Shown one piece after another: positions 1-44,734 of a stretch of 44,734 bases of DNA. The stretch comes from a virus, in the IMG/VR virus record IMGVR_UViG_3300045003_000131, positions 1 through 44,734 of that record; one strand, written 5' to 3'. The notes under the pieces are model-generated. The model was given only the letters and a program-made list of their open reading frames with translations, made no database searches and was not told the DNA's origin. Each line of letters opens with the position of its first letter. Position 1 is the stretch's first letter. Position numbers and translations under genes: made by a program.

Positions 1-391
1 CGCCGCCCTCAATCTCCCGACCACCTTCCGCCAGTTCGTCTCGCGCGGCACGATCCGGGTCGAGCCGGACCTGACGAGCGCGGGCGCGGTGGATACGCGC
101 GGCAAATGGCAGAAGATTCTCGATGAGGTCGAGGACATGATCCTCGCCACCGCCGGCGACACCCAGCAGGAGATCAGCATGGGCCGAGGCACGATCGCGG
201 GCCAGACGATCAAGGGCTGGACGCGGGAAGACCTCATCAAATTCCGCGACTATGCGGCCGAACAAGCCGGCAACGAGGCCCGCATCCAGGCGGTTAAGGG
301 CGGCGCCCCGAACCCGCGCGTGAAATGGGGCGTGATGGGCAACGGCCGTGGCTTCGGCATCGGCTTCGCTGACGTTCTTCCTCCCTCCTGA
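1..391 (+). CDS. Head-to-tail connector-like protein, 3' part (gene continues from the right edge)
   Basis: An open frame runs from base 2 with no start codon and ends at 391, 3 nt before the portal start. The visible part (about 129 codons) has a basic strand segment ending IRVEPDL, then a helical part (KWQKILDEVEDMIL ... TREDLIKFRDYAAE). This is the usual C-terminal half of the small protein encoded between terminase and portal in lambda-type phages, with a beta N-half and a gpW-like helical C-half. The beta half lies at 44412-44734 at the other edge, in the same frame. Joined, they give about 237 aa (234 if the shared 9 bases are one copy). The family assignment rests on position and architecture, so the function (head completion or connector) is inferred. 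Confidence 0.85.
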   Translation, partial: AALNLPTTFRQFVSRGTIRVEPDLTSAGAVDTRGKWQKILDEVEDMILATAGDTQQEISMGRGTIAGQTIKGWTREDLIKFRDYAAEQAGNEARIQAVKGGAPNPRVKWGVMGNGRGFGIGFADVLPPS

Positions 392-393
392 CC

Positions 394-2043
394 ATGCCCA
401 ACTTCTTCAACCGTGCCCTGCTCGGGCTGACCAATTCCCTCGTCACGCGGCCCGATGTCTCGGTGGCCCGCGCCTACGGCTTCGCCAACACGGAAGCGGC
501 AAGGAAGGACTTCTTCGAGAAACCGCTGGAGCGATCGTTCGGCTTCGAGGGCGCGTGGTACGACCGGACCAACTCGAACTGGATCGCGTGGCGCTCGTCG
601 CTCGACGCGATCCTGCGCACCTCGATCTGGATTCTGGTCGGCCGCTGCCGCGACCTCCAGCGCACGAATTCTATCGTGCAGCGGGCGCTCAACCTCTGGA
701 AGAACAACGTGGTCGGGCCGCACGGCCTGCGGCTGCGGGTCAACCTGCGCAAGCCGGACGGCTCGCCGGAGACGGACCTGAACCGGACGATCAATGACCA
801 GTGGAGCTACTTCTGCTGCGCGGAGAACCTGACGCCGGCGGGCGACATGGACATGGTGGAATTCCAGAAGCACCTCGTCACCCTCGCGGCGATCGATGGC
901 ACGTGCCTCGTGCGCATCTTCCGCGATCCGAAGCTGCCGTTCGGCATCGCTTTTCGCATCCTGGAGCTGGACCTGCTCGACCTGACCAAATTCGAGAACC
1001 GCACCGAGTCGGACGTGGAGATCAAGTTCGGTATCGAGAAGAAGCGCGACAGCGGGAAGATCGTGGCCTACTGGCTGTACCTGACTAACCCGAACGACCT
1101 GTCGCTCGCCTCGAATTTCAAGGCCGGCAAATCGTTCCGCGTCCCGGCCGACGAGATCGTGCTGGTGATGAAGCCGGAGCGTCCGATGCAGACGATCGGC
1201 GTGCCGTGGTTCGTGCGGGCGATGACCAACCTCCACATCCTGCAGGCGTACACGAAGGCCACGCTCATCAAGGCGCAGATGACCGCGAGCTACTTCATCT
1301 TCATCCTGAACGATCTCGCGGTCACGGAGGGCGACATGGGCCTGAACGGCGACCCGAACGGCTTCCAGCAGCTCCCGGTGGACAACGGCATCGCCCTCGA
1401 ACTCAAGCGCGGGCAGAAGGTCGAGAACGTGGCGCCGCCGGCGCAGGCGGGCGACATGGAGGCGCTATTCAAGTGGACGCTGCGCTTCATCGCCGGCGAC
1501 CTCAATCTCGCCTACCACGCGCTGTCGGGCGATCTCTCGCAGTCGAACTACTCGGCGACGCGGATCGACGAACTGGAAGCGCGCTGCGGCTACATCTGCG
1601 AGCAGGTCTGGCTGGGCGGCCCGCGCGCGATGCGCCCCCTCTTGCGGGAATGGCTCAAGGTCCAGCTCCTCCGGCAGAAGGAGATCAAGGCCCCGGACTC
1701 GGACCTGCAGCGGATCATGTATGCCGCGCAATGGGTCGGGAAGCGGTGGGACTGGATCGACCCGAAGAACGAGGCTGCGGCCGAACTGCAGCTCATCAAC
1801 GCGGCGCTCAAGAGCCGCACGCAGTACCTCCAGGAACGGGGCCACAACCTCGAAGACCATATTTCGGAGCTGGAGTACGAGCAGGTGCAGATGAAGGACT
1901 CCGAGATCGTGATCCAGACCTCCAGCGGCCAGCAGCTCGAATTCGGCCAGACCGATCCGCAGCAGCAGCCCGCCGGCACCGCCAAGGGAGGCAAGCCCTC
2001 GGGCGATGGCGGCTCGGACGAGGGCGAGGGCCAAGGCGAATAA
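394..2043 (+). CDS. Portal protein, lambda gpB type
   Basis: 549 aa, the usual size for lambda-family portals (Phage_portal_2). The portal forms the dodecameric DNA entry ring at one capsid vertex and docks the terminase. The N-half carries the family pattern NSIVQRALNLWKNNVVGPHGLRL around residues 92-114. The clearest signature is GDLSQSNYSATR near residue 380, the counterpart of the lambda-type D-S-Y-S-S-A-R segment. The acidic Gly-rich tail (residues 510-549) is low-complexity. The gene sits between the connector and the protease/capsid gene, the standard order. Its start is preceded by a pyrimidine run (cttcctccctcctgacc), not a Shine-Dalgarno sequence. Confidence 0.95.
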   Translation: MPNFFNRALLGLTNSLVTRPDVSVARAYGFANTEAARKDFFEKPLERSFGFEGAWYDRTNSNWIAWRSSLDAILRTSIWILVGRCRDLQRTNSIVQRALNLWKNNVVGPHGLRLRVNLRKPDGSPETDLNRTINDQWSYFCCAENLTPAGDMDMVEFQKHLVTLAAIDGTCLVRIFRDPKLPFGIAFRILELDLLDLTKFENRTESDVEIKFGIEKKRDSGKIVAYWLYLTNPNDLSLASNFKAGKSFRVPADEIVLVMKPERPMQTIGVPWFVRAMTNLHILQAYTKATLIKAQMTASYFIFILNDLAVTEGDMGLNGDPNGFQQLPVDNGIALELKRGQKVENVAPPAQAGDMEALFKWTLRFIAGDLNLAYHALSGDLSQSNYSATRIDELEARCGYICEQVWLGGPRAMRPLLREWLKVQLLRQKEIKAPDSDLQRIMYAAQWVGKRWDWIDPKNEAAAELQLINAALKSRTQYLQERGHNLEDHISELEYEQVQMKDSEIVIQTSSGQQLEFGQTDPQQQPAGTAKGGKPSGDGGSDEGEGQGE

Positions 2044-2064
2044 CTGACACCCTCCGAAACTCGT

Positions 2065-4188
2065 ATGCCCGCCGCACTGCTCGAAATCGACATCTCCAAG
2101 CCGGAAGGTCTCAGGGACGTTCGCCACCGGCTGCACGACCTAGACGCGGCCGAGGCGCTGCGTGTCGTTGACCGCAACCATCGCGACGCTGGCCTGAACG
2201 GCTTCCGCCGGGCCATGGCCGGGGTCCGCATCCTCGACGCGGAGAAGCGCACGGTCGAACTCTCCTTCTCCTCCGAGCAGCCGGTGCAGCGGTGGTTCGG
2301 CACGGAAATCCTGTCCCACGCCGAAGGCGCTGTGGATATGGACTGGATCAACTCCGGCAACGCGCCGCTCCTGTGGATGCACGACGGCCGCACTCAGATC
2401 GGCGTCGTCGAGAGCGCGGCCCATGACGTGAAGGGCAAGCGCACGACGGCCGTGGTCCGCCTCGCCAACGATGACGAGGGCACGAAGTTCCTCAACCGGG
2501 TCAAGGACGGCATCATCAAGAACGTGTCGGTTGGATACAGCATCTCGGCGTGGTCGCGCACGACCACCGAGACCGACGACCCCGACGAGGACAGCAACGA
2601 CATCTACACCGCGACGCGCTGGCGCCCGCACGAAATTTCCCTGGTCAGCACCCCGGCCGACGAAACTGTCGGCGTCGGCCGGAGCGGCAACACGCTGGTT
2701 CGTTGCCCTGACACAAAAACACTTCCGACGAACCTCAGCCCAGCCTCCTCTCCTACCATGTCCACCGCTCCCGCCACCACCGAAGCCGACGCCGCTCGCG
2801 CCGCGAATGAAGCCCTGCAGGCCGCCATCGCCAACGAGCGCGCTCGGACCTCCGCGCTTCACGACCTGCGCCGCCGGTACGACCCGGATGGGACGCTGGT
2901 CAAGGACGATGAATTCCGCGCGTTCATCGACAACAAGGACGGCAAGCAAGACGAGCTGGCCTTCCGCCGCTACCTCGAAGGTAAGAACGCCACCCCGACG
3001 CGGATGGCTCCCTCGGGCGTGGTGGTCACGCGGAACGAGGGCGACAACGACCCGACCCCGCTGCTCCACGCGCTGCGCGGCCTCGTCTTCGGCAACATGC
3101 CGAAGCGTTTCACCGAGCAGAGCAACGCGCTCATCAGCGCCTCGCCGAAGGCTTTCCAGCCGGCGGCCGAGAACGAGCGTCGGCTGGTGATCGACTCGGC
3201 GAGCGTGCGGGCCAACGGCCACCGCTTCCCCGGCCTCGACAGCGGCGTCCGCGCGCAGAACGCGCAGCAGCTCGCCGCCGGCGGCGCCCTGATCGGCGTC
3301 ACGTTCGCGCCGGAGATCATCCCCTATCTGCGCCCGCAGCCGGTCTTGGAACAGGCCGGCGCCCGGATCATGTCCGGGATCAGCGGCGGACCCGGCAACA
3401 TCCGCTTCCCGAAGCAGGCCGGCGACATCTACGCCTCCTGGGCCGCCGCCGGCGTGGCCTCGGTCGCCAACCAGCTCCCGCTGGGCGTCCTGGACCTCAC
3501 GCCGAAGCGGCTCGTGGCCCAGGTGCAGATCGACCGCCAGCTTCTCCTCCAGGAGAGCTTCGACATCGAGGCTTATGTCCGCAACTCGATCAACCTGCAG
3601 TTCGCCCTAGCCTACGACCTCGCGGGCCTGATCGGCAACGGCAACGGGATGCCGCTCGGCATCCTGAACACGCCCAACATCCAGAAGGGCGCCGTCACCT
3701 TCCACGGCACGAACGGCTCGCCGCGCTACTCGGACTTCGTGAGCTTCCGCACGAAGGTCTTGAAGGCGAACGCCGGCGGCCTCGGCAAGCGCGCCTTCAT
3801 CAGCTCGCCCGACTCGGTGCAGAATTGGGCGACGGTCCCGCTCGCCCCGGACGGCGCGACCACGATCACGAACGGCCTGTTCGTGCTCGACCAGGACAAC
3901 CGGGTGCGCCGGGAAGACTGCCACGAGACCACCTACCTGAATACGCTGCCCACGGCGTACCAGAACGCCGGCTACACCCTGCCGGTCCCGGACGTGGTGC
4001 TCTACGGGCCGTTCGGCCAGTACATCTTCATCGAGTGGGCCGGGGTGGAGTGGATTTACGATCCCTACACCCAGGCGTCGGCCGACCTGATCGTGCTGAC
4101 CGCCCGCCTCTACGTGGACGGCGGCTGCCTGCAGCCCACCGCCTTCGTCACCTCCTCGAACGCCGGCAGCGTCACCTACGCCCCGTAA
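2065..4188 (+). CDS. Prohead protease fused in frame to HK97-type major capsid protein
   Basis: 707 aa. Residues about 45-205 form an S78-like prohead protease: His106 in LLWMHD, Ser155 in NVSVGYS, and the family motif HEISLVSTPAD at 189-199. Residues from about 232 are an HK97-fold capsid protein with an N-terminal helical scaffold-like stretch (232-310), a shell domain starting near RRLVIDS, and the motif GNGMPLGILNTP typical of these shells. The protease normally cuts the scaffold/delta region during maturation, and here it would cut its own polyprotein. An in-frame ATG at 2758 (codon 232), behind a leader like those of neighbouring genes, probably makes the capsid protein alone (about 476 aa). 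The fusion would then be the minor product. Confidence 0.92.
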   Translation: MPAALLEIDISKPEGLRDVRHRLHDLDAAEALRVVDRNHRDAGLNGFRRAMAGVRILDAEKRTVELSFSSEQPVQRWFGTEILSHAEGAVDMDWINSGNAPLLWMHDGRTQIGVVESAAHDVKGKRTTAVVRLANDDEGTKFLNRVKDGIIKNVSVGYSISAWSRTTTETDDPDEDSNDIYTATRWRPHEISLVSTPADETVGVGRSGNTLVRCPDTKTLPTNLSPASSPTMSTAPATTEADAARAANEALQAAIANERARTSALHDLRRRYDPDGTLVKDDEFRAFIDNKDGKQDELAFRRYLEGKNATPTRMAPSGVVVTRNEGDNDPTPLLHALRGLVFGNMPKRFTEQSNALISASPKAFQPAAENERRLVIDSASVRANGHRFPGLDSGVRAQNAQQLAAGGALIGVTFAPEIIPYLRPQPVLEQAGARIMSGISGGPGNIRFPKQAGDIYASWAAAGVASVANQLPLGVLDLTPKRLVAQVQIDRQLLLQESFDIEAYVRNSINLQFALAYDLAGLIGNGNGMPLGILNTPNIQKGAVTFHGTNGSPRYSDFVSFRTKVLKANAGGLGKRAFISSPDSVQNWATVPLAPDGATTITNGLFVLDQDNRVRREDCHETTYLNTLPTAYQNAGYTLPVPDVVLYGPFGQYIFIEWAGVEWIYDPYTQASADLIVLTARLYVDGGCLQPTAFVTSSNAGSVTYAP
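2744..2760 (+). promoter_or_regulatory. Internal translation start for the capsid protein
   Basis: The sequence cctcctctcctacc-ATG lies in frame at codon 232 of the protease/capsid gene. It is nearly identical to the leader of the next gene (ctcctcctacc-ATG before 4235). The residues upstream of it (about 205-231) look like an unstructured linker, and those after it begin a typical capsid scaffold helix. This suggests a nested start producing free capsid protein in excess over the protease fusion. Inferred; no expression evidence. Confidence 0.6.
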
Positions 4189-4234
4189 GCGAAGGCCGCG
4201 CCACTCAACCGTCCACCCTCAAGCTCCTCCTACC

Positions 4235-4651
4235 ATGCTCGATCTGAACGCTGAAATCACCGCCCTGCAGCTCCTCCCGCAGCAGGCGATCACCGGCACG
4301 GTGACGGGCACGGGCGTCGCGGTCTCGACTCTCAACACCGGCGATCTCGACTTCGCCGAGTTGATGATTACCGGGATCACCGGCGCCGGCTCGATCGTCG
4401 TGCAGCTCCAGGGGTCCTCGACCCTGAACGGGACGTACACGAATCTCGCCACGTCCGCCGCGATGCCCTCCACGGCCTTCGCTCCGGTCACGGCGAACAT
4501 GACCACGCCCGTCCGCCTGCCGGTCGATCCCCGCGCCCTGCCGCCCTTCGTCCGGGCTGTCGCCACCGTCACCGGCATCACCGCCGCTACGATCGAGTGC
4601 CAGCTTTTCGGCCGCTCGCTGCAGACGGGCTTCCCGAGCACGTCGGGCTGA
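4235..4651 (+). CDS. Probable head decoration or cement protein
   Basis: 138 aa, rich in Thr, Ala, Gly and Val with alternating beta pattern. A segment VQLQGSSTLNGTYTNL resembles the beta hairpins of small phage surface proteins. There is no catalytic motif, signal peptide or membrane segment. It is the first gene after the capsid protein and the last before a strong terminator, the usual place for a highly expressed decoration protein. The leader is ctcctcctacc-ATG with no Shine-Dalgarno. The role is inferred from position and composition; a minor head protein is the main alternative. Confidence 0.75.
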   Translation: MLDLNAEITALQLLPQQAITGTVTGTGVAVSTLNTGDLDFAELMITGITGAGSIVVQLQGSSTLNGTYTNLATSAAMPSTAFAPVTANMTTPVRLPVDPRALPPFVRAVATVTGITAATIECQLFGRSLQTGFPSTSG

Positions 4652-4677
4652 CCGGCGCGCCAGCAATTACGCCCAAT

Positions 4678-4715
4678 GCGGCCGGGTCCGATCAACGGCC
4701 CGGCCGCTTTTCTTT
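4678..4715 (+). terminator. Rho-independent terminator after the head genes
   Basis: A perfect 9-bp GC stem (gcggccggg 4678-4686 with cccggccgc 4699-4707) is extended by ccg/cgg (4688-4690 with 4696-4698) around loop atcaa. It is followed at once by ttttcttt. The U-tract directly abuts the ATG of the next gene at 4716, so termination and start of the next gene share the same bases. It would cut transcript supply from the abundant capsid and decoration genes to the tail genes. Confidence 0.88.
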
Positions 4716-5060
4716 ATGGCCAACTCGATCTACAGCCAGCTCTCGCGGGCGCTGACCCAGGCGGCCGGCTACGGCCAGCGTTCGATCCTGTACCGGGGCG
4801 CGGTGATCCAGTGCGCCGTCCTCCTGGGCAACACGGAGACCAAGCTGGAGCCGGGCGGCCTCCAGGGGATCGAGACCGTCCACTGCAAGATTCCGCGCAG
4901 CCTCGTGCCGATCGGCAACGATGGCGAGCCGCACACGAACGAGCGCGTGGTCTTCCCGGCCGTGGCCGCGAACGGCCTCGTGCCGGCCGAGTACAAGATC
5001 GAGGAGGTCGTGGCCGAGGAGCACGCCTACAACTTCACGCTCGTCGATCCGGCCAAATGA
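4716..5060 (+). CDS. Small virion protein, probable head-tail joining protein
   Basis: 114 aa and mostly beta by pattern. I do not recognise a named family. It lies between the decoration-like protein and the tail-completion gene, where lambda-type phages encode the FII-like head-tail attachment protein, and its size (lambda FII is 117 aa) agrees. Its start codon follows the terminator U-tract (cttttctttATG), so expression depends on readthrough or on a start that tolerates a U-rich leader. The function is inferred from order and size only. Confidence 0.8.
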   Translation: MANSIYSQLSRALTQAAGYGQRSILYRGAVIQCAVLLGNTETKLEPGGLQGIETVHCKIPRSLVPIGNDGEPHTNERVVFPAVAANGLVPAEYKIEEVVAEEHAYNFTLVDPAK

Positions 5061-5221
5061 TTTCCCAGCATGTCCAGCGTCTAGGTGGGTGCGCCACCGC
5101 GCGTCGCCGGGGGGAACTGAAACCCCGTAACCAGTCGGGTGCTAAGGCAATCCCCCGCGATTGGATGCACAGCCATATCTGTCTCGCGGGCCTCTCGGGC
5201 GGTTGAGCCGCCACGCCGGAC
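5061..5221 (+). promoter_or_regulatory. Possibly structured 161-nt leader between two tail genes
   Basis: There is no plausible gene here, although neighbouring spacers are mostly under 50 nt. Visible helices: ggtgg/ccacc (5084-5088 with 5094-5098), ggggga/tccccc (5110-5115 with 5151-5156), cccgcga/tcgcggg (5154-5160 with 5184-5190, 7 bp perfect) enclosing acag/ctgt (5169-5172 with 5179-5182), and ggcgg/ccgcc (5198-5202 with 5208-5212) ending 9 nt before the ATG at 5222. The second and third helices share 5154-5156 and cannot form together, as in RNA switches. No known riboswitch core is recognisable. GC-rich DNA gives chance helices, so this is a candidate only. Confidence 0.35.
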
Positions 5222-5989
5222 ATGCCTGGAATTCGCTCCAGCTTCGAGGTCAACATCGACGGCCTCACGTCGAAGATGGCCGAGTACGCTCGCCTGTCGC
5301 AGAGCGCGAAGCCGAAGGGCGAGATCATCCGCAACCAGCTCGCGCTGATGCTGCGGGCCGTGATCGACCTCACGCCCTTCGATACGCTGGCCCAGGGCCG
5401 CACCGTGGTCCACCGGGACCTCCTGCGAGCGGTCAAGCCGTATGGCGGCGAGGACGGTAGCTTCTCCAAGGTGACAGCGAAGGGCCTGCGGGAACGGCTG
5501 GCCTCCTACCTTCGGTCCCGCGCCTACGACAAGATCAAGGACGTGTTCGACCACCTGAACAAGAAAGGCGGATACTATTCTGGCTGGCAGTTCGTCGATT
5601 TCTCTCCGGCACTGCACCATCAGGTCCAGAGCCGGCGCGGCCGGGTGGACACGGATCACCGGGTACTCACCCCGCAGGTGCAGGAGTGGAAAAACTACCT
5701 CGCGCAGCTCCAGCAGAACGTTGGCCGGGCGCGCGGCGGGTGGACCAAATCGGCGCAGGCGGTCGGCCTGTCGCTGCCGCAATGGGTGACGCGGCACGGC
5801 GCCGGCGGCGCGGTCCAGGCGATCGTCCAGCCCGGCCTGATCCAGTTCACCTTCACCAACCGATCGGTCTTCATCCCGGACTACCGGACCAAGGTCGAAC
5901 TGGCCCTGGCCGGGCGCGAGAAGGCCATGGCCGCCGACCTGCGCCGCATGTACGCTGGGTTCACGACGCACGCCGGCTTCGGCCGCTGA
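5222..5989 (+). CDS. Tail completion / minor tail protein (HK97 gp10-like position)
   Basis: 255 aa, longer than the usual 130-200 aa of gp10/gpZ-like neck proteins. The sequence is basic and helical. The C-half has the order typical of these proteins: a helix with GRARGGWTKSAQAVG (about residues 169-183), then a beta segment (QPGLIQFTFTNRSVFIPDY), then a helix. It sits directly upstream of the tail-terminator-like gene. A neck or tail-completion role is inferred from order and this pattern. Translation starts 9 nt after a hairpin at the end of the long leader. Confidence 0.75.
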   Translation: MPGIRSSFEVNIDGLTSKMAEYARLSQSAKPKGEIIRNQLALMLRAVIDLTPFDTLAQGRTVVHRDLLRAVKPYGGEDGSFSKVTAKGLRERLASYLRSRAYDKIKDVFDHLNKKGGYYSGWQFVDFSPALHHQVQSRRGRVDTDHRVLTPQVQEWKNYLAQLQQNVGRARGGWTKSAQAVGLSLPQWVTRHGAGGAVQAIVQPGLIQFTFTNRSVFIPDYRTKVELALAGREKAMAADLRRMYAGFTTHAGFGR

Positions 5990-6004
5990 CAGGAGCGCAG
6001 TACC

Positions 6005-6514
6005 ATGGGCCAACGCACCGGAGCTTGCATCGTACTGGAGAAGGCTTTCGCCGTCGCCTTCGAGACCTACTTCGTGGGCGACCCGGACTTCGTGAAGCCG
6101 CAATTCCTGCAGCAGCAGACGGCCTCGATCTTCGTCGCGGCGCAATCGGTGGCGCGGCTCTTCAAGCCCCAGGTCTGCTTCCTCTGCCTCGATGCGGAGG
6201 AGCAGGTGGCGCAGAGCGCGGCCTACATCGGCCAGCTCCATATTGTGATCGACACCCCGCTCACGGAGCGGCCGGACGATTACAAGGCGCTGGAGACCCT
6301 GCACGGCCAGCGGGTCGCGAAGGTGATGAACCTCCTCAGCAACCTCGCCGTGCTGCAGCAGGTCATCAACCCGCCGGCGACTGGCACGGACCAGCGCGCC
6401 GTGACCGACTTCCTGCTCTACGGCCTCGGGACCTTCAAGGAGTCGAATAAGAACGAGGCCAATAATCTCTGCTCGCTGATCGTCTGCGAGGAGGTCGCCT
6501 TCACGCCGGTCTGA
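6005..6514 (+). CDS. Probable tail terminator-like protein
   Basis: 169 aa. A real Shine-Dalgarno (aggag in tgacaggagcgcagtacc) precedes the ATG, unlike many neighbours. The start LEKAFAVAFETYF followed by alternating strands and helices is the pattern seen in small tail-end proteins (gpU-like), and the gene lies between a tail completion protein and a small tail protein. No catalytic or metal motif. The assignment is positional; the gene itself is secure. Confidence 0.7.
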   Translation: MGQRTGACIVLEKAFAVAFETYFVGDPDFVKPQFLQQQTASIFVAAQSVARLFKPQVCFLCLDAEEQVAQSAAYIGQLHIVIDTPLTERPDDYKALETLHGQRVAKVMNLLSNLAVLQQVINPPATGTDQRAVTDFLLYGLGTFKESNKNEANNLCSLIVCEEVAFTPV

Positions 6515-6561
6515 CGCCGGCTCCTGACATGCCCTCAACCCTGAACCCGAGGTAAACTACC

Positions 6562-6921
6562 ATGGCAGCCACCATCCAAAGCAAAGCCTCTGTCACCGTC
6601 CTCTTCGGAGTCGATGCGAATGTCGTCGCCCTCACCGGCTACATCTACAGCGACGCCGACTACGACTACACCTCGGACAAGGCCACCTGCGAAGACGACC
6701 AGGGTTCCCTCGTGGCAGCCGCGTACTTCAACCAGATGATCGACATCAAGTTCACCTCCCTAGTCCTCCAGGCGTGGACGCCGCCGGCGATCGGCTCGAC
6801 GGTGACGATCAACGCGCTGAAATACATCGTGGAGAAGGTCGTGAAGAAGACGACGAACAAGCGGTTCCAGATCGTCACGATCGACCTCAAGCGGTACAGC
6901 GACAATCTCGTGCCGAACTGA
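6562..6921 (+). CDS. Small tail protein, unknown family
   Basis: 119 aa, beta-rich, with an acidic aromatic patch (YIYSDADYDYTSDK, about residues 26-39) and a positively charged C-terminus. It starts 9 nt after a gaggt Shine-Dalgarno-like sequence. Position before the chaperone-like and tape-measure-like genes fits a major tail tube subunit or a head-tail adaptor. I cannot separate these from sequence alone. Confidence 0.65.
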   Translation: MAATIQSKASVTVLFGVDANVVALTGYIYSDADYDYTSDKATCEDDQGSLVAAAYFNQMIDIKFTSLVLQAWTPPAIGSTVTINALKYIVEKVVKKTTNKRFQIVTIDLKRYSDNLVPN

Positions 6922-6935
6922 CCGGGGAGCGGGCC

Positions 6936-7646
6936 ATGCTCCCCCCGGAATTTCACGAAGCCTGGGTCCACGCGAAGCGCGGGCACAAGATTCTCGGCCG
7001 CCGGCTGCATCCCTTCTGCGCCCTCGACATCGTGGCGCTGGAGGCGGTCGCATCGCCGGTCCTGCACGAAGGCGCGCCGTCCTCGGCGGCCGATCTCCTG
7101 CTCGCGATCAAGATTCTCTCGCACGACCATCCGCGCTCCTGCTCGATCGAGGGCCTGGAGATGACGTGGCGCGACCGGCTGTGGATTTGGTGGCTGCGGC
7201 TCACCGGCCGCCTCAACGTCGAGGAGGTCGCCGCCCGACTCAAGGCGTACCTGGATGACTACTACGCCGTCCCGGACATGATGCGCGAGCAGGTGGATGA
7301 GCCGGGACTGCCCTACGGAACCCCGTGGGTCCTGTCGGTCGTGATGGGCGTCGTGAAGAACCTGAACGTCCCGCTCTACGACGCCTGGACGATGGACGCG
7401 GGCAAGCTCCTCTGGTACGCTGGCGCCCTGGAGGAAGCGACGGATAGCAAGGCCCGGATCGTTGGCAAGGAGCTGCGCGAACAGATGGAGCTGGCGGAAA
7501 AGAACGGCTGCCAGACCTTTAAGGTCGAGCCGGGCGAGACGGCCGCCGACCTCGCGCGCCGCATCGGCGTCTCCGAGGAGGACGCCGCCTTCCTGATGGA
7601 TCAGGCGCGCAGCACCACCTCGCACCCGGAGCACGCCCATGGCTGA
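6936..7646 (+). CDS. Tail assembly chaperone-like or tail protein upstream of tape measure
   Basis: 236 aa from the ATG at 6936. I chose this start because it follows the previous stop by 14 nt and has a gggag-type ribosome site 6-10 nt upstream. Helical, with Trp-rich EMTWRDRLWIWWLRLTGRL near residues 74-92 and a charged C-terminal third. It overlaps the tape-measure-like gene by 8 nt. The slot is normally held by tail assembly chaperones, but I see no obvious frameshift site and no homology, so the role is inferred from position. Confidence 0.65.
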   Translation: MLPPEFHEAWVHAKRGHKILGRRLHPFCALDIVALEAVASPVLHEGAPSSAADLLLAIKILSHDHPRSCSIEGLEMTWRDRLWIWWLRLTGRLNVEEVAARLKAYLDDYYAVPDMMREQVDEPGLPYGTPWVLSVVMGVVKNLNVPLYDAWTMDAGKLLWYAGALEEATDSKARIVGKELREQMELAEKNGCQTFKVEPGETAADLARRIGVSEEDAAFLMDQARSTTSHPEHAHG

Positions 7647-8817
7647 GGAAGTCAGAATTGTCGCGCGGTTCGACGACTCGGACATCCAGAACGGCGTGCG
7701 CCGTTCGGAGGAGGCGGCGCGCGAGATGAAGCGGGTGTGGGAGGCATCGACCTGGGTCGGCCCGGCGATCCCCTACGACATGGAGCGCCGGACGCAGGAA
7801 CAGCTCGACGCGATGAAGGACTGGCCGGCGTTCGAGCGCAGCGGCGCCGGCGCCGGCGACAGCTTCATGAAGGGGTTCCTGGGCCGGCTGCTCCTGCGGG
7901 ACGCGATCTACGGCCTGATCTCCGGGATCATGTCGGCCGTGAACACGGCGATGGATGACCTCAACAAAGCGGTGGGCGACAAGTCGCCGCACGAGGGCTT
8001 CTGGAAGAACGTGGGGCACACGATGTCCTTCGCCACCCGCATGATCTTCCCCTCGATCAACCAGTCGGACGTGGCGCAAACGCAGGCCGAGATCGCGCGG
8101 GAGAATTCGCTGCGGCAGATGGACGAGATCGTGACGCACGCGCGCGAGGACCCGAGTCAGCTCAAGGACACGTCCTTCTATCAGGGCCAGCTCGACGCCG
8201 TGCTCGAACAGCGGAAGAAGAACCAGGAGGACTACAACCGGGAGCGCATGATCCTGGCCGAGTCCGGCAGCGACAACCCGGCGGCCCTGGCCGGCGCCCG
8301 CGCGAACTTCGAGCCGGATGAACGCTATTTTGCGCAGATGGAGGCCCACCTGCGGGAGCTGGTGTCGATGGGAAAGTCACGCGACAACAAGCTGAACGAG
8401 GAGGCGAAGGTCGCCTCGGAGAAAGATTTCCGGGATCGCAACAAGGCGATCGACGACGCGGATCACATGCGGGCGGTGCAGCGCGAGGCGGACATCAAGG
8501 AAGCGGCGAAGGCGAAGGCGGCCGAGAAGCTGGCCGAGCGCGTGCGCAAAAACCACCGCGAGCACGAGATCGCCGGCATCCTCACGGGCGACGAGGCGAA
8601 GGAGACCTCCGGCTCGAAAGACCTGCGCTTCACCGAGGAGGAGATCAAGAAGCACAAGGCCACCTCGGTCGTGATGATAAACGGCGGCATCTTCGGCCGC
8701 AGCGACAGCGTGGGCGCCTTGGTCTCCCACGCCCAGCAGACGGTGAGCGAACTGCGGGCGATCAAGGCCGAGATCACGGCGCTGCGAAAGGAGCGCGGCG
8801 ATCTCACCCTGCTCTGA
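7639..8817 (+). CDS. Short tape-measure-like protein
   Basis: 392 aa. N-terminal strands, then a hydrophobic helix (GRLLLRDAIYGLISGIMSAV, about residues 80-99), then about 250 residues of highly charged helix and coiled coil (EAAKAKAAEKLAERVRK and similar). One central hydrophobic helix in a long helical protein is the tape-measure architecture. At about 0.15 nm per residue it would span some 60 nm, a short tail. Position before the adhesin genes agrees. Alternative: an internal scaffold or minor tail protein. Confidence 0.6.
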   Translation: MAEEVRIVARFDDSDIQNGVRRSEEAAREMKRVWEASTWVGPAIPYDMERRTQEQLDAMKDWPAFERSGAGAGDSFMKGFLGRLLLRDAIYGLISGIMSAVNTAMDDLNKAVGDKSPHEGFWKNVGHTMSFATRMIFPSINQSDVAQTQAEIARENSLRQMDEIVTHAREDPSQLKDTSFYQGQLDAVLEQRKKNQEDYNRERMILAESGSDNPAALAGARANFEPDERYFAQMEAHLRELVSMGKSRDNKLNEEAKVASEKDFRDRNKAIDDADHMRAVQREADIKEAAKAKAAEKLAERVRKNHREHEIAGILTGDEAKETSGSKDLRFTEEEIKKHKATSVVMINGGIFGRSDSVGALVSHAQQTVSELRAIKAEITALRKERGDLTLL

Positions 8818-8832
8818 GACGGGGCCACGGTT

Positions 8833-9837
8833 ATGCAACTCTTCCTCGACACTACCGCCCTGGCCCTGGTCGTCGGCCCCAATGACACGCGGCGGACGCT
8901 GCCCCCGATCATCACGATCGGCGACAAGGCGCCGGTCACGTTGACCGGCCTTGTCCGCAACCCGCAGCCGCTAAACACGGGGAACCCGGTCTATAACTAC
9001 GTCGATCTGTCCTCGGCCGCGATCGTGCTCTCGATCGGCCCGGCCGCGAACGCCCCGACGAACGGCAGCTTCACCTTGACCTTCGGGGCCAACACGACGC
9101 CGGCGCAGCCGTGGAACGTGGACTGCATCACCCTCGGCAACGCCCTCAACGCCCTCGCCTCGATCGTGGCGGCTGGTGGCGTCACCGTGACCGGGCCGAT
9201 CGGCGGCCCCTTCTACGTCACTTTCGGGACGCTGGGCGTCCAGAGCACGCTGCTCACGGTCGGCACGAACTCGCTCTATCCAGCAACCGGCATCACAATC
9301 ACGCGCAGCCAGACCGGCACGGCCGCGCTCGCCGAGGTCCAGGCGATCACGCTGCAGCAGCAGGCGACGGCCAAGGTCACGGCCTGGACTCCCCAATCCG
9401 CGCCCGCGATCACCGTCACCTCGATCAACGGCACCGTGACGCAACGGGTCGCCATCCCGGCCGGGACCTATGGCGGGACGTTCACCCTCACCCTGAACGG
9501 CAATACGACGACGCCCATCCCCTTCGCAGCCCAGCTCGACGTGGTGGCGGCGGCGATCAACGCCCTACCCGGCGTCACGGGCGCGACCGTCTGGCCCGGT
9601 CAGAATTTTTGGGACATCACGATCCCCGGAAACACCTTCGCGATCACCGGCACGGCGACCGGCCTCATCGTGCCGCTCAACCTTTCGGGCACGCTCGACC
9701 TGTCCACGCAGCAGGTGGCCGACCTCCTGGCCGGAGCCGCGAGCGCGCAGGTGCCGCTCCTCATTCAGCAGACGGCCGGCGGCAACACCCTCACCTACTA
9801 CTCGGGCATGATCCAGCTCAACGCCCCGCTGCAGTAA
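8833..9837 (+). CDS. Tail protein with two repeated beta domains, paralogue of the large fibre
   Basis: 334 aa, Thr/Ala/Gly rich. The N-terminal segment (residues 1-70) is followed by two related beta domains at about 75-150 and 205-285. The first has the pattern TFGANTT-AQPWNV--ITLGNALNALASI--AGGVTV-G--GGP. This domain type is widespread in phage and bacterial surface proteins as ALEALP-G-GNVTVTG-GGPYTVTF repeats. The whole protein aligns by eye with the N-terminal 340 residues of the 884-aa protein at 11697, so the pair arose by duplication. Probably a baseplate or fibre attachment protein. Confidence 0.75.
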   Translation: MQLFLDTTALALVVGPNDTRRTLPPIITIGDKAPVTLTGLVRNPQPLNTGNPVYNYVDLSSAAIVLSIGPAANAPTNGSFTLTFGANTTPAQPWNVDCITLGNALNALASIVAAGGVTVTGPIGGPFYVTFGTLGVQSTLLTVGTNSLYPATGITITRSQTGTAALAEVQAITLQQQATAKVTAWTPQSAPAITVTSINGTVTQRVAIPAGTYGGTFTLTLNGNTTTPIPFAAQLDVVAAAINALPGVTGATVWPGQNFWDITIPGNTFAITGTATGLIVPLNLSGTLDLSTQQVADLLAGAASAQVPLLIQQTAGGNTLTYYSGMIQLNAPLQ

Positions 9838-9838
9838 C

Positions 9839-10453
9839 ATGGCCAACATCACGCTACGCACGGGAGCATTTGGCATCTCCGGCTGGATCAAGCAGCCGGG
9901 CGAGCGCGACGTGACCAAGCGCACCGGGATCGTCGAGCGCACCACCTTCTACAAGACCTTCGGCTATCCCACCGGCCTGCCCACGATCCACGTCACGGCC
10001 TATCCTGACCAGACGCAGAACCAATTTGTCTGCGACGAGATCGAGGTCGTGCAGCTCACCGGCGGCTGGTACTCGCTCAAGATCACCTGGGTCGCGATCC
10101 TGAACGCCGGGTATCAATACGTCACCTACGAATCGAAGTTTATCCAGGTCCCGATTGAGCAGAGCGACGACTTCATCGACATCGCCGGCACGCCGGAAAA
10201 TCCGCAGAACCTCGCGATCTTCGACGCCAATGGCCAGTTCATCGGCTTCGGTCCTGGCAGCGCGTACTACGGGGTGGTGAGCGTCTATAAGGCGCAAAAC
10301 CTCATGGTTGTGCGCGGCAGCAGCTCCCAGCCGGCGACGGCGCGCGACGACATCTTCCTCGAATCGGCGACGCAAACGCTGCGCGGGGCGGTGTGGGAAT
10401 TCGAGTTTGTTTACAACCTGGACATCGACATCGAGACCGGCATCCCGACCTGA
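9839..10453 (+). CDS. Beta-rich virion protein, unknown family
   Basis: 204 aa starting 1 nt after the previous stop, so probably translationally coupled. Mostly beta by pattern with many aromatic residues (GGWYSLKITWVAILNAGYQYVTYESKF). No signal peptide or catalytic motif. It lies among fibre and adhesin genes and is likely a virion part (fibre hinge or baseplate). No family recognised. Confidence 0.75.
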   Translation: MANITLRTGAFGISGWIKQPGERDVTKRTGIVERTTFYKTFGYPTGLPTIHVTAYPDQTQNQFVCDEIEVVQLTGGWYSLKITWVAILNAGYQYVTYESKFIQVPIEQSDDFIDIAGTPENPQNLAIFDANGQFIGFGPGSAYYGVVSVYKAQNLMVVRGSSSQPATARDDIFLESATQTLRGAVWEFEFVYNLDIDIETGIPT

Positions 10454-10456
10454 GCC

Positions 10457-10963
10457 ATGGCCTCCCCCGGCGACAATCTGCGCAAGGTCTGGACGGCGGA
10501 CTTCTACAACCGGCTGGTCCAGCTCCTCTCGGCCAACGGCCCCTCGATCACGGTCTCCGGCCGTGGCTTCGCGAGCAACGGACGCAAAGGCAGCTCGATC
10601 GTCATCAAGGACCCGCAGCAGCCGCTCTCCACGATCCAGGGCATCCTGACGGGCGGGGCGGCGCCGGCCGTGACCGATGGCACGGTGATCGTCGATCCGC
10701 GATCCTGGGGCGGCTACAGCGTGCAGGCGGCCTACTTCCGCTGCACGACCGGATCGACCAACGTGACGGTGCTGGTCGGCGGCACGCCGGTCTCCTGGCT
10801 CAACGCGATCGCCGTGACCGGCGTTGGTCAGACGATCTTCATCCCGAACCCGGTGCCGGACGTGACGCACGTGATCGCGGCCGGACAAAGCCTCAGCATC
10901 CAACTGGCAGGCTCCTCCTCGGACTGCACCGGCTTCACGTTCTCGCTCAACTGCCCCTTCTGA
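10457..10963 (+). CDS. Small adhesin-region virion protein
   Basis: 168 aa, starting 3 nt after the previous stop. An N-terminal helix (DNLRKVWTADFYNRLVQLL) could trimerise or dock. The rest is Gly/Thr/Ser-rich beta (FRCTTGSTNVTVLVGGTPVSWLNAIAVT), the kind seen in phage surface beta-sandwiches. Unknown role in the tail region. Confidence 0.75.
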   Translation: MASPGDNLRKVWTADFYNRLVQLLSANGPSITVSGRGFASNGRKGSSIVIKDPQQPLSTIQGILTGGAAPAVTDGTVIVDPRSWGGYSVQAAYFRCTTGSTNVTVLVGGTPVSWLNAIAVTGVGQTIFIPNPVPDVTHVIAAGQSLSIQLAGSSSDCTGFTFSLNCPF

Positions 10964-11000
10964 CATCTCCCGATCCCTGAACCCTCAATCCTCCACAGCC

Positions 11001-11681
11001 ATGAACAAAGTCCTCGCTCTCCTCGTCGGCCTCTCGGCCGTCTCGTTCGCCTCGTTCGCCAACGCGCAAGCGTTGCCCTACGCCAATGTCACCACGACCC
11101 AGCTCGACGCCAACGGCAGCTACCAGCGAACGGTCACGCCGACCGGCGCCGGCGTCGCCGGCGACTACTGGTACGTCGATGGCAACGGGCAGCCGCAGCA
11201 CCAATCGCCCGGCCTCACCAGCGCCGGCACCACGGCCGGCATCGTGGTCAACTACTCCCAGGCTCTCCGGCGCTCGATCCTCAAGGTGACGGTGCCGTAT
11301 AGCGCCTTCTCGGCTGCGGCCAAGACGGCGGACGTGGTGATCGCCACGATCCAGCCGAAAGCGAAGATCGTCGGCATCGTCGAGGATGCCACCGTGGCCT
11401 TCACCGGCGGCGGTGAAACGGCGGCTACCCTGATGCTCGGCGTCACGACCGGCGGCAATACGCTGCTCGTCGCCAACTCGGTCTTCACCACGGCGACCTG
11501 GGGGCTTGCGGATGCGGACGCCGGCACGGCCTTCACCCGCGCGGCTCAAATCCAGGGCGGCTATATCCCGTCGTGGACCACCTCGACCAACATCTCGGCG
11601 CGGCTCACGACCACGACGAACAACACGTCGGGCCTCACCGCCGGCTCGGTCACGTACTACATCATCACCGAGCAGTATTGA
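11001..11681 (+). CDS. Virion-type beta protein with a Sec signal peptide (1 of 3)
   Basis: 226 aa. The first 24 residues are a textbook Sec signal: basic MNK, hydrophobic VLALLVGLSAVSFASF, and an ANA-QA cleavage site. The mature part ends in a beta-sandwich pattern common in phage structural proteins (ILKVTVPYSAFSAAAKTADVVIATI ... VEDATVAFTGGGETAATLMLGVTTGG). An export signal is unexpected on a virion protein, which is normally assembled in the cytoplasm. It may be exported to the periplasm or surface, or the signal may be a captured host segment. The leader is pyrimidine-rich (ccctcaatcctccacagcc). Confidence 0.85.
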   Translation: MNKVLALLVGLSAVSFASFANAQALPYANVTTTQLDANGSYQRTVTPTGAGVAGDYWYVDGNGQPQHQSPGLTSAGTTAGIVVNYSQALRRSILKVTVPYSAFSAAAKTADVVIATIQPKAKIVGIVEDATVAFTGGGETAATLMLGVTTGGNTLLVANSVFTTATWGLADADAGTAFTRAAQIQGGYIPSWTTSTNISARLTTTTNNTSGLTAGSVTYYIITEQY

Positions 11682-11696
11682 TCCCGAGGGCCGGTC

Positions 11697-14351
11697 ATGG
11701 CTGCACCGCTGATCCTCTACATCGACACGACCCGGAAGGTACTGGTCGCCAATTTCACGGCGACCGTATCTCCGGGTTCCTTCGCCTTGGAGCAGGGCGA
11801 CAACGTGCCGGTGCAGCTCCATTTCCTGCAGGCGAACACCGCGTCGCAGCAGCCCAACGCGCTTCCCTACTCCTACATCGACCCGGCGACGGTGACGCCG
11901 GTGACGATGGCGATCGGTCAGGTGGGACTCGTGCCCACCTCGGGCACCTTCACCGTCACTTTCGGCGCCAACACGACGGCGGCCCAGCCCTTCAACGTCA
12001 GCGCGGCCACGCTGCAGACGGCCCTCAACGCCCTGGCTTCGATCATCTCGGCCGGCGGCGTCACCGTGCAGGGCAACAACGGCGGCCCATGGACGGTCAT
12101 CTTCAATAACACGGGCGCGCAGTCGAACCTGCTCGCGATCGGCGCCGGCGAGCTGGTGCCGCCCAGCCTGGGCCTGACGCAGCGCGCCGTGATCGGCGCG
12201 ACGGGCGTCCAGGAGCAGCAGGTCATGACCCTGGTGCAAATCCCGGCCGCCGTGCAGAACACGTGGACGCCGACGTACCCGATGATCGGCGTCTCGCGGC
12301 TGCAGGCCGGCGGCGCGGGCCTGAACGAAATCCAGCGAGTCACGATCCCGACCGGAACGTACTCTGGCACCTTCTCCCTGGCCTTCGGCGGCAAGAGCAC
12401 AGCCAGCCTTGCCTATAACATCAGCGCCTCGGCCCTGCAGACCGCGCTGGCGGCCCTGTCCACGATCGGGGCGAACAACGTCAACGTGGTCCAGTCCGGG
12501 GTCTGGACCTACGACATCACGTTCGTCGGCGCCCTGGCTGGCTTGAGCCAGTCGCTCATTGTCGCCAGCGGCGCTGGCCTCTCCTCGCCGATGTATTTGT
12601 CGGCCCAGGTCAACCTCAACACGCAGGGCATCTTCAACCTGCTGACCGGGCTGACCTCGATCCTGACGACCTTGCAGGTGCAGCAGGGCAGCTCCGGGAA
12701 CATCAACACGGTGCTGCAGATGCCGATCACGCTGAACGCGGCGCTGATCCTGGGCACCCCATCCGTGCCCAACCCCTCGGACCCCTGGCAGACGCTCTCC
12801 CAGGTGAACGCCTTGATCGCGGCGGCTGCCTACGTCCTGCCGGCGGCCACGACGAGCGCGCTGGGCGGGGTCAAGGTGCCGGGCGCGGGCAATCTCCTGG
12901 TGGACGGCTCGGGCAACATCAGCGTCCCGACCGGCACGAATACGACCTTCGGCGTCTTCAAGGTGGACAACGCCACGATCACGGCGCCGGGTGGCGTGCT
13001 GACCGTGGTCAGCTCCTATTCCCTGCCGCCGGCGACGACCACGACCCTCGGCGGCGTGAAGGTCCCGGCCGCCGGCAACCTCTCGGTCGATGGGGCGGGC
13101 AACATCAGCGTCGCCGTGGCGACGGCTGGCGCGGTGGGCGTCGTCTCGGTGCCGACCGCCAATGGCCTCTCGGTGAACGGCTCCGGTGTCCTCTCGATGG
13201 CCCAGGCCACGGCCGGCTCGCTCGGAACGGTCCAGCCGGACGGCACCGTCATCACGGTCGCTGCCGGCGTCATCACTGTGCCCCAGGCCACCAACGCCGC
13301 CTTCGGCGTCGTCAAGGTGGACGGCACTTCGATCGTGTCCGTGGCGGGCGTGATCTCGGCCGCGAACGGCAGCTCGCCGGCGTCGCCCACGGCCAAGGTG
13401 GGCCTCTCGGTCGTCAACGGGTCCTCGTCCTCGTTCATGCGCGCGGACGCGGCACCGCCGCTCGATCTTACGATCGTCCCGACCTGGACCGGATCGCACA
13501 GCTTCACGGCGGTCACGAACAGCTTCGGCGGCGGCGGCACGGGCGCCGTCAACGCGATCGTCGTCATCAACTCCGGCTCCGGGTCGGGCGCGTCGCCCAC
13601 CCTGCAGTTCAATTCCAACTCGACCCAGCGGGCGCAGCTCCTCCTGGGCACGGCGACCGGCGTCAGCGGCCCGGCCGCGAACGATTTCTGCGTGATGGGG
13701 ATCGGGACGAGCCTCGTCTGGTTCATCTCGAATTCGGTGGCGGCCGTCTCGGTCAGCTCGACCGTGATGGCGATCAAGCCGACCACGGCCGCGACGAGCG
13801 CGGGCGGCGGCGCCCTGACCAACGCCGGCGGCATGGCCACGGCCGGTAGCACCCGCTGCCAAGTCGGCACGTCGGCCGTGTACGCGGCGGCCGGCGGCAC
13901 CGTGTTCGAGCACTTCACCGGGGTCTCGAACGGGACCAACGTCGAGACGACTCTGTTCAGCGACACCCTCGCCGCCAATTCTCTCGTGACGAACGGCGAC
14001 ATGCTGCGGATCAGCTACGGGCTTACGACGCTGGCGCACGCCAGCGCGACCCGCGAGATCAGGTTTTACTTCGGGGCCACGGTCCTCTTCGACTCGACGG
14101 CTCAGACCACGGTCTCGGCCGGCACGGCGATTCTGGAAATCCTCCTCATCCGCCAGAGCAGCACGGTCCTCGTGTACCAGATTCAATTCAACTGCCCGCA
14201 GATGCCGACGCCGGTTATCCTGAACGTGGGCACGCTGACGGCGCAGAGCTTCACGGTGACGAATCTCCTCAAACTCACCGGCCAGTCGTCGAACACGACC
14301 GGCGACATCACCGCCCTGACCGGCCGCATCACCTACCACCCCGCAGTCTGA
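11697..14351 (+). CDS. Large tail fibre / receptor-binding protein
   Basis: 884 aa without signal peptide. Residues 1-340 are paralogous to the protein at 8833, including the ALNALASI-GGVTV beta domains. Residues about 380-560 hold collagen-like fibre repeats of the form TTLGGVKVP-AGNL-VDG-GNISV, a classic phage fibre shaft. The C-terminal 160 residues (from VFEHFTGVSNG) form a separate beta domain like the knob of short phage fibres. Likely trimeric and involved in host recognition. It lies between two signal-peptide-bearing genes. Confidence 0.85.
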   Translation: MAAPLILYIDTTRKVLVANFTATVSPGSFALEQGDNVPVQLHFLQANTASQQPNALPYSYIDPATVTPVTMAIGQVGLVPTSGTFTVTFGANTTAAQPFNVSAATLQTALNALASIISAGGVTVQGNNGGPWTVIFNNTGAQSNLLAIGAGELVPPSLGLTQRAVIGATGVQEQQVMTLVQIPAAVQNTWTPTYPMIGVSRLQAGGAGLNEIQRVTIPTGTYSGTFSLAFGGKSTASLAYNISASALQTALAALSTIGANNVNVVQSGVWTYDITFVGALAGLSQSLIVASGAGLSSPMYLSAQVNLNTQGIFNLLTGLTSILTTLQVQQGSSGNINTVLQMPITLNAALILGTPSVPNPSDPWQTLSQVNALIAAAAYVLPAATTSALGGVKVPGAGNLLVDGSGNISVPTGTNTTFGVFKVDNATITAPGGVLTVVSSYSLPPATTTTLGGVKVPAAGNLSVDGAGNISVAVATAGAVGVVSVPTANGLSVNGSGVLSMAQATAGSLGTVQPDGTVITVAAGVITVPQATNAAFGVVKVDGTSIVSVAGVISAANGSSPASPTAKVGLSVVNGSSSSFMRADAAPPLDLTIVPTWTGSHSFTAVTNSFGGGGTGAVNAIVVINSGSGSGASPTLQFNSNSTQRAQLLLGTATGVSGPAANDFCVMGIGTSLVWFISNSVAAVSVSSTVMAIKPTTAATSAGGGALTNAGGMATAGSTRCQVGTSAVYAAAGGTVFEHFTGVSNGTNVETTLFSDTLAANSLVTNGDMLRISYGLTTLAHASATREIRFYFGATVLFDSTAQTTVSAGTAILEILLIRQSSTVLVYQIQFNCPQMPTPVILNVGTLTAQSFTVTNLLKLTGQSSNTTGDITALTGRITYHPAV

Positions 14352-14360
14352 TCCTCTCCC

Positions 14361-15809
14361 ATGAAAAATCCGCTCCACTTCATCCTCTTCCTCCTCGCTG
14401 CCTCGATCGCCGCTGCCAGCACGAACACGCCCCGCTGGGTCATCAACTACTATGACGACAGCGGCAATCTGATCGCGAAGCAGCTCCCGGTCACGTCGTA
14501 CAACCAGGGTCAGGTGCTCACTGTCGGATCGGACAACACCCCCACAATCGCCCCGACCATCCTGCCGTCCTTCGGCCAGACGGTGTACGTCTCGAAGTCC
14601 GGCAACGATGCCACTGGCAACGGCTCGTTCACCCAGCCGTACCTCACGATCTCGCAGGCCATGGCCTCGATCACCGACGCGGCCAGCTCGAAGTATTACC
14701 AGATTCTCGTCTCGGCCGGGACCTACACCGAGAACGTCGTGCTCAAACCGGCGGTCTTCCTCTGCGGCAACGGCGGGGGCGGCGAAGCCGGCGCGGTACG
14801 GATCAACGGCACCCTGACCCTCAACTCGGCCTTCTCAACCACGGCGGCCCGCGCCGGGCTGCAGAACATCGCGGTCCTCTCGAACGTCACCTTCGACCTC
14901 GCCTCGATCGGCGGCGGCGTGAGCACGACGCTCGACTGCTTCAACTTCTCCTGCCTCGGCAACTTCCTCTGGACCGGACGCGGCGCCACCGATGGCATCT
15001 TCTGGACCACCGGCTATTGCATCGGCACCTCCACCTTCACCGGGGGCGCGCCTACGTGCTCCCTGGTCCAATTCGTCGGGAACTGGATCGGGCAGGACTC
15101 GGCCAGCGTGCCCACGGCCCAAACCTATGTCTCGTGCTATTTCGTCAACGGCACGCAGAACATCGTGGACAACGGCGCCGGCCAGACGATCGTGCGGCTC
15201 TTCGGCTGCCCGGCGCTGATCGGATCGCTGACGATCAATGGCGTGGGCTGCACGGTGTACGCGGACATCGCCTCGCTGCCGGCGACCTCGGGCCTGACCC
15301 TGACGAGCAGCCCGACCCTGGTCCGTTTCACCGACGCCTTCGGCATGAATTTCTCGCCGACCACCTCCGGCGACTGGCAGACCTCGCCGACCCAGGTCCA
15401 CGGCGCCCTCGATGCGCTCGCGACGCGGGGCAAGATCACGACCTCGACCGTGGCCACTGGCTCGGCCGTGGCGCTCACTACGGCGACGACGGCCAACGTC
15501 ACGAGCGTTTCCCTGTCCGCCGGCACCTACGACGTGACGGGCGTCGTGGATTTCAAGCTCTCGTCCGCGACGATGACGCAGCAGCAGTTCGGTATCTCGA
15601 CGACGAGCGCGACCTTGGGCGCCCAGGACACGTTCGGCCATACCGTCGAGTCCACCACGACCCTGACGCTCGACGCTGTGGGCCTGCCGTGCCCCACGGT
15701 GCGGCTCACCCTCGGCTCGACGACCACCGTGTACCTCGTGGCCCAGGCCACGTTCTCGGCCGGTACGGTCTCGGCCTACGGCACCCTGCGCGTCGTGCAG
15801 GTGAAGTGA
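14361..15809 (+). CDS. Secreted beta-helix tail spike-like protein with signal peptide (2 of 3)
   Basis: 482 aa. N-terminal Sec-like signal (MKNP, hydrophobic LHFILFLLAASIAAA, cleavage near AAS-TN). Residues about 75-130 start with VYVSKSGNDATGNG ... QPYLTISQAM, the entry motif of right-handed parallel beta-helix proteins (pectin-lyase fold, DUF1565-like) found in tail spikes and secreted enzymes. The last 120 residues (STVATGSAVALTTATTANVTSVSLSAGTYDV onward, in short) match a beta domain common at phage fibre tips. Leader gatcctctccc-ATG. A polysaccharide-binding or depolymerising role is inferred; no catalytic residues can be assigned. Confidence 0.8.
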   Translation: MKNPLHFILFLLAASIAAASTNTPRWVINYYDDSGNLIAKQLPVTSYNQGQVLTVGSDNTPTIAPTILPSFGQTVYVSKSGNDATGNGSFTQPYLTISQAMASITDAASSKYYQILVSAGTYTENVVLKPAVFLCGNGGGGEAGAVRINGTLTLNSAFSTTAARAGLQNIAVLSNVTFDLASIGGGVSTTLDCFNFSCLGNFLWTGRGATDGIFWTTGYCIGTSTFTGGAPTCSLVQFVGNWIGQDSASVPTAQTYVSCYFVNGTQNIVDNGAGQTIVRLFGCPALIGSLTINGVGCTVYADIASLPATSGLTLTSSPTLVRFTDAFGMNFSPTTSGDWQTSPTQVHGALDALATRGKITTSTVATGSAVALTTATTANVTSVSLSAGTYDVTGVVDFKLSSATMTQQQFGISTTSATLGAQDTFGHTVESTTTLTLDAVGLPCPTVRLTLGSTTTVYLVAQATFSAGTVSAYGTLRVVQVK

Positions 15810-15818
15810 CCTCCTCCC

Positions 15819-16211
15819 ATGAAACGCATCCTCCAATCCATCCTGCTTGTCGCGGCGCTCGTGGCCGCCCGCCCGGCCTTCGCCCTGGGCGCCTTCACCA
15901 ACGCGGCCGTGACTAACTCGGCCGTGCTCGTCAGCTCGACGCCGGCGACCCTCACCTTCATCAATGTCGCGAACGCGAACGCCTCGATCGTGTACGTGCA
16001 GGTGTTCAACGCCTCGGCTGCGAATCAAGTCACGGTGGGCACGACGGCGCCGGTCTTCTGGTTCCCGGTCACAACCTCGAACCCGATCAACCAAGAGCTG
16101 CACCTGGGGTACACGTTCAGCAAGGGGATCGTGATCGCGGTGACTACGACTCCCACCGGCGGTACGGCGCCGGGCACCGCCTGTCCGGTCGTGCTCTTCA
16201 CCGCGATCTAG
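15819..16211 (+). CDS. Small beta-sandwich virion-type protein with signal peptide (3 of 3)
   Basis: 130 aa. Signal: MKR, hydrophobic ILQSILLVAALVAA, then PAFA-LG with an A-x-A cleavage motif. The mature part follows the pattern of a small phage structural domain (strand, FINVANANASIVYVQVFN, TVGTTAPVFWFPV, then a GIVIAVTTT strand) seen on decoration and fibre-associated proteins. Leader gacctcctccc-ATG. The stop codon shares the palindrome ctag (16208-16211) with the stop of the convergent minus-strand gene, so there is no spacer or terminator between them. Confidence 0.8.
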   Translation: MKRILQSILLVAALVAARPAFALGAFTNAAVTNSAVLVSSTPATLTFINVANANASIVYVQVFNASAANQVTVGTTAPVFWFPVTTSNPINQELHLGYTFSKGIVIAVTTTPTGGTAPGTACPVVLFTAI

Positions 16212-18577
16212 GTGTGTGTGGGCGGCAGGACGCGGTTCCCGCTCGTGTCGCAGGCGCACAACACCTCGTAGCCGGGGCCGCCGGCCTGGAAGGGCGCAAA
16301 GGATGGCGGGTTCAGCACGTTGCCAGACAGGTCGGTCGGCGACGGCGACGGCCCGGCCAGACTGAGGTAGGTCGGGCAGTAGTGGCTGCCGAAGTACAGG
16401 TGGCCGCTCTTCACGACCAGGGCGTTCGGCCCAAAGCGCATCCCGTCCGTGCGGGCCAGCGACCAGAAGTTCGTCCAGAGATTCGCGTCGAAGGCCGTGT
16501 CCACGTTGCCCGAGCTGTCGATCACGAGGATCGGGCATTTGGTGATGATCGTGCTGGCGCCGCTTTTGCCGGCGTTGATCGCGTAGTTCAGCGGCGCTCC
16601 GAGCGTGCTGACGTAGCGCGGCAGATACGGTAGCGCGATCGCGAACCCGTTCTTGAACGGCACCACGGCCACTTGGCACTGCGTATAGAGACCTCGATAT
16701 AGGTTCTGGCCCTGGTTGGTCAGGGTGTTCGCGCGGCTGAGGGCGATGTTGAGTCGGATCACGCCGGGGATTGTCACGATCCAGTTGTAGTTCGATGAGG
16801 CCGGGTCCTTGTAGGCGAAGGCGTGGCAGATTACCCCGGCGTTGACCGCGAGGCCGGAGGAGTCCGGGACGGTCACGGCCGTCACGCCGAGGGAGCTGGT
16901 GACATTGGTCGGCGCCGGGATATTGGTCACGTGGCCTCCGGCGGAATCGCAGAGCGTGACGAAGGTGGCGTCGATCTCGTTGAGCGGGGTGTAGGTGCCG
17001 GCCAGCCCGGCGCCATCATAGACCATGCGACCGGAGAGATAAGGGAAGTAGGTCGCCCCGGTCGGCATCGTGATCGTGACGGTGTTCGTTATCGTCCAGT
17101 TGTTCGCGGACCCGGTGAGGACCGGGCTTTGCGACATGGTGCAGTCCGGGAAGAGGCTCGCGATCGCGGTGCCGATCTGCGTCATGTCGCTCGTCAACGG
17201 CACGGTGGCGTATCCGCCGGCCGATCCGCCCCAAACGTCGTACTGATAATTCGGCGACGTGGTGAGGACGGTGATCTGCACCGTGATCGTGAGGACGAGG
17301 CCGCTGCGGGTGAAGAATGTGTTGGCCGTGATCTTGGGCGACGGGATGTTCACCGGATCGGATGGCTGGCGCTGGTTGAAGCTGTCCTGCAGGAATAGGC
17401 CGCCCCCAAGAGGCGCGGGGATCGCCATGGAGAACCGGCCGCTGGAGAACTGCGAGGACAGCGCGCCGGTCGCGTCGATCAGGAACGGGGCGTTTACGCC
17501 GGTCGCCCCATAGGTGAGCGCGGGTCCGGTCAGGACGCCGGTCGAGGCCGAGATGAAATACTGCTTCGTCACCGACCCGGCCGAGCTGCCCGGATTGACC
17601 GTGGGCCACGAGGTAAAATAGAGCAGGCTCGTCGGCGTCGAGTTGTTCGTCATCAGGTGCGGCGAGAAGAAGCCGAAGTTCGATCCGCCGTCGCCAAACA
17701 CGAGGAAGTCCGGCTGCACGCTGATCGCACTGTTCTTCACGATGGCCAAGCCGGCGAACCCAGGCACGAGGGCGCCGCTCTTTGCGTTCACCAGGGCGAA
17801 GCTCGTGATCGGATTCTGCACGCCGCCCTTATAGTAATCGAGCGAGTTGCGGGCGCCGAATAGCAGGCAGGGCTGGCTGGAGACCAGGGCGGCCGCGGCG
17901 CTGTCGGAGAGCGCGGCCGTGGTCCCGCCGCGAGTCATCGTGCCGAGCGTCTTTTGCTGCACGGTGCCGTCGCTGCCGATCAGCAGGCCGATCGCCTGCC
18001 CTTCGCCCGTCGCCGGCGTGATCGTCTGCACGCATTGGGTGCTGGGCGATCCAGGCGAGACGATCGCGATCAGCACGGCCGAGATGTTCGAGCCGGTGGT
18101 GTTGATCGTGTTCACCGCCTTCACGAACGGGAGCTGCGCCCCATTGTTGTTGAAGGTGACGGTGTACGGGCCGCCGGTCGCCCCGCTCACGGTCACGCCG
18201 CCCACGGCCGCCACGGTCGAGATCGCGTTGAGGTTGGCCTGCACGGTCGCGGCCGTGGCCGGCGCCGTGATATTGGCGCCGGTGACGGCATTGTACGACA
18301 CGCTCCAGAGGCCGCCCGTCGCGGCGACCGGCGCCGGCATGATGTTCGGGTCGATGACCGCGTAGCCGACGCCGCCCGTGCCTCCCTTGCCGAAGGCCGA
18401 GAAGATGCTGTAGAGGCCCAGGCTCGCGTCGCGGTTGCGAAGGAAGATCGAGCCGTCCGGCAGACCAATCATGTCGCTGAACCCGCCGTTGGGATTCAAA
18501 GCGGTGCTGGGGCCGCCGTACACCCAAACCGGGATCGTGCCGGCGGCCGTGGGGAGGAAAAGCCTGCGCGTGCTCAC
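16208..18577 (-). CDS. Large beta-rich virion/adhesin-like protein on the opposite strand
   Basis: 789 aa. Residues about 95-165 repeat the beta domain of the plus-strand tail proteins (ITAPATAATVQANLNAISTV ... GGVTVSGATGGPYTVTFNN). Scattered segments such as ILVIDSSGNVDTAF and LLIGSDGTVQ resemble delta-60 or propeller-like repeats, so a multi-blade surface protein is likely. It is the last gene of a minus-strand unit and starts inside the stop codon of the DnaC-like gene (ATGA overlap at 18574-18577). An adhesin coupled to a helicase loader is unusual. Confidence 0.75.
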   Translation of the reverse strand: MSTRRLFLPTAAGTIPVWVYGGPSTALNPNGGFSDMIGLPDGSIFLRNRDASLGLYSIFSAFGKGGTGGVGYAVIDPNIMPAPVAATGGLWSVSYNAVTGANITAPATAATVQANLNAISTVAAVGGVTVSGATGGPYTVTFNNNGAQLPFVKAVNTINTTGSNISAVLIAIVSPGSPSTQCVQTITPATGEGQAIGLLIGSDGTVQQKTLGTMTRGGTTAALSDSAAAALVSSQPCLLFGARNSLDYYKGGVQNPITSFALVNAKSGALVPGFAGLAIVKNSAISVQPDFLVFGDGGSNFGFFSPHLMTNNSTPTSLLYFTSWPTVNPGSSAGSVTKQYFISASTGVLTGPALTYGATGVNAPFLIDATGALSSQFSSGRFSMAIPAPLGGGLFLQDSFNQRQPSDPVNIPSPKITANTFFTRSGLVLTITVQITVLTTSPNYQYDVWGGSAGGYATVPLTSDMTQIGTAIASLFPDCTMSQSPVLTGSANNWTITNTVTITMPTGATYFPYLSGRMVYDGAGLAGTYTPLNEIDATFVTLCDSAGGHVTNIPAPTNVTSSLGVTAVTVPDSSGLAVNAGVICHAFAYKDPASSNYNWIVTIPGVIRLNIALSRANTLTNQGQNLYRGLYTQCQVAVVPFKNGFAIALPYLPRYVSTLGAPLNYAINAGKSGASTIITKCPILVIDSSGNVDTAFDANLWTNFWSLARTDGMRFGPNALVVKSGHLYFGSHYCPTYLSLAGPSPSPTDLSGNVLNPPSFAPFQAGGPGYEVLCACDTSGNRVLPPTHT

Positions 18578-19239
18578 CGCTTCTGTCGCCCTGTCAGCGC
18601 GTAGTCGCGGGCGTCGATCTTGAGCAGCCGGTTCTCGTCACGGATCAGGCGCGAGGCGATGCGCGGATCGAGCTGGTCGTTGATGACCTTGAGATCGAAA
18701 TTCGAGGTCCAGACCGTCCACTTGCCCAGCCGCGAGTTGGCGAAGCGATAGATCGCGTCGGCGATGAAGTTGGTCTGCGTGTCGCGCGCGGCCCCAAGGT
18801 CGTCGAACACGACGCACCAGTCATTGAAGTAGCTCTCGGGCAGGTCGAAGTCTCCCTGGAGGAGCCGGCGCGCGAACCTGCTCGCGTCGATCCAGACGCA
18901 CTCTGGCCTGGGGTTGCGCTCGCAGTCGCCCGCACTCCCGCCGGAAATCCACAAGGGCACGTTGCCCGGATTGGACAACTTCGACTGCTGGAGAATCTGG
19001 CGCGCGATCATCGTCTTCCCCACTCCGGGATCGCCGATCAGCGTGAGCCACCGGCCGGGTTTGCCCTCCTCCATGTCCCGCACGAACGCGGCGGCGGCGG
19101 CGCGGGCCTTGACCAGCTCCACGCAGTACGCATCCAGCTCGGGCTGCCAGCCGCTAGAGCTTTTCTTTGACGCTTCCGTAGTCGCTGCCGTGCTCAAAGC
19201 TGCGGCTACTGCGGTTCCGATCGGTTGTGGTTCGTCCAT
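18574..19239 (-). CDS. DnaC/IstB-like AAA+ helicase loader
   Basis: 221 aa. Walker A GDPGVGKT (69-76), Walker B VVFDDL (143-148), sensor-1 TSN (178-180) and an arginine-containing helix (DPRIASRLIRDE) identify a DnaC-type ATPase, which loads the host replicative helicase at the phage origin. It overlaps the initiator-like gene by 86 nt from the ATG at 19239. A GTG at 19122 (codon 40, just before VELVKARAAAAAF) would remove the overlap and is a credible alternative start. The low-complexity first 30 residues favour caution. Confidence 0.9.
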   Translation of the reverse strand: MDEPQPIGTAVAAALSTAATTEASKKSSSGWQPELDAYCVELVKARAAAAAFVRDMEEGKPGRWLTLIGDPGVGKTMIARQILQQSKLSNPGNVPLWISGGSAGDCERNPRPECVWIDASRFARRLLQGDFDLPESYFNDWCVVFDDLGAARDTQTNFIADAIYRFANSRLGKWTVWTSNFDLKVINDQLDPRIASRLIRDENRLLKIDARDYALTGRQKR

Positions 19240-19891
19240 TGGATTTCTCCTCGAATATACCCTGCCAATTCTGCCGGATGCTGTGCTTCACCGCCATGAT
19301 TGCCCGCTCCAATCCCCAGGTGGCCAGCTCGTCGAGCTGGGCCTTGATCGAGGTGGGCTGGAGCGCCGGCAGCTTGCGCTCGCGCCGATATTTCAGCCAC
19401 AGCTCCCAGGTCTCGTGAAACTCGCGGCAGTCGAGCGCCGGCGGAAACGTCACGGCGTTTTCCAGGCCGGGCAGCGCGGGCTGCTCGGCCCGCTTCTTCT
19501 CGGCCTTCGGTTTCTCGGTCTGGACCCCGATGCCGCGCGCGACCCATGGGTTCTCCATGCCAATGCCCTCGTCCTTGAGGAACTTCACGATCTGCGCGTG
19601 GGCCGGAATCTTGTCCGGGCGCAGCGGCTTGCCGTTGAGCTGGACCTTGATGAAGCGGGTGAGCCACAGCTTTCCGCTCTTCAACTTCTCGACGCGATCG
19701 CCCAGCTCCTCGATGATCGCGTCGAAGTCGAGGTCACGGTTGATGCACGTGCGGGCCACGCGATCGTTGCGCTCATAGATGCCGGCGTTGTTACAACGGT
19801 CGGCGAGGTAGCTGTAGAAGACCTTCGCTTCCAGCGACAGCTCCGTGAAGAAAGGATCGAACCATCGCTCTGTTTCAACGTACCGCTTCAT
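19154..19891 (-). CDS. Replication initiator-like protein (phage O/DnaD type)
   Basis: 245 aa. An N-terminal winged-helix-like part opens RYVETERWFDPFFTELS--AKVFYSYL, a common start of phage replication proteins. A charged linker (KAEKKRAEQP) follows, then a C-terminal helical region with WELWLKYRRERKL ... ALQPTSIKAQLDEL ... QNWQGIFEEK, the pattern of replisome-organiser C-domains. It lies directly upstream of the DnaC-like loader, the classic initiator-loader pair. The origin may lie within or near this gene. No polymerase is encoded, so host Pol III would be recruited. Confidence 0.8.
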   Translation of the reverse strand: MKRYVETERWFDPFFTELSLEAKVFYSYLADRCNNAGIYERNDRVARTCINRDLDFDAIIEELGDRVEKLKSGKLWLTRFIKVQLNGKPLRPDKIPAHAQIVKFLKDEGIGMENPWVARGIGVQTEKPKAEKKRAEQPALPGLENAVTFPPALDCREFHETWELWLKYRRERKLPALQPTSIKAQLDELATWGLERAIMAVKHSIRQNWQGIFEEKSNGRTTTDRNRSSRSFEHGSDYGSVKEKL

Positions 19892-20231
19892 TCACGCGCT
19901 TGTGCTCGTACCGCTGGCGGACGTGGGACCAGAGGCGAGCGATGACGATCGGTTCAAGGAGCAGGTGCCGCGACACAGCGCGGACGATCAGGTCAGGCTC
20001 CAAGTCCGGGAACGCGACCATGGCCTCCAGCAGTTTTTGCTGCGCCTCGTACACCCTCGAAGGGGTTGGCCGCCTGGGCTTCTTTTTGCCGAGGCGGAAT
20101 TTGATCTGGCCGATCTTGGGCACGCGAATCTCCGGCTTCTCCTTGTGGTCAGCCTTCGCGGTCTCGATCAGCTTGTTCGCTGCCGCGTCCCTCTCCTTTT
20201 GGAAGAGGGCGACTATCTCGGCGCCTGTCAT
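19875..20231 (-). CDS. Hypothetical basic helical protein
   Basis: 118 aa. Lys/Arg-rich centre (KIGQIKFRLGKKKPRRPTPS) between two helices, suggesting nucleic acid binding. It starts inside the stop of the upstream gene (ATGA, 20228-20231) and overlaps the initiator-like gene by 17 nt, so it belongs to the replication unit. No family recognised. Confidence 0.7.
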   Translation of the reverse strand: MTGAEIVALFQKERDAAANKLIETAKADHKEKPEIRVPKIGQIKFRLGKKKPRRPTPSRVYEAQQKLLEAMVAFPDLEPDLIVRAVSRHLLLEPIVIARLWSHVRQRYEHKRVNEAVR

Positions 20232-20719
20232 TGCGCCGGCGCTGCGCTCTCGGCTCCGGGAAACTTCGTGACCTTGGAGTCCTCGCCCTCCTTCGGCTTG
20301 GCGGCTTCGGCCGCCTTGGCGTCAGCCTCGGCCTTGGCCTTCTGCTCGGCCTCGACGCCCTCCAGCCACTCAGCGATGACGAGGCCAATGATCCCGTGGG
20401 CGATGACGCGCTGATCGGTCAGCACCGTCTTCTCGTTCAGGTCGGTGTAGATCGAGACGCAGAGGAGAGTCTTGCCCTGGCCGTTCGGCGGCAGCGGCTC
20501 GGAGACCATCAGCTCGTAGCCAGCGAAATCCCCTTGGCCCTTGATGACCTCGCGCGGCGGGTGCAGCGGGTGCCCTTCCTTGAGGTGACGGTGCAGCTCG
20601 CGGATCACAACTTCGATCGGCGCCTCGACCGGGATCGGCGAGGCGGACGGATTGACGAGAGCGAATCGCGCCCCGAAGGACTCGATCGCGGTGCGGAGAT
20701 GGGTGTAGCGATCTTTCAT
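20228..20719 (-). CDS. Hypothetical protein, first gene of the replication unit
   Basis: 163 aa from the ATG at 20719. Upstream extension is unlikely because that region carries the regulatory element. The start has a pyrimidine-rich leader (cacttcaccc) and no Shine-Dalgarno. The sequence has an alpha/beta pattern and an Ala/Lys/Glu-rich tail (EAEQKAKAEADAKAAEAAK). No catalytic motif. First gene of the four-gene set leading to the loader, so a replication role is possible. Confidence 0.75.
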   Translation of the reverse strand: MKDRYTHLRTAIESFGARFALVNPSASPIPVEAPIEVVIRELHRHLKEGHPLHPPREVIKGQGDFAGYELMVSEPLPPNGQGKTLLCVSIYTDLNEKTVLTDQRVIAHGIIGLVIAEWLEGVEAEQKAKAEADAKAAEAAKPKEGEDSKVTKFPGAESAAPAQ

Positions 20720-20960
20720 GGGTGAAGTGAAATGCCCACCCCGCGAGGAATTCGAGTGACGCTCGATGAGCCAGCGACGGCAGTCTCCCCTACGGGGTGG
20801 GCAAAGTGAAGATGGGTTGTCGCTGGATGAAGCATGGATACGGGGAGCGTCCGGCCCGCGCCGAAATCCTTCTCCGGTCGTGATCTGCCGAGCAAGTGAA
20901 TTCGGTAGGAAAGTGCTCACACGCTGTTCGCACGTTGCTGACTGACACGGCGCCAACGGC
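20720..20960 (+). promoter_or_regulatory. Divergent intergenic region between replication and lysis units
   Basis: 241 nt without a credible gene, separating the leftward replication unit (start 20719) and the rightward lysis-like unit (start 20961). It contains one copy of the shared phage element at 20893-20916, flanked by the inverted arms gagca/tgctc (20890-20894 with 20914-20918). No clear sigma-70 hexamer pair can be seen, so exact promoters are not assigned. Confidence 0.6.
20893..20916 (+). promoter_or_regulatory. Shared phage element, copy 1
   Basis: CAAG-TGAA-TTCGGTAGGAAA: the same order as copies at 30149, 33300 and 37884, with CAA exactly 8 nt before TTC. It lies between divergent units. 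Candidate operator or phage-specific promoter element. The core differs from copy 4 at one position (TTCGGTAGG for TTCGGTAAG). Confidence 0.55.
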
Positions 20961-21689
20961 ATGAACTCCCACTTCGCACGACACGTCGTTTTCTACGGGA
21001 TGCTGTTCACGCTTCTGGCCAACGCCTTCATCGACCAGTTCAACGGGCACGTCTCCCCCGCGCTCATCAGCGCCCTCAAATATCTCATCACTTGCGTCGC
21101 GATCACGGTCCCGTACCTGAACAAGCAACGCTCGGATGACGACGCGCCGGCGGCTCCGGCCGCCCCAGCCGCCGGGCCGGCGATCGTCCCGGCTGCAGCG
21201 AAGGCGGCCGTGATGCTGATCTTCGCCGGGATCGTCCTGGGCGGCATGTCGGGCTGCTCGACGACCGGGCAGACGATCGACGCCGCGACGACCACGCTCA
21301 AGGTCAAGGACTCCACCGGCAAGAGCTTCGCGGTGGGCTTCCCGAAGGAGCTGAACGCCGACACCTTCGTCCTCGATGTCGATCCGTCCACCGGGCACGT
21401 GAAGGTCTCGGCGAACAAAATCCAGACCAGCTCCTCGCAGATCATCGAGAACGCGGGCAATGCCAGTGCCCAGGCTACGCTGGCGATGGCCCAGGCTTTC
21501 CAGGCGCTCGCCCCGGCCGTGGCCCAGGCGGTCCAGGCCGCCGGCGCCGCCACGTCCGTCGCCGTGCCGGCCGCCGCGCCGGCGATCGCGGCAGCCAAGG
21601 TCGCCGCGTCTGCCCTGCCGCCGCCGCAGCCGCCGCCGGCAGCGCCCAAGGCCGAGCCGCTGCCGCCTCCCGAGCCTCCGACCAAGTAG
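20961..21689 (+). CDS. Membrane protein with internal lipobox and Pro-rich tail (holin/spanin-like fusion)
   Basis: 242 aa. Two N-terminal membrane segments (about 9-27 and 34-53) resemble a small holin or membrane anchor. A Pro/Ala linker leads to a third hydrophobic segment (84-98) ending in a lipobox-like LGGMSGC with Cys99. Then comes a beta region, an Ala-rich helix, and a proline-rich end (PPPQPPP ... PPPEPPTK). Lipidated proline-rich proteins are typical outer-membrane spanins (Rz1-like). A second start at Met85 (21213) could yield a separate lipoprotein. It opens the unit with the lipase and XhlA-like protein. Fusion or overlapping products: inference. Confidence 0.75.
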   Translation: MNSHFARHVVFYGMLFTLLANAFIDQFNGHVSPALISALKYLITCVAITVPYLNKQRSDDDAPAAPAAPAAGPAIVPAAAKAAVMLIFAGIVLGGMSGCSTTGQTIDAATTTLKVKDSTGKSFAVGFPKELNADTFVLDVDPSTGHVKVSANKIQTSSSQIIENAGNASAQATLAMAQAFQALAPAVAQAVQAAGAATSVAVPAAAPAIAAAKVAASALPPPQPPPAAPKAEPLPPPEPPTK

Positions 21690-21693
21690 CGCC

Positions 21694-22464
21694 ATGACCC
21701 TCGCCGCGCTTCTCTCGGCAAGCCCGTTCCAGGCGGCGCCGGCGGACGTGCTCCTTGGCCGTCTCGTCCTGGCCGCCTACGACCAGGGGTTCTCCCCTAC
21801 GCCGATCTCGGTCGATCTGGCCCCGCTGGGCTTCACCTTCGAGGATACCTGGGTCAGCCACGGTGCCTTTGAGCCGGCCGTCTGCTACGGGATAGTGGCC
21901 CGGCACCCGGACCTTGGCCGCCATCTGGCCATCCGGGGAACCGAGGACGGCCCGGAATGGGCCGAGGACGCCGAATTCTGGCCAGAAACGTGCCCATTTG
22001 CTCCGAATGGTGCCAAGACCGAGGCCGGCTTCACTTCGCTCGTCCTGGGCGGTTCCTTGGCGTCCGGCAGGCCCGTGGAGAGCCTGATGCCGGGCGGCGA
22101 GCTGGCCCTGGACGGAGTGGAAGGGCACAGCCTGGGCGGCGCCATCGCCGAAGGGGTGGCCGCCCTGGTTGGCGCTGGCTACGCCGGCCTGTGGGCAGCC
22201 CCCAGGCTGGGCAATGCGATCTTCCGGGACTGGCTCCTGACCCGCGTGAAGCGCGTCTTCCGGCCCTACCTCGTCGGCGACGGGGTGCCCAGCGTCCCGC
22301 TCGATCTGCCTCCCTTCTTCGAGTACCTGCACCCGCCCGGCTTCCAGATCGGCAATGGGCGGGTCCTCAACAATCCAAAGGCAAGGCACAGTCTCCTCAG
22401 CTACCTCAACGCTTTCGACCCGACGATCGCGCCGGCGCCGTCTTGCGCGGTGGGATCGGGGTGA
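21694..22464 (+). CDS. Class 3 lipase-like alpha/beta hydrolase
   Basis: 256 aa from the ATG at 21694, 4 nt after the previous stop. The nucleophile elbow GHSLGG places Ser146. A conserved strand LAIRGTED (78-85) precedes it, and Asp196 (VGDGVPSVP) and His232 (RHSLLSYL) follow in the order and spacing of Lipase_3 enzymes. The full triad suggests an active esterase or lipase. Between a spanin-like and a holin-like gene, it may hydrolyse membrane lipid during lysis, analogous in place to LysB of mycobacteriophages but of a different family. It has no signal peptide, so export would rely on membrane disruption. Confidence 0.88.
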   Translation: MTLAALLSASPFQAAPADVLLGRLVLAAYDQGFSPTPISVDLAPLGFTFEDTWVSHGAFEPAVCYGIVARHPDLGRHLAIRGTEDGPEWAEDAEFWPETCPFAPNGAKTEAGFTSLVLGGSLASGRPVESLMPGGELALDGVEGHSLGGAIAEGVAALVGAGYAGLWAAPRLGNAIFRDWLLTRVKRVFRPYLVGDGVPSVPLDLPPFFEYLHPPGFQIGNGRVLNNPKARHSLLSYLNAFDPTIAPAPSCAVGSG

Positions 22465-22471
22465 TACCCTT

Positions 22472-22729
22472 ATGGCACCTCACCAGTCCTCTTCCTTTGA
22501 CGAAAACGATTTGAACTCGGTCCTCTCCAACATCCTCACGCGGCTCGATCAGTACGAGCGCACACAGGAGAAGCAGCACACGGAGAACACGACGCTGCTC
22601 CAGGAGATCAAGGCGGGCTTCGAGACGCGCATCCGCGCCCTGGAAATCTGGCGCTGGGGCCTCGCCGGCGGCCTCGCGGTCATCATCGCCGAGATCGGCT
22701 GGTTCATCGCGGTCAAGTACGGGCACTGA
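22472..22729 (+). CDS. XhlA-like membrane protein (holin accessory)
   Basis: 85 aa from the ATG at 22472. A cytoplasmic coiled-coil N-part (LTRLDQYERTQEKQHTENTTLL) leads to a single C-terminal membrane helix (LAGGLAVIIAEIGWFIAVKY) with a short charged end. This is the XhlA/haemolysin architecture of lysis cassettes. The last 17 nt overlap the convergent gene at 22713. It is the last gene of the lysis-like unit. Confidence 0.75.
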   Translation: MAPHQSSSFDENDLNSVLSNILTRLDQYERTQEKQHTENTTLLQEIKAGFETRIRALEIWRWGLAGGLAVIIAEIGWFIAVKYGH

Positions 22730-22985
22730 ACACAGCCTCGCGCTGCTCCACTGCCCCCATCTCGACGGTGAATTCGTGCTCCTCGGGATCGCAATCATCC
22801 TCCCGGTTCTTCCTGGAGCGGTGGCCGGGGGCCATCCAGTAGGTGAACCGGCCCGGCTCGCCGCAACCGGCAGCGTACTCGTCGATCGCCGTCGCCTCGC
22901 AACTGGACCTCGGCCCGGCGTAAGCCCAGGTCTCGGCCTCACGGTGAAGCGATACGAACCAATGCTTTCGGCGCGGCGCTCTCAT
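22713..22985 (-). CDS. Hypothetical charged protein, last gene of the leftward chain
   Basis: 90 aa, rich in Glu, Arg and Cys, no family recognised. Coupled to the upstream AAA gene by an ATGA overlap (22982-22985), which supports it as real. It is convergent with, and overlaps, the XhlA-like gene. Confidence 0.6.
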   Translation of the reverse strand: MRAPRRKHWFVSLHREAETWAYAGPRSSCEATAIDEYAAGCGEPGRFTYWMAPGHRSRKNREDDCDPEEHEFTVEMGAVEQREAVFSART

Positions 22986-23569
22986 GGCGCGTGGAAATCC
23001 TCCCAGGTGGTCGCGTCCATCTCGGCCGCCCGGACGTTACCCTTGCAGCCAGTGGCGATTTTCTCAGCCACGTCCGGCGGCAGCCCGGCCGCCTTGAGGG
23101 CGTCGTAAATCTCCTGGTCGCTCGGCTGCTCGAAGCGAATCTGCTGAAAGCGCGTGTGCAGGCGCTCCTGCAGCTCGTCGAGGTTCTGGTTCGTGGTCGC
23201 GATCACGATCGCGAATTCCGGCAGGTGATCGAGCCACGAGAGCATCAAGTCCTGCGCGTCGCGCGAGGCGCGGTCCAGCTCGTCGATCACCGTGATCCAC
23301 CAGCTCCCCATCGGCCGCGTCCGCATCGACTTCCTCCATTTGCGAATCTCCTCGACGGTCAGCTCCTTTCCATTGAGCGAAAGAGAGCCAAGGCCGTCCG
23401 GGTCCAGGCGCTTCTGGATCGAGTGCGCGATCATGCTCTTCGCTAGACCGGGCGGCCCGAAGAAGAGCCACTTGTGCGGACCCTCGGCCGCGAATTCCGG
23501 CCGCTCGATCTTGCGAGTGAAGGCGGCCTGCACGCGGGCCGGGTGGCCGAATAGGGCGGGGAATTTCAT
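22982..23569 (-). CDS. AAA+ ATPase, clamp-loader/RuvB-like
   Basis: 195 aa. Walker A GPPGLAKS (38-45), Walker B ITVIDELD (92-99), sensor-1 ATTN (124-127), then an arginine-finger-like HTRF. This is the compact core of replication-factor-C-like or RuvB-like ATPases, without the collar domain of true clamp loaders. It could remodel a phage or host replication or repair complex. Coupled at both ends by 4-nt overlaps. Confidence 0.85.
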   Translation of the reverse strand: MKFPALFGHPARVQAAFTRKIERPEFAAEGPHKWLFFGPPGLAKSMIAHSIQKRLDPDGLGSLSLNGKELTVEEIRKWRKSMRTRPMGSWWITVIDELDRASRDAQDLMLSWLDHLPEFAIVIATTNQNLDELQERLHTRFQQIRFEQPSDQEIYDALKAAGLPPDVAEKIATGCKGNVRAAEMDATTWEDFHAP

Positions 23570-23784
23570 CGGCGTTCGGGAGGCAGCCCGGCTTCGCAGC
23601 GGTCGCAGATCATCCAGCTCTCCGCGACGCGAGCGCCGCAGTAGGTGCAGCGCGGCCGTGGCGGCGGGAGAGTGATCCGCAGGCCGAGCATCGGCAAGGG
23701 GAACAGGTAAACTTTCCTGGCTCTACGATCGTAGAAGGCGCCGACCCAAAGGTCGTACCACGCGAAGATGAGCTTGAATTTCAT
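23566..23784 (-). CDS. Small protein with C-terminal zinc ribbon
   Basis: 72 aa. The C-terminal CTYCGAR ... MICDRCEAG forms a four-cysteine zinc ribbon (two C-x2-C pairs). The N-half is aromatic and hydrophobic (FKLIFAWYDLWVGAF) and could be a membrane or packing helix. ATGA overlaps with both neighbours. Confidence 0.75.
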   Translation of the reverse strand: MKFKLIFAWYDLWVGAFYDRRARKVYLFPLPMLGLRITLPPPRPRCTYCGARVAESWMICDRCEAGLPPERR

Positions 23785-23960
23785 CGCACGATGGACGGCC
23801 GCTCCGGCTTCGCCGGCGGCGCCGCTTTGATCTTGGCCAGTTCGTCCACCAGCCTCTTGTTGTCGCGCAGCAGGTCGGCGTTCTGCTGGGTCAGCGCGTG
23901 ATTCTGCCAGAGCAGGTCTTTCACCAGCTCCTCGGGGTTCTTACGATTGGGTGTGCTCAC
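23781..23960 (-). CDS. Short coiled-coil protein, GTG start
   Basis: 59 aa from a GTG at 23960, overlapping the upstream gene by 20 nt and ending in the ATGA overlap with the zinc-ribbon gene (23781-23784). Leucine-zipper-like helix LLWQNHALTQQNADLLRDNK ending in a Pro-rich tail. The overlap at its 3' end and the clean heptad pattern support it. Probably a dimer; unknown role. Confidence 0.65.
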   Translation of the reverse strand: MSTPNRKNPEELVKDLLWQNHALTQQNADLLRDNKRLVDELAKIKAAPPAKPERPSIVR

Positions 23961-24207
23961 GAAGTTTGCGTTTGAGGTACGTGATATAGGCGCGGTAGCG
24001 CGAGGCGCGCGTCTCCAGTCGGCGGATGCGCTGATTGCCCTCCTCGTGCCAACGCTTGTAGCGATCCCGCTCCTCGATCAGTTGCGCGTGGCTCTTCGCC
24101 ATCAGCTCGCAGGCGTCAGCGATCCGCTGAAACGATCCGGCGTTGATCTCCTGGATCGTGTTGCCGGAAGTCCAGCTCTGCCGGCTGCTGTCCCGCATGT
24201 TGCTCAT
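23941..24207 (-). CDS. Coiled-coil hypothetical protein
   Basis: 88 aa. Helical and strongly basic in its second half (RYKRWHEEGNQRIRRLETR ... YLKRKLREH). It precedes another short coiled coil, and the two may interact. It follows the transglycosylase-like gene by 9 nt. Confidence 0.7.
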   Translation of the reverse strand: MSNMRDSSRQSWTSGNTIQEINAGSFQRIADACELMAKSHAQLIEERDRYKRWHEEGNQRIRRLETRASRYRAYITYLKRKLREHTQS

Positions 24208-24216
24208 GACCGGCTT

Positions 24217-24606
24217 TTATTTCCGGCAATAGTATAGGTTTAGGATGCGCTGGATCGAGTCGCGCTTATGCGGCGTGACCGCTCCGCGCCTGCCGCACTC
24301 GAACCACTGGACGATGATCTCCGGGCGCATCGTCATCGGCACATCGCGACAGACCAGCTCGTGATGCCACGCCAGCAGCAGCCGGCCCATAGTGGTCTCG
24401 GCGCAGCTCCGGCAGTTCGCGCGCTCGAACGGGACCTGGGAGAATTCTTCCCACAGGGCGCGGGTGAACTGGAAGCGCCCGCGCTCGCCCTGCGCTCCGA
24501 TCGCCTCGTCGTCGCAGCCGCTCTCCACCTGGGCGATGGCGTCCATGAGGCGCATGATCCCAAACTCCTCCTCGGCCGGCTGGACGATGGCAGGCGGCGT
24601 TATCAC
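24217..24606 (-). CDS. Lytic transglycosylase-like protein
   Basis: 129 aa from a GTG at 24606, chosen because it forms a GTGA overlap with the upstream stop (24603-24606). The catalytic region reads AIAQVESG (Glu28), then AIGAQGERGRFQF, the SLT pattern E-S-G ... G-x-x-G-x-x-Q. These enzymes cleave peptidoglycan between MurNAc and GlcNAc. It lies outside the lysis cassette, in the leftward early chain, and lacks a signal peptide. It could be the endolysin, an entry enzyme, or a regulatory relative. Confidence 0.75.
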   Translation of the reverse strand: MITPPAIVQPAEEEFGIMRLMDAIAQVESGCDDEAIGAQGERGRFQFTRALWEEFSQVPFERANCRSCAETTMGRLLLAWHHELVCRDVPMTMRPEIIVQWFECGRRGAVTPHKRDSIQRILNLYYCRK

Positions 24607-25103
24607 AGCGGTTCGAGCTGCCGGTGCTTGGGCAGATAGAGCGGATGGCAGGGGTGCCCGGAGTCGGTCTTGCCCAGGCAAAGCAGCGAGACGCCACGGG
24701 CGCCCAGCATCCCGCGCACGTCGGCCGCCCGGCCCGGATAGAATTCCCATCCAGTGCCCCAGCAGGCCACGGTCTTCATGGCCACGCTCGCCCAGGTCTT
24801 GATGATGTCGTCGTTGCTCGCGCCAACGACGTTGATGTCGCGGCGGTGGGCGCGGCGCATGTCATTGGGATCGGTGGCGCGGAAGGCGAATAGGTTCAGC
24901 ATGACGAAGGCCGTGCCGCCCTCGCGCTCGGTGAAGGAGCGGATGCGGCGCAGCGTGGGGTCGAGCTGCTGTTCGTCGGCCGTGGACGGATTCAGCCCGA
25001 TCCAGGCGACAATCTTCGGATGGCCCTCCTGCGGCGGCGCGATCGTGTGCAGGAGCGAATAGCGATAGACGCGATCGCTGGAGAAAACGCAGTCGTTGGT
25101 CAT
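24603..25103 (-). CDS. DUF1643 protein
   Basis: 166 aa. It follows the DUF1643 pattern closely: WIGLNPSTADEQQLDPTLRR near the N-terminus, NLFAFRATDP in the middle, ACWGTGW, then LGKTDSGHPCHPLYLP at the end. The biochemical role of the family is unknown to me; it is common in phages and mobile elements. ATGA overlap with the gene upstream. Confidence 0.85.
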   Translation of the reverse strand: MTNDCVFSSDRVYRYSLLHTIAPPQEGHPKIVAWIGLNPSTADEQQLDPTLRRIRSFTEREGGTAFVMLNLFAFRATDPNDMRRAHRRDINVVGASNDDIIKTWASVAMKTVACWGTGWEFYPGRAADVRGMLGARGVSLLCLGKTDSGHPCHPLYLPKHRQLEPL

Positions 25104-25306
25104 AGGGAGTTAATCCACCAAAAGAAGCTGGCGATCGCGGCGCCGGCGATGATCCCGATCACGAGACCCCAGCGCCAGTTCGAGACCGTGATCTCGGTAT
25201 GCTTGTCCATCCTGATCCAAGCGGCCCGGCCGTCCCACACGATGTCGTCGTGCGTGTTGAACGGCCGGCGTTCGCGCCGGCGGGTGAAGCCTTCGGTGGC
25301 GATCAT
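25100..25306 (-). CDS. Small single-pass membrane protein
   Basis: 68 aa from the ATG at 25306, which overlaps the upstream stop (ATGA). A basic N-part (TRRRERRPF) is followed by a C-terminal membrane helix WGLVIGIIAGAAIASFFWWI. Probably inner membrane with the N-terminus inside. Unknown role; early membrane proteins of this size often act in superinfection exclusion, but that is a guess. Confidence 0.7.
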   Translation of the reverse strand: MIATEGFTRRRERRPFNTHDDIVWDGRAAWIRMDKHTEITVSNWRWGLVIGIIAGAAIASFFWWINSL

Positions 25307-25614
25307 GACTCCACCACCTCCGAGGCTGTCAGGCGCGTCCTGAAAAATCCGGCGTGCTCCGGGAAGTCCTCGTGGAACTTGCGCGCGAAGTAGGCGCGGT
25401 GGTTGTTGTTCAGCTTGAGCGGCTGCCCTTCGGCCGTGCCGGCGAAGCGCGTGGCCACGTCCGTTTCCCAGCGGATACGGTGGAAGATGCCATCGACCGC
25501 GTAGTGGGCATGGCCGGAGGCGATCACCTCCTTGGTGAATTTCACGAACAGCTCCCACACGCGCGGGTTGAGCGCGATGAAAGCGAGGGCGTCGGCTTCG
25601 AGTTGGGCGTTCAT
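25303..25614 (-). CDS. Conserved phage protein of unknown function
   Basis: 103 aa. The pattern NPRVWELFVKFT ... GHAHYAVDGIFHRIRWET ... LNNNHRAYFARKFHEDFPEHAGFFRTR is one I recognise from many phages, without a known role. ATGA overlaps on both sides. The Asn-Asn-Asn and aromatic residues may form a ligand or nucleic acid surface. Confidence 0.8.
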   Translation of the reverse strand: MNAQLEADALAFIALNPRVWELFVKFTKEVIASGHAHYAVDGIFHRIRWETDVATRFAGTAEGQPLKLNNNHRAYFARKFHEDFPEHAGFFRTRLTASEVVES

Positions 25615-26624
25615 GGCGAAACTTTCGCGGCGATGGCCTTCCACTCTTCCAGGTGGTTCTTGAGCTGGACGCGCTCGGCCGCAGTCAGGCTCTTCCACCA
25701 GCCCTCCAGGACGGCGGTGCCCCGCGTCGCGCGGTTGGCGCCACGCTCTTCCAAGCCCCAATCGTTCCAATTCGCCGGCAGCAGCTCGGCCACAAGGCCC
25801 GGATCGGCAGCCTTGGCGACACCGCCATCAGCCCAATCGGCGAGATCGCGGCCGATCTGGTCCGTCACCTGCCGGTCGAGCGGCACGGCGAACTTGTGCT
25901 CCTCGTTCAGCTTGACCGGAATCGGCACACCCGGCCGATCGGGCACGAACAGCAGCGACATCGTGCTCTCGAACGGCAGGCGCTTCTCGCAGATCATGAC
26001 CCAGCGATCCTTCATCGGGAGATCGCTCGGCTGAATGAAGACCGTCTTCTTCGGCCCGGTCGGATTGTTGGCGTCGATGGGCTGGCGCTCGATCCTCAGC
26101 TTCTCCTCGGCACGCAGGCACAGGATCAGGTACGGAGAAATCTGGAGCATCTTCGAGACGAGCTTGCGGTGGTCCATCTTCGGCTCCTTCCAGGCGAGCG
26201 ACGAAACGGTGTCCTCCTTCAAGTTCGGGTTGCGCTTCATCATCTTGTCCAGCGCCTCGGCCTGCATGTCGTGCATCCCGCCCTCGCCGTCCCACTCGTG
26301 CGAGAAGCTGTCCACGATCAGGCACTCGCAGTCGTGACTGCCCTCCTCGATCGCGGCCTTGTAGTCATTGGGCGAGAACGGCGGGCGCATATTGCCGTGT
26401 CGGAACCCGAAGGTGCCCTTGCCCGGCCGCTGGCCGCGCGGCGGGGCGAAGAAGAGCATCCGCCCGTTCTCGGTGTCGATGGCCTTGATCTTCGAGTCGT
26501 CGCCACGGCACAGCCCGCGCGCGATCTCCAGGGCACTTCTGGTCTTGCCGCTGCCGGTTGCGCCGGCGAGCAGGATGATGAGCCGCGTGCGCTCGCGCAC
26601 GGCCGGGACGAATTCAATGGGCAT
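25611..26624 (-). CDS. RecA-fold AAA ATPase, Sak4-like
   Basis: 337 aa. Walker A GATGSGKT (21-28), an acid-containing strand AIDTENGR (48-55), and Walker B CLIVDS (101-106). This is the RecA-like core of phage nucleotide-binding proteins such as Sak4, which promote single-strand annealing with a partner. The C-terminal 100 residues (ADWADGGV ... NWNDWGLEERG) are an extension. With the RecE-like nuclease nearby it could form a phage recombination module, although no SSB is recognisable. It overlaps the upstream gene by 14 nt. Confidence 0.8.
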   Translation of the reverse strand: MPIEFVPAVRERTRLIILLAGATGSGKTRSALEIARGLCRGDDSKIKAIDTENGRMLFFAPPRGQRPGKGTFGFRHGNMRPPFSPNDYKAAIEEGSHDCECLIVDSFSHEWDGEGGMHDMQAEALDKMMKRNPNLKEDTVSSLAWKEPKMDHRKLVSKMLQISPYLILCLRAEEKLRIERQPIDANNPTGPKKTVFIQPSDLPMKDRWVMICEKRLPFESTMSLLFVPDRPGVPIPVKLNEEHKFAVPLDRQVTDQIGRDLADWADGGVAKAADPGLVAELLPANWNDWGLEERGANRATRGTAVLEGWWKSLTAAERVQLKNHLEEWKAIAAKVSP

Positions 26625-26838
26625 CGAGAAATCTCCGGTTCACGTGATCGAACGGGGCGCCCTCGCTGAACTTCTTCACGTCGGCCGGCGTCGGCTCGGT
26701 CGCCGTCCCGGTCATCGTCTTCACGGTGATGCAGATCACGCGCTCGCCCGATCGCTTGGCGGCCTTGATATGCGGCGGCAGCAGGCGCACCAAGTCTTCG
26801 GCCTGCGGCACGGTGAGGAGTAGTTTGGTCGCGGTCAT
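26614..26838 (-). CDS. Hypothetical small protein
   Basis: 74 aa, alpha/beta pattern, no motif. ATGA overlap with the coiled-coil gene upstream and a 14-nt overlap into the Sak4-like gene, so co-translated with it. Unknown role. Confidence 0.65.
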   Translation of the reverse strand: MTATKLLLTVPQAEDLVRLLPPHIKAAKRSGERVICITVKTMTGTATEPTPADVKKFSEGAPFDHVNRRFLDAH

Positions 26839-28622
26839 AGTTCGGCGATCAGCTTCGAGGCGAATTCCGCCGCCAGCTTGTACTGCTCCCGGATGGCTTC
26901 TAGGCAGTCGCGGCCCACCTCGGTCTTCATCTCCGGGGCGGTGATCGAGTTGATCGACTTCAAGAAGGCGACGAGCTTCTGCTTGTCCGGCGCTCGGGCC
27001 AGCCGAGCCTCCTCGGCCTTGGCCTTGCGATCCGCCTCGGCCTTGGCCTTCTTCTGCCTGTCCAGCTCGGCCTGCGCCTCGTCGGCGCGCCGCTTCTCCT
27101 CCTGGGCCTTGCGATCCGCCTCCTCCTTCTCGGCCTGCTGCTTCTTGCGCTCCGCGTCCACGCGGGCCTTCTCGGCGACGAAGCGGTTGCTCGCGTTCGA
27201 GGCGATGATCTCGAATTCGGCTTCCGGCACTTCGCCCAGGTCGGCCGTCAACTGTCCGCCGCCCTGGTCGGCATAGATGACGGTGTGAACAGTCTGCTCC
27301 TCCACAGTTGAGGACGAGACCTGCGCGTTGAAGCGCGAGAGTAGCGCCAGCCGGCGGTTGGCGGTCTGCGCCTTCACCTTCTCGCGCTCCAGGCGGTCGC
27401 GCTCGGCCTGCTCGCGATCTTTCTTCGCGTTCCAGGCTCCCTTGGCGTCAGCCTCGATGCGGCTGAACGTCTCGTCATCCAGCTCCTCAATGGGCGTCGT
27501 GCCCGAATAGGTTACGCCCCAGGTGCCGAGCAGATTGCTCCGGCTGTAGCGCAGCGTGCGCTTCCGCTCCTGCTCCTGCTCGTGCAGCCGCTTGTGTTCG
27601 GCCAGGACGAGGGCGAACTTGTCGTCAGGCAATGCGCCCAGGTCCGGGCTGACCATGACCTGCGCGGTGGGCGACACGCCGTAAGCAGCCAGTTGCTCGC
27701 GGCGCTCGACCGTCTTGGCCTCGATCTTGCGGCGCTGGGCGGCCTCGAAGGCGAGACGCTGGCCCTCCAGCAATAGATCGAAGTCCTCCTTGGTCATCGC
27801 GCCCAGGTCCATCGCACCGGGGTTGAAGTTGTACTTCATCAGCGCCTCGAACCGCTGCTGCGCCAGCAGGCGCAAACGCTCGGCCACGGCCCGCTCCGCG
27901 AATTTCTCGGCGTCCTCCAGCCGCGCCTCCTCGGGCGCAATCGCGTAGGCGAGGACATTGTGCAGTCCGTCGATGGCACGCCCGCGCTTGAGGGAGTCTT
28001 CCTTGAGGCCCTTGCGCAGCTTCTCGGAGCGAAGGCGGATGTCTCGCAGCGCGAGCCGCGTCGTGCGGGCCATGGCCATCGCGGCGCCCTGCTCCTCGCT
28101 CGTGACCTGGATCGTCTTGGCCGTCGCGAGCGTCGCCTTCATCTCGGCCGCGAGCGGGGCGAACCGCTGCACCAGCTCGAAGGCGCTCTCCATCGACAGC
28201 GCGCTTTCCTTCGCGACGCGGACCAGCTCGACCACCTCCGGGTTCTCGCGCTTCACCAGATCGCCGGCGGCCTCGCGCTCTGCGGCCGTGACCACGGGAT
28301 CAAAGTCCGCGTGCGGCACGCCTCGCGGTTCAGCGGCGCTCACGGGCGTCGCCGCTGCCTCCTGCTGCCCAGGCTCCTCCTCCGGCGTTGCTGGCGCCGG
28401 CGAGCTTGCTTCTTGGGCACCCGCTGGTTGTTGGGCTTGAGCCAAAGGTTCCGCCTCGAACGTCCAGTCTTCGGCCATGGGCGTCGCAGTGGCCGGATCG
28501 AAGCCCAGCTCCTCGCCGAACTTTTGCCACAGCCGCTTGACGGCGGCGTCGCGGCCGAGCGGCGCGTTCTGCGCCTGCTCCAGCTTCTCGAATTGAACTT
28601 CGTCCAGTTGGAATTTCTTCAC
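26835..28622 (-). CDS. Long coiled-coil protein (TolA/DUF1351-like phage protein)
   Basis: 595 aa. Acidic Pro/Ala-rich region (55-105), then a long helical part with TRLALRDIRLRSEKLRKGLKED in the middle, and a highly charged Lys/Glu/Ala helix near 480-545 (EKKEADRKAQEEKRRADEAQ type). This middle segment resembles phage proteins of the recombination region annotated as DUF1351 or TolA-like. A scaffold for the neighbouring ATPase and nuclease is plausible but inferred. Not a membrane protein. Confidence 0.75.
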   Translation of the reverse strand: MKKFQLDEVQFEKLEQAQNAPLGRDAAVKRLWQKFGEELGFDPATATPMAEDWTFEAEPLAQAQQPAGAQEASSPAPATPEEEPGQQEAAATPVSAAEPRGVPHADFDPVVTAAEREAAGDLVKRENPEVVELVRVAKESALSMESAFELVQRFAPLAAEMKATLATAKTIQVTSEEQGAAMAMARTTRLALRDIRLRSEKLRKGLKEDSLKRGRAIDGLHNVLAYAIAPEEARLEDAEKFAERAVAERLRLLAQQRFEALMKYNFNPGAMDLGAMTKEDFDLLLEGQRLAFEAAQRRKIEAKTVERREQLAAYGVSPTAQVMVSPDLGALPDDKFALVLAEHKRLHEQEQERKRTLRYSRSNLLGTWGVTYSGTTPIEELDDETFSRIEADAKGAWNAKKDREQAERDRLEREKVKAQTANRRLALLSRFNAQVSSSTVEEQTVHTVIYADQGGGQLTADLGEVPEAEFEIIASNASNRFVAEKARVDAERKKQQAEKEEADRKAQEEKRRADEAQAELDRQKKAKAEADRKAKAEEARLARAPDKQKLVAFLKSINSITAPEMKTEVGRDCLEAIREQYKLAAEFASKLIAEL

Positions 28623-28936
28623 GGGATATTGGCGTTGAGGATGTCGTTGGCGGGCACGTCGGAGCTGCTGCGCAGCAGGGCGATCACCTTTAGCAGCGCG
28701 CCCTCGGTTACGGCCCCCTCTGGTGCCGGCGGCTCGACCGGCGGGGCGTCCTCCTCAATCAGCATTTCAGCGGACGCGGGTAGATTGAGGCTCTGGCAGT
28801 AGGTCTTGTTACTGCCCACGCTGACGAGCTGGTTGGTGCGTTCGATCACGTAGAGGCCATCGCATGGATAGCTGTAGCCGTTGAATTCGTTGCCGCACCC
28901 TGGATCGAAGTCCGTCCTGACTTTGAGTTTTTTCAT
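28619..28936 (-). CDS. Hypothetical protein with N-terminal Cys pair
   Basis: 105 aa. N-half FDPGCGNEFNGYSYPCDGLYV is a small cysteine-containing beta unit, followed by a Pro/Glu-rich linker. ATGA overlaps with both neighbours. No family recognised. Confidence 0.7.
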   Translation of the reverse strand: MKKLKVRTDFDPGCGNEFNGYSYPCDGLYVIERTNQLVSVGSNKTYCQSLNLPASAEMLIEEDAPPVEPPAPEGAVTEGALLKVIALLRSSSDVPANDILNANIP

Positions 28937-29880
28937 AGGTTGGAAAGGTCAGCACGGTCCTCCAGCTCTTGCCGCTGCAAATAGATCGGCGCGTCAATCG
29001 AGAAGGCTCCCTCGCCGTCGCAGTAGCCCGGCCACTTGTTCGTGCCGCATCCACGACACCAGCGGCTCCAGGCTCGCTCCATCCGACTGCTTCCGATCGC
29101 CAGCGAGACGTTGGTCAGCCGGCCGGGCGTCAGCAGGTAGGGATATTGCGGCTCGATGAAAAAGAAAACGACATCGGTCTTGCCGGCGAACCGCTTGTCG
29201 AAGCGGGCGAGCGTGTCGAGGTAGAAGACCTGCTGGAGATCGTAGCCTTTCTCCCCGACCACGCGGCCGACGTTGGCCGGATTGGCGTCGTAGGTGATCT
29301 TGACCTCGAACCACACCGCGACCTCGCTGTGCATCCTCATGCTCTTCACGCCCGGCTCGTCGATCGTCAGCGCATCGAAGCGCGCCCGCGTGTATAATTC
29401 CTTGCCCGACTGCTCGCACTCGCGCTTGGCGATCACCGTGACCTCGGACTTGGCCTTGGCGTAATCGTCCATGAAGCCGGCGTCGGCGATCTGCTGGAGC
29501 GCGCGTTCGCGGAGCTGGCGGGCGCGCTCCAGGTTATGACTGAGGGCCGCGATATTTCCGGCGGCCTCGGCCTCGGCCTTTTTGAGCTGCGAGGCTTTCG
29601 ACCGCCAGCTCTTCTCCTTCACCTCAACGATCCGCTGCTCGCCGCACAGCATGATCTCGTGGGCGAGGGAGCCGAATTCCATCTCCGGCGTCGCCGGCCG
29701 TGGCTTGAAATCCGGGTTCAGCCTCGGGTGCTCCAGCCAGCCGTGGAGCGCGGATTTCTGCGCCATCGCGAAGGCGACGGACCTGGAGAGCGACGGCCGC
29801 ACGCAGGGGTCGGCGTGGTAATCCTTCGCCGGCATATCGAAGTACATGCCGGCGTCGAGCCGCTTGCGCGTGGCGGCCAT
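28933..29880 (-). CDS. RecE/Cas4-like PD-(D/E)xK exonuclease
   Basis: 315 aa. It begins with the RecE C-domain type entry (YHADPCVRPSLSRS ... LHGWLEHPRL), followed by EFGSLAHEIML. The nuclease core has Asp169 (RARFDA) and Glu192-x-Lys194 (FEVKITYD), then a Gln in the helix YDLQQVFYLDTL. This is the motif order of PF12684-like phage exonucleases. It would resect double-stranded ends for annealing. Lys194 and the acids are present, so it is likely active. Confidence 0.85.
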   Translation of the reverse strand: MAATRKRLDAGMYFDMPAKDYHADPCVRPSLSRSVAFAMAQKSALHGWLEHPRLNPDFKPRPATPEMEFGSLAHEIMLCGEQRIVEVKEKSWRSKASQLKKAEAEAAGNIAALSHNLERARQLRERALQQIADAGFMDDYAKAKSEVTVIAKRECEQSGKELYTRARFDALTIDEPGVKSMRMHSEVAVWFEVKITYDANPANVGRVVGEKGYDLQQVFYLDTLARFDKRFAGKTDVVFFFIEPQYPYLLTPGRLTNVSLAIGSSRMERAWSRWCRGCGTNKWPGYCDGEGAFSIDAPIYLQRQELEDRADLSNL

Positions 29881-29883
29881 CGC

Positions 29884-30111
29884 TCAGAAGTGCGTGCGCG
29901 GGCTGATCCCCTGCTCGCCGGCGATGCGGACGAGCCAGTCCAGCGTGTCGCCGAACGAGGCGCCGGGAACCTTCCTGCTGAGATCGTCGCGGAAGGTCAT
30001 GAAGGTCTTGATCGTGGCCGGCGTGCCGCTGAGGGTGATCGGCACCCGCAGGGCCTTGCCCTTGCGCGGACGGCCGCCGGGATTCTTTTTCGTTTCAGTC
30101 ATGGTTGGCAT
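29884..30111 (-). CDS. Small basic DNA-binding-like protein
   Basis: 75 aa. An AT-hook-like GGRPRKGK near residues 12-19, followed by a strand (RVPITLSGT) and two helices (PATIKTFMTFRDDL ... SFGDTLDWLVRIAGEQG), the layout of ribbon-helix-helix regulators. Met4 is an alternative start. It follows a gap holding copy 2 of the shared element, so it may bind that element; this is untested. Confidence 0.7.
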   Translation of the reverse strand: MPTMTETKKNPGGRPRKGKALRVPITLSGTPATIKTFMTFRDDLSRKVPGASFGDTLDWLVRIAGEQGISPRTHF

Positions 30112-30148
30112 ATCGGTCGGGAGGTTGAGGTTGGCGTTCGATCCGAAG

Positions 30149-30174
30149 CAAGCTGTTTCCGCAAGAAACTTACG
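30149..30174 (+). promoter_or_regulatory. Shared phage element, copy 2
   Basis: CAAGCT-GTTTC-CGCAA-GAAAC: inverted repeat GTTTC/GAAAC (30155-30159 with 30165-30169) preceded by CAAGCT, 19 of 21 positions identical to the copy at 37884. It lies in a 75-nt gap, one of very few in the leftward gene chain, 38 nt upstream of the gene starting at 30111. Confidence 0.6.
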
Positions 30175-30186
30175 GACAAGTTGCTC

Positions 30187-30360
30187 TCAGGTCATGGTAA
30201 ACTGGCGGACGGCCTGGAGGGATTTAAGCACCTCCGTCTGCTGGGAGCTGATCTTCACCAGCAGCTCGGTCTGTTTGCGCTGCTCCGTGACCAGCCGGTC
30301 CACGGCCTCGGTCAAGACGTGGAGCGCGACCATGATGGCCTCTTCTTCGCGGCGTTCCAT
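30187..30360 (-). CDS. Short coiled-coil hypothetical protein
   Basis: 57 aa from the ATG at 30360. One amphipathic helix (LTEAVDRLVTEQRKQTELLVK) fills most of it. It starts 4 nt after the previous stop and ends just before the shared-element gap. Unknown role. Confidence 0.6.
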   Translation of the reverse strand: MERREEEAIMVALHVLTEAVDRLVTEQRKQTELLVKISSQQTEVLKSLQAVRQFTMT

Positions 30361-30364
30361 GGCG

Positions 30365-30562
30365 TCAGTTCCTCGAAGCGTCGAGCTGCTGCTGCTTCCG
30401 CACGATGAATTCCTCCGCGAAGATGATCTTCTCGCGGATCAGTTTGCCGAGCGAGGCGTCGCTGAGTCCCTTGAGCTGGCAGCTCGGGAAGCAGACGGTG
30501 GCGCCGGCGATGGCGTCGGGCGCGGCCGACGCGGATATGGTCAGGGAGACGTGGCTGGTCAT
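30365..30562 (-). CDS. Hypothetical small protein
   Basis: 65 aa from the ATG at 30562, which forms an ATGA overlap with the upstream stop. A beta segment (SLTISASAAPDAIAGATVCF) is followed by a helix (KLIREKIIFAEEFIVRKQQQ). No family recognised. Confidence 0.65.
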   Translation of the reverse strand: MTSHVSLTISASAAPDAIAGATVCFPSCQLKGLSDASLGKLIREKIIFAEEFIVRKQQQLDASRN

Positions 30563-30831
30563 AAAGGCTCCTCGCGGCGGCGCTCTTCCCACTCGCGATC
30601 CGCTTTCTCGCACGCCTCGGCGACCTTGCGGGCGCTGCCGAAGATCAGCGTGCTCACAGCCTCGCCACGGTCGAGCATCGACAGGGCGAGGAATTGGTTG
30701 AGGAAAATCCGTCCGCGCGAGCGCACGCGCAGGCCGCTCTTGGATCGCACCCATACCTCGATGTCGCAGTAAACCGCCGGACTATCCGGCGCCGGCTGAG
30801 GCTCGGCCGGCTTTTTGGGGATCAGGACCAT
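30559..30831 (-). CDS. Hypothetical protein
   Basis: 90 aa, Pro-rich N-terminus, then beta and helix, ending in a strongly charged helix (ACEKADREWEERRREE). It overlaps the Mini-A-like gene by 10 nt at its start and the next gene by ATGA. Unknown role. Confidence 0.65.
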   Translation of the reverse strand: MVLIPKKPAEPQPAPDSPAVYCDIEVWVRSKSGLRVRSRGRIFLNQFLALSMLDRGEAVSTLIFGSARKVAEACEKADREWEERRREEPL

Positions 30832-31787
30832 TTGTCCTCCTGCGCCTTGGCTAGCTTGCCCAGCTCGTCGCGCATCTTCTGCTGGCGAGCCTCGGCCTTC
30901 TCGGCGATCTCCTCGTCGCGCAGCTCCGTGACGGCGGTGCGGACAAGACGCGCGAGCCGGCGCGGCTCGATGGCATCCAGCTCCCAGCTCGACCGGCCGA
31001 ACTTGGCGATGTATCCGCCGGCGCGCGAGTCGGTGATCTTGGCCGGGTTCTCCGGCGGCCGGAACTGGCGAATCTGGTCCATGTTGAGCGCGATCCGGTG
31101 GACCTTGATCGCATCCTCGAAGTCCGCTTCGAGCACGGCGTCGATGTCCTCGTCGCGCTCCTCGGCCCGCTTCATCGCGTCCTCGTCGAGCACGTCGGCG
31201 AAGAGGTTCAGGCGCGTGAGGATGTCCCGGCTCATGTCGATGCCGCTCGGGTCGTGGTCGCCGAGATATATCACGTGGACCCGCTTGTCGTTGGCCATCG
31301 CGTCCGCCATGCGGCGCCCGGCCTCGTACATGGCGCTGCTGGAGGAGTAGCCTTTGTTGGCGGTGAAATTCACGTCCAGCTCGGAGCAGACCGGCAGCAG
31401 CACGCCCTCCAGGGCTTGCTTCTCAACCATGACCTCTACGTGGTTGGGCTGGTCGGCCCAGGTGTCGATGCGGAACTGCTGGGCGCATCCGCGCAGGATG
31501 TCGGCCGGCGTGCTCCAGTGAGAATTCTTCACCATCTCCCGTCCGCGATCCGTTATCATGTCCCAATCCACCAGCCCAGCGAGCCGGGCGTCGGACACGA
31601 GGGAGCCGATGTTCTTGTAGCTGCGCTCGCTGTTCTCGATCACGGCCGCCGCGACGAGCTGGTAGTAGAGCTGGCGCAGGGTCAGATCGTAGCCCTGCGA
31701 GGCGTAATCGGCGAGGATGCGGTTGATGCGAGCGATCATGGCCGTGGCCTCGTCGCTGAACGATTTCGAGATGAAGCATTTTTTCAT
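30822..31787 (-). CDS. Topo VI-A/Spo11-like Toprim protein (Mini-A type)
   Basis: 321 aa from the ATG at 31787 (ATGA overlap with the helicase stop). The N-domain has LTLRQLYYQLV, matching the winged-helix region of Topo VI A/Spo11 where the catalytic tyrosine sits (here Tyr41 or Tyr42). The Toprim domain follows, with Glu122 in VMVEKQAL, NKGYSSSS near 144-151, and Asp177/Asp179 in YLGDHDPSG. Stand-alone proteins of this build occur in mobile elements and are called Mini-A. It may break or nick DNA for replication or recombination. No B-type ATPase subunit is encoded; the neighbour is an SNF2 helicase. Confidence 0.82.
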   Translation of the reverse strand: MKKCFISKSFSDEATAMIARINRILADYASQGYDLTLRQLYYQLVAAAVIENSERSYKNIGSLVSDARLAGLVDWDMITDRGREMVKNSHWSTPADILRGCAQQFRIDTWADQPNHVEVMVEKQALEGVLLPVCSELDVNFTANKGYSSSSAMYEAGRRMADAMANDKRVHVIYLGDHDPSGIDMSRDILTRLNLFADVLDEDAMKRAEERDEDIDAVLEADFEDAIKVHRIALNMDQIRQFRPPENPAKITDSRAGGYIAKFGRSSWELDAIEPRRLARLVRTAVTELRDEEIAEKAEARQQKMRDELGKLAKAQEDKWS

Positions 31788-33088
31788 GGCGTGGAATTGA
31801 TAGTGCGGTCGATCACGGCCTGCTTGGCGATCTGCGTCTCGATCTCGCGGCAGTCGATGGAGCCATTGAGGACAAGGTGCTGCACAAGGACGGCGTTCTT
31901 CTGGCCGTTGCGCCAGACCCGATCCTCGGCCTGCGAAATTTCCGTGGGGTCGTAGGTCTCCTCCAGGAAGATGACGTGGCTCGCCGCCGTCAGCGTGATC
32001 CCGGTCGAGCCGGCGCCAATCGTGACGACGATGGCGCGGTGCTGCGGGAGATGCTGGAAGGCGTCCACGGCCGCCTGCCGGCTCTCGGTGGACATCGTGC
32101 CCTCGTAGCGCAGCGGGTGCAGACCCATTTCCGCCATGATCGCCACGGCGCGGTTGAGCGTCGCGTGATGGCAGACGAAGACGACGATCTTGCCGGCGCT
32201 TGCCGCCTCGCGCAGATGCTCCTGGACCTCGGGCAGCGCCAGCTTGGCCAGCGCGGTCTGCATCCGCACCTCGGCCGTCTCGGTGAACTTGCAGCCAGGG
32301 AACCGCTCCAATTCGCGCGTGCGCTCGAAGGTCAGCTCCTCGGCCAGCGCGCGGCTGGCGGCGCCGGCGGCCGTGATCCGCACGATCTGCCTCGTCTTGG
32401 CTGGCAGGTCTTTCAGCACGTCGCGCTTCATCCGGCGCAGCATCACTCCGCGCAGGCAGCCATCCAGCCAGCCGCCGCAGCTCTCGGCGCGCAGCATGAA
32501 GATGTCGCGAGGCATCCGCAGCCCGAGCCAGTAGAGCAGGCTCCAGAGCTGGCCAGCGTCGCGCGTGACCGGCGTGCCCGTCAGCAGAATCTTGCGCTTG
32601 GCCTCCAGGGGCAGCGTCCATTCGTCGCCGAGCACCTGCCGGCAGCGGATCGTGAACGGATTGCGGATCAGGTGCGCCTCGTCGCAGATCACCAGCTCCC
32701 AGGTGATCGCCCGCAGTTGCACCTCGAACTTGCGGAGCTGGTCGTAGCTGACGACGACAATCGGGCAGCTCGGAATGTAACGCTTGGCGATGCAGCACAG
32801 CCGGCGCTCAGTCAGCCACAGCGCCAGCTCGCGCAGCCAGTTGAGCCGCAGCCCGGCAGGGCAGCAGATGAGGACGCGCGCGTTCGCGGGCAGGGAATTG
32901 ATGACCTCGATGGCCTGACAGGTCTTGCCCAGGCCCATGTCGTCGCCCAGGAGCGACGCGCTACGGCCGCGCAGCCACTCGGCGCCGTCCTGCTGAAACG
33001 GCATCAGCGCCGGGCGCGGTCGCAGCTCGAAGGGCAGCCGGTGGTAGATGCCGGCACGGTCCTGGATCATGGGCTGGCGTCGGCTCAT
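31784..33088 (-). CDS. SNF2-family helicase
   Basis: 434 aa from the ATG at 33088 (ATGA overlap upstream); the Q-motif-like LMPFQQDGAEWL follows. Walker A DDMGLGKT (49-56), DEAH (136-139), LTGTPVTR (motif III), and the C-terminal helicase half with VCHHATLNRAV, IGAGSTGITLTAAS and AEDRVWRNGQ (motif VI). This is a compact SMARCAL1/HepA-like translocase found in many phages. Coupled to the Topo VI-A-like gene, it could supply ATP-driven DNA remodelling to it. Confidence 0.92.
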   Translation of the reverse strand: MSRRQPMIQDRAGIYHRLPFELRPRPALMPFQQDGAEWLRGRSASLLGDDMGLGKTCQAIEVINSLPANARVLICCPAGLRLNWLRELALWLTERRLCCIAKRYIPSCPIVVVSYDQLRKFEVQLRAITWELVICDEAHLIRNPFTIRCRQVLGDEWTLPLEAKRKILLTGTPVTRDAGQLWSLLYWLGLRMPRDIFMLRAESCGGWLDGCLRGVMLRRMKRDVLKDLPAKTRQIVRITAAGAASRALAEELTFERTRELERFPGCKFTETAEVRMQTALAKLALPEVQEHLREAASAGKIVVFVCHHATLNRAVAIMAEMGLHPLRYEGTMSTESRQAAVDAFQHLPQHRAIVVTIGAGSTGITLTAASHVIFLEETYDPTEISQAEDRVWRNGQKNAVLVQHLVLNGSIDCREIETQIAKQAVIDRTINSTP

Positions 33089-33285
33089 GCTGGCTTGAGC
33101 GTCTTGCCGGTCGTGCCGGAGGCCCTGATCTCCTGGACAATGGCCACGCGCAGCCGGGACTCGATCTTCTCGAACCATTCCTCCGAGACGCGGGTGAACT
33201 TGTCGGCGAGGTGCGGACGCTCTTGGTGAAGGACAACCATGGAGAATTCCCGCACGGCCGTCCGGTTGATTAGTGGAGTGTTCAT
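33085..33285 (-). CDS. Hypothetical protein behind an internal promoter
   Basis: 66 aa, helical, no family recognised. It is the first gene after a 35-nt gap that carries the shared element and a perfect TATAAT. Coupled by ATGA to the helicase. The ATG lies only 8 nt past the -10 box, so its mRNA may be nearly leaderless. Confidence 0.7.
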   Translation of the reverse strand: MNTPLINRTAVREFSMVVLHQERPHLADKFTRVSEEWFEKIESRLRVAIVQEIRASGTTGKTLKPA

Positions 33286-33292
33286 CGCCCCT

Positions 33293-33298
33293 ATTATA
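33293..33298 (-). promoter_or_regulatory. Consensus -10 box (TATAAT)
   Basis: On the minus strand the sequence reads TTTGATATAATAGGGGCG-ATG. The hexamer is a perfect sigma-70 -10, directly preceded by the TTG end of the shared element. No -35 at 17 nt is visible. With initiation 6-8 nt downstream, transcription would begin at or next to the start codon at 33285. Confidence 0.55.
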
Positions 33299-33299
33299 T

Positions 33300-33325
33300 C
33301 AAATGGGTTCGGTAAGAATCTCAGG
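33300..33325 (+). promoter_or_regulatory. Shared phage element, copy 3
   Basis: CAAATGGG-TTCGGTAAGAA-TCTCAG: CAA again 8 nt before TTC, same core as copy 4, arms GGTTC/GAATC. It fills the gap between the genes ending at 33321 and starting at 33285, next to a TATAAT. Confidence 0.6.
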
Positions 33326-33572
33326 TCCGCCGCCGTTTGCAGGCACTTACGCGACTCTTCCGGGGCGTCGATTTTGCTTGATCGCGTTTTTTCGGTCTTC
33401 CGATTTCTAGCTCAATCACACCCACCAATATCGGCTCGCCGTTGGTCGGGCATGGCGCCCAAAAGTTCGTCTCAGCGTCGATTGGGCGCGTCAGTCGGCT
33501 TAGTTTGATCCGCTTGTGGTTCTTCCCGCAGCGCGAGCAGAATAGAATGTCGGTGATGACGGAGGTCTTCAC
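33321..33572 (-). CDS. Small zinc-binding-like protein
   Basis: 83 aa. CSRCGKNH near residue 12 and CPTNGEP near 41 give a likely treble-clef or ribbon metal site, followed by a strongly basic tail (RPKKRDQAKSTPRKSRVS). Nucleic acid binding is likely. Common type in phage early regions. ATGA overlap upstream. Confidence 0.7.
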   Translation of the reverse strand: MKTSVITDILFCSRCGKNHKRIKLSRLTRPIDAETNFWAPCPTNGEPILVGVIELEIGRPKKRDQAKSTPRKSRVSACKRRRT

Positions 33573-33904
33573 AGCAGCTCCCCTTGCTCCTCGGCCGGCG
33601 GCCGTGGCGCCGCGCGCAGCCGTTGCACAAGCTCCATGTCCAGGCCCTCGACCCGCTTGCAGCTCGCCATGGCGTTGACGTGCATGTCCAGGTCCGTCAC
33701 GGCGCGCCCGGCCGTGAGATCGGCGCCGATCTTCTCGGCCCGCTCCAGGACCAGCAGCGCGACGCGAAGGGCCGCGACGCGCTGCTCGGCCTGCTCGGGA
33801 CTCATGCGGCGCTCCGCGATCAGGCGCGGATAGACCTTGTGCCTCATTTCGATCTCGCGCGCGATCTCGGCCCGCGCGCCGGCGAGAGTGATTGTGAAGT
33901 CCAT
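33569..33904 (-). CDS. Hypothetical helical protein
   Basis: 111 aa, mostly charged helices (AEIAREIEMRHKVYPRLIAE), no membrane or metal motif. Starts 4 nt after the upstream stop and ends in an ATGA overlap. No family recognised. Confidence 0.7.
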   Translation of the reverse strand: MDFTITLAGARAEIAREIEMRHKVYPRLIAERRMSPEQAEQRVAALRVALLVLERAEKIGADLTAGRAVTDLDMHVNAMASCKRVEGLDMELVQRLRAAPRPPAEEQGELL

Positions 33905-33908
33905 GGGA

Positions 33909-34196
33909 TCAGGCGCCGGCGGTGGCGAAGATGCGCAGCAGATCGCGGAACGGACCAGCCTGCGCCATTTTTATCGTCATGCCGTCGCACTTCATGAAGC
34001 CGGCGCGCTCGATCTCGCCCAGGTGCTTCGCGATCTTGGCGAGCTGGCCGCGCGTCAGCACAATTCCCTCGTCATAGACGCGCGGCTTGACCGGAGTTGA
34101 GCCGGTTTTTACCGGCCGAGCCGGCACGCGATAAGTGGCCGGCAGATGGGCGCCGATCATGCGGGACGGCGCAGCCCGTTGGATTGTCTGGATCAT
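33909..34196 (-). CDS. Hypothetical protein with possible HTH
   Basis: 95 aa. A basic N-terminus is followed by TRGQLAKIAKHLGEIERAGF, which resembles a winged-helix or HTH segment. The gene contains a perfect small hairpin (gccggt-tttt-accggc, 34101-34116). It starts 1 nt after the previous stop. Role unknown. Confidence 0.65.
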   Translation of the reverse strand: MIQTIQRAAPSRMIGAHLPATYRVPARPVKTGSTPVKPRVYDEGIVLTRGQLAKIAKHLGEIERAGFMKCDGMTIKMAQAGPFRDLLRIFATAGA

Positions 34197-34197
34197 T

Positions 34198-34392
34198 TCA
34201 GTGGTTGAGGTTGACGATGCCCGATGGAGTGACGGTGAAATTGACGCCGGAGCTGAGGTGCAAAACGCGAACGTCAGCTCCGCTCTTTCTGGCCAGCCGC
34301 TTGCCCATGCGAATCGACTGGCGCAGATGATCCCGGCGCGCCAGCTCCTCGCCGGCCGCGTTGGTGATGCTGAACCGCGCCGGCGCTTTCAT
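34198..34392 (-). CDS. Hypothetical small protein
   Basis: 64 aa from the ATG at 34392, chosen for the ATGA overlap with the upstream gene. Basic helix (RRDHLRQSIRMGKRLARKSG) then beta (VRVLHLSSGVNFTVT). No family recognised. Confidence 0.65.
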   Translation of the reverse strand: MKAPARFSITNAAGEELARRDHLRQSIRMGKRLARKSGADVRVLHLSSGVNFTVTPSGIVNLNH

Positions 34393-34607
34393 GAGAGATT
34401 CAGGTAATACTCCAGGAGATACGCGGCATAACTGGGCAGCAGCTCCAACTTCTCCCAGCGCGCCAATACCTCCGGCCGGGCATTGACCCATGCCAGAATC
34501 GCAGCGTGCGGACTGCCGTCCTTGCGCTTGCTGACCGCGAACCGGAGGGATTGCACCTCCGGCTCGGTGATGATCTCGCCCAGCTTGACGGTGCGGCGCT
34601 CGCTCAT
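34389..34607 (-). CDS. Hypothetical small protein
   Basis: 72 aa from the ATG at 34607 (ATGA overlap). Charged N-half, then an aromatic amphipathic C-end (LLPSYAAYLLEYYLNL). No motif. Confidence 0.65.
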   Translation of the reverse strand: MSERRTVKLGEIITEPEVQSLRFAVSKRKDGSPHAAILAWVNARPEVLARWEKLELLPSYAAYLLEYYLNLS

Positions 34608-34951
34608 GGCTTCGCAGCGTCCCCAAGCTGCCCGGTCTGCCAGTAGCGCGAGGCGCCGGCGCACTGGCGGAATTCGGCCTGCGGGCGCGTGTTCATGTCC
34701 TTGTCGTAGGCCGTGCCGTGGCAGATGAAATCGCCATGGCCGCAGCCATCGAATTCCGCCAACAGGGCGAGACGGGCGCGGCCGACCTCGCGCTTGGTGG
34801 CCGGCTTGTCCTTGCCATCGAGCCGGCGCAGCCGGTTGACGACGGCGCCGAATTCCTCGTGATTGCCGAACCGAAACGGGCAGCTCGCGCACTGGCTCGG
34901 CACCTCCGGGAATTTCGGGCGCCAATGCGGATGACGTTGGGCGGCACTCAT
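34604..34951 (-). CDS. Cysteine-cluster phage protein
   Basis: 115 aa. SQCASCPFRF near the start, DFICHGT in the middle and RQCAGASR near the end give four conserved cysteines plus a histidine, a pattern shared by many phage proteins and probably binding zinc or an Fe-S cluster. Function unknown. ATGA overlaps on both sides. Confidence 0.75.
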   Translation of the reverse strand: MSAAQRHPHWRPKFPEVPSQCASCPFRFGNHEEFGAVVNRLRRLDGKDKPATKREVGRARLALLAEFDGCGHGDFICHGTAYDKDMNTRPQAEFRQCAGASRYWQTGQLGDAAKP

Positions 34952-35316
34952 CGGGCGATCTCCGGGTTATCCGCGTCCGGCAAGCTCCGGCCGTTGTCTG
35001 GATCAATGCCGAACTTGGCCGCGTTCTGCATCGCCTCGATGTCCTCGGCTGTGAGCGTGTCCAGGCGGATGAACTGCCAGAGCTGCGAATCCTCCGGGAA
35101 CTTGGCGCGAAGGGCGCCGAGCAGCGGCGGCACCGTGTCCATGGCGTCGCGTGTCCAGTCAACGAAATCGGAACCGGGCGCCAGGATGGCTGCCATCAAG
35201 TAAGCGAGATCGGCGCCTACGTTCTGCTCGCGGAAGGACTCGAACGCGGCAAAGGCCGTCTCATATACGGCCACAGCCAGCGCCCGGCGCGCCGCGTCGC
35301 TGGGGTGCGGCTTCAT
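34948..35316 (-). CDS. Hypothetical protein
   Basis: 122 aa from the ATG at 35316, which overlaps the upstream stop (ATGA). Helical, acidic in the C-half. No membrane, metal or nucleotide motif. No family recognised. Confidence 0.7.
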   Translation of the reverse strand: MKPHPSDAARRALAVAVYETAFAAFESFREQNVGADLAYLMAAILAPGSDFVDWTRDAMDTVPPLLGALRAKFPEDSQLWQFIRLDTLTAEDIEAMQNAAKFGIDPDNGRSLPDADNPEIAR

Positions 35317-36032
35317 GCGGCCACCTCCCAACCCTGCGAGCGCGCGAACCGTTCCGCCTCTTCCCAGCTCACGCGATGGCAGCCGGCGACGATCCCGGCC
35401 GCGTTGATCGCGTCGAGCTGGTAGTTTCCAACCCGGCACGTCTCGCCGTTGCGATGCCAGCCGGCCCGGCGCGAGATCGCGAACGCGAACGCCCGGCGCG
35501 CGTCGTCAATCGGCACGCGGGCGCCCTTGCTGGTCTCCATCTCTTCGCCGATCCGCCGCAGCATGACGGGCAGGTTCAGCGCGTGCGGCAGGCTGTGGCG
35601 TTCGCCGGCGCGCCAGCTCGCGACGATCTCCGGCGACTTCGCCAGCAGCCGCGCGGCCTTGGCCGCCTGCTTGCGCGCGAATTCGGCCAGGAATTCCGCG
35701 TGCTTCTCCGCGCGCAGCTCCTCGGCCTTGGCCAGCGAATTCATCAGCCGGCGCGTGATGACCTCGGGCACCTGCGCCACGTCGGCGACGTGATAAACGG
35801 GCAGATGCGAGACGGCCGACAGCGCCAGCGACTTGTGGCGGCCCGTGCTCGGCGAGTAGTCGCGCTCAGTGAAGAGGACAGACCGCGCGCCGTTGCGCGG
35901 ATCAACGAACAGGCGCGCAATCTGGAAATGCGGCCCGTAGCTGTAGAGGGTGGCGCCCTCGCTGTAGAAGTGCGAACCGCTCGCGCGGTTGCATCCGTGC
36001 GCCCAGGCGTGGGCGACTTGCTTGTTATTCAT
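35313..36032 (-). CDS. Conserved phage protein, YSYGPHFQIAR type
   Basis: 239 aa. The N-terminal 80 residues follow a pattern I know from other phages and plasmids (VAHAWAHG ... FYSEGATLYSYGPHFQIARLF ... VLFTERDYS--TGRH), role unknown. The middle is a long charged helix (EELRAEKHAEFLAEFARKQA) and the C-terminus a compact domain with WHRNGETCRVGNYQLDA. It begins 150 nt after the previous gene, with a hairpin in the gap. Confidence 0.75.
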   Translation of the reverse strand: MNNKQVAHAWAHGCNRASGSHFYSEGATLYSYGPHFQIARLFVDPRNGARSVLFTERDYSPSTGRHKSLALSAVSHLPVYHVADVAQVPEVITRRLMNSLAKAEELRAEKHAEFLAEFARKQAAKAARLLAKSPEIVASWRAGERHSLPHALNLPVMLRRIGEEMETSKGARVPIDDARRAFAFAISRRAGWHRNGETCRVGNYQLDAINAAGIVAGCHRVSWEEAERFARSQGWEVAA

Positions 36033-36142
36033 GGCGTGATGGCCCGGCGCTGCCGGCTGTCGGCGCTGCCCGCGTTCGTGCGGGTTCGTTCGCGTGAGCT
36101 GGCATCGTTCGGGAAATTGTTGGGTGCGGTTGGCACAGCTTG

Positions 36143-36173
36143 CAGCCCTCGCCGGGTTCGCCGGCGAGGGCTG
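36143..36173. repeat. Perfect 13-bp inverted repeat in a 150-nt gap
   Basis: cagccctcgccgg and ccggcgagggctg around loop gttcg, about 10 nt after the stop of the DUF932-type gene in the leftward direction. There is no U-tract on either strand, so it is not a standard terminator. It could protect the 3' end of an mRNA, pause transcription, or act as a binding site. The rest of the gap (36033-36182) shows nothing recognisable. Confidence 0.75.
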
Positions 36174-36182
36174 GGGGCTGGG

Positions 36183-37310
36183 TCAGACGTTCGCGAGCTT
36201 GAGCACTTCGCCGGCGCGCTTCTCCAGGTCAACGCGGGCGTCGATATAATCGAACCCGCGAGCGTAGGCGGTCAGACCTTGCACGAGGTCCCAAACCGTC
36301 GCGCATCGGCCTTCCTCGCGCTCGGCGCTGGCGATTGCTTCCTTCACCTCGGACGAGGTGAAATTGAAGCCCTTGCGCTTGAGGAACGCGCCCAGCTCGG
36401 CCGGGCGATCGTCGCGCCACTCTTCCAGGCCGACGCCCGCCAGCTCGCGCAGTTCGAGCACCTGCGCCCGCTTGATCGCGTCAAGTTCGGGCGTCGCGTC
36501 GCGCTCGACGTACTCGCGCAGCGCCGGAAACGCCTCGCTGTCGAAGCGGTACGGCCCGTTTTGGCTGTGGCGGATGACGAGCTTGTTCACATTCTGCGCG
36601 CCCCAAACGATATGGTTGCCGCAGACGACGTTGAACAGGAAGGTCATCAGCCCGAACGAACGCGCGCCCACCTCGGAATTCCAGAGGAAGAACCCCCGGT
36701 TGAGCTTGGCGCGCGGGCCGGCTTCGAGCAGCGAACCGCCGTCGATCATGAAAATGAAACAGTCATGATCGGACGCATACAAGCCGGAGGGCTTGGGCGC
36801 GCCGGTGGCGATGTCATAGGCCAGCGGGTTATGGAACTTCCCGCCCGACCGCTCGACGATCCGCCCGGCCGCGTCCGCAACGTCAGCGTCCCAAATCCGG
36901 CCGTAGCTCTGCGAGGTGACGGCGGCCAGATCGCCGGCCGTGCCCTCGTTCGCCAGGGTCATAAACTTGAGCGTGTTGCGGTCAGCCTTGCGGATGCCTT
37001 CATTGAGGCACTGCGCGGTCAGCTCGACGGGCAGCTTGCGCAGATACCCAGCAGGCGCGCCGACCCAGCCGGCGAGCTGCGAGAATCCCCAATGCGTCGG
37101 AGTCACCGGCGCGATTGCGGAGTTGATGAGGAGCCGGCCGCCCTCGGCCTTCGCCTCGATCCTGGGCAGATCAATATCCACCGACCGAGCGCGCAGGCGG
37201 CGCGAGTGGACCGAATCGCGGAGGGCTTGCAGCGTCTCGAAACGCTGATCGGCCGGGCGCGTCGCCCACTGGTTGCTGGCTTCCATCAGGTTGATGCCTT
37301 GCGTGTTCAT
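36183..37310 (-). CDS. DUF932-type phage/plasmid protein
   Basis: 375 aa from the ATG at 37310. Segments HWGFSQLAGWVGAPAGYLRKLP, then LAAVTSQSYGRIWDADV, and LMTFLFNVVCGNHIVWGA mark the DUF932 family, common in phages and plasmids; its biochemical role is not known to me. It starts 2 nt after the previous stop and is followed by a strong hairpin. Confidence 0.85.
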   Translation of the reverse strand: MNTQGINLMEASNQWATRPADQRFETLQALRDSVHSRRLRARSVDIDLPRIEAKAEGGRLLINSAIAPVTPTHWGFSQLAGWVGAPAGYLRKLPVELTAQCLNEGIRKADRNTLKFMTLANEGTAGDLAAVTSQSYGRIWDADVADAAGRIVERSGGKFHNPLAYDIATGAPKPSGLYASDHDCFIFMIDGGSLLEAGPRAKLNRGFFLWNSEVGARSFGLMTFLFNVVCGNHIVWGAQNVNKLVIRHSQNGPYRFDSEAFPALREYVERDATPELDAIKRAQVLELRELAGVGLEEWRDDRPAELGAFLKRKGFNFTSSEVKEAIASAEREEGRCATVWDLVQGLTAYARGFDYIDARVDLEKRAGEVLKLANV

Positions 37311-37312
37311 GT

Positions 37313-37603
37313 TCAGATAACCGCCGGCGCGTCGGCTGTCCGGGCCGCCGGCGGAAATGCCGGTTTGTTCCCGTAGGCCGCCGCGATTGGCGGTAATTCG
37401 AGCAGACCAGCGAGCCGCAAGGCCGCGCACTGGTCGCAAAGTCCGTGAGTCATTCCATCGGGCGCGCACTCGCGCGCCAGCGCCTCGGCCGCCGCGCGGT
37501 CGCTGCAATCCATGCAGACACGCGCGACGAGCTGAGGGCGGAACGCCTCGGCCATGCCGAGGAAAGCGCGAGGGGTTGCGGTGGCTGTGGCGTTCATTGT
37601 CAC
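37313..37603 (-). CDS. Small Cys-rich hypothetical protein
   Basis: 96 aa. VCMDCSDRAA and GLCDQCAALR give two C-x2-C pairs, likely a zinc site. Second gene of the leftward unit, coupled by ATGA (37600-37603). Met3 is an alternative start. Confidence 0.7.
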   Translation of the reverse strand: MTMNATATATPRAFLGMAEAFRPQLVARVCMDCSDRAAAEALARECAPDGMTHGLCDQCAALRLAGLLELPPIAAAYGNKPAFPPAARTADAPAVI

Positions 37604-37863
37604 CAGTCGCCGAACGTGCAGACCGGGCCGCAGGCGCCGCGCGAGTGCGGGCCGCCGGGCGCGAAGTGCGCGCGGATCGCAGCGCAGCGCATGGCGTCAG
37701 CCTCGCGCCGGTTGCTGCGCCAGCCGGGCCGCGCGCTCGCGCCGTTCATCAGCTCGACGCAGCGCGGGCAGCTCGGGTCATACCGATTGAAAACACGGGC
37801 GCACGCTGGCGCGTGCTGGGTCGCTGTCGTCGCTGTGGCTGTCATCGCTGGACCTTCACTCAC
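37600..37863 (-). CDS. Small Cys-rich protein, first gene of the leftward chain
   Basis: 87 aa. SCPRCVELMNG and GACGPVCTFGDW with basic residues between (WRSNRREADAMRC) suggest a metal-binding protein of a type seen in other phages. Copy 4 of the shared element lies 21-46 nt upstream of its start, and a weak gaagg ribosome site precedes the ATG. Met7 is an alternative start. Confidence 0.7.
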   Translation of the reverse strand: MSEGPAMTATATTATQHAPACARVFNRYDPSCPRCVELMNGASARPGWRSNRREADAMRCAAIRAHFAPGGPHSRGACGPVCTFGDW

Positions 37864-37883
37864 TCAGAATTCTAGCACGGGTT

Positions 37884-37909
37884 CAAGCTGTTTCGGTAAG
37901 AAACTGAGC
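37884..37909 (+). promoter_or_regulatory. Shared phage element, copy 4
   Basis: CAAGCT-GTTTC-GGTAA-GAAAC-TGAGC: inverted repeat GTTTC/GAAAC (37890-37894 with 37900-37904), upstream of the first leftward gene (37863). Best match to copy 2. Confidence 0.6.
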
Positions 37910-38002
37910 GATTGAGGTGCAGACCCTAGAACCCCCTGCGCCCTGGTCGCTGCCCTGGTCAGCAGCTCGCCGGCCCAACCCTCCGGCCGCTTGCGCGCCT
38001 GC

Positions 38003-38078
38003 TGTCCTTGTCCTGTCCTTGTCCTTGTCCGTGTCCTTGTGGGACCGAGGTGGGACGTGGGTGGGACCTGGGTGGCAC
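38003..38078 (+). repeat. Iteron-like repeats: tandem TGTCCT, then phased GTGGGAC
   Basis: TGTCCT-type units stand head to tail at 38003, 38009 (5 nt), 38014, 38020, 38026 (TGTCCG) and 38032. They are followed by GTGGGAC at 38039, 38050 and 38061 and GTGGCAC at 38072, each exactly 11 nt apart, one DNA turn. Such phased sites are typical of replication-initiator or regulator arrays. Confidence 0.75.
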
Positions 38079-38281
38079 CCCTGACGCTGGGCCGGCTCGC
38101 TCGGTGGCACTGTGCCCGATCCGCTGGCCGCTGGCCCTGGTCCCCTGCCCGCCCTGCGACGCGCTGACGCCATGACCCGCCCCCGGCTCGGGTCCTTCCC
38201 GGCACGGCACGCCCCGAGGGTTTGTCCACCCTTTCGGGTTTTTCAGGCGCGGCATTTTTTGCCGGTTGGGTCGTCCAAAAT

Positions 38282-38297
38282 TGTTCCACGTGGAACA
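38282..38297. other. parS: parS-like centromere site (ParB consensus)
   Basis: TGTTCCACGTGGAACA is a perfect 16-bp palindrome and matches the chromosomal ParB-binding parS consensus (TGTTTCACGTGAAACA and its TGTTCCACGTGGAAC variants). No ParA or ParB is recognisable in the window. A host ParB could bind it, for segregation of a plasmid-like state or for regulation of the adjacent gene at 38365. Confidence 0.8.
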
Positions 38298-38364
38298 CGA
38301 TCGGGTCGTCTTGTCGCAACTCGCTTGACGAAAGCGGTCGCCGGGTCCATGGGGTCTGTAACCG

Positions 38365-38988
38365 ATGCCAGCTTCGGTAAGCACCCCAAGGGCGGATGGG
38401 GGCGTTTCCCCCGAGGAACGCCAGCGCAAGGCGCGCTACTTCGGGGCCTACTCCCAATTTTCGAGCGCCCTCAGCTCACACGACCGCGCTCGGATCAACG
38501 GCAGCGCGTCGCCGGCGTGGGATGACAAGCGCACGATCTCGTTCCCGGTGATCGAGGACAGCCCGGCCTACCGCAGCGATTGCCCGGACGATCTGGCGGC
38601 CGACCTCGACGAGCTGGTGGCGCATTTCGGGAAGGGCGCGCTCGCGGCGATCGCGGTCTGGCTCCATGACCGCGCGGCGATGGACCTCAGTGGCGTGATC
38701 TCGATCGAGCAGTTCTACGTCGCGATCGCGCGCATCAAGGAGGCGAAGAGTCCGCGCCTAGAGGCTTATCTGGCCGAGATCGCGATGGGCCGGAACCTCC
38801 ACGAGAACCTGAACGGCTACGCGATCGCGGCCCACTTCGGCCTCAAGCCGCAGACGATCCACGAAATGCTGGCCGACACGTGCCACGCGCTTCGCCGGCC
38901 GAAGCCACTCTCAAAGGCGAACACGAAGCGGTACAGCAAAACGCAGTACCGTCATCACGTGGAGCGCCCCGCAACCACCCGCGCATGA
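38365..38988 (+). CDS. Possible HTH DNA-binding protein, first rightward gene
   Basis: 207 aa. A helical core (ELVAHFGKGALAAIAVWLHD ... GVISIEQFYVAIARI) and a likely HTH at about 155-180 (NGYAIAAHFGLKPQTIHEML), followed by a basic C-terminal tail. It is the first gene right of the non-coding hub and 68 nt past the parS-like site, so a regulator or partition/replication role is possible. TTCGGTAAG, the core of the shared element, overlaps its first codons but without the CAA flank. Confidence 0.7.
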   Translation: MPASVSTPRADGGVSPEERQRKARYFGAYSQFSSALSSHDRARINGSASPAWDDKRTISFPVIEDSPAYRSDCPDDLAADLDELVAHFGKGALAAIAVWLHDRAAMDLSGVISIEQFYVAIARIKEAKSPRLEAYLAEIAMGRNLHENLNGYAIAAHFGLKPQTIHEMLADTCHALRRPKPLSKANTKRYSKTQYRHHVERPATTRA

Positions 38989-39275
38989 ACCCAAAAGTCG
39001 GCAGAATCGTCCACTACATCCAGCCCACCGAGCACGGCAACGCCGGCAAGCACCGCGCGGCCATGATCGTCAACCTGCCGGGCGGCGGCCCGGTCGATCC
39101 GTCAGCGGCCGAGCTGACCACGGTCGATCTGCTCGTGTTCGGCGACAGCCGCAGCGAGCCGGCGGTCCTCAACGTCCAGAACGTGCCCCAGGACGCCACC
39201 GCCAAGACCCCCGGCACGTTTCACGAGCCGGAGCGCGACGATGCCCCACCGCCCGCACAGGCCGAAGTACGCTGA
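38985..39275 (+). CDS. Hypothetical small protein
   Basis: 96 aa from the ATG at 38985, overlapping the previous stop (ATGA). Beta pattern (VGRIVHYIQPTEHGNAGKHRAAMIVN ... TVDLLVFGD) and a Pro/Glu tail. A family with this opening is common in phages; function unknown to me. Confidence 0.7.
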   Translation: MNPKVGRIVHYIQPTEHGNAGKHRAAMIVNLPGGGPVDPSAAELTTVDLLVFGDSRSEPAVLNVQNVPQDATAKTPGTFHEPERDDAPPPAQAEVR

Positions 39276-39504
39276 CCTTCACCATCTCTCCGAGGATGAG
39301 CGCATCGAACTCATCGGGCGGCAGGTGGTGGAGAAAAACGCCATCTGCGGCGTCCTCGTGGATGACAAGCCCGGCATCGCCGGCCGCTACATCCTCAAGC
39401 TCAAGGAGCTGTTCCCACAGCTCAAGGTCATCGACGTATTCAGCGGACCGACACGCGGCGTCGTGACAATCAAAGTCGGCCCCCGAGATGATGCCCGCAA
39501 CTGA
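39241..39504 (+). CDS. Hypothetical small protein
   Basis: 87 aa. A charged helix (SEDERIELIGRQVVEK) then alpha/beta (CGVLVDDKPGIAGRYILKL). It overlaps both neighbours (35 and 17 nt). No motif. Confidence 0.65.
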   Translation: MPHRPHRPKYADLHHLSEDERIELIGRQVVEKNAICGVLVDDKPGIAGRYILKLKELFPQLKVIDVFSGPTRGVVTIKVGPRDDARN

Positions 39505-39805
39505 GGACCCCAACGATCCCCGCCTCGGGCACGGCAGCGACACGAAGCCCGTGCCGCAGAACGAAGCCTACCTCGTGCTCCCCGAGGCCGAGCGGATGAA
39601 AGGCTACGTCCGGCCGCTGCGCCGTTCCTACAAGCACCTCACCTGCGGGGCGGTGACAACGATGGGCCTCGCGATCGCCGAGACCTACGCGCGCGATCCC
39701 AAGTTCTACGGCTCCACCTACTGCGTGGGCTGCCGGATGCACCGGCCGGTCGGACTTAACGGCGAATTCGTTTGGGACGGCACCAACCTCAAGGTCGGAG
39801 CGTGA
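39488..39805 (+). CDS. Conserved phage protein with zinc-like C-x2-C
   Basis: 105 aa. The pattern DPRLGHGSDTKPVPQNEAYLVL, then SYKHLTCGAVTTMG and FYGSTYCVGCRMHRPVG--GEFVW is widespread in phages. Cys in HLTCG and C-V-G-C with His suggest a metal site. Function unknown. Met2 is an alternative start. The tRNA gene follows 9 nt after its stop. Confidence 0.8.
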   Translation: MMPATEDPNDPRLGHGSDTKPVPQNEAYLVLPEAERMKGYVRPLRRSYKHLTCGAVTTMGLAIAETYARDPKFYGSTYCVGCRMHRPVGLNGEFVWDGTNLKVGA

Positions 39806-39814
39806 AGACTTTCA

Positions 39815-39890
39815 TGCGGGATAGTGTAATTGGTAGCACCCCGGCCTCATTAGCCGGGAAGTCTCGGTTCAAGTCCGAGTCCCGCACCCA
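39815..39890 (+). tRNA. tRNA-Met-like, anticodon CAU
   Basis: 76 nt including encoded CCA (39888-39890). Acceptor tgcggga/tcccgca (7 bp), T8-A9, D arm gtgt/gcac with A14 and G18-G19, anticodon stem ccggc/gccgg with loop ctcatta (39846-39852), T arm ctcgg/ccgag with loop ttcaagt. Anticodon CAT at 39848-39850 (Met, or Ile if C34 is modified to lysidine). Odd points: U37 where a purine is nearly universal, and discriminator C73. It lies in the rightward unit between protein genes. Confidence 0.88.
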
Positions 39891-39908
39891 TCCATCGTAA
39901 CCAGCCCC

Positions 39909-40304
39909 ATGATACAAGAAAAAGAGATCGAATTCCTGTTCGGCAAGCAACGCCCTGGCCCGGTGCCGACGCGCAGCGCGCGGGTGGACCAGGAGCGCGT
40001 CAACGCCGCGACCGCCGTCTTCCTCAAGACCCTGGCCGCCGCCGCGCCCGATACCCCGGAGAGCGACCTGCTCGTCCGTGAAATCTGCGTCCGCGTGCTC
40101 GCGATCCTCCACCTGATTCCGGCGCACGATCGCGTCGGCATCCCCGAGGGCCAGAGCGATCTCGGCGACATGGAGGGCGTGGTCCGTCTCTTCACCAAAT
40201 TCCCGAAGCAGTTCAAGGGGATGGAAACCTGGGTGGCCGACATCAAGGCCGTGGCCCTGGAGCTGCGGAAAACTGGCAAGCTCACCTACGAGCCGAAGCC
40301 ATGA
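39909..40304 (+). CDS. Hypothetical helical protein
   Basis: 131 aa, starts 18 nt after the tRNA with a pyrimidine-rich leader (taaccagcccc). Mainly helical (QERVNAATAVFLKTLAAAAP ... LLVREICVRVLAIL). No recognisable motif. Ends in an ATGA overlap. Confidence 0.7.
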   Translation: MIQEKEIEFLFGKQRPGPVPTRSARVDQERVNAATAVFLKTLAAAAPDTPESDLLVREICVRVLAILHLIPAHDRVGIPEGQSDLGDMEGVVRLFTKFPKQFKGMETWVADIKAVALELRKTGKLTYEPKP

Positions 40305-40582
40305 TCGACCTTCCTGATCCCGTCTTCCCGGACCAAATCGCCCGGCTCAAGATCACCCCGGAATTCCTCACGGGCCTGCTGTCGATCGCCCACCAGGGCA
40401 AAGGCACAGGCCGGTTCAAGGTGCTCAAGGACGGCCTGCCCGGCGACGTGCAGGTCTGCAATGTCACGCACGAGGACGGCGTGCTCGTCCTCACGCTCCG
40501 CTCCTGCGCCTTCGCCCGCGTGGAGCTGGGCGAAACGATCCCACTTCTTGAATCGCCAACCTTCCAGCACGTGACCGAATGA
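40301..40582 (+). CDS. Hypothetical small protein
   Basis: 93 aa, alpha/beta pattern, with ATGA overlaps at both ends. No family recognised. Confidence 0.7.
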   Translation: MIDLPDPVFPDQIARLKITPEFLTGLLSIAHQGKGTGRFKVLKDGLPGDVQVCNVTHEDGVLVLTLRSCAFARVELGETIPLLESPTFQHVTE

Positions 40583-40776
40583 GCAACAAACCCATCCCTC
40601 CACCGCGCGGCCTCGTCACCCGCGAGCCGCACCTGCAGCAGAATCTCGATCCTCGCCTCGTCGATCGAAATCCTCATCCGACCGTGGTCAAGTGCGAGTC
40701 CTGCGGCCGGGACGTGATCCTGCTCGATGTCTGCAAATGCGGGGCTGCCGCGATCGGAGGCAAGATCGTCCGATGA
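40579..40776 (+). CDS. Small zinc-ribbon protein
   Basis: 65 aa. CESCGRDVILLDVCKCGA gives C-x2-C and C-x-C with a short spacer, a compact zinc ribbon. Pro-rich N-terminus. ATGA overlaps at both ends. May act with neighbours as a small regulator; function unknown. Confidence 0.7.
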   Translation: MSNKPIPPPRGLVTREPHLQQNLDPRLVDRNPHPTVVKCESCGRDVILLDVCKCGAAAIGGKIVR

Positions 40777-41399
40777 ACGCGCTGGCGAAGAAAATTCCGC
40801 TCGAACTGGCGGACGTGACGATGAGCCGCACCTGCCTCGTCATCGCCAACCCGGAAGGCTTCGAGCGCGCCGGCGCCGCGCTGGTCGCGATGGACGAGTG
40901 CTCGCAGTGGTGGTGGGGCGATTACCTGCTCTACGCCGAAAAGTTCAACCTGCGGAGCGTGCTCGATGGCAGCCGCTCGAACCTGCACACCTCAACGATC
41001 TGGTCCTGCATGGAGATCGCCCGTTTCTATCCGCCGGCGGATCGCCACCCGACGCTCTCCTTCACCCATCACCGCGACGTGCGCTACATCCTGGGCAAGA
41101 GCGCGAGCCTCAAGGAAGCGAAGAAGTGGCTCAAGCGCGCGGCCGAGGAGGAATGGACCGCCGGCGATCTGCGCGAGGCGATGCGGACGGCCGCGCGCGA
41201 GGAGGAGAACGATCCCGGCCCGATGCGTGGCGCGGTCTCGATCTCGGACTTTGTTAAGCTCTCGCGCTGGGCCTCGGAGATCGACCCGAAGAAAATCCCG
41301 GACGCGCAGCGGGTCGAATTGCGCGAGTCCACCCGCCCGCTGTGGGACTTTCTCTGCGACATCCACCGCGCCCAATTCGCCCCATCGTCGCAGTCGTGA
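40773..41399 (+). CDS. Hypothetical protein, Trp-rich
   Basis: 208 aa from the ATG at 40773 (ATGA overlap). A Trp-rich segment (ECSQWWWGDYLLYAEKFN) and repeated charged helices (LKEAKKWLKRAAEEEWTAG). Phages often carry a protein like this near terminase, sometimes with HTH function. I cannot assign a role. Confidence 0.7.
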   Translation: MNALAKKIPLELADVTMSRTCLVIANPEGFERAGAALVAMDECSQWWWGDYLLYAEKFNLRSVLDGSRSNLHTSTIWSCMEIARFYPPADRHPTLSFTHHRDVRYILGKSASLKEAKKWLKRAAEEEWTAGDLREAMRTAAREEENDPGPMRGAVSISDFVKLSRWASEIDPKKIPDAQRVELRESTRPLWDFLCDIHRAQFAPSSQS

Positions 41400-41437
41400 A
41401 TTGAAAGAATTCGCCCCATTTCCAACCACTTAGCTCC

Positions 41438-41683
41438 ATGAAAATCGACGCTCTCCGTGGCCTCATCCTCATCATCTGGATCGCCGGATCGCTGCACACG
41501 GCCGCGACCACGGCCAGCCTCGTCATGGTCAACCGCAACGTCACCGGACGATCGAAAATCCGCTTCGTTTTGATGGGCGGCCCGGCGGTCTGGCTAGTCC
41601 TGTTCGCCTGCTTCATGGCAGCCATGGCGATGAGCGCGATCTACCGCTGGAAGAACCGCCATGTCGAAAAAGGCCAAGGATAG
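41438..41683 (+). CDS. Small two-helix membrane protein
   Basis: 81 aa. Two membrane helices (about 8-30 and 43-67) and a basic C-end (RWKNRHVEKG). Position just before terminase and size fit a small holin or membrane accessory, but position alone does not prove it. It overlaps terminase small subunit by 23 nt. Confidence 0.65.
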   Translation: MKIDALRGLILIIWIAGSLHTAATTASLVMVNRNVTGRSKIRFVLMGGPAVWLVLFACFMAAMAMSAIYRWKNRHVEKGQG

Positions 41684-42290
41684 AGCAGCGCCCCCGGCCG
41701 AACCGCTCGACGAATTCGGGCTACCTCCGCTGATCGGCACGGAGACCGTCACGCTGCTCACGGGCTTCACGCCGCGCCATCTGCACCGGCTGGTCGAGGA
41801 GCTGCGCATCCCGGCCGACTGCTATTTCGGCAACGAAAAATGGAGGACGGCCAAGACCTTCCAGGAGATCGTCGGCTACTACAAGCGGAAGGCCGACCGC
41901 ACGAAGGCCCCTACCTCGGTCGAGTCGGAGTTGGCGAAGGAGACGCTGCGGACCCAGCGGCTCAAGAACGCCAAGCTCGCGCGCGAACTATTGCCCAGGC
42001 ACGTGTACGTCCAGGCGTGGGGCGAATTGCTGACCGTCTTCAAGAACAGGTTCCTCAACCTCGCGGACAAGCTGGCGCCGCGCGTCTTCCGCGCCAAGGA
42101 CAAGGTGATCGTGGCCGAGATCATCGACGCCGAGGTGCGCGAAATCTTCGGCGGCCTGATGGACCCGAAGGTTATGGAGGACTTGGCGGCGAAAATCCGC
42201 GACGACGAATTTGAGCACGGAACCGACTCAGCAGACTCTTCCGGGGATCGCGCCGCGCCTGCCGGCGATCTGGTCGCGCCGGACGCTTAA
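41661..42290 (+). CDS. Terminase small subunit-like protein
   Basis: 209 aa. N-terminal winged-helix-like region (LIGTETVTLLTGFTPRHLHRLV), then charged helices that could oligomerise, and an acidic disordered C-end. Size and place directly before the gpA-type large subunit fit the Nu1 type small subunit, which binds the packaging site. The last 80 nt overlap the large subunit gene. Confidence 0.75.
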   Translation: MSKKAKDRAAPPAEPLDEFGLPPLIGTETVTLLTGFTPRHLHRLVEELRIPADCYFGNEKWRTAKTFQEIVGYYKRKADRTKAPTSVESELAKETLRTQRLKNAKLARELLPRHVYVQAWGELLTVFKNRFLNLADKLAPRVFRAKDKVIVAEIIDAEVREIFGGLMDPKVMEDLAAKIRDDEFEHGTDSADSSGDRAAPAGDLVAPDA

Positions 42291-44376
42291 AGCCTTTCTC
42301 ACCGATGTCTTCGGCTACCTCCAGCTCCCGCCGAAGGAGGTCGTGTGGGAGTGGGCAGCGAAGAACATTTTCATCTCGGGCGACGTGACGCCCGAGCCGG
42401 GTTACTACAACCCGGATCGCGTCCCTGGACAGAAGAAGGTGCAGGGCTGGGCCTCGGACAAGCGGGTCAACGACATCATCATGGTCACGGCCGCGCAGGT
42501 TGGCGGAAAGACCACGATCATCAACAACATCGTCGGCTACTACACGAAGGCCGACCCTTCGAGCATCCTGGTCGTCGATCCCACGGTGGACGATGCACGC
42601 GACTGGATGCGCGACAAATTCATGCCCACGGTTCGGAGCAGCCCTGCCCTGGCCAAGTTGATCCCGGAGGAGACCGCCCGTATCACCGGCCAGACTACCC
42701 TGGTCAAGCACTTCCCAGGCGGTCGCATCCAGGCGTTCGGAGCGAACAGCCCGTCGAAACTGCGCGGCCGTTCCTTCCGCATCGTGATCCAGGACGATCT
42801 CGACGCCTTCAAGGACAACCAGGAGGGCGACCCGAGCGCGCAGGCGGACAAGCGCGCGAACATGCAGCCGCGCGCCCTGCGGATCAAAGCCTCGACGCCG
42901 ACGATCACCGGGCACTCGAAAATCTGGAAGTGGCTGGAGCAATCGACCTACGAGCAGTTGCTTTGCCCGTGCCCGAAGTGCGACCACGAGCAGACGCTTG
43001 AGTGGGATCAGGTCGTGGGGAACAACGAGGCGCCCGAGGAGACGCGCTACAAATGCGTCAAGTGCGGCGAGCTGTGGGACGATCAGATGCGCTACAACGC
43101 GGTCGTCGAGGGAATGAAGCGGGACCACTGGCTCGTCCACAACCCGCGCTCGAAGATCAAGGGTATCCACATGAACGGCCTCTACCGGATCATGGGGGAA
43201 AAGAACTCGATGGCCGGCTTCCTGGAGGAATTCTGGCGGGAGTATATGGCGGCGAAGGCCGGCGGCGAGAAGACGCTGCAGGTGTGGAAGAACACCTTCC
43301 TCGCGATCTGCTACGAGCCGGCGGCCGAAACGATCGAGCCGAGCGCCCTCTTCAAGCGGCGCGAACACTACAAGCCGACTGAGCAACTGCCGGAGGAGGT
43401 GCTGATCCTGGCGGCGTCCGTGGACGTGCAGGGCAACCGCCTGGAGTGCGAGGTGCGCGGCTGGGGCCTCGACTTCGAGAGCTGGGGCGTGGAGTACCGC
43501 GAATTCGCCGGCGACCCGACCGAGCAGCACGTGTGGAAGAAGCTCGATGCCTTCCTCGCACAGACCTACAAGCACCCGATCCGGGGCCAAATCCGCATCC
43601 CGATATGCCTGATCGACGCCGGCGGATCAAAGCAGAGCGAGGCGTACATCTTCACCGAGACCCGCAACCACCGTGGCATCTTCGCCTGCCGTGGCGCTAA
43701 AGACCTGAACGCTCCGGCGCTCTCGCCGCTGCGCAAAGCCGGCTACAACTCGGTGCCTTTCTATTTCGTCGGCGTCAACTCGATCAAGGACACGCTGCAC
43801 TCGCGGCTGCGCCTGCCGCCGCCCGGCGCCGGCGAACGCCAGCCGGGATTCCTGCACTGGCCGATCTCCGACGACTACGACGAGACCTACTTCAAGAACC
43901 TCACGGCCGAGAAGCGCGTGATCGCGAAGAAGGGCCAGAACAAAGGGAAGCTCGTGTGGGAGTGCCCGGAGGGCGCCCGCAATGAGCCGTGGGACATCAA
44001 CGTCTATATGATCGCGGCGCTGGAGGCAGGCGGATTCACGCGGCGCCAGCTCGCGATCATCGCCCGCGACAACGAGCGCCTGCGCGAGCAGATGCGGCTG
44101 CCCCCACGGCCGCCCTCGAAGGTGACATCGGTGCAAGAGCTGATGCAGCCGCCGAAGCCGCCAGAAGGCCCGAAGATGACGAAGGACGATCTCAAGGCGG
44201 CCGTGGCCGGCGCGGTGGCGCAGGCCGTGGAGCCGGAGACACCGCCAGCCGACCCCAACAAGGCGAGCGTCGCCCCGATCAGCCCGCCAGTCCAGCCGCA
44301 GCCCAGGCCGGCGCCGTGGAAGGTGTGGGGCGCGGGGAAAAACTGGCAGCCGCCGGGCGGATTGGCTCGCTGGTAG
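42211..44376 (+). CDS. Terminase large subunit, gpA type
   Basis: 721 aa, TTG start overlapping the small subunit gene by 80 nt. Walker A AAQVGGKT (94-101), Walker B IVIQDD (191-196), a zinc knuckle with Cys252, 254, 257 and Cys282, 285 (CPCPKCDHE ... YKCVKCGELWDD), and a C-terminal nuclease region (VEYREFAGDPTE ... ICLIDAGGSK). This is the gpA family architecture (Terminase_GpA). It packages DNA by cutting at cos sites in lambda. The Pro-rich last 100 residues are extra. Confidence 0.95.
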   Translation: MSTEPTQQTLPGIAPRLPAIWSRRTLKAFLTDVFGYLQLPPKEVVWEWAAKNIFISGDVTPEPGYYNPDRVPGQKKVQGWASDKRVNDIIMVTAAQVGGKTTIINNIVGYYTKADPSSILVVDPTVDDARDWMRDKFMPTVRSSPALAKLIPEETARITGQTTLVKHFPGGRIQAFGANSPSKLRGRSFRIVIQDDLDAFKDNQEGDPSAQADKRANMQPRALRIKASTPTITGHSKIWKWLEQSTYEQLLCPCPKCDHEQTLEWDQVVGNNEAPEETRYKCVKCGELWDDQMRYNAVVEGMKRDHWLVHNPRSKIKGIHMNGLYRIMGEKNSMAGFLEEFWREYMAAKAGGEKTLQVWKNTFLAICYEPAAETIEPSALFKRREHYKPTEQLPEEVLILAASVDVQGNRLECEVRGWGLDFESWGVEYREFAGDPTEQHVWKKLDAFLAQTYKHPIRGQIRIPICLIDAGGSKQSEAYIFTETRNHRGIFACRGAKDLNAPALSPLRKAGYNSVPFYFVGVNSIKDTLHSRLRLPPPGAGERQPGFLHWPISDDYDETYFKNLTAEKRVIAKKGQNKGKLVWECPEGARNEPWDINVYMIAALEAGGFTRRQLAIIARDNERLREQMRLPPRPPSKVTSVQELMQPPKPPEGPKMTKDDLKAAVAGAVAQAVEPETPPADPNKASVAPISPPVQPQPRPAPWKVWGAGKNWQPPGGLARW

Positions 44377-44377
44377 C

Positions 44378-44398
44378 TGTCAGGCGGTGCCGCTGACA
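44378..44398. repeat. Small hairpin after the terminase gene
   Basis: tgtca-g-gcg-gtgc-cgc-tgaca: 5 bp plus 3 bp stems with a single bulge, 2 nt past the terminase stop. No U-tract, so probably a weak pause or mRNA stability element. Confidence 0.4.
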
Positions 44399-44411
44399 AG
44401 CGGGCAAGGTC

Positions 44412-44734
44412 ATGGAATTCTTCCCGTGGCCGTGGCCCTATCCGTATTCGCCGGGAGCGAGGTTCGAGATCGAGCCCGAGGGCATCTACGCAAATTCGTC
44501 GATGCGCTTCGTGAAGCTCTTCGAGAATTTCCCCGCGAGCTACTGGACGCTGCAGTACGGAATGGTTCCCTACGCTGGCGCGATCTCAGGCCCGATCACC
44601 TTCCAATCCACCCAGCTCAACAGCTCGGACTGGCATCTGGTGGACGTGGAGCCGGCGGTGACGAAGACGTGGCTGCCCGGCCGCTACTCCTGGCAGTCCT
44701 TCGCGCAGATCAACACCGCCGGCGCCGCCGCCCT
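44412..44734 (+). CDS. Head-to-tail connector-like protein, 5' part (gene continues at the left edge)
   Basis: Starts at the ATG at 44412 and runs off the edge (107 codons plus 2 nt). The N-end is Trp/Pro-rich (MEFFPWPWPYPYSPGARFEI) followed by beta segments (WTLQYGMVPYAGAISGPITFQ ... WLPGRYSWQSFAQI), the beta half of the terminase-portal linking protein of lambda-type phages. The frame continues at base 2 of the window. Confidence 0.85.
   Translation, partial: MEFFPWPWPYPYSPGARFEIEPEGIYANSSMRFVKLFENFPASYWTLQYGMVPYAGAISGPITFQSTQLNSSDWHLVDVEPAVTKTWLPGRYSWQSFAQINTAGAAA

Follow-up and report, generated by a model that had tools for sequence, protein, structure and literature searches.

Tailed phages are taken to assemble their particles wholly in the cytoplasm, and in several phages cement and fibre proteins are known to bind to particles that are already finished. 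Among described systems, a precedent for export from within a structural region is the outer-membrane protein Lom of phage lambda, which is encoded in the tail-fibre region, between the tail-tip and side-fibre genes (PMC12309495). According to one paper, phage DGR target proteins lack signal peptides. No report of signal peptides on the fibre or cement proteins of tailed phages was found in the open-access literature.

The window, i.e., the whole stretch of DNA analysed here, is a 44.7-kb record from an uncultured virus; it has a GC content of 66%, and three of its late genes (SP1, SP2 and SP3) begin with predicted signal peptides (Table 1). The rightward late genes extend to 16211, where SP3 meets the leftward gene 16208–18577 tail to tail, and no integrase was found among the genes tested. 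The gaps along the row formed by the signal-less gene 10457–10963, SP1, the 11697 fibre, SP2 and SP3 are 37, 15, 9 and 9 nt, and SP1–SP3 were assigned to the late operon because of this spacing. Shine-Dalgarno-like sites are few in this GC-rich DNA. Genes were called with a composition-aware procedure; a length-only greedy call lost SP1–SP3 to long antisense shadow ORFs. The tail protein at 8833 has domains in common with the 11697 fibre and the gene at 16208. The N-terminal ~350 aa of the fibre are 37% identical to this tail protein, and the stretch looks like a candidate virion-attachment domain. The signal-bearing proteins of the window lack this N-terminal domain, and the fibre that they flank has no signal of its own, as an earlier note on this DNA had described.

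Table 1. Features of the late region and the terminase gene in the window (window positions).
Feature	Coordinates	Strand	Remarks
Lambda-type portal + protease-MCP fusion	394–4188	+	PF05136, PF04586, PF05065; late-module anchor
Tail protein without signal	8833–9837	+	phrog_10909 major tail protein, phrog_2839 tail sheath
Two signal-less late genes (204 and 168 aa), 5′ of SP1	9839–10963	+	
SP1, 226 aa: signal, short linker and C-terminal jelly-roll domain	11001–11681	+	
SP1 signal peptide coding region, residues 1–22	11001–11066	+	Predicted cut between ANA and Q; rule-based scorer
884-aa fibre without signal	11697–14351	+	
SP2, 482 aa: Sec-type signal, tail-protein-like segment and tail-fibre C-terminal domain	14361–15809	+	
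SP2 signal peptide coding region, residues 1–19	14361–14417	+	Predicted cut between AAA and S; rule-based scorer
SP3, 130 aa: Sec-type signal and small domain, no family match	15819–16211	+	
SP3 signal peptide coding region, residues 1–22	15819–15884	+	Predicted cut between AFA and L; rule-based scorer
GpA-type terminase large subunit	42211–44376	+	PF05876, PF20454

Signals were scored with a purpose-written, rule-based heuristic (basic n-region, hydrophobic core, −3/−1 rule), on which six E. coli signals used for calibration (OmpA, PhoA, MalE, Bla, LamB and DsbA) score 7.2–10.2. SP1 begins with MNKVLALLVGLSAVSFASFANA, followed by QAL after the predicted cut (score 9.51), SP2 with MKNPLHFILFLLAASIAAA, followed by STN (9.75), and SP3 with MKRILQSILLVAALVAARPAFA, followed by LGA (9.40). 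All three have the basic n-region, hydrophobic core and small −3/−1 residues of Sec/SPase I substrates. The earlier note had placed signal peptides at 11001, 14361 and 15819 and had named signal-peptide prediction as a check; the coordinates are exact, and the scorer accepts all three (9.4–9.75) within the range of the E. coli controls. They are the only ORFs to score at least 9 among the 204 six-frame window ORFs of at least 80 aa, and in 79 related viral loci all 696 genes scored lower. Composition-preserving shuffles of the N-terminus equalled the observed score in 0.25% of cases for SP1, 0% for SP2 and 5.7% for SP3. Taken alone, the SP3 signal is the weakest of the three, its N-terminus being rich in A, V and L. 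Neither a lipobox (cut-site cysteine) nor a PEP-type C-terminus (PEP motif within the final 35 residues) was found in SP1–SP3, and no other sorting signal or surface anchor was obvious by eye. The identity of the three N-termini as Sec/SPase I-type signals is well supported; their cleavage, and the localisation and virion content of the proteins, are predictions from sequence.

The C-terminal domain of SP1 occupies its last ~150 residues (residues ~74–226) and aligns at 41–52% identity with a domain found in other uncultured phages, in their fibres and tailspikes; homologues of this domain end such proteins in phages that are unrelated. AlphaFold predicts a confident beta sandwich at about residues 90–150 and 190–226 (pLDDT 83–91 in the well-modelled parts). 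Foldseek relates this domain to the cement proteins of KHP30 (7dn2), KHP40 (7dou) and Pam1 (7eel) with probabilities of 0.99–1.00, TM-scores by target of 0.50–0.55 and modest E-values of about 3e-3 to 2e-2; the modelled likeness is at the level of fold only. Foldseek also matched the domain to a TNF-like lectin and to jelly-roll capsids, and in BFVD it matched the tail spike of a Caulobacter phage as well as proteins from uncultured phages. Sequence similarity of SP1 to PDB chains was not detectable, and tblastn against cultured phages gave no match.

The last 127 residues of SP2 (355–481) match the tail fiber family phrog_11393 (E 2e-14) and residues 75–130 match the tail protein family phrog_4577 (E 5e-10). 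Its tblastn matches in cultured phages are confined to the C-terminus and resemble tail fibres. SP2 has no similarity to the N-terminal domain common to 8833 and 11697 and carries its signal in that place; it is called fibre-like, and not a proven fibre, because it has no N-terminal virion-attachment domain. Its structure predicted without an alignment was too poor for use (pLDDT 34). SP3 has no PHROG or Pfam match. The virion-type beta domains attributed earlier to all three proteins are thus borne out for SP1 (alignment, AlphaFold and Foldseek) and SP2 (PHROG matches to tail-fibre and tail-protein families), and SP3 is without a family match.

The SP1 domain was present in 12 of the lineages examined, 11 of which could be scored for a signal; in the twelfth (L002) the N-terminus of the SP1-domain protein is cut off. 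A signal accompanies the domain in 6/11 scorable lineages (the window, L150, L151/L152, L161, L167 and L170), and the remaining five (L153, L154, L155–L157, L168 and L169) have the domain without a signal. The shafts of the signal-bearing proteins differ, the constant parts being the signal and the C-terminal module. Comparison with the background (6/11 lineages versus 0/696 genes) gives a Fisher p of about 3e-12, a value to be read with the rows being related through the domain and the set having been found using a signal-bearing query; the recurrence of the signal on the SP1 domain is not due to chance. The tree of the domain is weakly resolved and requires at the fewest three gains or losses of the signal, and the signal on this domain may have had a single origin. 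The signal-bearing relatives are all from uncultured phages, and no relative of the signal-bearing proteins was found in a cultured phage.

Several of these relatives lie in the head module. The signal-bearing relative lies 3′ of portal, protease and MCP genes in L161, after a decoration-like gene and the MCP gene in L151, and after the MCP gene in L167 (MCP identified by eye in all three). The earlier assignment of SP1–SP3 to a tail region therefore holds for their position in the window, with the qualification that several SP1-domain relatives belong to head modules. The gene that follows is signal-bearing too in both L150 and L151. Fibre-type genes with a signal number four in the L151 phage; LamG occurs in one of them, and another combines collagen repeats with Peptidase_S74. 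In L154–L157, the domain is carried by pectate-lyase-type spikes.

A distant relative of the window, L003, was found through its terminase and MCP. Its post-MCP protein carries the signal MKLLKNILAISVLMTAFCHSAFAQ, and the final two genes of its tail region likewise begin with signals, MKNLLIALFACINAACFVFESAAQ (score 8.6) and MRRYILILIFLATLVQDAFCQ (judged by eye; below the 8.5 cut). A further locus, L191, resembles the window in position only once MCP, portal and terminase are set aside: the likeness of its 213-aa fibre to the 11697 fibre, and of its post-MCP protein to window gene 4235, was by position and by eye, blastp gave no hit, and the likeness does not count as evidence here.

The explanation favoured here, held at somewhat less than an even chance, is that SP1–SP3 are late accessory virion proteins that are exported by the Sec pathway and most likely attach to particles at lysis. 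Each of these fibre and cement-type jelly-roll modules would be synthesised with a Sec signal peptide, leave the cytoplasm through the Sec machinery of the host and lose the peptide to signal peptidase I. They would accumulate outside the cytoplasm (in the periplasm, if the host is diderm) during assembly of the other particle components within it. The holin step, or breach of the inner membrane at lysis, would then mix the two compartments with the outer envelope still confining their contents, and SP1–SP3 could bind finished heads or tails. Export might serve to separate sticky, lectin-like modules from glycan precursors and from particle assembly in the cytoplasm. Attachment at lysis is favoured because of the head-module position of the relatives and the cement fold, and among the functions that the earlier note had listed, decoration at lysis is the best fit on the same grounds. 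Also in its favour are the three adjacent late genes with strong signals over a background of 0/696, and the placing of several signal-bearing relatives next to MCP, portal or decoration genes. The 6/11 lineages in which the SP1 domain has a signal, on differing shafts, the L003 signals, the four-gene set of L151, the missing anchors, the lack in the signal-bearing proteins of the N-terminal domain common to 8833 and 11697, and the divergence of the L054/L062 pair described below point the same way. Against it stand the fold homologue KHP30 gp15, which is signal-less and in the virion from residue 1, the five SP1-domain lineages that manage without a signal, the search of cultured phages that yielded no relative of the signal-bearing proteins, and dilution after lysis, which would restrict binding. 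The broader proposition, that several uncultured tailed-phage lineages build part of the virion outside the cytoplasm by adding Sec-exported, SPase-matured fibre or cement proteins at lysis, is offered more tentatively.

The closest competitor, possible if somewhat less likely, is that SP1–SP3 are exported and never join the virion, acting as fibre-derived periplasmic or surface lectins that, by binding receptors or glycans, block superinfection, mask receptors to let progeny escape or alter host adhesion, a role comparable to that of Lom. A Sec signal normally denotes a function outside the cytoplasm, Lom provides the positional precedent, and the SP1 fold is also like that of a TNF-like lectin. 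Mildly against such a role, no obvious anchor (lipobox, PEP-type C-terminus or other) was seen in SP1–SP3, and this weakens the exclusion and receptor masking suggested earlier; also mildly against it, relatives with cement-like folds lie in head modules, which receptor masking would not predict. Moreover, SP1–SP3 belong to the late operon and not to an independent moron cassette. On balance, we slightly favour attachment at lysis over a non-virion role in the envelope.

Hydrophobic N-terminal segments can also stay uncut, and SP1–SP3 might retain theirs as membrane or virion anchors, for example to tether fibres during assembly. This is unlikely, given that all three combine positive charge in the n-region with a good cut site of the A-x-A type, and given the behaviour of an analogous pair of prophage proteins. 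In L054 (an Armatimonadetes bin) and L062 (a bacterial bin), a signal is carried by the gene third in line after that for the MCP, and a viral scan with the pair returned no relatives. Their signal parts are 30% identical (dN 0.80) and their mature parts 81% (dN 0.12). Both signals are strong despite this divergence, and random replacement at the same positions kept a signal in 41/5000 trials; the segment diverges freely with only its signal character kept. Such a pattern, which was shown for this pair only and not for the window's SP1–SP3, is that expected of a cleaved signal rather than a virion anchor. Together with the Sec-type signals and their recurrence in unrelated phages, it lends support to the earlier suggestion that the phage may export adhesin- or fibre-like proteins.

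Less probable again is a host origin, in which SP1–SP3 would be surface proteins taken from a host, or host genes bordering a prophage, and would play no part in the phage cycle. Many bacteria do have fibre-like proteins that are exported, but the SP1–SP3 genes sit inside the late operon, SP2 matches phage tail fibres, and the SP1 domain is near-absent from the genomes searched in two bacterial phyla yet ends many phage structural proteins, which is why SP1 is not regarded as a host gene. The domain was found in 1/291 genomes from the phylum to which an Armatimonadetes bin belongs and in 0/388 from that of a Verrucomicrobia bin, the second being an empty answer and so weak evidence; the latter phylum had been considered as a carrier of the domain and was set aside on this count. 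Host capture of the domain, and with it, for SP1, the earlier proposal that host surface proteins had been acquired, is not supported by these distributions. Finally, an artefact, with start codons miscalled or N-termini hydrophobic by chance in GC-rich DNA, is very improbable: high GC, scarce Shine-Dalgarno-like sites, a heuristic scorer and the signal-like starts in 5.7% of SP3 shuffles would allow for one, but the top three scorers of the window are three neighbouring late genes over a background of 0/696, and signals recur on homologues and persist under divergence.

If true, these readings would imply either a split assembly, in cytoplasm and periplasm, or unrecognised phage-made envelope lectins that act on superinfection or release. 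The annotation of metagenomes would also change, as a signal peptide is usually taken as the mark of a non-virion or host gene.

Among known systems, signal-arrest-release endolysins and spanins are phage late proteins that use host export, as is proposed here for SP1–SP3, but they act in lysis, whereas the window proteins carry fibre domains in place of any lysis domain. Morons of the Lom type share with SP1–SP3 both export, predicted in our case, and a place among tail-fibre genes. Lom, however, is an outer-membrane beta-barrel, a family to which SP1–SP3 have no Pfam match, and SP1 and SP2 are fibre/cement modules in a late operon. Tail fibres and tailspikes whose C-terminal heads can be exchanged (PHROG 11393 and 4577, and the L154–L157 spikes) have modules of the kind that SP1 and SP2 carry; known fibres of this type begin with a virion-attachment domain, whereas SP1 and SP2 begin with a signal. 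The trimeric jelly-roll cement proteins of the Helicobacter phages KHP30 (gp15) and KHP40 (gp16) and of cyanophage Pam1 (capsid chain H) are alike in fold to the SP1 C-terminus, and several SP1-domain relatives are encoded beside the MCP. KHP30 gp15 has no signal and is part of the capsid from its first residue, whereas SP1 has a signal and is encoded in the tail region.

The signal-bearing beta-type protein encoded by the third gene after the major capsid protein (MCP) gene was found in prophage loci of an Armatimonadetes bin (L054, 9698–10306) and a bacterial bin (L062, 7320–7928). Between these two loci, dN is 0.80 in the predicted signal vs. 0.12 in the mature part, and signal character is retained despite the far greater divergence. 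Signal-like N-termini also occur on or just behind the MCP elsewhere. In the Sphingorhabdus sp. 109 prophage (L031), the protease-MCP fusion (9872–11902) itself begins with the signal-like sequence MTKAIMLAGAASLMTSAAFAQ (rule-based score 8.15), and the product of the next gene (11991–12434) has the N-terminus MAKKMMVWATCSLMVAGVAYTAGD. A strong signal (score 9.97) is carried by the product encoded immediately after the MCP in a distant relative of the window phage (L003, 9611–10309, equal to L191, 11912–12610); the gene in the equivalent position lacks a signal in the window (4235–4651) and in L006.

Record G006, from the same phage as L151 (which carries an SP1-domain relative), holds two additional fibre-type proteins with signals, one with a phage tail-protein match and the other with collagen repeats and Peptidase_S74. 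The phage of L002, which also has an SP1 relative, encodes a small protein (5407–5970) with a hydrophobic signal-like N-terminus and, by eye, an NlpC/P60-like sequence, possibly an exported lysin.

Signal-bearing fibre-type proteins in record G006
Locus	Coordinates
L180	6133–7446
L181	1713–2528

In the window, a repeat domain of ~85–345 aa (37–42% identity) is common to 8833–9837, 11697–14351 and 16208–18577 (minus strand); the 8833 product and the N-terminus of the 11697 product look like a duplication. Weaker signal- or membrane-like N-termini are found on 41438–41683 (8.35) and 20961–21689 (8.95), the latter of which is overlapped by antisense ORFs and may be spurious. Outside the late operon, 24217–24750 (minus strand) has a weak transglycosylase match (PF06737, E 5e-4, under the Pfam cut-off) and is a possible muramidase. 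Most window genes, including SP1–SP3 (the three signal-bearing genes), have no Shine-Dalgarno-like motif upstream, and several ATGs are preceded by pyrimidine-rich leaders (e.g., CCTCCTCCC), features that may hint at the host group.
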